Both the position numbers and the translations under genes were made by a program. The notes under the pieces are model-generated. The model was not told the origin of the DNA and searched no databases. It saw nothing but the letters and a program-made list of their open reading frames with translations. Positions 1-29,388 of a stretch of DNA of 29,388 nt are shown piece by piece; within the stretch, counting starts at the first letter, position 1; every line of letters starts with the position of its first letter. The stretch is taken from the IMG/VR virus record IMGVR_UViG_3300041964_000007, positions 1 through 29,388 of that record; one strand, given 5' to 3'. This DNA is from a virus.

Positions 1-51
1 TTCCTCGCCGCCTCCGGCCCTGGCGGACAGAACGTCAAGAACGAATGTTAG
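1..51 (+). CDS. arfB: ArfB-type peptidyl-tRNA hydrolase, truncated by prophage insertion (3' end of the fragment)
   Basis: The only open reading that fits the left edge encodes FLAASGPGGQNVKNEC and then a TAG stop at 49-51. SGPGGQNV is the catalytic GGQ loop of ArfB/YaeJ, the codon-independent release factor that rescues stalled ribosomes; the family normally continues with NKV and a further hundred or so residues. Here the reading departs from the family right after the GGQ motif (K in place of N at codon 37-39) and stops five codons later, just upstream of a phage integrase. The 5' part of the gene lies outside the window. I infer that the prophage interrupts arfB and that the remaining protein cannot work, because the rest of the catalytic domain and the basic C-terminal tail are lost. 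The alternative is another GGQ-class release factor. Confidence 0.75.
   Translation, partial: FLAASGPGGQNVKNEC
24..51. other. Probable left prophage attachment junction (attL)
   Basis: Host-like arfB coding sequence ends at about base 38, the last position compatible with the normal GGQNVN reading. Phage sequence follows, with a recombinase start codon at base 100. Large serine integrases use short attachment cores and usually lie next to attP, which fits this spacing. The exact core cannot be fixed without the right junction, which is outside the window. Confidence 0.6.
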
Positions 52-99
52 TTCTCCCGTGAATAATGCGGGGAGGCCCCGCACACGGAAGGACGGGCT

Positions 100-1821
100 A
101 TGACGATCACCGCTTACTCCTTCATCAGGTTCAGCCACCGGGGCAGATGAAGGCGACAGTTTGCGTCGCCACTTGCCAAGGCTGAGCGCTTCGCCGCTGA
201 GCATGGCCTCACCCTCGATACCTCCTACCGTCCCTGGGGTCTCGGCCTTCAAGGGCAAGCACCGGAAGAGGGGCGCACTGGCGGATTTCTCGCCAACGTC
301 CGACAGGCGAGATCGCGTCCAACTCGTGGTTGATTGTCGAGAATGTGGACCGTCTGTCCCGCGAAACGAGTGGGATGCGATGGGGCTCTTCCGCGAGATC
401 ATCACGCGGGGCTCACCGTTGCGACCCTCATGGACGATATGATACTACGATCTGGCCGTCGCTGCGCCAAAAACCCGGCGCTCCTCAAACCCTTCAAGCC
501 GCCATGACGAAAGGCCATCGCGAATCGGCCGACAAGGCGACCGTCTGCAAGAAGCTTGGGGTGAGAAGCGGCTGAGATTGAACGCGTGGTTCGCGCAAGA
601 AGCTCACCCGCAAGGTCCGGGCTGGTTCGATCTTGTGCCCGATTCGTGGCGGGAGCCTCTTGTCGGTGATTGGCACTTCAACGAACGGGCCGATGTGGTG
701 CGCCGCATCTTCGCGCTCTGTCTTGCCGGGAAGGCAAGAGTCCGATCGCGGAAATCCTGAACCGGGAGGTGTGCCGCCCCTTCAAGCACGGTGACGGCTG
801 GTCACCTCAACGGTGCTGTTGCTGTTGTCCGATCGCCGCACGATCGGGGAGCTACAGCTATACCGTCGCGTGGACGGAAAGCGCGTCCCGGCCGGGGAGC
901 CGATCAAGGGTTACTTCGCCACGCCCGAGGGCGAGACGGTCGTCAGCGAAGAAACCTTCTACCTCGCGCAAGCCATGATCGCGCAACGCTGGTGTGGTGC
1001 CAGCGTCGGACGCCGTGACAAGGTTCCGAACCTCCTTGTCGGGATTGCCCGCTGCCAGTGCGCCGAAAGAATTGAATATCGTCCCGAGTTCAACCCTTAT
1101 GCGGGCCGGATAGCTCGCACTTGCGTTGCTCCGCAATGCGCGCGGGCGATCGTGCGCAAAACGATCGCAAATATCCATAGCGCGCACCATTGAGGCCATC
1201 CTCGATTGGGTAGGCGACATCACCGTTCGGACGAAGAGCTAACCGTGCCGGAATGGCGTCGCTCAAGCTGAGCGCCAGATGGCGGAACGCGACGATCTCA
1301 AGCGCCGCGTTCAGAGGCTCGAAAAGTGGGCGAGCACAACCACCCCGATCATCAAGATGCACTGATGGCGGCGCGGAACGGGATGCGAAGAGCCTTGAGC
1401 GCTGAGGGAGAGGTGATCGAGCTTGAGAAGCTCGCCACGATCAGCAAGCGAAGCGTCACCGATGACCGGCGCGCCGTGGTCCGGAAGCATCGCAATCAGA
1501 TGACCGGGCTTGAGGACAGCCGCTCTATGACATGCGCGCCAAGCTGCGGCGGCGCTCCGACAGTCGATCGATCGGTTGAGTTTTCACCGATGCACTTTCT
1601 GTGTCACTGATCGGCGCTCAAGCTCTACACTTCCGGGATGGCAAGCTCATGAAGGCGTTTGACCTTAGCGAAACGAACCCGGGCGGGGAGGATCATCTTC
1701 TCGGTTCCCGGGCGGGGAGACGATCGACAAGCTGAAACTCAGCCCGCTGGTGCTGAACAGCATCGGGAGGTTCTTGCCGAGATTGCCGAGCCGTCACCGG
1801 TTAGCCGGTCAATCAACGTAG
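100..1821 (+). pseudogene. Large serine recombinase (phage integrase), frame broken many times
   Basis: The gene starts at ATG 100 behind a good GGAAGGA Shine-Dalgarno. Pieced together across all three frames it gives a large serine recombinase. The N-terminal segment YSFIRFS carries the catalytic serine, followed by a SLRRQLAKAE helix, VENVDRLSR near 330-360 and VATLMDD near 420-436. A recombinase-domain segment reads ERADVVRRIFALCLAGK near 685-735, then FKHGDGW near 783-802. A zinc-ribbon-like piece near 1010-1130 has spaced cysteines, and a C-terminal segment near 1630-1700 reads KAFDLSETNPGGEDHLL. The 3' end is uncertain (between about 1700 and 1821). It would catalyse prophage integration into arfB. 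The breaks are single-base and protein similarity persists across them, so sequencing deletions are as likely as real decay. A 13-bp direct repeat (1678-1690 and 1707-1719) lies near its end. Confidence 0.75.
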
Positions 1822-2183
1822 GTGTTCGGCGCGAACAACGCAACGGCTTGCATCGATCGTCCGGCGCTCGGAGTCGGTCCCGGACGGAGAGACACGCAGT
1901 TATGTGTACGTGCTTCCACGTCGGGAGCCGTTCGATCGGGCCGATCAGTTTGCGCCATCGCGCCTTGGACCGCCCGCCACACCCGCAATCACGGTCGCGA
2001 GTATATCCGCATGTCCTCACGCTCGGGAAGGTGATGACGCGCGTGGCCATCACGGGAGATTCATTCAGGTCGAGTCGGGTTCCCTACGCCCGCGACGCGA
2101 CGATACGCCTCAAGATCGATCGGCTCCGGAACGCGCGGCGCTGGCGAGCGGGTAAGGTAAAGCGCGGGCGTGGCGGAACGGGG
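1822..2183. other. Stretch without a recognisable gene
   Basis: Both strands have open frames here because the region is GC-rich, but none has a recognisable product, Shine-Dalgarno or believable composition. Given the frame breaks on both sides, this may hold the damaged end of the recombinase or a small damaged gene. Confidence 0.4.
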
Positions 2184-2435
2184 TCACCTTCCGGGGGAGG
2201 GTCCGTCCTGCCACGCCACGAACGGTTGCCGCTCACCGCATCCGTCCGGGCGGCGGCATACCAGATGCTTGGCGAACGATGGCCAACCCGTGTCGAACCC
2301 CTTCTTTCGAAAGTAGGTAAGAAGCTCGGTAGGGCTGAACAGCGCGACCCGCGCGCAATGGGGGTTCCGGCACGTTGCCTTGATCGCGCCCCCATGACGA
2401 GCAACATCCCCCAGTCCCTTTGGCGCTTGGACCAC
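2184..2435 (-). CDS. Small zinc-ribbon-like protein
   Basis: The product is 83 aa from a GTG at 2435. Two cysteine pairs are visible, TCRNPHC near residues 21-27 and CRRPDGC near 60-66, separated by a hydrophobic/basic middle (SPTELLTYFRKKG). This is the layout of a small zinc ribbon, typical of nucleic-acid-binding accessory proteins. It follows the DUF6771-like gene by a few bases and probably shares its transcript. ATG codons inside a neighbouring frame could also serve as the start if a base is missing near 2400. I recall comparable small proteins next to sphingomonad recombinases but cannot name a function. Confidence 0.5.
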   Translation of the reverse strand: MVQAPKGLGDVARHGGAIKATCRNPHCARVALFSPTELLTYFRKKGFDTGWPSFAKHLVCRRPDGCGERQPFVAWQDGPSPGR

Positions 2436-2438
2436 TGT

Positions 2439-2623
2439 CTATGCCAAGGGGAGCGGAGTTGACCCTCGATGTGCTCGGATTGCGGTCGGCTGAGCCCCGC
2501 AAGTATTCGATCGGCTATCTCGGATAGGGCATCCTCCCGAATGCGCTCAGACGGGGCCGTGAGACCCACCAAGGCCCACCCGGGGCAAGATGCGAGAATA
2601 GTGGTGATTTGGTCGGCGGACAC
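2439..2623 (-). CDS. DUF6771-like small protein (one frame break near the 3' end)
   Basis: The GTG start at 2623 is preceded by GGGAG eight bases upstream. The first part, containing ILASCPGWALVGLTAPSE and then IADRILAGL, matches the small DUF6771 family known to me from sphingomonads, usually about 60 aa and of unknown role. In the uncorrected frame the ORF runs on into unlikely sequence. Restoring one base near 2455 gives a natural ending LPLA and a TAG stop at 2439, immediately before the next gene. The location next to the phage integrase is typical. Expression would come from the 2624-2875 region. Confidence 0.6.
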
Positions 2624-2875
2624 TTCGAATCTCCCTATCTGATGAGTAGAACAGAGAGGGAACGCGGATCAAGCCGTTCGGTTCTCCGACTTATCCACAG
2701 GGGAGGGTGGGTTGCGCGGAGAATCGCCCCCACTAGAACAGAAAGGGCTCAGGCCCGTCCAAAGGTCGTGAGAGAGACAGGAAGGCCGCTCCCTCCAAGG
2801 ACCGGCCCCTTCCACAAGGGCCGCGATGCACCTTCCTGTCTCACCTGTCATCGCCCGGACCGGGCCGGGACTCAA
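2624..2875. other. Intergenic region with a 12-bp perfect inverted repeat
   Basis: No convincing gene is seen. The region holds perfect 12-bp arms at 2774-2785 and 2831-2842 (GAGACAGGAAGG and its complement) 45 bp apart. It also holds a smaller GGCCC/GGGCC stem between them and a single match to the DnaA box TTATCCACA at 2691-2699. It is the likely promoter region for the DUF6771-like gene pair, and the repeat could be an operator or a recombination accessory site. Confidence 0.4.
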
Positions 2876-3010
2876 CTAGAAATCAAGCTCGCGACGCTGA
2901 ACCTCAGCCGCCAGAGCGTCCGCTTCGGGTTCGCCCGCGTAACCCTCACACTCGTGGAAGCGCTTGAGAAGCTCCTCATCGGTGAGGCTGGTGAGATCGT
3001 CCGTGGTCAT
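2876..3010 (-). CDS. Small acidic hypothetical protein, 44 aa
   Basis: The reading frame from ATG 3010 to TAG 2876 gives MTTDDLTSLTDEELLKRF, then a middle with single cysteine and glycine residues, and an ending EVQRRELDF. It is acidic at the N-terminus and probably helical at both ends. It sits 34 bases downstream of the holin-like pair, in the same direction. Codon use is that of the neighbours, with C or G mostly in the third position, which supports real coding. The Shine-Dalgarno is weak. Function unknown. Confidence 0.5.
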   Translation of the reverse strand: MTTDDLTSLTDEELLKRFHECEGYAGEPEADALAAEVQRRELDF

Positions 3011-3044
3011 GACCCGAGCCTAGCTCACCGGTGATCGGGGTCAA

Positions 3045-3413
3045 TCAGGTGCGCTTGCCCCATTCCCGGATTGCGATCACGATCTTCTCATTCCCTTCGG
3101 CCTGTTCGCGACGTGATACCTCGATCGAATGCTCAACTCGATCCAGCCCTTCCTTCAAGTTTGCGTATTGACCTTCGAGCTTCACGGTGCGCTCGTGGTG
3201 GGCAAGATTGTAGGTATGAATACCCGCCACCGAGGCCGCAATATTGTTCACCTTATGTGAGATCGCATCGGTGATAACCTTTGCAGCTTCTTGTGCCTGT
3301 CTGATTTGATCTTTGATGTAGTTGGAACCCCAACGCATTGCCCCGATCGGAACGGCAATCGCGGCCGATATCGTGGCGACGATACCGGATAGCTCGATAA
3401 CTCCGATGTCCAC
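3045..3413 (-). CDS. Membrane-anchored coiled-coil protein of the putative lysis cassette
   Basis: The product is 122 aa from a GTG that directly follows the TAA of the holin-like gene, so translation is probably coupled. Residues about 8-28 form one hydrophobic segment (IVATISAAIAVPIGA). The rest is a long charged heptad-like region (about 35-118) with many Glu, Lys and Arg residues. One N-terminal membrane anchor plus a coiled coil is the shape of an i-spanin or of a holin-associated protein. No neighbouring outer-membrane lipoprotein partner is seen, so the spanin idea is weak. It could also be a superinfection or membrane-stabilising protein. Confidence 0.6.
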   Translation of the reverse strand: MDIGVIELSGIVATISAAIAVPIGAMRWGSNYIKDQIRQAQEAAKVITDAISHKVNNIAASVAGIHTYNLAHHERTVKLEGQYANLKEGLDRVEHSIEVSRREQAEGNEKIVIAIREWGKRT

Positions 3414-3605
3414 TTAGAGACGCGCGTCGGACCGGAGCGCGACCACCAATAGACCACTGATTGCCACCACGAGCGTGCTGACATGCTCAACCGGGAAGGC
3501 CGTGAAGCCCGCCAGTGCGGCAAGGGAAGTTAAAGCAACGATTGTCGAACGCTCCCTCAGGCGATCGGCCGCATATTCGAGCAGGGCGCTGAGTTTGGCT
3601 TTCAT
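3414..3605 (-). CDS. Holin-like small membrane protein
   Basis: This 63-aa protein has a basic/amphipathic N-terminus (MKAKLSALLEYAADRLRER) and two predicted membrane segments (about residues 22-37 and 41-58) joined by a short turn containing FPVEH. It ends in a charged tail. Two-TM proteins of about 60-110 aa at the end of a tail operon are usually holins, which form the inner-membrane hole that starts lysis. ATG 3605 lies five bases after a CTAAATA element. AGAGG is also present but only one base from the ATG. No endolysin follows, so the assignment rests on shape and position only. Confidence 0.6.
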   Translation of the reverse strand: MKAKLSALLEYAADRLRERSTIVALTSLAALAGFTAFPVEHVSTLVVAISGLLVVALRSDARL

Positions 3606-3610
3606 GCCTC

Positions 3611-3617
3611 TATTTAG
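3611..3617 (-). promoter_or_regulatory. CTAAATA element before the holin-like gene
   Basis: Exact motif, 5 nt before ATG 3605. This is the last copy in the late direction; the small genes beyond it have none. Confidence 0.55.
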
Positions 3618-3630
3618 CGAACGGCGCGGC

Positions 3631-4311
3631 TCAGAAGCCGCTTACGTCAACGATCATGACTTTGCCATCGAGTTGGGAAGCGCCAGAGAATGCGGTGCGG
3701 TTGCTCTCGGTGATGTGAAGATGACCGCTGGCATCAAAATGGAAAGCCGTCTCGTTACAGTTACACGATTGACCCTGAAATCCGCCGAACGGGAACAGCA
3801 TTCGCATACTTGGTTTGTTGAGCAATATCGCATGGCCGCGACCAGCGGGAAGATTGATCACCGAATCCATGCCGGGGGTCATTGTGCTAAGGTCCACCAC
3901 CGAATGATACATCAGGGGGCGGGCGCTGGAATCAAACATGAGCGTTCCGTTCGCATCATAGAGGGCCAGCTTCGCAGTCCCGGAAGTGGGCGTGAACGAA
4001 GAGAATGGCGAGAATACGAACCATTTCACGATCGTCCCGAAGGTATGGCTCAGCGGAAAGCCTTTGCTCCCGAACATCGGCGCGTTGGAACTAAACGCGA
4101 TGAACTGATCTTCGTTGAACGGGATATTGGTTGTCGAGTTATAGACCGTCGAACCGAACACCGTCGCGTTTTCGCTGAAGTTTATGAAATCCTGATAACT
4201 GGTTGAGTTGAGGGTTATCGTGCCTTGAGCCGAGAGGTAGTGCTGCATCATCTTCGCACTCACCTGCAATCGACCATCCGCCGCGTATGTCTCGAAAAGG
4301 GCTTCGGCCAT
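3631..4311 (-). CDS. Tail-tip-associated DUF6453-like protein
   Basis: The true start is probably ATG 4311 (MAEALFETYAADGRLQVS), which overlaps the TGA of the preceding gene as TGATG; this gives 226 aa. The opening 'exported protein plus free-text attribute' look (ALYDANGTLMFDSSARP in the middle, HFDASGHLHIT later) is characteristic of DUF6453-like phage proteins encoded after the tail-tip gene. They are probably structural or receptor-side decorations. The open frame continues upstream of 4311, but that part is the out-of-frame end of the neighbouring gene. A CNCNE cluster near residue 187 is unusual. It is followed by the lysis-like genes. Function inferred from position. Confidence 0.6.
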   Translation of the reverse strand: MAEALFETYAADGRLQVSAKMMQHYLSAQGTITLNSTSYQDFINFSENATVFGSTVYNSTTNIPFNEDQFIAFSSNAPMFGSKGFPLSHTFGTIVKWFVFSPFSSFTPTSGTAKLALYDANGTLMFDSSARPLMYHSVVDLSTMTPGMDSVINLPAGRGHAILLNKPSMRMLFPFGGFQGQSCNCNETAFHFDASGHLHITESNRTAFSGASQLDGKVMIVDVSGF

Positions 4312-4588
4312 CAGTAAACCACCACCGAAAGGCTGGCGACGAAATCGACGCCAGCGACTCGATCCCAACTCACGATGTTGTTGCTGATCGTGATCGCCGG
4401 GAGGGAGCCAAGCCTTGTTTATCGACCACCACGCCAACTTGAACGCCCGAAGCTCCAAGCGCCGCGACATTGATCGAGCCGGGCGTCGTCACTTGGCCGA
4501 TATCGAAAGTGGTGGTCTTGAACACATATCGCGAGGTATCGATCATCAAGACGCCGTTTTGATCAAAGGTTTGCAAACCGGCTGGCAT
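4311..4588 (-). CDS. Small DUF6453-like tail protein (one homopolymer frame break)
   Basis: It starts at ATG 4588, overlapping the TAA of the preceding gene (TAATG). MPAGLQTFDQNGVLMIDTS is the typical opening of DUF6453-like tail proteins. In the sequence as given, the frame ends early at 4370. Restoring one C in the CCCTCCC tract near 4401-4407 continues it as ITISNNIVSWDRVAG to a TGA that overlaps the next start, giving 92 aa. The corrected reading is better in length, composition and coupling, so I take the break to be a sequence error. Confidence 0.6.
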
Positions 4589-5205
4589 TATGCGGCCTCA
4601 AGGTCGATGGCTTCGAGTTCCGCGATCGTCTGAGCCGCGTTGATAGCATCCTTGATCGTGAAACTCGTATTGTAGACATTCGAGATATACGTTCCGACGA
4701 TGACGCCAACGGTGATCATCTGATCGGCATCGAGATCGACGTAGGTGTTATCTTGAAAGCGCCACCTAAGCTCGAAAGGCTGAGCCGCCGCTTTGGCGAT
4801 GCTGGCCATCGATACCGCGCCACTGATGTTTTGGCGCGAGATCATATCGGTATCGATCGGGCCGAAGGGCGTGGGGCAACCACCGGCAAGGCGCGCATCC
4901 CGGATAGTTTCGAGGCGCGCCGTTGCCTTGGCCTTTGCCTCATCGAGCGGGAGAGGGTCATCCTGAAGGATACCGCCCGCGAACGGACCCGTGGGGCTCA
5001 CCAGTGCGTCAAAGATGCTTGCCGGGCAGTTAGACAGGTCACTGGCGCTGAGCGGGTGACTATCCTGCCAAAGGATCATCGTTGACCCATCGGCATAACT
5101 GTTGACCACCGCCGTGATCGCATCACCGAAGCCGGTGAAACTGTGGAGACGGTGAACAAGCGCGGTTGCGCCCGAAGGCGTGGTGAAAGCTTTTACAATA
5201 TGCAT
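4588..5205 (-). CDS. DUF4376-domain tail protein
   Basis: This is 205 aa from ATG 5205 (MHIVKAFTTPSG), chosen because the CTAAATA element ends 5 nt upstream; a longer open frame to 5226 would run through that element. The C-terminal half (about residues 95-205) has the DUF4376 pattern: ARLETIRDARL, then FELRWRFQDNTYVDLDADQM, then FTIKDAINAAQTI. DUF4376 is found at the C-terminus of tail-fibre-associated and assembly proteins. The N-terminal half is a short unrelated domain. It is the first of three overlapping genes (TAATG, TGATG junctions) after the tail-tip protein. Confidence 0.7.
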   Translation of the reverse strand: MHIVKAFTTPSGATALVHRLHSFTGFGDAITAVVNSYADGSTMILWQDSHPLSASDLSNCPASIFDALVSPTGPFAGGILQDDPLPLDEAKAKATARLETIRDARLAGGCPTPFGPIDTDMISRQNISGAVSMASIAKAAAQPFELRWRFQDNTYVDLDADQMITVGVIVGTYISNVYNTSFTIKDAINAAQTIAELEAIDLEAA

Positions 5206-5210
5206 CACGA

Positions 5211-5217
5211 TATTTAG
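5211..5217 (-). promoter_or_regulatory. CTAAATA element before the DUF4376 gene
   Basis: Exact motif, 5 nt (TCGTG) before ATG 5205, between the tail-tip stop (5223-5225) and this start. No Shine-Dalgarno. Confidence 0.55.
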
Positions 5218-5222
5218 GCGAA

Positions 5223-8200
5223 TCACCAGATACCGAGGCGCACCCGCATGATGTTGCTGGCGTCAAAGATTCTTATCTGATTGGCCTCGATCTCGGTTCG
5301 TGATCCTGATGCGGCGGTTCGAAGTAGTCCGACATTGGCGTTGATAGCGGACAGGCTATCGACGCTGATGAAGTTGGCGCTCAGCTTATCTTGAGACGCA
5401 ACGTCGCCCAAGCTCTTGATCCATTGCCCACCGAAAAACTGAAACCAATCCTTGAAGCTCGGTCGATACCAGCTATCGCCTTCGATCGCGCCCGATGGCG
5501 TCGCATCTTGTCTGAACTGGAATGCATCGCGGCCTTTCGCGACTTTCGAGATCGTGATCTTATCAACAAGGCTCACGCCATCGAAGCCCCGGATTTCCAT
5601 GATCAGGCTGGAAACGCCTTGCGAGTTCATGACGTTCAGGAGACCTTGCGCCCCGGGCGTCCAACTATCGCCATTCCAGTAGGGATTAGGATTTCCGGAC
5701 AAATACCAAGTAATCGCGGCGCTGGTGTTTTGCTTCTCAACCCCGAACGTCACATCCTGTCCGGTTGTGGGGCTCAGTGCACCGAGTGATGACACAAGCA
5801 CTTGGCCGCTCGAAGGCGTGATCTTGATCGCCTTCGCGTTCGCCCCGGCTTGACCGGCCGGACCCTGTGAGCCGTTTGCACCAGCCGCAACCTTCGCGAT
5901 CGAGATCGTGTCCGAAAGCGTTACACCATCGGTGAGCGTTGCGACCACGCGCATGAACTTGAAGGAACCCTGTCCAACCGTTTGCGGGTGGTTGATGATC
6001 GCCACGATATTAGCGGCCGGGATGGTCTGTGTGTCACCGACGTTCGAACTTGAGAAGAAGTGACTAGCGGCGTTGTGAGGGTTCCCGGCACCATCGAAGA
6101 TCGTCCAAGTGACGGGTGCCGTGGTGTTCTGTTTGTTGGCCGTAAAGGTGATGTTCTGTCCCGTCGCTGGATCGAGCGTTGAACCATCGGCGGTGACGTT
6201 GACAGTCTGAGCGCTGTTGGTGAGGAACAGGAGCTTCGCATTCGCACCAGCGGAACCGGTTGATCCAGTTGCGCCAGTGGACCCGGCCGGACCTTGCGAA
6301 CCCGGGGCACCAGCGCGGGACTTCGTAAGTGAGAAATCACGATCGAGAATGACGCCCGCGTGAATGCCTGTCCCCGAAACCCGGAACGTGTAGATCGCGG
6401 TCTCTTCATTCGAGTCCATGCCGCCCGTTACGGTGAACGTCGGATATGCGCCGACCACCAAAAGCCCTTGTGGGTTGTTCGGGCTGGTGGTGTTCGTGAA
6501 GCTCGAAGTTACATCCTGATTGCCGTAGAAGATGCGAACCGTGGTGCTTGCGCCACTGTAACTGGTGACATTGCCCGCACTATCGGCCGGGACGATATGG
6601 GCTTCATTGGAAAGCAGGAACGCATAAGGGCTTGCACCATTCGCGCCCTTCTCAGCGACTAGCGTGTAGTTGGCGGTTGGTGGTGCGGCCGATGACGTAT
6701 GCGCCAGAATGACGATATAGGTTGAGCCGTTATGCTGAACCATATCGCCAACATCATAGGCGGTGTTCGTCACCCAAGCGCCGCGTGCGACGTTGCGAGT
6801 TGCACCAGTCTGAATACCGGTGAGCTTCGTTCCTTCGGCCGGATTAAGTCCGGTGAGATTGGTCGGACGGCTGGCGACGTTGGTCCAGTTAGCGGTTTGT
6901 GCCGCCTTATTGGCCATCGCGTTCACGAGGTTCTGTTTCGCCACCCGATAGCCGACAAGGTTCGTCACATAAGCGGACGTGATCGCAGTCTCTTGGGTGG
7001 TGTCATCATAGTCGGGATTGAGCGTGTCGAGATACGCGAACAGTGCATCATAAGCGTCACTGTAAGCTGTTCGCTCGATCGTGACGCCTTGGTTCAGAGC
7101 TTCGCTGAGCAAGCCCGGACGCTCAGCCGTGAACCCTTGAAGCTCTTCGATCAGGCGACGCTTTTCCGGGCGATCAAGAACGCCATCGGCTGCCATGTCG
7201 CTGTAGCGCTGATTGGCAAGGTTCGCGGCGGCTTGCGCCAGTTCGGCCGCTTCCTGAGCCGCTTCGGCCTTGTCGTTGATGGCATCAAGCTCAGCCGAGC
7301 CCGCGAAGTCACCCGCGATCTCGTTGGTGGAATGGACGGACCAAACACGCGTGTGACCAACCCGGACCCTGTAGGCCGGGAGCGCGGTTGCTTCCTGTGT
7401 GATCTTGTCCGGCTGCACCAGCGGGGTAGCGTCGCGCTTCGAGCTTAGGACGCCGGGTGACTTCCCGGACAGCATCGGTGCGAAGTGAAACTTGCCCGTC
7501 GCGTCCGCGATCAGGAACCGAGAGCCCGCCAGTGCGGCATCTCGAATGAGATCGAGGATGCTCGCCTGATCCTTCTGGTAAAGCGAGTAGGACCGAGGCG
7601 TGTTCGTGACACTGGCGTCGATACGTCCGGCCGTCACACCAGCCGTGAGGATCAGGGATTGCGCAACCACGCCGACGTTCACCGGTGAGCCGATATCGGC
7701 CGAGACTTTGAAGGTAGGTTCGTTAGCTAGTCGGAACATGCCCACCGAGGGAGCAACGGCCCACTCACCGTCTTCGAGCGTAAGGGCGGCAAGAGCCGCG
7801 TAAGTTGAGGCGCTCGCGGATGCCGGACCTAGAGAGATCGCGCCTTCATAGATGAAGTTGACCTGACACGCGCCATACCCGTGGACCTGATAAATCCACT
7901 TCACTGGATCGATCAGGACCGGCTCAACATTGGTGCAAGCTCCGAGTGCGAACGGCTTCCACTGTCCGGCAAGCTCGGTGGTGCCATTCGCGCCACCAGT
8001 CCCGCTATAGGTCGCGCTCAGGAGCGGACGATCGAGCGACGCCTCCGGACCAAGAAGCGGGATGCGGGCCGTCTGATCATTCTCGCGCAAGAGCGGACCA
8101 AGCGCGCCGCTCCAAAGCTGGCGATAGCTGGTGAAAGGATCACCGAGCGTGCCGACCCAAATCGTGGCAAGTCCGCCCTGATATTCATATTTCGGCCATG

Positions 8201-8444
8201 CAAGATTGTTGAGCTTCGCACTGAGGGCAAAAACGGCATTGCCGAAACTGATATCGAGCGGTTGCGGTTGGCCATTGCTCCAATAGCTGATGTTTAGCTC
8301 AGGGGCATTGATGAGCGCGGGCGTCCACTCTTTGTTGTCGAGATAAACGCCAGTCGCGCCAGCGTGGGCGCTACTTGCACGAATGACTTTGGTGCTATTG
8401 TCGGTTGGATCAACGGCCGTGATCTCTATCAGGAAGTTCCTCAC
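5223..8444 (-). CDS. Tail-tip / central receptor-interaction protein with collagen-like and Ig-like modules
   Basis: An intact 1073-aa protein from GTG 8444. The N-terminal part (about 1-370) holds baseplate-hub-like beta-rich sequence. An alanine/glutamate-rich coiled coil spans about 385-415. Residues about 554-598 (GAWVTNTAYDVGDMVQHNG) look like a CBM5/12-type carbohydrate-binding repeat. Two Gly-X-Y collagen-like stretches (711-735, 854-869) each precede an Ig-like domain (737-850 and 871-967) that share ANAK, a TGQ turn and KQNT. The end, ending in MRVRLGIW, resembles the central-fibre tip of J-like proteins. It lies after the tape measure and two small tail genes, as J does in lambda. 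I infer that it forms the tail tip and contacts the host surface. Confidence 0.8.
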   Translation of the reverse strand: MRNFLIEITAVDPTDNSTKVIRASSAHAGATGVYLDNKEWTPALINAPELNISYWSNGQPQPLDISFGNAVFALSAKLNNLAWPKYEYQGGLATIWVGTLGDPFTSYRQLWSGALGPLLRENDQTARIPLLGPEASLDRPLLSATYSGTGGANGTTELAGQWKPFALGACTNVEPVLIDPVKWIYQVHGYGACQVNFIYEGAISLGPASASASTYAALAALTLEDGEWAVAPSVGMFRLANEPTFKVSADIGSPVNVGVVAQSLILTAGVTAGRIDASVTNTPRSYSLYQKDQASILDLIRDAALAGSRFLIADATGKFHFAPMLSGKSPGVLSSKRDATPLVQPDKITQEATALPAYRVRVGHTRVWSVHSTNEIAGDFAGSAELDAINDKAEAAQEAAELAQAAANLANQRYSDMAADGVLDRPEKRRLIEELQGFTAERPGLLSEALNQGVTIERTAYSDAYDALFAYLDTLNPDYDDTTQETAITSAYVTNLVGYRVAKQNLVNAMANKAAQTANWTNVASRPTNLTGLNPAEGTKLTGIQTGATRNVARGAWVTNTAYDVGDMVQHNGSTYIVILAHTSSAAPPTANYTLVAEKGANGASPYAFLLSNEAHIVPADSAGNVTSYSGASTTVRIFYGNQDVTSSFTNTTSPNNPQGLLVVGAYPTFTVTGGMDSNEETAIYTFRVSGTGIHAGVILDRDFSLTKSRAGAPGSQGPAGSTGATGSTGSAGANAKLLFLTNSAQTVNVTADGSTLDPATGQNITFTANKQNTTAPVTWTIFDGAGNPHNAASHFFSSSNVGDTQTIPAANIVAIINHPQTVGQGSFKFMRVVATLTDGVTLSDTISIAKVAAGANGSQGPAGQAGANAKAIKITPSSGQVLVSSLGALSPTTGQDVTFGVEKQNTSAAITWYLSGNPNPYWNGDSWTPGAQGLLNVMNSQGVSSLIMEIRGFDGVSLVDKITISKVAKGRDAFQFRQDATPSGAIEGDSWYRPSFKDWFQFFGGQWIKSLGDVASQDKLSANFISVDSLSAINANVGLLRTAASGSRTEIEANQIRIFDASNIMRVRLGIW

Positions 8445-8449
8445 GACCG

Positions 8450-8456
8450 TATTTAG
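8450..8456 (-). promoter_or_regulatory. CTAAATA element before the tail-tip gene
   Basis: Exact motif, 5 nt (CGGTC) before GTG 8444. The upstream gene ends at 8475, so it stands free in an 18-base gap after that stop. Confidence 0.55.
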
Positions 8457-8474
8457 CCGGTCGGGCGGAAACCC

Positions 8475-9246
8475 TTACACAGAGTAGGCGATCAGCTTCG
8501 TCTCAACCCGCCACGCATTATAGGCTTCGGCTTTTCCAGCGACGGAACCATGAAGAAGCCGAACAATGCGTCGTTCTGATAGTTGGCCGGTGTTTGATTA
8601 TCGGGGATGAAGAGAATGCCGCCACCGAGTGCAGCATATCTCAACATCGGTGCCCATTGGGTGCGCCAACTCTCATCGCTGATCCAGCCCGTGGATAGCT
8701 TCCAACTATCGAGCGGCGCGTAGGCGTCCACACTCCGATAGCCGGGACCGGTGGTGATCACCGATTGCGCCTCGAAGCCCTGTTCGGCGTCATAATCGAC
8801 GCCATCGGTCACTGTTGCCGCGCCGATGATCAGGCGGGAGAACTGCACATATCCCGAAGGGTGCGCCGGGGCGCTGAGATCGATGCGGATGTAGCGCTCG
8901 GTGCGTAACGCCGGGAGCTTGATCACCACCTTGGTGGAGGTGGTGGCGTCCTTGAAGCCCGTATATGCCGCGATCGGGGTGGAGTCGTAAGCACCCGTGC
9001 CCGTGGTTGTCGCCCCGGTTTGCACCCGGACGGTATCGGTTGCTCGGAGGTTGGCACCGAACAGCGCAACATGATCATAGCTCACCGGTGATGCCCCGAG
9101 ATCAATGATGAGGTGAGGAGCCGTGAGCCCGAAGCGCCATGCAAGGCCGGGCGTGTCATTCGACAAGTTCGCCACCGAGCCCACCAGTGCGCCCGGGAAG
9201 TGGATGCCGCGCCGAACGGCAACGGACGGACGAAGATCGCGCTCAT
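8475..9246 (-). CDS. Minor tail protein with discoidin-like sandwich (two homopolymer frame breaks)
   Basis: ATG 9246 overlaps the TGA of the previous gene (ATGA). The reading MSAIFVRPLPFGA is out of frame with the main open frame (from 9184). Adding one G to the GG at about 9207 joins them as GIHFPGALVGSVANLS. At the other end, adding one A to the AAAA at about 8531-8540 replaces an unlikely ending with YNAWRVETKLIAYSV and TAA 8475, giving about 257 aa. The middle (HLIIDLGASPVSYDHVALFG, then RYIRIDLSA) looks like an F5/8-type carbohydrate-binding fold. It lies at the lambda L-like position between tape measure and tail tip, so it is probably a distal tail component. Confidence 0.65.
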
Positions 9247-9611
9247 CCCCGCACCGTGAGGACAGTCTGATTGTTGAGATAATCGACCTTGGCCGCGATC
9301 ACCTGATAGGTGCCGGGGCCGGGTGAGTGGCGCTCGAAATCGAGCATGTAGCGGGGCGCTCCACCGATGAAGTCTTCGGGATAGAGCACGTCCTCAACGG
9401 TGACGTTGAAGGTTCGCGCGTAGTTACTCGACATCGAGGCGATATCGGAGGCGAGCGCCTGTCCACCCGTGGCATCGAGATTGGTCGCGATCTCGATTTC
9501 AGTTGCCTTGTCGAACACCGCCTTGATCGCCGCTGCCTGAACGGCACCCGGAGACTCGGCAAAGCGGTATTCCTGAACAACTAGCGCGGCGCGCGATGGA
9601 TCAATGGCCAT
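9243..9611 (-). CDS. Minor tail protein after the tape measure
   Basis: A 122-aa protein from ATG 9611, with no membrane segment or signal. The sequence has a helical middle (VQAAAIKAVFDKATEIEIATN) and a beta-rich C-terminus ending YLNNQTVLTVRG. In siphoviruses the first small gene after the tape measure encodes a distal tail or tail-tip adaptor (lambda M-like). Its end overlaps the next start by four bases, so the two are translationally coupled. I do not recognise a named family, so the role is inferred from gene order. Confidence 0.65.
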   Translation of the reverse strand: MAIDPSRAALVVQEYRFAESPGAVQAAAIKAVFDKATEIEIATNLDATGGQALASDIASMSSNYARTFNVTVEDVLYPEDFIGGAPRYMLDFERHSPGPGTYQVIAAKVDYLNNQTVLTVRG

Positions 9612-9616
9612 GGTGA

Positions 9617-9623
9617 TATTTAG
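9617..9623 (-). promoter_or_regulatory. CTAAATA element at the tape-measure stop
   Basis: The TAA stop of the tape measure (9620-9622) is the TAA inside the motif. The motif ends 5 nt (TCACC) before ATG 9611. Confidence 0.55.
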
Positions 9624-12600
9624 TAGAGGTTTCCACCATAGCGGCCGTTCATCGAATCCATGTAGGCGAATGAGTCGCCTGATCCAGTCCCGATGTTCTG
9701 TTCGATCAGCTTCCGAAGAAGCGCGTTGGTGATGACTTGCTCGGAGACCATTGCCTGACTTCCCGCTTGAACCGCCGATGCGACGTTCGCGCCACCCGCG
9801 CTGTTGAACGCGTTCGTGACGTTGGTGAGAAGCCCCGTGGTCGAACCGGTGAGCAAGGCTCGGATATCCTGAAACTGACTTGTTGCGGTCCCGTAAACAT
9901 CGCGCGCCAGTGAGAAGATATCTTGTCCAAGGCTGGTGAAAGCGCTCTGATCCACGCTGGAATCACCGGCTGCGATCTTCGATTGATAATCGGCAAACTT
10001 AGTCAGATTCGCGTTCAGGCGATCGAGCTTGGTCACACCCGAGCCCTCACCCTTGAGGCTGTTGAGAAACTCATTCAGGGATTGCGTCTGTGACTTGAGC
10101 ACGTCCTTGAGCTTGATCGCACGATACTCATCGATCTTGGTCAAATCCTCAGTGGACGCGCCGACCTTGAGCATCGTCTCGCGAAGCTGATCCAAGGGCG
10201 TGATGATCGCTTTCACGGCACCCGTGATCGGGTCTTTCAGCGCATCGAAGTCGCGCATGACTTCGTTAAACTGTTGAACGAAGCTTATGGCGGAATCGAC
10301 GCCAAGCACGTTGACGGCCTTGCGCGCAATGTCGCTCAGTCCTTGAAGTGCACCATCCGAGATAGCATTCTCGATCGCGTATTTTATGGCCGCGTCGGCG
10401 TCGTCACCAAAGTCCCGAAGGCCCTTGGCGCTATCGCCCTTAAAGTTCATCCCGCCCTTACCGTTCCATCCGGTAGACGTGTCACGGACGCGCCACTTGC
10501 CGTTGTGCTGTCCAATCATGACATCGAACGCGCCGACACTTCCACCGAGCGCGGATGCGATCTCGGCAAGACCAGCCTGAACGCTTCCGGCCGCGCCAGC
10601 CGCCGCCTTCTTCATGGCCGCATTGTTGCCCGTGATCATGGCGGGAGCGGTGCCGCTCAACGTCGCTGATCCATTCGGAGCCTTATAGAAGGCGGACCCG
10701 ATCAACCCGCCGATCACAGACGCGCCAGCGGCGATGACGGGGTTACCGGTGAGCCCGCCGATCGTCCCGCCGATCTTTGCGCCGGTGCCGCTGCCCTTGA
10801 TGCCGAGACTGGACATCAGCCCGCCGACTTGGGAGCCGATCTCATAGCCCGCCATGGCACCGCCCATGGCCTTGCCCATGCCTTTCAAGATGGAACCGCC
10901 CGGCCTGAAGTCGTCACGAAGACCCTTCAGCGGGTCGCTCAGGCTTTTGAAGCCGTCTCGGAGGTTCATCATCGAACCCGAACCGCTCTGGAATCCTTCT
11001 GCAAGCTTCGGGTCGATCATGCCAAGCATCCGGGCAATGCCTGATGTGCCATTGGCGTTGGCTTGCGTCCGACGCATCGCGTCATCAAAGCTGCGAAGAA
11101 GATTGCCGAATGCGCCACCAAAGAGATCAGCGATTTCATTGATGCCATCGCTGAAGTTATCGATGAAGTCGTCTGCCACGAGCCGGTTGGCGCGTGTCAT
11201 CGCGTCACCATAGGTGCGAGCGATCTCCTGTGAGGTGCGACGGAATGCCTCCGGGTCAAGCATCGAGCGCGCCGCTTCAAGATTGGCGCTATCAACCCTG
11301 AACTGATCGGTCGCACGGGCGCGATCATTGCTGGCACGCGCGGTGAGGGAGCTATCGGCAAGCGCCGCCAGCGGCTTACGGGCGATCTCGGCAAGCGCCT
11401 GATCAACGCCCGCCAAAACTGAATCCCGCATCGCCGGGGTGATGGACTTCCCGAAGGCATCCTTCATCGAGCCCTCATCGAAGGCCTTCAGGAATGCTTC
11501 GCGCTGATCTTGAAGGTTCTTGGCTTCGAAGGTGGAATCCAGAGCCGAGCTATACCGGCGCGCGAAATCCATCGCCTTGGAGAGAAGCTCATTCTGTGCC
11601 TTCAATGCGGCATTCTTGTCGAGTTGCGAGCGAAGCTGATCTTCGGCTTGCTTGTAAGCGACGTTATTGATCGCCACGCCACGGTTCAGGGCATCGAGCC
11701 GCATCTTGAATAGCTGATCCTCAACCGCCTTTTGAGCATCGGTGAGGCCCTTGGCGCGACCAAGCTCAACCGTGTATTCATTCGCGGCTTCGAACTGCGC
11801 TTGCTTGAGCGACGTGATCGCCTTGGCGGTGTTGATTTCGCTCAACGCGCTGGCAACGCGGCCTTGCTCCGTCGCGGTGAGATCGCGCTCTAGGATTTTG
11901 CGAAGCTCCAAGCCTTTATTGTAGTTTTCTGCCTCAAGGGTGAGCATCCCGGCTGCCGCCGTCTGATCCTTCAACGCCTGCCAAAACTCTTGCTCGCGCT
12001 TGAGCCGCTCACCGGCCTTCTTGGCCGCGTCGTCGCCGCCGCCCTTGCCCGCCGTGGGAGAGCCCACAGGAGCCGCACCAGCAAGCTGATCGAGGCTCAG
12101 GCCACCCTTCTTGCCCGTGTTGCCCTTCAGGCGCTCCCACGCGTCCGCCGCGCCCTTGCTGTCCTTCGCAATCGCGGACGCCTTGGAGACGATGCCGCCG
12201 ATCACGCCTTCGGCTGCCTTGAACTGGCCAGCAAGCGCCCCGCCAATCCCGGCGAAGGCGTTCCAATCCCCGGACAGGAAGGAAGCGATACGGTTGCCGA
12301 TCACGCTGAACATGCCGCCGATCGCACCGAGCGCGGCGCTGAACATCTTGGGCAGGTTTTCGGTGAGGTATTTGCCCGCCCGGAGGACTCCGAGGAAGGA
12401 GAGCCCCATTGAAGACGTTGCGGCGCTGGTGGAGCCGGTGAGCCAAGACCAGAGCCCGGCGAACATATCCTTCACACCGCCAACCACGGCACCGATGACC
12501 TGTCCGGCCGCGCCAAAGCTCGCACCGATGATGTTCCCGACAACCTGAGCGGCTTGGCCGGTGAGGTTCAGGGCAACCGTGAAGCCCTCGATCAGCGACA

Positions 12601-13651
12601 GGCCTTGTGATCCACCGGTGTTCAGTCCGGAAAACATCGAGCCGAGACCCGAGCCGATCGCGGCAACGCCGTTGAGGATACCGGCCATCGCGTTGCCGAC
12701 GCCGACCAAGATCGGGGTGATCGCGCTCATGCCGCTCGTGAGCATCTGAACCAATCGGCCAACGCTATCGGTTAGCCCGCCATCACCGATCGCCGCCATC
12801 GTCTGGAAAACGGTATCTTGGAGATTGCTCATGGCACCGTTGAAGGTGCCCATCTGCTTCTCCATAGCTCCGGCAAACTGCGTGTTGCCGATCGCCCATG
12901 AGATATTTCTGAATCTCGGTGCTGTTATTCCGGACCGTGGTGTACACGCCTTGGAACGTGAATGCAACCGTGTCGCCTTGGTTCTTGGACTTTACTCCGA
13001 ATTCCTGAGGCGCTCGAACTCGCCAGTGGCGGCATCAGCGACAGCTTCCACCATCTGGTTGAGGTTCTCCCCCATGGCACTCGCGGTGTTGCCATAGCTG
13101 AGCATCGCGGCTTCGCTCGGCTGAAGACCAAGCGCCTTGAGCTTGATGAAACCCTTGAACGCTTTGCTCAGGCTGAACGGCGTCTTCGACGGCAAACTCG
13201 GTGAGACGGTCCCATCGCCATCGCGGCCTTCTCAGCGTCACCAAGGACGGTGGTGAGCGACGCCCCGATAAGACTGCATTTGCGAGCTTGCGCTCACGGC
13301 GGCTGTTCCGAGCGCCAGTAGACCGCCGACCAGAGCGGTTGCACCGAGCGTGGCACCGGCGAACCCAATACCGGCAAGAGCGCCACCCATGCCGGACAGG
13401 CGAGCGCAGCCGCCTGAGCGGTAGCGCCACAGGGAGCCGAACGAACTCGAAACCGAGTTGTGTGTTTGCAGCCGTGCGAGCGGCGGTGTTCGACATTCCG
13501 CCAAGCGTCATCGAGAGGCGCTGAACGCTGTTGTTCCGCCGCCACTGGCGGAACCAACTGCGCTAATGCTGCATTGATTCGACAGTCCGGCTTGAAACGC
13601 CGGACGTGTCCATAACACACCGCGAATAACTATCTTGAAACCGCCAGGCAT
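9620..13651 (-). CDS. Tape measure protein (N-terminal part with several frame breaks)
   Basis: Sets tail length and is ejected with the DNA. The clean part (9620-12890) gives more than 1000 residues of alternating glycine/alanine-rich hydrophobic stretches and long helices rich in K, A, Q and E. Examples are GVGNAMAGILNGVAAIGSGL near the start and VIAAGASVIGGLIGSAF further on. Upstream, pieces in different frames join into one N-terminus: ALAGIGFAGATLGATALVGG, then TAAVSASSQMQSYR, LTEFAV, PFSLSQSVQGFIKLKALGL and FERLKEFGIKSKNQGD; this is the usual tape-measure opening. The start is taken as ATG 13651 (MPGGFKIVIRG), one base after a CTAAATA element. About 1340 aa after correction. Breaks between 12.89 and 13.6 kb look like missing single bases. 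Confidence 0.85.
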
Positions 13652-14010
13652 CTATTTAGCGGCTTTCTGTTCCCTCAAGGTCTTGCGGTTCGTTGCTGCC
13701 ACCAAGCCGAGTCAATCGTGCGAATGACCCGATGGAAGGATGTCGGTTTGCATTCGGCTTAGATTGAGGAAGTCAGCATATTCGATGATGGCCGTGAACG
13801 GGATTTTGCCCGCACCCAGCCGAGCGCGCGGGTGCTATCAAGCTCCCGCCAACGCGTCCGAAAAAGAATTGCTCATATGGTGTGAGATCGGGCGCTCTTC
13901 GGTGAGATCACGCCGTGCCTGATCACCAGCGGGTCCGGGTTGCTGAGCCGCCTGAAAGAGATCGCTTAGACCGTCGCCTTGATCTACGTCGAACTCAATC
14001 AGGTCGATCA
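13652..14010 (-). CDS. Tail assembly chaperone C-terminal extension (GT-like; frame breaks)
   Basis: In the -1 frame after the slippery site the reading continues LIDLIEFDVDQGDGLSDLF, then AAQQPGPAGDQ. After single-base corrections it gives LTPYEQFFF, RELDSTRALG, IPFTAIIEYADFLNLSR and RKTLREQKAAK to TAG 13652. A small second chaperone made as an extension of the first, directly before the tape measure, is the standard siphovirus G/GT arrangement; it binds the tape measure during tail assembly. The TAG stop lies at the end of the CTAAATA element. At least three bases seem to be missing, so exact residues are uncertain. Confidence 0.6.
13653..13659 (-). promoter_or_regulatory. CTAAATA element before the tape measure gene
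   Basis: Exact motif but only 1 nt (G) before ATG 13651, the one departure from the 4-5 nt spacing. It lies in a stretch with many missing bases, so the spacing may be wrong here. Confidence 0.45.
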
Positions 14011-14470
14011 GTTTTTTTCCGGTAGGTCTTCCTGATCGTCCGGCTGGAAGTTGGTCACGTCCGCTGCCTTCGAGAGCAGGGTCATGAAAACGAAGAGCGC
14101 GGCGGGGTCATCAACGTCGAAATACTCGATCGCGGCCTTGGCCGAAAACGGCACGGCCTTCCCGGCTTCGTCTTCAATGCCCTTCCAATCAACGAGCACA
14201 TTCTCACGAAGTTGCGGACCATCGTCTGATCGGCTTCGCGGCGCTGTTCGGCCTTCGTGGGCTTCTTCGCTGGCGGTAACCCGCACCGGTGCGGGACGGG
14301 CGCTCGCGCTCAAGACGCTCTAGCGCGGCGCGGTGACGTGGCGAGCCGACTTCGAACCACACACACTTGAACATTCCATATTCGTTGCCGAGTTCATCAT
14401 CGATGGCGAACCAAACGCCGTCATCGGCAAGCTGAGCATCATAACGCGCGGGGCGCTTAAACTTGGTCAT
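14008..14470 (-). CDS. Tail assembly chaperone, first product (G-like; two frame breaks)
   Basis: Starts at ATG 14470 (MTKFKRPARYDAQ) behind AGGAG at good spacing. The 5' frame is clean to about 14275. Restoring one G near 14275 and one A near 14206 joins it to LPPAKKPTKAEQRREADQ and then NVLVDWKGIEDEAGKAVPFS, ending DDQEDLPEKN before TGA 14008; about 154 aa. The motif VDWKGI with a following 'PFSAKAAIEYF' segment is common in siphovirus tail-assembly chaperones, which escort the tape measure. It lies between tail tube and tape measure and ends in a -1 slippery heptamer. Confidence 0.7.
14011..14017 (-). promoter_or_regulatory. A AAA AAC slippery heptamer for -1 frameshifting
   Basis: The last codons of the first chaperone are GAA AAA AAC TGA, so the heptamer A AAA AAC is in the canonical phase and is followed at once by the stop. 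Slipping back one base gives CTG ATC GAC and an open extension. Tail-chaperone genes commonly use such sites. Caution: a deleted A in this A7 run would mimic the same arrangement. Confidence 0.55.
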
Positions 14471-14478
14471 TAGGTCTC

Positions 14479-14506
14479 CTGCAAAGAGAGTTGTGCAGGT
14501 ATTTAG
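14479..14506 (-). promoter_or_regulatory. CTAAATA element with leader stem-loop before the chaperone gene
   Basis: The motif is at 14500-14506. One base downstream a CTGCA/TGCAG stem (14479-14483 with 14494-14498) opens a 29-nt leader that ends in AGGAG and the ATG. It is the weakest of the four leader stems (5 bp). Confidence 0.5.
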
Positions 14507-14509
14507 CAA

Positions 14510-14545
14510 GGGAAAGGCGAGGCCCCGCCGTAGCGGAACCTCGCC
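14510..14545 (-). terminator. Terminator-like hairpin after the tail tube gene
   Basis: On the minus strand GGCGAGG and CCTCGCC (14516-14522 with 14539-14545) form a long GC-rich stem, extended inward by CCGC/GCGG around TACG, and followed by TTT. It lies 30 bases after the corrected tail-tube stop and just before the next CTAAATA element. Confidence 0.65.
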
Positions 14546-14574
14546 CTCACAAGCTCAACTCTTTGCAGGAAGTT

Positions 14575-15490
14575 TTAGAGCTTCGTGAACATGATGTTGG
14601 TGCCCGCCGTGGCATCATCGATGCCAACCATATTGAGCGTGATGAACTGGTTCGAACCGAGACCTCATCATTGATGTCCATCTCGAAACGTGCGGCCGGG
14701 AGATCAATCTTGTAAGCGTTGCCGGTTCCGGCCCCGAGCGTGAGGGAGACCGCAAAGCTCGTGTCCAGAGCCGCCGCGCTGTAAGCTGCAATACCGTTCC
14801 GGTATGCCTTCACGGACAGCTTCGGGATACGGAATCCGCTAGTGCCAGTGCCGATCGATGCCGCATTGCCGAGAGCATTTTGGCCTCACGGGTGTGCTCA
14901 ACCGAAAGCTCGATGCTGTTATAGACCAAACCGTTGAGACCGGCGATCGAGATCACGCCAACGTCATCACCGATCAGTTCTTGTCCCTGTGTCGGGTCCG
15001 TGTAGGTCGCGCCGGTGATCATCGAAGTCGAGACGGTCTTGTTCATGCCGATCATGTCGAACGTGATCTCGGCATTGCTCGAAGCGTCAACGGTGAGGTT
15101 GAAGGAGCGGACCATCATACCGAGCGCGCGGGTGTAATCCGGCACGCCCTTCTCATACATGATCTTTTCGATCGTGTGAGTGCAGTCCGTGGTGCCCGCC
15201 TTGAGGACGTTACCGGACCACGTGCCGCTCATGCCCGACTCAAGCAACATATCGATCGCGGTATCGCGACGGAAGTGAGTCTTGAGTGATCCACTTGCCG
15301 AACGATTGGTGCGACGGAAGCCCGCCATCGAGCGGTTCTGACGCATGACATCGGAACTCAGCGACTTCGTATCCAGCTTGAAATCAGCCCCGGGAATGTA
15401 GTCGAGAAACGTGAACGCGGGTGTTGCCACCGTGGTCCCTTCGACCACCTCGCGAACAAGTGCATACTTTGTGTCGGCCGGATTGCTCAT
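14575..15490 (-). CDS. Major tail tube protein (two homopolymer frame breaks)
   Basis: The start is ATG 15490 (MSNPADTKYALVREV) with AGGAG upstream. The first 200 residues carry tail-tube features: an early TPAFTFLDYIPGADF segment, SASGSLKTHFR, a central NLTVDASSNAEITFDMIG and VYNSIELSVEHTREAK. The frame breaks at TTTT 14878-14881; one more base restores NALGNAASIGTGTSGFRIP. A second missing G near 14661 restores DEVSGSNQFITLNMVG and the ending NIMFTKL at TAA 14575, giving about 305 aa. This is the tail tube family placed between the tail terminator and the chaperones. It polymerises around the tape measure. It is expected to be among the most abundant virion proteins, which fits its own leader and terminator. 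Confidence 0.8.
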
Positions 15491-15517
15491 CCTGAAATGC
15501 TCCTAAAAACTGTTAAA

Positions 15518-15543
15518 GGAGCACAAGCTCCGATGATATTTAG
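15518..15543 (-). promoter_or_regulatory. CTAAATA element with leader stem-loop before the tail tube gene
   Basis: The motif is at 15537-15543. Five bases downstream lies a perfect GGAGC/GCTCC stem with a 4-nt loop (15518-15531). The 46-nt leader then runs to AGGAG and ATG 15490. Confidence 0.55.
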
Positions 15544-15568
15544 GAGTTAGGGCTTGCGTGACTTGGTT

Positions 15569-15967
15569 TTAGTGCTGAGCCCGATACGGGATGCTCACCT
15601 TGATGGTGAACTGTTCGCCTTCGAAATGGCTCGTGCTGTAGTCTGGCGTGGCGAACCGAATGCGGAAGTCGGGTGAGGACCAATCCCGGAAGGTGTCCTT
15701 GAAGGTCTCGGTGAGGGCGTATCCGTCATGATCGGAGAGGCCATCCGGGACCATCACTTGAAGATAGACCCAACCTTTTTGTTCATAGGTTCGGCTGGCG
15801 ATCGATTTGCGCGTTTCCGCAGTTGGTCGCACCGATAGCCGCGCCCAGATGATACCTTCCGGCTTCGGGCTGGCGGGGTCATTGTCGAACACCACCGGAA
15901 CCGCATTATCCCACTCATTGAGGAAGTGCGTCCGGATGATATCGATATCGTCTAGGTTCGTGGCCAC
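15569..15967 (-). CDS. Tail terminator, DUF4128-like
   Basis: A 132-aa protein from GTG 15967 (MATNLDDIDIIRTHF). The pattern of an early F-x-x-x-W (FLNEWDNAVPVVFDN), a WARLSVRP strand, a central EQKGWVYLQVMVPDG and an ending FTIKVSIPYRAQH fits the DUF4128/gpU-like tail terminators. Those form a ring that stops tail polymerisation and joins head and tail. It lies directly after the HK97-gp10-like gene and before the tail tube, the usual position. Start choice is supported by the CTAAATA spacing; there is no Shine-Dalgarno. Confidence 0.75.
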   Translation of the reverse strand: MATNLDDIDIIRTHFLNEWDNAVPVVFDNDPASPKPEGIIWARLSVRPTAETRKSIASRTYEQKGWVYLQVMVPDGLSDHDGYALTETFKDTFRDWSSPDFRIRFATPDYSTSHFEGEQFTIKVSIPYRAQH

Positions 15968-15972
15968 GTCGA

Positions 15973-15979
15973 TATTTAG
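15973..15979 (-). promoter_or_regulatory. CTAAATA element before the tail terminator gene
   Basis: It contains the TAA stop (15976-15978) of the preceding gene and ends 5 nt (TCGAC) before GTG 15967. Confidence 0.55.
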
Positions 15980-16281
15980 TCGGTGTTCTTGTCGATCGCG
16001 GCTTCAACAAATCCGGCCGGGGATTGAGAGGAAGAGCCCTCATTCAGTTTGCCGATATAGGGGCTGGTGGAATACACCTCAGGGGCAAGCCGAACGGTTG
16101 TGTCGAGTTGCCACGAGTTACGCGCCGCGCCAGTATCGACGGGCGTTCCAACCGGAGGCGGGGCGGTGAGATCGGTGAAGATATCGATCATCGTCCCTTC
16201 GAGTTCATCAGCGATCTCATCGAGCAACCATTCGTTGATCTTATCGGGGTTGAGATCACCGGTATCGATGACGATCCTCAC
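15976..16281 (-). CDS. HK97 gp10-like neck / tail-completion protein
   Basis: A 101-aa protein from GTG 16281, whose GTGA overlaps the previous stop. The middle reads PPVGTPVDTGAARNSW and then YIGKLNEGSSSQSPAGF, the hallmark 'PVDTG-A-R-SW ... Y---LN-G-S-QAP-GF' of the HK97 gp10 family. These proteins sit at the head-tail interface and are needed for tail completion. It belongs to a run of three four-base overlaps (16625, 16278), so it is translationally coupled with the connector genes upstream. It is slightly shorter than typical gp10 (about 110-150 aa) but complete. Confidence 0.8.
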   Translation of the reverse strand: MRIVIDTGDLNPDKINEWLLDEIADELEGTMIDIFTDLTAPPPVGTPVDTGAARNSWQLDTTVRLAPEVYSTSPYIGKLNEGSSSQSPAGFVEAAIDKNTD

Positions 16282-16628
16282 TTCAGGCCTGCCACATAGA
16301 TGATTGCGCCGGTGCCATCGGGGTTGATCTCTTCCACGGTCTCGATCTCGAACGTCCGAAAGCCCACGGTGAGCTTGTCCCGAACCCGAACCTCAACGTT
16401 GACGTGAGCGGTTGCTTGCTGGTGCTCCGTGCCATCGGCGTTGCGGACGGTCCGCGAACCGAGCACGGCGCGCGCCGGGAGGTTCACCAGTGAGACGTTC
16501 ACGCGGCCTGCCGCCTTGTCGGCGTCGCTCCGAGGTGCCGTGATGGTCCGCGTGATCGTGGCGGGCGGCACGTCAAATGCGTCGAATAACTCAACCGCAA
16601 GGGACCGGAAGTCATCGAATAGGCTCAT
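16278..16628 (-). CDS. Head-tail joining (head closure) protein
   Basis: A 116-aa protein from ATG 16628, overlapping the upstream TGA as ATGA. The opening MSLFDDFRSLAVELFDAF is helical. The remainder is beta-rich (ARAVLGSRTVRN, VNVEVRVRDKLTVGFRTFEIETV, GAIIYVAGLK), which is the pattern of small head-closure and joining proteins. Gene order supports this: connector gene before it, gp10-like gene after it. I do not assign a specific family name. The role would be to close the portal complex after DNA packaging and provide the tail-docking surface. Confidence 0.65.
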   Translation of the reverse strand: MSLFDDFRSLAVELFDAFDVPPATITRTITAPRSDADKAAGRVNVSLVNLPARAVLGSRTVRNADGTEHQQATAHVNVEVRVRDKLTVGFRTFEIETVEEINPDGTGAIIYVAGLK

Positions 16629-17110
16629 CGGATTAGGCGTCCGACCGTGATGGTGTTGCTCAGATTGGCGTTAGCGATCGGCGCGAGTAGCGCGGTGATG
16701 GCGGGGTAAGGATCACCCGGACTGTCATCGTCATAGACGGTTGTGATCTCACCAAGTGGTGCGAGCTTCTTGGTGGTGCTCTTGACGCCACGCTGAGCCG
16801 GGGCGCTGAGAGGCCCTGTGAGGGCGTAGGCGGCCAAGATGATGGTGGCGGCCTTCACGGGAGCCGGGACGCCCTCGATGCCGTCTGTTGGCCATTGTAG
16901 GCCCTGAGAAGCGGTCATGCGCCGGTAGTGAGCCCGATACGTCGCCTCGATGTAGTCCGTGGCGATCACGAGTGCCGTCCCTTGGGCGGGGCCTGTGGCG
17001 GCTCCCCATGCGGTGTTGCCTCGCATCGCGTGATAATCGGCCGCGTATTCGAGGCTGGCGTAGCTGTTAGCGCCGGTGACGCCGGACCCATTTTCGACTG
17101 TGAAGCTCAT
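16625..17110 (-). CDS. DnaT-like (DnaT_2) head-tail connector protein
   Basis: The start is ATG 17110 (MSFTVENGSGVTGANSYASLEY), five bases after an ATAAATA element; an open frame to 17245 exists but crosses the capsid gene end and a terminator. The 161-aa product matches the family annotated as 'putative DnaT-like ssDNA binding protein', found in phages directly after the major capsid gene. Features: ANSYASLEYAADYHAMRGN, WGAATG, then ALVIATDYIEATY and GLQWPTDG. Despite the family name its position makes it a head-completion adaptor (gp6-like). Confidence 0.75.
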   Translation of the reverse strand: MSFTVENGSGVTGANSYASLEYAADYHAMRGNTAWGAATGPAQGTALVIATDYIEATYRAHYRRMTASQGLQWPTDGIEGVPAPVKAATIILAAYALTGPLSAPAQRGVKSTTKKLAPLGEITTVYDDDSPGDPYPAITALLAPIANANLSNTITVGRLIR

Positions 17111-17115
17111 ACGGG

Positions 17116-17122
17116 TATTTAT
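17116..17122 (-). promoter_or_regulatory. ATAAATA element before the connector gene
   Basis: A variant with A in first position, 5 nt (CCCGT) before ATG 17110 and 10 nt after the capsid terminator hairpin. No Shine-Dalgarno is seen. Confidence 0.5.
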
Positions 17123-17132
17123 GAAAGCCGAA

Positions 17133-17162
17133 GGGGCACCGAGCCTTCCGGCCCGATGCCCC
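17133..17162 (-). terminator. Terminator-like hairpin after the major capsid gene
   Basis: A 13-bp stem (17133-17145 with 17150-17162) is perfect except for two G-U pairs and has a GGAA tetraloop on the minus strand. It begins 22 bases after the capsid stop. The downstream tail is TTCGGCTTTC, so termination could be partial, lowering expression of the connector genes relative to capsid. Confidence 0.6.
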
Positions 17163-17184
17163 CACGGTGTTCCCTTTCGGGTTC

Positions 17185-18195
17185 TTAGCCGTTGGTGCGG
17201 AACGCAACGATCGCGGCGTTCTTGCGCGAAACCTTGCGGTCCCATGCCGACGCGGCGTCATACGCGGACGCAGCCGGAGAGCCGGTGTTAGCCGACACGG
17301 TTGCGGCCGAAGAGAAGCCAACCGGGTGAAGGATTAGCTGCTTGCGGCTGGTCACGGTCGAGAGACCCCATCCGTTTCCGGCGCGCTCATCGGTAACAAC
17401 CGCCACCGAGCGTGCACCAAGGTTTGCCTCACCGAACGCCAGAGCGCCGCGACCGAGCAGATAGGTCGTGTAGGTGGTGCGGTTGGTGCCAACCACGGCG
17501 GGCATACCGTCATCAATGATGACCGGAAGACCCATGTAGGTCGCGAACGGCTGAGTGGCCGAGGCCGGGTCCGTGTTCGTCGGCTCATTCTTGAGCAGGT
17601 TGAAGAACACACGCGAGTGCATGACGATCAGTTGCAGCTTGCCGAACGCATCGCCCATCGAGGCCATCGCTTCCGTCACGGTGCCGACGTTCGCCAGTTC
17701 CGAGGCAGCCGCAGCGCCCACCGCATCGGTCGCAACGTTGCGGACCATATCACCAGCATCGTTGGCGATGTTGTCCTTGATCACGCCGGACAGCTTGGCC
17801 AGCGCGAAGCGCTGGTAAGCCTGCACCCAATAGGGAGCGACTACATTGTTGACGATGTGACCGAGAATGTCCTCACCCGAGAGAGTGGACGCAAGCTCGG
17901 CTTCCCCGAACGTCTTCGAGAAATAGTCCTTCTGATAGGACTGCGGACCCATCTTGATGCCGTTGACGCCAGCGTTCGTTCCATCGTCCTTGGCGAGATC
18001 GGGATCAGAGTAATCCTGAAGACCGAAGAGCGGGAGCGTGCCGGTGTGGCCAGCCTGACCCGCAAGCGCGGCCATTTCGTTCGAGGTGACAATCGCACCC
18101 GAAGAAAGCAAAGCCGACTTTGCAGTTACCGCTTCGGTGACAGCGGCGGAAAAGATATTCGGATGAATGATATCCGAGAGGGAAGTATGTGCCAA
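17185..18195 (-). CDS. Major capsid protein
   Basis: A 336-aa protein that builds the HK97-fold shell. It opens MAHTSLSDIIHPNIFSAAV, then SGAIVTSNEMAALAG, GTLPLFGLQDYSD, an E-loop-like YQKDYFSKTFGEAELAS and a spine-helix region with WVQAYQRFALAKLSGVI. Later MHSRVFFNLLKNEP and PVIIDDGMP are typical of the 'phage coat protein' family next to DUF4055 portals. The start is TTG 18195, seven bases after GGAG; no ATG or GTG in frame fits better, so a major virion gene uses a rare start. It lies between scaffold and connector genes with its own leader and its own terminator. Confidence 0.88.
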   Translation of the reverse strand: MAHTSLSDIIHPNIFSAAVTEAVTAKSALLSSGAIVTSNEMAALAGQAGHTGTLPLFGLQDYSDPDLAKDDGTNAGVNGIKMGPQSYQKDYFSKTFGEAELASTLSGEDILGHIVNNVVAPYWVQAYQRFALAKLSGVIKDNIANDAGDMVRNVATDAVGAAAASELANVGTVTEAMASMGDAFGKLQLIVMHSRVFFNLLKNEPTNTDPASATQPFATYMGLPVIIDDGMPAVVGTNRTTYTTYLLGRGALAFGEANLGARSVAVVTDERAGNGWGLSTVTSRKQLILHPVGFSSAATVSANTGSPAASAYDAASAWDRKVSRKNAAIVAFRTNG

Positions 18196-18239
18196 AGTGG
18201 TTCTCCATCGAGATTGACCGGCAACCTCAAGTGGAGCCG

Positions 18240-18265
18240 GAGCCCCGAAGGGCTCTGGTATTTAG
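18240..18265 (-). promoter_or_regulatory. CTAAATA element with TTCG stem-loop in the capsid leader
   Basis: The motif is at 18259-18265. Three bases downstream is a GAGCCC-TTCG-GGGCTC stem (18240-18255), an especially stable tetraloop. A 63-nt leader then leads to GGAG and the TTG start. Confidence 0.6.
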
Positions 18266-18306
18266 TTGGGCAGTATCGTATGAAGAAGATTTAGCGACTT
18301 TGGCGA

Positions 18307-18942
18307 TTAAACCTTCAAGTTAGAGCCAACCGCAGCGGCAATGCTGTTCGCAACATCAGAGCCCTTTTCATTGGCGATCTTGGAGAAAGCCGTTAGGGTG
18401 AGGGTCTCCTTGGTGAAACCATGGGTGTTTGAAGCGCCCGTAGTCGAACCCATTGCACCCGCCCCGCTGTTCTGAGGCGCGGCGACATAATGCTTGGCCG
18501 CGTCGCTTGCGAAGAAGTCATTGAGGTGATCGTTAAGCGCCTTGTCGCCAACGACGGCTTCACCGTCTTTCATCGTGGCACCGGCCTTGAGGAACGTGGT
18601 GAGAATGTCCGCGTGATGTGGCAAGACGCCAGCCTTCGCGATCTCTGCACTGATCACGGCATCGATCTTGACCGCCGATAGGTCACCGTTGAGCCGGGTA
18701 AGCTGATCGGTGAGCTTCTTGATCTCGGCATCGTGCTTTTTGGTGAGGCTCGCCTTGATGGCCTCGATGTCGCCAGTCTTGGTGGCGGCTTCGTTGGCGG
18801 CTTCTTCCGCAGCGGCTTCGGCGGTTTCCTTGTCGGATTTCAGCTTACGGACTTCGCCAATCAGTTCGGCGTTCTTGTCCTTGAGTGCCTTCGTGGCATC
18901 CGCAACCGCATCCGCGATTGCCTTCTTCGTTTCTTCGTCCAT
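18307..18942 (-). CDS. Capsid scaffolding protein
   Basis: A 211-aa protein from ATG 18942 with AAGGA six bases upstream. The first 115 residues are charged and helical (ADATKALKDKNAELIGEVRKL, then KKHDAEIKKLTDQLTRL), the coiled coil expected of scaffolds. A short 'GVLPHHADILTTFLKAG' domain and a flexible glycine/serine/threonine stretch (NSGAGAMGSTTGASNT) precede a C-terminal helix that probably contacts capsid. Directly upstream of the capsid gene in the standard order MuF - scaffold - capsid. Scaffolds guide procapsid assembly and are then lost; I see no protease domain. Confidence 0.8.
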   Translation of the reverse strand: MDEETKKAIADAVADATKALKDKNAELIGEVRKLKSDKETAEAAAEEAANEAATKTGDIEAIKASLTKKHDAEIKKLTDQLTRLNGDLSAVKIDAVISAEIAKAGVLPHHADILTTFLKAGATMKDGEAVVGDKALNDHLNDFFASDAAKHYVAAPQNSGAGAMGSTTGASNTHGFTKETLTLTAFSKIANEKGSDVANSIAAAVGSNLKV

Positions 18943-19008
18943 TACATGTCCTTTCGCGACTCAATCGAGTTAGGTTGGTGCGCAGCACCGGTGCGAAAGG
19001 ATCACGAA

Positions 19009-19029
19009 CCCCCACGCGGGGGTATTTAG
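19009..19029 (-). promoter_or_regulatory. CTAAATA element with leader stem-loop before the scaffold gene
   Basis: The motif (19023-19029) abuts a CCCCC-GCGT-GGGGG stem at 19009-19022 with no spacer. The leader is 80 nt, the longest of the set, and ends in AAGGA and ATG. Confidence 0.6.
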
Positions 19030-19224
19030 TCAGTCGAGATAATCGGGCGGGATATCGCCCTCATAGACTGGATCAGTGATGATCAGCCGAACGGCATCAA
19101 GGGCGCGCGCGTGATCGGGATAATCGAGTTGCGCGGCCTGCCACTCGATATCGCGCATGTCCTCTAGGGTGAGATCATGACCCTTGGCGAGCAAATCGCT
19201 CAACACTTCACTTGGCGGCTTCAT
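19030..19224 (-). CDS. Small hypothetical head-region protein
   Basis: A 64-aa acidic protein from ATG 19224 that overlaps the end of the MuF gene by 17 bases and stops at 19030, just before the CTAAATA element of the scaffold. The sequence (MKPPSEVLSDLLAKGHD, a following LEDMRDIEWQAAQL and an ending GDIPPDYLD) is probably helical with no membrane segment. Codon use matches its neighbours. Overlap-coupled small genes between MuF and scaffold are common, but I do not recognise this one. Confidence 0.65.
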   Translation of the reverse strand: MKPPSEVLSDLLAKGHDLTLEDMRDIEWQAAQLDYPDHARALDAVRLIITDPVYEGDIPPDYLD

Positions 19225-21322
19225 CTAACAGTTCCTCGATCAGGTTCACGAGATCGGTATCGGCCAAGTCGCGCCGACCCATCATGAACGCGGCAAAAGA
19301 CTCGGCAAACCATTCGGCCTCATTGGTGGTCGCATAGGTGCTCGACAGTTGGTTACGGCGCTCGATGCCGCGTCCCTGTAAGTTGCCCGGGGCGGCACCA
19401 TGAAACTTGTTGAAGAACATCTGTTTCAGGCGACGCTCAAGGGGCGGGGTGCCGACTGTGGCGCGCCGACCTTCCTTCTTCCACATTTGATGGATGTGGT
19501 GCCCGGTCTCGTGGAACAGCACCGTGCGCATCCGATCAATGCCGGTGAAATACTTATCAACCGTATAAGGCCGCTTGGTGATCTCCTCACCGACCTTCCA
19601 TGCGCTCACCTCATCGGAGGCTTGGCGTTGCGCCGTGGCGATCTTGCGCCGAAGCTTGAACTCCTTATCGGCCAACTTGCGGTAGCTCATGAATAGCTCC
19701 CGCTCATCAACCAATCGGTTCAGATACCGCTCACGCAAGGCCGGGTCTTGGCTCAAATCCGCGATCTCACTCCTGATCTCACCAATCCGCGTCAACATAT
19801 CGGCAAGCTCGGCTCGCATGGCGGTATGTTCGGCGCTGATCTTACTCAACCCGCCAGATTGCGGGCCAGTTTCATCTACACCAACCCGGCTGGCAAAACC
19901 ATTGAAATGCGTCGGGTGAACGCCAAGCGTTCCATCTCCCATATTGGCGACGGCCGAGTTGCCCGAAATCGAACGGATTGCCCGAAGGCGGGGGAGCTTG
20001 AACGCGTCCGTGATGGCATCAACCTCAGGCATAAGGGCAAGGATGGCCGATGCCGCCTGATCGCTAAACTCGGTCGAGAGTTGAGCCTTCCCGAAGTGCT
20101 CGGCTTTCACGCCCCGGAATTCCGGCCGGGGGTCATAAGCCGATGCCTTGGCATTCTCGGTGAGACGTGTGTTCAGACGTTTGGTCACGTCCTTGCGCGA
20201 GATCACCTCAACGGTGGTGTCATTGATCTCCCGGTTAATCGGAGACGTGAACCGCACCGGTGCCGGTGCAGGCGTTGGCGCTGGTGATCTCACACCACCG
20301 GCGAAGAGCCGTTCGTCAAACTGACGAAGCTCTTGAAGCGATTTGTATCCGCCACGCTCCTTGAAGAAGCTCTGAAAGTCGAACTCGGGATTGGCGCGGA
20401 ATATATCCGCGCGTGCCTTGCCGAGCACTTCGTCTTGCACGCTCTCGGGTTGGTCCTTCAACCATTCACCAAAGGGCTTGTGCTTCTTGCCCTCATTGTC
20501 GCGGCGCGGGATTAGAAGGCTTCGGCACCGTGGGTGCGCCGGGGGTGAGGGGTGCGGGGCATCGATGCCATAGATGGTCCCTGAGCGTCCCTGACAGATA
20601 GCCGATGTCCGGCTATCGAGGATCGATGACCATTCCAGAAACTTAATGGTCTTCGATCGCTTGAAAACTTCTTCACGTGCGCTGTTCTGAATGGCGCTAT
20701 TCGCCGTCAACGCGATCGTGGTTGCATCGCGGCGGGAGGTTTGAAGAATGCCGTCCGTGTAGTTGTTCTGGCGCGTGCCCCGAATGCGGGCGATGGCTTG
20801 GCCGGTGGTCTCGCCAAGTCCCGCCGACATCCTCAACGCACCTTCGAGCCGACGAAGACGGCCCGCTTCCTGAACCTCAAGCCAAGGCATCAGGAGCGTG
20901 ACGCCATCATCCGCGAAGGGGAGGGGAGTGGACTTGATGAGCGATTGTAAAAACTGTGGTCCCGGGATGGTGGTCCGGAGATCGAGCTTCGCGCCCGCCG
21001 TCTTCATCGCCCGTGCGGCAAACTCGGCTTCCGTGCCTGCCACTTCCTCAAGATCACCGATCAGGTTGTTCGCGGCTTTCTGATAGGCGTTGCGATTGAT
21101 CTCCCGATACGCCTCGCGCATGTCCTCAAGCCGCTTGGTGGTCGCGGGTCCGCGATCGAACCCATCGGCCTCGATGCGGGCATACCGGGTGGCGATGAGA
21201 TCGGTGAGGGCCTCATCATATCCATTCAGCGTGCGAACCATCGCATCCGCATGTTCTTGGCCGATGTCTCGCGCCGCCACTGAATGGCGGAACAAGATAT
21301 CCCTGAGCTTGTCCTGATCCAC
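19208..21322 (-). CDS. MuF-type minor head protein fused to a zinc-metalloprotease-like domain
   Basis: A 704-aa protein from GTG 21322. Residues about 1-280 are the MuF/SPP1 gp7-like head-morphogenesis domain. It is helical at first, then SRRDATTIALTANSAIQN, WSSILDSRTSAICQGRSG (231-248) and PPAHPRCRSLL (260-270). A Pro/Ala linker (346-356) leads to a second half. That half has a long helix (495-575) and at 604-608 HETGH, preceded by hydrophobic VLF. At 667-677 NEAEWFAESFA supplies the downstream glutamate expected of gluzincin-like zinc proteases. MuF proteins bind the portal region inside the head and can carry C-terminal effector domains injected with DNA. I infer a packaged protease, acting on capsid or on host proteins. 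Typical lone MuF proteins are 250-400 aa. Confidence 0.75.
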   Translation of the reverse strand: MDQDKLRDILFRHSVAARDIGQEHADAMVRTLNGYDEALTDLIATRYARIEADGFDRGPATTKRLEDMREAYREINRNAYQKAANNLIGDLEEVAGTEAEFAARAMKTAGAKLDLRTTIPGPQFLQSLIKSTPLPFADDGVTLLMPWLEVQEAGRLRRLEGALRMSAGLGETTGQAIARIRGTRQNNYTDGILQTSRRDATTIALTANSAIQNSAREEVFKRSKTIKFLEWSSILDSRTSAICQGRSGTIYGIDAPHPSPPAHPRCRSLLIPRRDNEGKKHKPFGEWLKDQPESVQDEVLGKARADIFRANPEFDFQSFFKERGGYKSLQELRQFDERLFAGGVRSPAPTPAPAPVRFTSPINREINDTTVEVISRKDVTKRLNTRLTENAKASAYDPRPEFRGVKAEHFGKAQLSTEFSDQAASAILALMPEVDAITDAFKLPRLRAIRSISGNSAVANMGDGTLGVHPTHFNGFASRVGVDETGPQSGGLSKISAEHTAMRAELADMLTRIGEIRSEIADLSQDPALRERYLNRLVDERELFMSYRKLADKEFKLRRKIATAQRQASDEVSAWKVGEEITKRPYTVDKYFTGIDRMRTVLFHETGHHIHQMWKKEGRRATVGTPPLERRLKQMFFNKFHGAAPGNLQGRGIERRNQLSSTYATTNEAEWFAESFAAFMMGRRDLADTDLVNLIEELLDEAAK

Positions 21323-21340
21323 GGCCTATTTAGGCCGTGG
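21319..21340 (-). promoter_or_regulatory. CTAAATA element in the loop of a perfect hairpin at the MuF start
   Basis: CCACGGCC and GGCCGTGG (21319-21326, 21333-21340) are perfect 8-bp arms with TAAATA as the six-base loop. The portal TAA stop is inside the loop, and the MuF GTG start (21320-21322) is in the downstream arm, 4 nt after the motif. Confidence 0.6.
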
Positions 21341-22730
21341 GGTCATCCTCGATGCCGATGACGGGCGGACGATCAGCGACTTCCTGAGCAATCCGATCGG
21401 CATCGGCTTCCTTGTCGAACGACTCCGGGAGCGTCTCACCTTCGATCAGGGCATCAAGGAGCGTGTCACGGCTGATCACCCCGGCCTGATAGAGGGACAT
21501 CAGGGATGCGATTTCGTCCTTGGTGAGCTTGGCCGAACCGAAATCGGTGTTGACCTCATAGGTGATCGAACCTTCCTGATAGCCGAGCCAATACGCAACC
21601 CACTTTAGCGCATCGGTGATCTTGCGCGAGATCAGGCGGGCCGTGGATGCCAGCGCGGCATTCTCACTTGCCATCTTGACCTTCAGGGTCTCGGAGCCTT
21701 CCACGCCCGCGCGTTCATCGGCAAGGATGCGAGCGCCGACCTTGGCCATGTCGCTGGCGATTTGTTGCGTGAACAGCATGAGCTTATCGATCGCGACGCC
21801 GGAATATTCCAGCATCCCGATACGCATGTCATTGCCGGACTTGATCTCACCCTTGAGGAAAGTCCCCGGTGCAAGACTGACATCCTGAATCTTGGCGGGA
21901 CCGAACAGATACGGTGTCGGATTGGACGCGAAGAAGCTGCACTGAGCTAGGTTCGCGGATGCGATATAGTGTTGACCATTCAGGTCACACACGTCGCTCA
22001 GCTTGGCTTTCGCCGGGGCGAAGCGGCGGTTGGTCGAAACGAGCACGAACGGGATGCCGACGTTTGCGATCGGGGCACCAGCGCGAAGCGGCTGAATGGG
22101 CTCACCCGCGACATAATCGGCGTTCGGCTCCGGGCGGGACCACATCGTGACGGTGTAGATGCCCTGATCGAGCCATAGCTCCCGGATGATGTCCGGACCT
22201 TCCTGTAGGACCACGCGACCGATGCCGAGCCCGCCGCCAATCAGGGCGGGTTCGATCTTGATGATCGTTTCGGCGCGATAGACGCTCACCACGGGACGGA
22301 CGCCGACCCGCTGAGCTTCCGCCACGCTCATGGCGCGATCGGACGCGGGAAGGTCCACCAGCAACCCGACGAAGTTAGTGAGGAGAAACTCGGAGGCGAC
22401 TTCTTCGGCAAGGTCATCAACGGTGAGGTAGTCGGGTGTGATCGTCTCAAGGATCGAGCCGAGCCCAGCCGGGGCTTCCTTGTTGGACGGCTTGCGGAAG
22501 AGCAAACCGAGCAAACCCTCATGGCACCGGGATGCGCCCGGAAAGAACGGGGTGCGGGCCGCGATCGCCTTATGATGGTCATCGGTGAGACCGGGGTCTT
22601 TCGGGAGATAGCTGGTGCGACGCTCGGAGGATTTCACCACCCGTGCGCCCTCGATCATGTCACGATTGCGCTGCCACTCTTCCCGCCATGCAACAAAGGC
22701 AGGCGTCACCGTATCGATCTTATCCGTCAT
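21330..22730 (-). CDS. Portal protein, DUF4055 family
   Basis: A 466-aa protein from ATG 22730 (MTDKIDTVTPAFVAWREEW). The family features are present: RDMIEGARVVK, then YLPKDPGLTDDHH, a ...RTPFFPGASRCHEGLLGLLFRK hallmark near 54-76, VDDLAEEVASEFL and, in the last third, GVAIDKLMLFTQQIASDMAKVG. DUF4055 proteins form the dodecameric ring through which DNA is packaged and ejected. The length is usual for the family. The gene sits between the large terminase and MuF. The stop codon TAA forms part of the next CTAAATA element. Confidence 0.85.
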   Translation of the reverse strand: MTDKIDTVTPAFVAWREEWQRNRDMIEGARVVKSSERRTSYLPKDPGLTDDHHKAIAARTPFFPGASRCHEGLLGLLFRKPSNKEAPAGLGSILETITPDYLTVDDLAEEVASEFLLTNFVGLLVDLPASDRAMSVAEAQRVGVRPVVSVYRAETIIKIEPALIGGGLGIGRVVLQEGPDIIRELWLDQGIYTVTMWSRPEPNADYVAGEPIQPLRAGAPIANVGIPFVLVSTNRRFAPAKAKLSDVCDLNGQHYIASANLAQCSFFASNPTPYLFGPAKIQDVSLAPGTFLKGEIKSGNDMRIGMLEYSGVAIDKLMLFTQQIASDMAKVGARILADERAGVEGSETLKVKMASENAALASTARLISRKITDALKWVAYWLGYQEGSITYEVNTDFGSAKLTKDEIASLMSLYQAGVISRDTLLDALIEGETLPESFDKEADADRIAQEVADRPPVIGIEDDPTA

Positions 22731-22735
22731 GAACG

Positions 22736-22742
22736 TATTTAG
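22736..22742 (-). promoter_or_regulatory. CTAAATA element before the portal gene
   Basis: It includes the TAA stop of the large terminase (22739-22741) and ends 5 nt (CGTTC) before ATG 22730. Confidence 0.55.
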
Positions 22743-24073
22743 GCGGATGCTCCCATGTAGTTGGCGATCCGACCCGAGACGATCGGCTGATTAGGACCAT
22801 CACCGGTCAAGAGTTCACTCATGGCGTAGACATACGCATCCAAGCGATCGGGAGACTTGCCCCGCTTGCGATCATAGTCACCGGTGAGGCGGACCATCTG
22901 ATCTTCAAGCTCCTTGAACCGAAGATCAGCGGGATGGTGGATATGCCCGGCCTTCATCTCAGCCGCGATTGGCATCGCTCGGATGTTCTTGCCTTGGCCG
23001 CGCCCGGGATTGACGCTCTTGATCACAAGACTGGCATCAGCCGTTCGCAACGTGTGGGCGTTCTGATCACCACCCTGTGTGGTCTCGATAACGACCAATC
23101 CAGCGCCCCAACGCCGATACGCACTCGCGACCTTTTCGGCCCACTCATGGGGGTGATAGCGGCCGGACAAATCCTCCAAGGGATAATAGTGGCGCTCACC
23201 GCCATCCTCGATCGCACCACAGACGAAGATGCCGGTCTCATCCGAGGTTGGTGTATTCGTGACGGCCGGGTCAACACCGATGACGATAAGGTCGAAGTCA
23301 TCCGGCTCGGGCGTGGTGATGCGGTGATTGTCGAGATCAAGGGCGGAGAATAGGGCACCCTCTACTTCATCACTCCACTGGCCTTCAAGGAAACGCTTCT
23401 GTGTCGCTGCCGAGCGGTTCTGGAACTTGTTATAGTAGTTGGTATCAACGTTCGGGTTGGCGTCGGCTCCGAAGTGAAGGGAGGAATAGGACTGCGGGTC
23501 CGTCAACTCCCGCTTGGTATTGGGGACCAGCTTGGCGAGAAATAGCTGATAGAGCCAATGCTTCTTCGATGTCGGATTGCAATCCGCGATCATCTTCACG
23601 GGGCAGGCGGGATGCGCGACGTTGAGGAGACGGGAGTCGATCAACTCGAAAGTTTCGTAATCGAGATCGGTTGCCTCATTGAGGAATATGGTCTGATACT
23701 CGGCACCAAGGACTTTCTGAATCCGCTCCTCATCGTTGACGCCACTGAACACGATCGTGGAACCGCCGATCTCGGGACCGAAGGTGATGGTGAGATCGGT
23801 GGAGTTATACTGAACGAACGGTGCAATCCCGAACGTCGCGATCACGTCCTTGAAGGTTGCCCAAATCGTTGGCTTGATCGAGTTACCGGTGAGACGGAAG
23901 ATCGCATGAGCGCTGCCGGGATGTTGAAGGGCGCGCGCGATCATGAAAGCCGCGATCGCGTAGCTTTTGCCGCCACGGCTTGAGCCATAGGCGAGAAAGT
24001 ATTGATGATCGTGAAGGCGATCGATCAGCGCAAGCTGATGCGGGAATAATGCGGGGCCGTTGTAATCAGACAC
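22739..24073 (-). CDS. terL: Terminase large subunit
   Basis: A 444-aa packaging motor from GTG 24073. ATPase domain: Walker A-like GSSRGGKS at 30-37, Walker B-like TIFLNEAT at 128-135, then the coupling region MIADCNPTS near 161-169. Nuclease domain: IGVDPAVTN near 265-273 with the first metal-binding aspartate, DETG near 278-281, and PDRLDAYVYAMSEL near 408-421. It translocates DNA into the procapsid and cuts the concatemer. The small subunit is not adjacent but 3.2 kb upstream, separated by a regulatory and moron insert. There is no Shine-Dalgarno; the start follows the CTAAATA element by 4 nt. Confidence 0.92.
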   Translation of the reverse strand: MSDYNGPALFPHQLALIDRLHDHQYFLAYGSSRGGKSYAIAAFMIARALQHPGSAHAIFRLTGNSIKPTIWATFKDVIATFGIAPFVQYNSTDLTITFGPEIGGSTIVFSGVNDEERIQKVLGAEYQTIFLNEATDLDYETFELIDSRLLNVAHPACPVKMIADCNPTSKKHWLYQLFLAKLVPNTKRELTDPQSYSSLHFGADANPNVDTNYYNKFQNRSAATQKRFLEGQWSDEVEGALFSALDLDNHRITTPEPDDFDLIVIGVDPAVTNTPTSDETGIFVCGAIEDGGERHYYPLEDLSGRYHPHEWAEKVASAYRRWGAGLVVIETTQGGDQNAHTLRTADASLVIKSVNPGRGQGKNIRAMPIAAEMKAGHIHHPADLRFKELEDQMVRLTGDYDRKRGKSPDRLDAYVYAMSELLTGDGPNQPIVSGRIANYMGASA

Positions 24074-24077
24074 CCGG

Positions 24078-24084
24078 TATTTAG
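24078..24084 (-). promoter_or_regulatory. CTAAATA element before terL
   Basis: Exact motif, 4 nt (CCGG) before GTG 24073. The 180-base gap upstream (24085-24264) holds two hairpin-forming inverted repeats, around CACACC/GGTGTG (near 24183-24196) and GATGCCGC/GCGGCATC (near 24210-24240), but no gene I trust. Confidence 0.55.
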
Positions 24085-24264
24085 AGAGAAGGTGGGGGAA
24101 GCGTGCGCCAACACCTGCCCCCCGGCCGATCGTTCCAAGCCTTAACCGTTAAAATGCACTCCGTCTTCACCACGGCGTTGACACACCAAGGTGTGCAGGC
24201 TTGGCTTGATCGATGCCGCTGATGATCGGCGGGCGGCATCAAGTGGATGGCGGACGGAAACTCG

Positions 24265-24423
24265 TTAGGGCTTGCGTTCCTCGCGAAGTAGCTCCTCAAG
24301 TTCGCTCCGGATCAGCGCTCTAAGGCCCAAGATGATCGCATCTGTGTCGATCGGCGGGACGGTGATCGGCTCGAAGGTGATCGGCTCGAAGGGGATCGGC
24401 TCGAAGTTGATATTGGTCCTCAT
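24265..24423 (-). CDS. Small repeat protein with three FEPI units, 52 aa
   Basis: ATG 24423 overlaps the TGA of the previous gene (ATGA). The product begins MRTNINFEPIPFEPITFEPI, so FEPI occurs three times at five-residue spacing, each from nearly identical 15-base DNA. It is followed by a VPPIDTDAI bridge and a charged amphipathic helix (LIRSELEELLREE) to TAA 24265. This looks like a short linear-motif tail attached to a helix, perhaps a terminase or portal accessory, since it precedes terL. No family recognised; codon use and tight coupling support translation. Confidence 0.55.
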   Translation of the reverse strand: MRTNINFEPIPFEPITFEPITVPPIDTDAIILGLRALIRSELEELLREERKP

Positions 24424-24653
24424 GCCGGGTCTCCTTCGCCAATGACGGGAACGTCACCGGTGACGTTCAGGAGCGCGTCACTCTCGGCCTTGAAGGCCTT
24501 GGCGTCCGCTTCCTTCGCGAACGTAAGCGTGAAGGTGGAGGGGTCATCGAAGTTGTTGGCCGAAACAGCGCCAGCGGCGCGCGCTTCACCGACAATCCGG
24601 GATAGTTGGTTGCCGGGCGTGTGGTCCAGCATGGGAAGGGTGATGGTCTTCAT
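24420..24653 (-). CDS. Hypothetical late protein, 77 aa
   Basis: ATG 24653 (MKTITLPMLDHTPG) lies 5 nt after CTAAATA; upstream in-frame starts cross that element. The predicted product has an alpha/beta look: ISRIVGEARAAG-type helix, FTLTFAKEADAKAFKAES and a C-terminal VTGDVPVIGEG. The DNA coding for NVTGDV is part of a perfect 20-bp palindrome (24449-24468). It is followed by the FEPI gene with an ATGA overlap and precedes terL. Function unknown. Confidence 0.6.
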   Translation of the reverse strand: MKTITLPMLDHTPGNQLSRIVGEARAAGAVSANNFDDPSTFTLTFAKEADAKAFKAESDALLNVTGDVPVIGEGDPA

Positions 24654-24658
24654 GTCGA

Positions 24659-24665
24659 TATTTAG
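24659..24665 (-). promoter_or_regulatory. CTAAATA element before the 77-aa gene
   Basis: Exact motif, 5 nt (TCGAC, the same spacer as at 15968-15972) before ATG 24653, and 9 nt after the terminator T-run. Confidence 0.55.
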
Positions 24666-24674
24666 CCCTGAGAC

Positions 24675-24711
24675 AAAAAGACCCGCCACGGAGGTGAGCA
24701 CGTGGCGGGTC
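24675..24711 (-). terminator. Rho-independent terminator
   Basis: Perfect 11-bp stem GACCCGCCACG/CGTGGCGGGTC (24701-24711 with 24680-24690), 10-nt loop, followed on the minus strand by TTTTT at 24675-24679. This is the most canonical terminator in the window. Confidence 0.85.
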
Positions 24712-24775
24712 AGGTGGTGTTAGTGTCGTGGTATCGAACAAGAACACCGGTGTAGACAAAGGAGAATTATGCCAC
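24675..24775 (-). ncRNA. Candidate phage small RNA, about 100 nt
   Basis: The interval runs from a TATAAATA element (24781-24788) to a perfect rho-independent terminator and contains no ATG-started reading frame on the minus strand. Besides the terminator stem it carries a self-complementary ACACCGGTGT near 24744-24753. The 5' end is predicted 5-6 nt after the element. It could be a regulatory RNA, or the trimmed leader/read-through boundary between the lipoprotein gene and the late genes. Confidence 0.45.
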
Positions 24776-24780
24776 GGGGA

Positions 24781-24788
24781 TATTTATA
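24781..24788 (-). promoter_or_regulatory. TATAAATA element, identical to the T4 late promoter core
   Basis: The only copy in the window matching all eight bases of the T4 late consensus. It lies 22 bases after the lipoprotein stop and drives no obvious gene, only the short interval that ends in the terminator. Confidence 0.55.
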
Positions 24789-24810
24789 CCAGAATGGGGA
24801 ATGGGGTGCA

Positions 24811-25278
24811 TTATTGATCGTCGCCTCGATCGCTCATGACCGTGTTCAAGAAAGCCGCTACCTGATCGGGCGTGGGATTATCGATCCGATCATGTCCGAC
24901 CCAATCCAAGATCGAACCACTCACCTCTCCGTTGACGCGCTCCCATGAGGCCAGAATACGATTGTCCTGAACATCGTATAGGTAGCGCCGATAAGCGCCC
25001 TTACTGGCGGTATAGCCGGGCGACAGGATGCCTACGTCGGCAAAGCATCGATTGGTGCGAGCGTTATAGTTGGACGATTGCGATAGCTCAGCATCGGTGC
25101 CGTTGGTGAGGCGATCGGTGAGCTTGTCCGCCAACTCACCACACCGGGTCCGAAGATCGAACACCTCCTTGGCGGACGCTCTCCGAACCATGGGCGTCGG
25201 TTCAGGAGCCGGGGACGGTGACGGTGCCGGGGCCGAACAAGCGGCCAGTGCGAGCGTGGTGAGGACGATCGCCCTCAT
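24811..25278 (-). CDS. Lipoprotein (probable moron)
   Basis: The start is ATG 25278, overlapping the upstream TGA as ATGA; the product is 155 aa. MRAIVLTTLALAAC is a short signal peptide ending in a lipobox (LAAC), so the mature protein would start at a lipidated cysteine (residue 14), followed by a SPSPAPEPTP linker. The folded part has CGELADKL, then NARTNRCFADVG and YRRYLYDVQDNRILASWE; the two non-lipobox cysteines (CGELA, RCFAD) could form a disulfide. Probably outer- or inner-membrane anchored on the periplasmic side. Pairing with the two-TM protein and position between terS and terL suggest a lysogeny-expressed surface or exclusion factor. No specific function known to me. Confidence 0.7.
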   Translation of the reverse strand: MRAIVLTTLALAACSAPAPSPSPAPEPTPMVRRASAKEVFDLRTRCGELADKLTDRLTNGTDAELSQSSNYNARTNRCFADVGILSPGYTASKGAYRRYLYDVQDNRILASWERVNGEVSGSILDWVGHDRIDNPTPDQVAAFLNTVMSDRGDDQ

Positions 25279-25475
25279 AGGTCGCGGCTCCAATCTTTGA
25301 CGAAGACCGGGATGGTTGCGGCCATGATCATGACCGTGATGATCATGCCGATCGTGGTGATGCCGCCCTCATGACCGTAGGCAATACGGTCCGGAAGAAA
25401 TGCGTAAATGCCGCGCGCCATGGCGACATTCACCACAACGGTCGCGGCGAACCGGCCAAATGTCATCGATCTCAT
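25275..25475 (-). CDS. Small two-TM inner-membrane protein
   Basis: A 66-aa protein; the start is ATG 25475 (MRSMTFGRFAAT) behind a strong GGGGGA, in preference to the longer open frame to 25625, which would cross a plus-strand promoter. Two hydrophobic segments are visible, about residues 8-26 (FAATVVVNVAMARGIYAF) and 38-57 (TIGMIITVMIMAATIPVFV), separated by a polar loop with RIAYGHEGG. The tail WSRDL is charged. Coupled by ATGA to the lipoprotein, suggesting a joint membrane function such as superinfection exclusion. A holin-like role cannot be excluded. Confidence 0.65.
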   Translation of the reverse strand: MRSMTFGRFAATVVVNVAMARGIYAFLPDRIAYGHEGGITTIGMIITVMIMAATIPVFVKDWSRDL

Positions 25476-25561
25476 GGTTCCCCCGTTCTCAAGACCGTGT
25501 GCTGAGCGTCGCTTAGGAGCATCGTTCGTCCACTCTATCTCAGGGCCGAACAGAGGCGCTA

Positions 25562-25613
25562 GGTGTAACGCACGGTTACACCCCTTGACCAGTGTAACGA
25601 AATGTGACATACT
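25562..25613 (+). promoter_or_regulatory. Promoter with overlapping operator half-sites before the XRE gene
   Basis: TTGACC (25585-25590), a 17-bp spacer and CATACT (25608-25613) form a sigma-70-like promoter pointing to the XRE gene. A perfect palindrome GGTGTAAC-5-GTTACACC (25562-25582) abuts the -35. A third GTGTAAC half-site (25592-25598) lies in the spacer. This geometry suggests autorepression. Confidence 0.6.
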
Positions 25614-25639
25614 CCGCTCGTTCAACTATGGAGTATATC

Positions 25640-26068
25640 ATGAACAGTATCGAACTTAGGGCCATCCGTGCCAGCACGGGGCTATCTCAGGCGGGGCTTG
25701 CCGAAGCATTGGGGATCAGCCGCAAGACCTACAATGAGCTTGAGGGTGGCGCGACGATCGACCAGCGCACTCGGCTGGCGATGGAAACACTTGCCCGGAA
25801 GGTGAAGCTGATCCGGGATGCTTATTGGGTGGAAGAGAGCGCGAAGGGGACTTGGATCGTCATCCGTCGCACCGAGCGCGAGATCGACCGGCCCAACGCG
25901 CTCTATTGGGGGCAAGCCGAGCTTATGCTCTATGGCGAGTTCGCGAACGCCGATCACGCCTACCGGTGGGCGGCTGCGCTTCGCCGCGCCGATAATCCTC
26001 GCAACACGCGGAAGCTTGAGCGCGCGCGGGAGGCCGAAGCGCGGGAGCGTGAGGCGATTGACGCCTAA
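25640..26068 (+). CDS. XRE/Cro-CI family transcription regulator
   Basis: One of very few plus-strand genes. ATG 25640 (MNSIELRAIRAS) has GGAG eight bases upstream; a longer frame from 25604 starts inside the promoter. 142 aa. The N-terminal HTH is clear: LRAIRASTGLSQAGLAEALGIS with the second helix QAGLAEALG and the recognition helix around SRKTYNELEGG (residues 23-34). The rest is a helical domain rich in W, R and E, ending in a charged ERAREAEAREREAI tail. It lacks an S24-type autoprotease domain, so it is unlike full-length CI; more like a Cro or a restriction-controller-type protein. It is convergent with the serine recombinase (4-base tail overlap) and divergent from the membrane/lipoprotein pair, which it may control. 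Confidence 0.8.
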   Translation: MNSIELRAIRASTGLSQAGLAEALGISRKTYNELEGGATIDQRTRLAMETLARKVKLIRDAYWVEESAKGTWIVIRRTEREIDRPNALYWGQAELMLYGEFANADHAYRWAAALRRADNPRNTRKLERAREAEAREREAIDA

Positions 26069-26733
26069 GCGACCGGCTCCGGCCGCGTCACCCGGTTGAT
26101 CGTCTCAAGGCTCACGTTCCGGCCGTGTTCGTTGTGAACGTGCACCTTGATGGACCGGAGCGACATGCCGGACCGGCGAAGGTCACGGGCATACTGGATG
26201 ATGGCTTGCTCCTCACCGTCGCGGAACAGCGCGCCATCAGGTCCGACCCGGAACCCGAAGGGCACCTTGCCCCCGAGATACCTGCCACGGCTGCGCTGAT
26301 CGGCCTTCACAACGGAGACACGCTCGCACGTATTGGCGCGCTCAAGCTCGGCAAAGGCGGCTGAGATCGTGAGGAAGGCCTTGGCCATGCCGTTCCCGGT
26401 GATGTCCCCAAGGGAATCGATCACCACGATGCGGATGCCCCTTTTCTGAGCGGCCTCTACCGTCTGTAGGGCGTCTAGGGCGCTCCTGAACACGCGATCG
26501 AGGCGCGGGGTGACGATGGTGTCACCTTTGCGCGCCTTGGCCATCATGAGGCTTCCCTGAGGCCGCTTGGCGATCGGGATGGAGCCGCTCACGCCACGTT
26601 CGATGAAGGTCTCGGTGAGATCAACGCCTTGGATCAGACACCAGCCCTGAATCTGGCGCTCCTGAACCCCAAGGCTCTCGCCTTCTTCGGCTTGGCGATC
26701 GGTTGAAACCCGACAATACCCGAAGACACTCAC
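26065..26733 (-). CDS. Small serine recombinase (resolvase/invertase family)
   Basis: A 222-aa protein from GTG 26733. The catalytic domain is complete: FGYCRVSTDRQ with Ser10 as nucleophile, ERQIQGWC, FIERGVSGS, the arginine motif PRLDRVFRSALDAL, then DSLGDITGNGMAKAFL and FAELERANTCERV. The long E helix is followed by KADQRSRGRYLGGKVPFGF and a C-terminal HTH-like segment (RRSGMSLRSIKVHVHNE). It is distinct from the large integrase at the left end. It overlaps the 180-aa-frame gene upstream by GTGA. Substrates could be an inversion or resolution site; the repeat cluster at 27218-27283 is a candidate. Confidence 0.85.
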   Translation of the reverse strand: MSVFGYCRVSTDRQAEEGESLGVQERQIQGWCLIQGVDLTETFIERGVSGSIPIAKRPQGSLMMAKARKGDTIVTPRLDRVFRSALDALQTVEAAQKRGIRIVVIDSLGDITGNGMAKAFLTISAAFAELERANTCERVSVVKADQRSRGRYLGGKVPFGFRVGPDGALFRDGEEQAIIQYARDLRRSGMSLRSIKVHVHNEHGRNVSLETINRVTRPEPVA

Positions 26734-27209
26734 GAGTAAGCTACCTTGAACATGAAGTAGTGCTGATCGTCATAGTTTTCGTCTTTTTCGATCGCCTCAA
26801 GGGCATCATTCACCATGACGGCACCCGACCTAACAAGAGCACCAAGAACCTCAAGGAGATCGGTGCCGTCTGCATACTCAAGGGAGTGCTGATCGATGGC
26901 GACCGTTGTCCCGGACGGGAGAGAGTAGGTCATCAAGGTGTTGTGCATCGTGATGGTTCGATCCTCACCGGTATGTGGGCACAGGAACGTTACATCAAGG
27001 CTGATTTCGTCCGGTTCGATGATGACATGCGGGCAATCGAAATCGACTTCACCAAACTGTTCAGCATACGTGATGGCCCAAGTCCCGCCATGCGACTCCC
27101 ACGTGTAGTCACCGGGGCCATTGAGCCAAGCGCTGCGAACCCCGTCTGCCACGAGATCATCCGCGATACAGCTAACCTCACCCCTGATCAGTTGGTAAAC
27201 TTCGCTCAT
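26730..27209 (-). CDS. Hypothetical protein co-transcribed with the small serine recombinase
   Basis: The start is set at ATG 27209 (MSEVYQLIRGEVSCIADDL), 159 aa, since the longer frame to 27272 would read through the repeat cluster. The sequence is acidic, with VDFDCPHVIIEPDEISLDV, then CPHTGEDRTITMHNTL and a C-terminal ALEAIEKDENYDDQHYFMF. Two CPH motifs 17 residues apart and HxxW-like positions might bind metal. Four-base overlap with the recombinase suggests one operon; a role as an accessory or directionality factor is possible but is guesswork. No family recognised. Confidence 0.55.
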   Translation of the reverse strand: MSEVYQLIRGEVSCIADDLVADGVRSAWLNGPGDYTWESHGGTWAITYAEQFGEVDFDCPHVIIEPDEISLDVTFLCPHTGEDRTITMHNTLMTYSLPSGTTVAIDQHSLEYADGTDLLEVLGALVRSGAVMVNDALEAIEKDENYDDQHYFMFKVAYS

Positions 27210-27217
27210 TGCCCGGT

Positions 27218-27283
27218 CCTGTCCGCTTGTCCGTTTGTGGACTGACACATAGCGGTGTCCGGTTGTGCTCACAAGCGGACAGG
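27218..27283. repeat. Cluster of GTCCGNTTGT repeats within a 13-bp perfect inverted repeat
   Basis: CCTGTCCGCTTGT at 27218-27230 and its perfect complement at 27271-27283. GTCCGNTTGT occurs in direct orientation at 27221, 27229 (overlapping by two bases) and 27257, and inverted at 27271. It lies upstream of the 159-aa gene/recombinase operon, so it is a likely operator or recombinase-binding site. Confidence 0.6.
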
Positions 27284-27305
27284 AGAACTTTCCGAACTGT
27301 GTGGA

Positions 27306-27884
27306 TCAGCCGTCTTCCTCAGGGTCACCAAGGGCCTTGGTCTCGACCTTCATGGACCAAGCGGGGAGGTTAATGTTCACTCGCGCATGATCCACCTGAA
27401 CCCGCTCACCGAACTCGGCACGGTTTCGTTGACTGGCGTTCTTTTCGATGACCTTGATGAGCAACTCATCGCGCCGGGCATCACCAGTGCTGAACACGCC
27501 ACCCGCCGCGATATCGGGCGTGATGTCCTTGAGCATCCGTTGACCCATGGCCTGAGCCCATTTGATATCCTGATCGAGCTTCTCATCGTCGCGGCACCAG
27601 TTCCACATTGTCCGGGGCGCTGGCAAATGCTCCGAGATCAGGATCGAGGCCATGGACTCACCCATGATCAGGCGCTCAAGTATCTCTTCGATCATTTCGT
27701 CTGTCCTGATCGAGCTTGAGCCGGGTTTCAGGCCAACAATCTGGCGGTATCGAGCGCCGATATCCTTGATGATGACCTTCCCGAGCTTCCGCTGATCGAT
27801 AAGGGCGGGGTCCGGGAGCATCTGTCCGATCGAGACGCTCCCGTTGAGGTGAGCGGGGACGTTTGTGGGGGTTTTTGGAGGCAT
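27306..27884 (-). CDS. terS: Terminase small subunit
   Basis: A 192-aa protein from ATG 27884. The opening PPKTPTNVPAHLNG is basic and flexible. The middle has a DNA-binding HTH followed by the typical small-terminase run ILERLIMGESMASILISE, then PAPRTMWNWCRDDEKLDQDI and WAQAMGQRML (roughly residues 60-125). The C-terminus is the oligomerisation region (DELLIKVIEKNASQRNRAEFG) and an acidic tail. This resembles the Sf6 gp1/G20c-type small terminases that recognise pac DNA and feed the large subunit. It lies 3.2 kb upstream of terL instead of next to it. The start follows GTAAATA by 5 nt. Confidence 0.75.
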   Translation of the reverse strand: MPPKTPTNVPAHLNGSVSIGQMLPDPALIDQRKLGKVIIKDIGARYRQIVGLKPGSSSIRTDEMIEEILERLIMGESMASILISEHLPAPRTMWNWCRDDEKLDQDIKWAQAMGQRMLKDITPDIAAGGVFSTGDARRDELLIKVIEKNASQRNRAEFGERVQVDHARVNINLPAWSMKVETKALGDPEEDG

Positions 27885-27889
27885 ATCTG

Positions 27890-27896
27890 TATTTAC
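27890..27896 (-). promoter_or_regulatory. GTAAATA element before terS
   Basis: The first base is G instead of C; 5 nt (CAGAT) before ATG 27884. It is the most upstream copy in the window; the 27899 stop is two bases away. Confidence 0.45.
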
Positions 27897-27898
27897 CC

Positions 27899-28468
27899 CT
27901 ACGGTCGCGGGCGGCGCTCATAGGAGCCCGTTTTGCCCATGCCGTTCCTATACTTGACTACCATGGGCCTACTGACACCGAGCAGCCGAGCGATTTGTCC
28001 GGCTGACTTGCCCTCCCGGGTAAGGCCCATGACGGTCTCGTATTTCTCCAAGGCGGCTGCGGCTCGATCGGCCCTCCGTTGCTCTTCTTCGGCCTTGATC
28101 CGAGCTTTTGCCTCACGTTCTTGAAGCTTGAGCGCGTCCCGCTCCTGCTTGGCGGCAAGTCTCTGAGCTTGGGCCTGAGCGGTCCGCTCCCGGGCGATGG
28201 CCTGAGCCGCTTGCTTTCGCGCTATCCGCTCGGCTTCCTCGCGCTCCTTGGCCTCGCGCTTTTGCGCGGACTCCACTGATTTGGCCTCGCGCCTTTGCGC
28301 GGACTCCCTCGATTTGGCCTCACGTTTGATCCGAGCGGCTTCATCCCAATCGAGGCGGACGATCGGCCCGCCCAGTGGTGCCGTCCATCGGACACGCTCA
28401 AGGAGCGTCTGCCATTCCTCCTCAGATAAGGCCATCAAGATTGCGGGATCAGTCGGGTATGAAATCAT
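27899..28468 (-). CDS. Coiled-coil protein with C-terminal helix-turn-helix
   Basis: A 189-aa protein from ATG 28468. After a 45-residue start (MISYPTDPAILMALSEEEW) comes a very charged helix (about 47-145) of R, E, A, K and Q that includes REAKSRESAQR and its near repeat REAKSVESAQK. The end has a resolvase-like HTH: LTREGKSAGQIARLLGVSRPMVVKY (about 148-172). The mix of a long coiled coil and HTH just before terS suggests a packaging-site or regulatory DNA-binding protein. In the DNA the helix contains a tandem 33-bp repeat. An alternative is that it is part of a DNA-recognition pair with terS. Confidence 0.65.
   Translation of the reverse strand: MISYPTDPAILMALSEEEWQTLLERVRWTAPLGGPIVRLDWDEAARIKREAKSRESAQRREAKSVESAQKREAKEREEAERIARKQAAQAIARERTAQAQAQRLAAKQERDALKLQEREAKARIKAEEEQRRADRAAAALEKYETVMGLTREGKSAGQIARLLGVSRPMVVKYRNGMGKTGSYERRPRP
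28251..28316. repeat. Tandem 33-bp repeat within the coiled-coil gene
   Basis: Units 28251-28283 and 28284-28316 differ at only a few bases and encode one 11-residue heptad-plus-four step each (RESAQRREAKS-like). A more diverged third unit seems to precede them. It indicates growth of the helix by slippage. Confidence 0.7.
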
Positions 28469-28471
28469 ACC
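28456..28471. promoter_or_regulatory. 16-bp perfect inverted repeat over the start codon of the coiled-coil/HTH gene
   Basis: GGTATGA-AA-TCATACC includes ATG 28468 and the AGGT before it. As DNA it could be an autoregulatory operator for the gene's own HTH; as RNA it would hide the start. A second perfect 12-bp palindrome, CCAAGGCCTTGG (28487-28498), lies just upstream. Confidence 0.4.
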
Positions 28472-28537
28472 TCTATATAATCTGATCCAAGGCCTTGGGG
28501 CGATATTGGGATGCGCGATCTTTAATGAAGTTTGCCA

Positions 28538-28795
28538 TCACGGATAGGTCATCGCGACCATGAGGCGATCGGTCTCATCCTCGAAAACTAGATCACCGGG
28601 TATATCATTTTCGTTGAAGTCATAGCTCACCGCTCCGGTGCAGTTCCGAGCCAAAAAGGCAAGCAATCCGTCAACGAAGATGAGCGAAAAGTTATCATCG
28701 AAGTCCACCATGACGCGGCTGATGTGAAGGCGATGAGTCATCCTGTCGCGAAGCTCATGGTTCGCCCACGGGCGTAGAACGAACGGGCGGCTCAC
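28538..28795 (-). CDS. Small orphan protein, third of a related set
   Basis: An 85-aa protein from GTG 28795 that overlaps the previous stop. The N-terminus MSRPFVLRP resembles the MSRQYFDQR of its neighbour, and its end (TDRLMVAMTYP) recalls their ...YPEAHQ endings. The middle is VDFDDNFSLIFVDGLLAFL. There is no signal or membrane segment. It probably arose by duplication in this cluster and may be diverging. Function unknown. Confidence 0.55.
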   Translation of the reverse strand: MSRPFVLRPWANHELRDRMTHRLHISRVMVDFDDNFSLIFVDGLLAFLARNCTGAVSYDFNENDIPGDLVFEDETDRLMVAMTYP

Positions 28796-28812
28796 TGGTG
28801 AGCCTCAGGATA
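28788..28812. repeat. 25-bp direct repeat at a gene junction, copy 1
   Basis: The same 25 bases occur at 29069-29093. Each copy contains GGCTCAC-TG-GTGAGCC, a perfect hairpin, and spans the stop of one gene and the GTG start of the next. Confidence 0.75.
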
Positions 28813-29076
28813 GGTGAGGACGAAGAGTGTCTTGATCGTTTCATCCCAACCGGCTTCCGGTCCGACATCATGCTGGCGCATGAAGCTCACCACCACACGG
28901 CGACGATACTCCTCTCTAATCTTCTTCATAGCGAAGAGTGGATCGACAAATCGCAGTCGAATGGGATGTGCTACCCACTTAGATAGCTGAGCCGTGGTCA
29001 TCCCTTTGAGCACCGTCAAGAAAGCCGATCGTTCGTTCTCTTCGTCTCTTCGCTGATCGAAATACTGTCGGCTCAC
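28792..29076 (-). CDS. Small orphan protein, second of a related set
   Basis: A 94-aa protein from GTG 29076, four-base overlap with the gene before and after it. The opening MSRQYFDQRRDEENERSAFL is charged and helical, followed by TVLKGMTTAQLSKW, HPIRLRFVDPLF and the ending LFVLTYPEAHQ. It shares the last seven residues with the upstream gene. No known family. The tight tandem arrangement suggests a small multi-subunit or paralogous set, for instance immunity or anti-host proteins, but there is no direct evidence. Confidence 0.55.
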   Translation of the reverse strand: MSRQYFDQRRDEENERSAFLTVLKGMTTAQLSKWVAHPIRLRFVDPLFAMKKIREEYRRRVVVSFMRQHDVGPEAGWDETIKTLFVLTYPEAHQ

Positions 29077-29093
29077 TGGTGAGCCTCAGGATA
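29069..29093. repeat. 25-bp direct repeat at a gene junction, copy 2
   Basis: Identical to 28788-28812, 281 bp apart; again covers YPEAHQ-stop and GTG start. The homogeneity suggests recent duplication or selection for coupling. Confidence 0.75.
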
Positions 29094-29388
29094 TCGAATT
29101 CGGAAAAGCGTTTGCCAGTGATCGGTTTCGAGTTCGGTCTCGGTGATATTCTGTTCCGCCAGAAACGCCGTGCGGCATCGCACAAGCGTGATCGCGGGAT
29201 GATCAGGCTCAAGCTCGGTGGCATGGCGGGCGAGATTGTATCGCCCATAGGTGCCATGGATGTCCCGATGGAGCGTTGCCGCAACTTCCACGTCGCCCCG
29301 GCTGACATATTGGCCGCACCAGCGCTCGATTTCGTGTTTGAGGCACCGGGCTTGGCGCGAGCGTCGCTTGAGCCTTTTCTGAGCGCCC
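29073..29388 (-). CDS. Small orphan protein, first of a related set (5' end outside window)
   Basis: The frame is open from the window edge to TGA 29073. A GTG at 29291 could start a 72-aa protein, but the upstream in-frame sequence (KRLKRRSRQARCLKHEIERW) looks coding, so the gene probably starts beyond the window. It continues YGRYNLARHATELEP, then ITLVRCRTAFLAEQ and an ending TLFRIRYPEAHQ like that of the next gene. The basic upstream part resembles a DNA-binding surface. No family recognised. Confidence 0.5.
   Translation of the reverse strand, partial: GAQKRLKRRSRQARCLKHEIERWCGQYVSRGDVEVAATLHRDIHGTYGRYNLARHATELEPDHPAITLVRCRTAFLAEQNITETELETDHWQTLFRIRYPEAHQ

Follow-up and report, generated by a model that had tools for sequence, protein, structure and literature searches.

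Introduction

Mobile elements that preserve the gene into which they integrate usually carry the replaced end of that gene within attP, as is seen for icd and for many tRNA genes (PMC10111431). Another arrangement has been described for the vTRX32-1-like temperate phages of Rhizobium, which carry a complete replacement tRNA-Leu that lacks the 12 bp attachment motif, and the authors of that study proposed that the replacement both restores function and keeps the phage from integrating into itself (PMC8631192). Among the targets of large serine recombinases (LSRs), the Mg chelatase gene accounts for 12.4% of the predicted site-specific LSRs (PMC10083194).

The DNA analysed here, referred to as the window, is a whole IMG/VR record, linear, 29,388 bp long and not cut from any longer assembly, with a fragment of the ribosome rescue gene arfB and a large serine integrase at its left end. 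Judging from the sequences of the window and of two relatives, we consider it likely that the phage lands in arfB and brings with it a replacement ArfB that is proof against its own attachment.

The left end of the window

Bases 1-51 of the window encode FLAASGPGGQNVKNEC in frame 1, and the fragment is closed by an in-frame TAG at 49-51. Residues 1-12 are the same as in the interrupted arfB of Sphingomonas xinjiangensis (FLAASGPGGQNVNKV), and the host sequence ends in GTCAA at base 38, where the codons read GGC GGA CAG AAC GTC AA. The initial annotation described an arfB truncated at the left edge right after the GGQ codons, with an integrase soon downstream. The truncation and the neighbouring integrase both stand, but between the Gln codon of GGQ and the cut there are 8 nt, and the start of the integrase has been refined to an ATG at base 100 (Table 1).

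When the integrase of the window is read through its frameshifts, the domains PF00239 and PF07508 are detected. Large serine recombinases have an N-terminal Resolvase domain with the catalytic Ser motif, and behind it Recombinase and zinc-ribbon domains, and the predicted product belongs among them. Within 1.7 kb the frame has 33 breaks, with deletions accounting for 28 of them, and the left end of the window is thus either error-rich or decayed. Long open reading frames are intact from about 3 kb onward, and deletion-rich breaks at a contig end beside intact open reading frames suggest a poor long-read consensus rather than decay. The left 2.4 kb had no match when its DNA was compared with phages, and the relatives of the terminase large subunit in IMG/VR show only 26-39% identity.

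Table 1. Positions of features in the window, counted from its first base
Feature	Position	Strand	Basis or remark
Host arfB 5' fragment (FLAASGPGGQNV + AA), B arm of attL	1-38	+	Agrees with arfB in S. xinjiangensis and Novosphingobium sp. Rr 2-17 as far as GTCAA, diverges after
GGQ codons GGC GGA CAG	22-30	+	Sequence
Predicted crossover dinucleotide AA	37-38	+	attP dyad centre in both relatives; match to the host ends here in the window
Phage (P') arm of attL	39-99	+	Alignment; homology with the corresponding arms in both relatives
Large serine integrase (Resolvase and Recombinase domains), 33 frameshifts	100-1805	+	Domain search of the read-through; frameshift-aware alignment to an intact relative
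Large tail/host-specificity-like protein with carbohydrate-binding module CBM_5_12	5223-8444	-	Domain search
Tape measure protein	9620-12967	-	
Major capsid protein (Gp13-like)	17185-18195	-	Domain search
Head morphogenesis protein and portal	19208-22730	-	
Terminase large subunit	22739-24073	-	
Small serine recombinase, the second in the window (222 aa; a Resolvase domain and no other), perhaps an invertase or a resolvase	26065-26733	-	Between the terminase genes
Terminase small subunit	27306-27884	-	About 1.5 kb from the record end

Relatives with the same junction

The only near relative in IMG/VR (L032) begins exactly at the integrase ATG, which suggests that the host flank was trimmed off. 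Close integrases are also present in the genomes of S. xinjiangensis DSM 26736 (L034) and Novosphingobium sp. Rr 2-17 (L035), with 70% and 61% identity, respectively, to the integrase of L032. The intact relatives contain PF00239, PF07508 and PF13408, the last of which scores above the cut-off only in L035. In both genomes an arfB that breaks off after SGPGGQNVNKV lies directly upstream of the integrase and behind an RluA-like gene. Alignment with MAFFT showed that the three attL sites correspond across the host part and then across a homologous phage arm. The initial annotation had read the window as the prophage of a serine integrase inserted in the GGQ codons of arfB, and the recurrence of this junction in two relatives bears that reading out for a large serine integrase.

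An artificial joining of an arfB fragment to a phage end during assembly would be conceivable given that the left 2-3 kb of the window is error-rich. The same integrase-arfB junction and homologous phage arms occur in two independent genome assemblies, however, which makes coincidence or a chimeric contig exceedingly improbable.

Surveys of 398 genomes at the family level, 196 and 295 at the genus level and 385 at the class level yielded no further close integrase. Integrases about 40% identical to that of the window lie inside comM/yifB (Mg chelatase) in L036, L052, L124 and L125. When IMG/VR was scanned for the arfB GGQ codons, intact GGQ proteins and unrelated matches came up, and no more truncated arfB genes. 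ArfB-like matches in L118, L120 and L121 that appeared to be cut turned out to be intact genes resembling release factors.

A search for the RF-1 domain in the genomes of both relatives recovered the 3' parts of arfB, each beginning at the shared core, so that integrases beside a truncated arfB and the remainder of the gene at the other prophage end, as the initial annotation would lead one to expect, are both on hand in these genomes; the record of the window stops at 29,388, before attR. In S. xinjiangensis the 3' part is on the same contig as the integrase and 10 kb away from it. In Rr 2-17 it is on contig C89, separate from the integrase contig. A homologue of the terminase small subunit is near the start of C89 and C80 ends past the terminase large subunit, and since the terminase genes are split over these contig ends, the two contigs most likely make up a single prophage of about 41 kb, half on each. 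The window and this prophage are collinear relatives. Joining the flanks in silico gives a complete ArfB in the two relatives (133 and 135 aa), which indicates that the insertions are clean.

The element in S. xinjiangensis (L034, 9930-20120) is about 10 kb long and encodes an IS3-like transposase, a DNA methylase and a phage lysozyme, with no recognised structural genes, and it is either a prophage remnant or a satellite. Only two elements are mapped at both ends, one of which is this 10 kb remnant. That the reconstructed flanks yield a complete arfB would fit with an insertion which serves as a switch, excision restoring arfB under some condition, and a switch of ribosome rescue that acts through tmRNA is known from excision of the CP4-57 prophage (PMC10107115). 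A switch would have no need of the replacement copy described below, though, and the S. xinjiangensis element, with its IS insertion, is a remnant, and regulated integrity of the gene is accordingly a very unlikely explanation.

Attachment site and predicted crossover

The sequence common to attL and attR of S. xinjiangensis is TCAACAAGGTC, a core of 11 bp. The attP sites reconstructed for both relatives have dyad symmetry centred on the AA in CAG-AAC-GTC-AA^C (the caret marks the predicted crossover), with scores of 14/20, reached by none of 500 shuffles, and 12/20, reached by 8 of 500. No dyad symmetry of this kind was found in attB. A dyad-symmetric attP that has a short identity with attB, the arrangement by which sites of large serine recombinases are recognised, is therefore present in both relatives, and the window diverges from the host exactly after AA, which is the dyad centre of their attP sites. 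The DNA of the GGQ codons had been regarded in the initial annotation as conserved enough to be a generic target, and the distribution of the attB core agrees with this: allowing two mismatches or fewer, it is present in 237 of 289 sphingomonad genomes, and a reversed control pattern had no matches in the genomes listed.

The reading frames that enter the phage arm stop just after the core in all three attL sites, the last residues being NVKNEC, NVNKVP and NVNKV, followed by a stop codon in the first two cases and by two in the third, and the attR remnants of both relatives lack GGQ. An end of the target gene embedded in attP, from which the frame would be rebuilt at the junction, was considered and rejected on these grounds.

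A probable replacement arfB on the related elements

Directly before the attR remnant, both relatives have a complete gene for an ArfB of 140 aa (L034, 19674-20096; L048, 7249-7671). The two proteins are 69% identical to each other and score 168.5 bits against the NCBIfam ArfB model NF006718, for which the cut-off is 100. Residues needed for ArfB activity have been described (PMC3950681), and G26, G27, Q28, R105, R118, K122, K129 and R132 are kept in both proteins; L119V is the single change in the tail, is conservative and also occurs in the host gene of S. xinjiangensis. The ArfB of the S. xinjiangensis element matches E. coli YaeJ in the PDB with an E value of 3e-35. By its GGQ domain and basic C-terminal tail (R118, L119, K122, K129 and R132), the predicted product of the element gene is an ArfB (YaeJ), which would hydrolyse peptidyl-tRNA on non-stop ribosomes.

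The replacement has the motif GGQHVNTT where the target has GGQNVNKV, and identity between the element ArfB and the 3' part of the host gene is about 48%. Measured against the attB pattern of 23 positions, the element genes have 8 mismatches in S. xinjiangensis and 5 in Rr 2-17, the latter still matching much of the attB core. A complete homologue of the target that is predicted to resist attachment is therefore found in both relatives, in a region which the window does not reach, and the element appears to swap the target gene for a copy that its integrase should not recognise. The suggestion in the initial annotation that insertion would remove ArfB-type ribosome rescue is probably wrong, since a complete ArfB adjoins attR in both relatives.

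Plain disruption would mean that the prophage knocks out arfB, that the lysogen depends on tmRNA and that the ArfB on the attR side is incidental. In keeping with this, neither the 29,388-bp window nor a 43 kb relative (G001) contains a complete ArfB, and tmRNA is nearly universal, ArfB being only conditionally essential (PMC11633108). Yet a complete ArfB is the last gene before attR in both relatives for which attR is known. The distance from the terminase small subunit to the element arfB is about 14.6 kb in Rr 2-17, and in the window about 1.5 kb of sequence follows the corresponding terminase gene. This spacing indicates that the window probably lacks about 13 kb in which attR and any arfB would lie, so that the lack of an ArfB in the record says nothing about the prophage. 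Both ends of G001 coincide exactly with gene boundaries, as is usual in trimmed records, and its lack of an ArfB is equally uninformative. We regard plain disruption as unlikely, and by analogy with its relatives we infer that the prophage of the window would carry a replacement arfB of its own.

ArfB types among sphingomonads

Sphingomonad ArfB proteins of the types GGQNVNKV and GGQHVNTT are encoded at or near the same locus (L057-L085). Of 398 sphingomonad genomes, 24 encode the replacement type, with 63-73% identity, and in nearly all 24 it is the sole ArfB-sized copy beside RF1 and RF2, one genome having an extra partial match. Its gene is usually near an RluA-like gene, and the attB core is absent from all 15 replacement-type genomes in the attB survey. 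In a tree whose bootstrap had not settled, the element copies nest within the replacement-type group (96/93), and they may go back to one origin or to several. Genomes with the attB-free type form a scattered minority and encode it at the native rluA-arfB locus or close by.

A third tandem was observed in another genome (G101:C175, 5545-6369, minus strand; L122), in which a complete ArfB with the motif GGQKVNKT is followed by an arfB 3' remnant starting with AACGTCAACAAGGTC. No large serine integrase was found in this genome, which is fragmented, and the open reading frames upstream of the tandem match no Pfam family. The tandem is perhaps the product of an unrelated element that uses the same codons. 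It is conceivable, if doubtful, that arfB-targeting phages have driven the turnover of arfB in sphingomonads, in which case the attB-free type would be derived from prophages or selected by them, its hosts would be immune at the attachment site, and unrelated elements, as the G101 tandem hints, would have come independently to carry an ArfB of their own.

Virus records elsewhere encode GGQ proteins resembling ArfB or release factors, and the element ArfB could accordingly function in the lytic cycle, rescuing ribosomes during infection, with its place on the attR side a coincidence. Cargo that is homologous to the interrupted gene and lies beside attR in two elements would be unexpected under such a role, as would the similar locus in G101, and we regard it as unlikely. 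Complete ArfB-like genes in other IMG/VR records (L116, L117, L098, L102 and L103) are either phage cargo or host flank.

Proposed mechanism and significance

In the proposed mechanism, attP of the phage would recombine with attB in the host arfB through the large serine integrase, with crossover at the AA in GGC GG(A/G) CAG AAC GTC AA^C AAG GTC. The chromosomal arfB would be cut 8 nt past the catalytic Gln codon, and a stop codon in the phage arm would seal the fragment. The last phage gene before attR is most likely a complete ArfB of a different type, in which catalytic and ribosome-binding residues are kept and the attB DNA is absent. Once integrated, the element copy would be expressed and active and take over ArfB-type ribosome rescue, and given its mismatches to attB it should itself escape the integrase. 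In Caulobacter ArfB is essential when tmRNA is lacking (PMC11633108), so that loss of ArfB is a plausible cost for the phage to avoid. On this account the window is probably the left-hand portion of a tailed-phage prophage integrated in a sphingomonad. Counting against the mechanism are the frameshifts in the integrase of the window, the small number of elements mapped at both ends, the partial match to attB that the element arfB of Rr 2-17 retains, and the GGQ proteins of other phages, which would allow for a lytic role.

Such a phage would have as its landing site the DNA of a catalytic motif that is under strong constraint at the protein level, and the price would be a spare gene with the same motif in different DNA. 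If confirmed, the arrangement would be a clean natural test of how prophages compensate for a target gene, the specificity of a serine integrase for arfB GGQ codons that are present in most sphingomonads would be one for which we found no description, and a phage-borne ribosome rescue factor would be part of the lysogenic state.

Comparison with known systems

The initial annotation knew of no described serine integrase with this target, and none was found in the main text of open papers, where arfB is nowhere named as an integration target. LSRs that target the Mg chelatase gene belong to the same integrase class and likewise use a conserved coding sequence; the target here is arfB, which is not named in the main text of that study (PMC10083194). 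The SXT/R391 ICEs in prfC are also mobile elements in a gene for a translation release factor. They differ in having a tyrosine integrase and in using the 5' end of prfC, and the parts of the source consulted do not describe a separate complete homologue (PMC2791158). Integration or excision of CP4-57 and other ssrA prophages similarly touches ribosome rescue, but there the target is tmRNA, the integrase is of the P4 type and the damage is caused by excision rather than by integration (PMC10107115).

Like the elements that carry a replacement end in attP, the element described here would keep the function of the target gene after integration. Those elements rebuild the host frame (PMC10111431), while here the frame ends after a few codons and the element of the relatives brings a whole gene of its own. 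The nearest parallel is with the vTRX32-1-like phages, in which the target is likewise replaced completely and without the attachment motif (PMC8631192). Their target is tRNA-Leu and their core is 12 bp, whereas here a large serine integrase would cut a protein gene at the catalytic motif, and the gene that takes its place encodes a divergent homologue. Replacement of a target by an attachment-proof copy is thus already known for tRNA-Leu, and in the present case the target is a protein gene.

Follow-up and report, generated by a model that had tools for sequence, protein, structure and literature searches.

A gene-less copy of a late-promoter-like motif, followed by a terminator, at the border of the terS-terL insert of a siphovirus-type phage

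Between an insert that parts the two terminase genes and the late genes beside it, the 29,388-base stretch of viral DNA analysed here (the window) carries a promoter-like word and a terminator with no gene between them. Does this site, at 24675-24788 on the minus strand, give rise to an RNA late in infection, and would such an RNA be a regulator or a leftover? From the letters alone, the sequence-only reading had proposed an autonomous promoter-terminator unit and a candidate late phage small RNA. The features at the site are the following.

24781..24788, minus: gene-less copy of a late-promoter-like motif, TATAAATA, with the core TAAATA at 24786-24781
24675..24780, minus: predicted non-coding transcript, 106 nt from the motif edge, or 101 nt if the start is at 24775
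24680..24711, minus: terminator hairpin, perfect 11 bp, loop of 10, with a T-run at 24679-24675
24659..24664, minus: following late motif, CTAAATAT, with the 77-aa gene starting 11 nt downstream
24420..24653, minus: 77-aa late gene by coding score, function not assigned
24423-24265, minus: 52-aa gene after the 77-aa gene
24811..25281, minus: 156-aa probable lipoprotein, end of the upstream operon, 0.33 bits/codon, without a late motif
25275..25475, minus: 66-aa hydrophobic protein of the lipoprotein operon, no family match

The octamer TATAAATA at 24788-24781 is the sole copy in the window (0.01 expected). Its description as the only full motif is correct for the octamer and misleading for the signal, since the core TAAATA was found in 17 minus-strand copies (0.42 expected) and in no plus-strand copy throughout the window. 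TAAATA is the most over-represented hexamer of the minus strand, and its count reached a maximum of 4 in 200 second-order shuffles. The sites, from a word scan and alignment, and the late genes with family matches are listed below.

3611..27895, minus: extent of the 17 TAAATA sites
First bases of the sites, minus: 27895, 24786, 24664, 24083, 22741, 21332, 19028, 18264, 17121, 15978, 15542, 14505, 13658, 9622, 8455, 5216, 3616
27306..27884, minus: terminase small subunit (terS), PF20901, E 3.4e-14, late motif at 27895
22739..24073, minus: terminase large subunit (terL), phrog_979, E 1.7e-49, late motif at 24083
17185..18195, minus: major capsid gene, phrog_247, E 6.6e-71, motif at 18264, then two tandem leader hairpins

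Alignment of the 17 sites showed a C before the core in 14 and a pyrimidine after it in 14, with no conserved -35 hexamer. An A lies 26 nt before the core in 10 of the 17 (0.76 bits, above the 99% level of random sites), a feature not common to the relatives described below. Near misses are few, as allowing one mismatch in CTAAATA added only four minus-strand sites in the window. At 24786 the core is preceded by A (ATAAATA), not by the preferred C, and is therefore of the less common form; this site lacks a -35 hexamer at 16-18 nt and was absent from the list of a sigma-70 scan.

The majority of the copies stand directly before genes. At 11 of the 17 sites an ATG or GTG 4-6 nt downstream opens an ORF of at least 40 aa, and these include terS, the 77-aa gene, terL, and the portal, head morphogenesis, connector and tail genes. 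At four other sites (19028, 18264, 15542 and 14505) the gene begins 29-80 nt downstream and has a Shine-Dalgarno match with a pairing energy of -4.0 to -7.1 kcal/mol; these genes are scaffold, capsid and two others. Such an arrangement is more in keeping with a promoter than with a translation signal. One site (13658) precedes an uncertain ORF, and one (24786) precedes no gene. At 22741 and 21332 the preceding gene ends with the TAA of the motif. No gene of the terS-terL insert (27272-24811), whose products include a resolvase, a repressor-like HTH protein, a membrane protein and the lipoprotein, has the motif.

We investigated whether the motif set recurs elsewhere. An alignment-based terL scan yielded 80 loci, and the motif survey covered 152 sequences of at least 4 kb (151 loci and the window). 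A strong motif excess together with at least two motif-start pairs was found in the window and in two relatives only, L134, which is part of record G411 (40,295 bp), and L092 (8,887 bp), whose corresponding proteins are 29-48% identical to those of the window. Counts on the late and the other strand were 16:2 in G411 (40,125 bases) and 7:1 in L092. In both relatives copies stand before terS, terL, portal, scaffold, capsid and the connector gene that follows, and in L092 also before the head morphogenesis gene; in G411 the core is preferentially preceded by G. These results point to a dedicated late transcription system, as judged from motif counts and positions.

G411 encodes a large serine integrase, and a resolvase lies between its terS and terL. 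The resolvase-family genes in this interval are both of 222 aa (window 26065-26733, L134 7193-7861), with no match between them by tblastn at 1e-3; the interval may be a hot spot for insertions in both phages. A gene-less motif copy also occurs in G411, at 8511, on the terL side of the insert and 285 nt before the terL motif at 8796. The stretch 8511-8796 is apparently non-coding, with an 11-bp hairpin before motif 8796. The terS-terL interval of L092 has no gene-less copy on the late strand.

Other candidates did not carry the set. Direct terL and capsid relatives among the viral contigs and in one genome, as well as eight phage records, showed no motif excess near start codons, and L036 and L039 were rejected as motif carriers, their copies lying inside ORFs. 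The capsid search of 385 genomes gave two prophage regions, neither with a motif excess, and a scan for capsid pairs gave eight loci, with the motif set in L092 itself only. G360, a full-length terL match, has zero TAAATA in 36.7 kb. Queries with the lipoprotein, the 77-aa protein, the portal and the tail protein gave no match among the viral contigs. The lipoprotein had no relatives in viral contigs, phages or plasmids and four weak partial matches in the 385 genomes; neither it nor the 77-aa protein matched a Pfam or PHROG family. No DNA similar to the window was found in the phage records, and searches of an open-access library showed no paper that describes a motif of this kind for siphovirus-type phages.

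The gap that holds the site runs from the lipoprotein stop to the 77-aa gene (24810-24654, 157 bases) and contains no convincing ORF on either strand. A TAAATA would be expected there by chance about 0.002 times (0.42 per window, scaled by length), and the true value is somewhat higher because the gap has 51.6% G+C and the window 58.9%. The longest minus-strand frame (57 aa, from TTG 24759) crosses the terminator and has a negative codon score and non-coding usage, and a plus-strand frame that starts in the gap (59 aa) has a codon score of 0.08. The claim of about 100 nt without a minus-strand start codon holds for ATG, which is missing between TATAAATA and the hairpin. It fails for GTG, one of which stands at 24775, 5 nt past motif 24786 and thus at the usual distance of a late-gene start, although it reads GTG GCA TAA.

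The terminator was confirmed as first described. Its hairpin, GACCCGCCACG-10 nt-CGTGGCGGGTC at 24711-24680, is a perfect 11-bp stem 70 nt beyond TATAAATA and is followed by TTTTT. It is the sole perfect stem of at least 6 bp directly before TTTT in the window, and a stem of at least 11 bp before a T-run occurred in 0 of 200 Markov sequences. It also lies 100 nt past the lipoprotein stop (24811) on the same strand. Of 40 motif copies, 6 have a stem of at least 9 bp in the 60 nt before them, including stems that follow the capsid genes in G411 and L092, and stems of at least 6 bp are found in that range before 11 of the 40 (background 12.5%, computed for 6 bp, not 9). The hairpin before motif 24664 fits this recurrent arrangement of terminator, then promoter, and its significance is thus partly ordinary. 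The word "autonomous" is doubtful, as transcripts that come from the lipoprotein operon, the last gene of which stops at 24811, would end at this terminator too; its main role would be to insulate the late promoter-like site at 24664. The site was also said to separate a lysogeny insert from the late genes. Late genes do adjoin it, but the insert sits inside the late block, with terS and its own TAAATA beyond.

We next considered where an RNA would start. Stems of at least 8 bp begin exactly at the motif edge at 3 of 40 sites (background 0.11%), those of at least 6 bp at 4 (1.5%) and those of at least 5 bp at 8 (3.9%). The absence of stems that begin inside the motif says little, since the composition of the motif disfavours them. 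The capsid leaders of the three phages share an order of parts (motif, abutting hairpin, second hairpin, start codon) and no sequence.

Window 18264-18195, minus: capsid leader, edge hairpin with one mismatch
L134 13451-13535: capsid leader
L092 7347-7428: capsid leader

The edge hairpin is perfect in the relatives (10 and 9 bp). At about 18696 of L179 (38821 in G411), a motif upstream of a 195-aa gene likewise has a hairpin directly behind it, with a perfect stem of 8 bp. From the hairpins abutting the motif, the RNA is read as starting at the motif edge; these stems suggest such a 5' end, with an RNA-level signal as the main alternative. The putative RNA of site 24786 itself has no hairpin at offset 0.

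T7 class III promoters are many and short, stand before single late genes and start their RNA at the promoter edge, and T7 gene 10 has a leader hairpin before the capsid gene and a terminator after it. The present set resembles them in its placement before late genes, the putative edge start, the capsid leader hairpin and the terminator after the capsid gene. It differs in that its conserved part is about 7-8 bp, against about 20, and in that a single-subunit polymerase was not found: T7-type polymerase (PF00940) was absent from six records including G411 and L092, in a search that had no positive control on records that are possibly incomplete. Sigma-70 region 2 (PF04542) likewise had no match in the possibly incomplete records of G411 and L092, and no recognising factor was identified in the window. 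G411 encodes a T7-type endonuclease I (PF05367) and a PEP-CTERM protein (L179 17854-18186 and 11056-11718).

What the motif is has three answers, of which two make it a promoter. In a T4-type late promoter, a phage gp55-like sigma would read CTAAATA or TATAAATA at -12 to -6, and RNA would begin at the ATG or GTG, leaderless; this shares the promoter reading with our preferred explanation and differs in start site and factor. PMC1524935 gives CTAAATA from -12 as the late promoters of Aeh1 and TATAAATA from -13 to -6 as those of T4. The present motif has in common with them the TAAATA core, preceded by C in Aeh1, the lack of a -35 and the many copies before late genes. T4-type spacing, with a start about 6 nt past the core, also places a purine and the ATG or GTG at +1 in most of the 17 sites. 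The hairpins at offset 0 speak against such a start, because the capsid-leader stems of all three phages (with one mismatch in the window) include the 5 nt directly after the motif, and an RNA that began 5 nt later would lack them. Further differences are the siphovirus-type head genes and the lack of a sigma-70 region 2 match in the two records noted above. We consider this reading unlikely. Word matches in papers on EM1 RNA polymerase and on fungal mitochondria were due to chance and were discarded. As the third answer, TAAATA might be no promoter but an RNA-level signal in long late messages, for cleavage or for translation re-initiation. Its TAA serving as a stop codon at 22741 and 21332 would suit this, and hairpins lying exactly after the motif would be easy to explain if the motif itself were transcribed within a longer RNA, a point that also counts against the promoter reading, as does the lack of the motif in the other relatives tested, G360 among them. 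However, copies far from start codons precede genes with a Shine-Dalgarno, the gene-less copy would be useless, and the hairpins and terminators directly upstream of several copies require a new RNA start. We consider an RNA-level signal quite unlikely.

As to the site itself, it may be an ordinary 3' end, where the terminator closes the membrane protein-lipoprotein operon and insulates 24664, and no RNA begins at 24786, where TATAAATA arose by chance or is the remnant of a decayed motif. The position of the terminator behind the lipoprotein gene, the recurrence of hairpin-then-motif and the less common ATAAATA form agree with this, but the low chance of a TAAATA in the gap, the GTG at the usual start distance and the similar gene-less copy in G411 make it somewhat unlikely. 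At the other extreme, the site may encode a genuine small RNA with a role in trans or in packaging, made late from a position conserved next to terL. Small-RNA genes have their own promoter and an intrinsic terminator, and the site resembles them in its promoter-like word, its length of about 100 nt, its lack of an ORF and its intrinsic terminator; 24786 belongs to the late-gene motif set by sequence and position and is a putative promoter of its own. The segment 24673-24780 folds at -37.5 kcal/mol (z -5.24), better than all 200 shuffles; without the terminator the z is -2.66, and 1 of 200 shuffles does as well, so that the good fold is largely the terminator's. The gene-less motif and hairpin at the insert-terL junction of G411 are similar in position, but not in sequence: the two regions share words of at most 9 nt and differ in length, and L092 has nothing comparable on its late strand. 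Rfam gave no match at the gathering score or with permissive settings, and pairing with translation starts was at best -33.7 kcal/mol, against a shuffle mean of -32.7, so the site differs from such genes in lacking sequence conservation and a target, and its RNA is a predicted one. A genuine small RNA is improbable, and function as a small RNA is unsupported. Morons are inserts in late operons with their own promoter and terminator, and the terS-terL insert resembles them in that it brings a regulator of its own and is bounded by a terminator on the side of the late genes; it differs in that terminator-then-motif also occurs at junctions without an insert. An orphan promoter at a site of insertion or gene loss explains the data on the gene-less unit as well as a small RNA does.

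We propose that sTAAATAy marks the late genes in this phage and its two relatives and would be read by a late-specific RNA polymerase, phage-encoded or phage-modified. RNA would probably start where the motif ends on its 3' side, so that messages either begin 4-6 nt before ATG or GTG or carry leader hairpins. Site 24786 would be one such promoter, at the junction of the terS-terL insert and the late genes, with no gene behind it, and the non-coding RNA predicted from it late in infection would be about 101-106 nt long, with its 3' end at 24675. The terminator would mainly shield the next late promoter, at 24664, from the operon of the insert. We think an orphan transcript, left where a gene was lost or the insert arrived, more likely than an evolved regulator. 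On balance we hold this reading as a whole to be slightly more likely than not. The late, gene-less promoter-terminator unit first proposed is thereby retained as one of 17 late-gene signals common to two relatives, which backs "late" and "without a gene" more strongly than the sequence-only reading could know, while "small RNA" stays a prediction.

The surroundings of the site contain further elements. An inverted repeat, GGTGTAAC-5-GTTACACC, at 25562-25582 and a partial second copy from 25592 (together 25562-25610) flank a plus-strand promoter-like site at 25585 of the HTH gene and are probably operators through which a repressor controls its own gene. A 13-bp perfect inverted repeat (CCTGTCCGCTTGT / ACAAGCGGACAGG) that surrounds 40 bp lies at 27218-27283, before the resolvase operon, and is a candidate recombination site. 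Directly upstream of terL, about 180 nt without a convincing gene (24084-24264) contain the palindrome CACACC-AA-GGTGTG (24182-24195) and could be a packaging site. The lipoprotein is a probable one, its signal peptide with Cys having been judged by eye. No tRNA or tmRNA was found in the window. The hosts are likely sphingomonads, on two weak hints: the HTH gene matches a Sphingobium plasmid at 71.6% across 18% of its length as query, and G411 has a PEP-CTERM protein.

Taken together, these features may tentatively describe an undescribed late system of temperate siphovirus-type phages, in which a 7-8-bp sTAAATAy and a phage factor would provide an edge start before nearly every late gene, with near-leaderless messages, a two-hairpin capsid leader and a gene-less terminated RNA beside terL. 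That siphovirus-type phages combine a T4/Aeh1-like sequence with a T7-like placement is of more interest than the gene-less site. If the motif is a promoter, a word count would find the late genes of this group and predict the 5' ends of their late messages, and the motif, as a CTAAATAC duplex, would serve as bait for the late transcription factor. The RNA of about 100 nt from the gene-less copy would in that case report promoter activity most cleanly, and near-leaderless late messages without a Shine-Dalgarno would test how a phage redirects translation.
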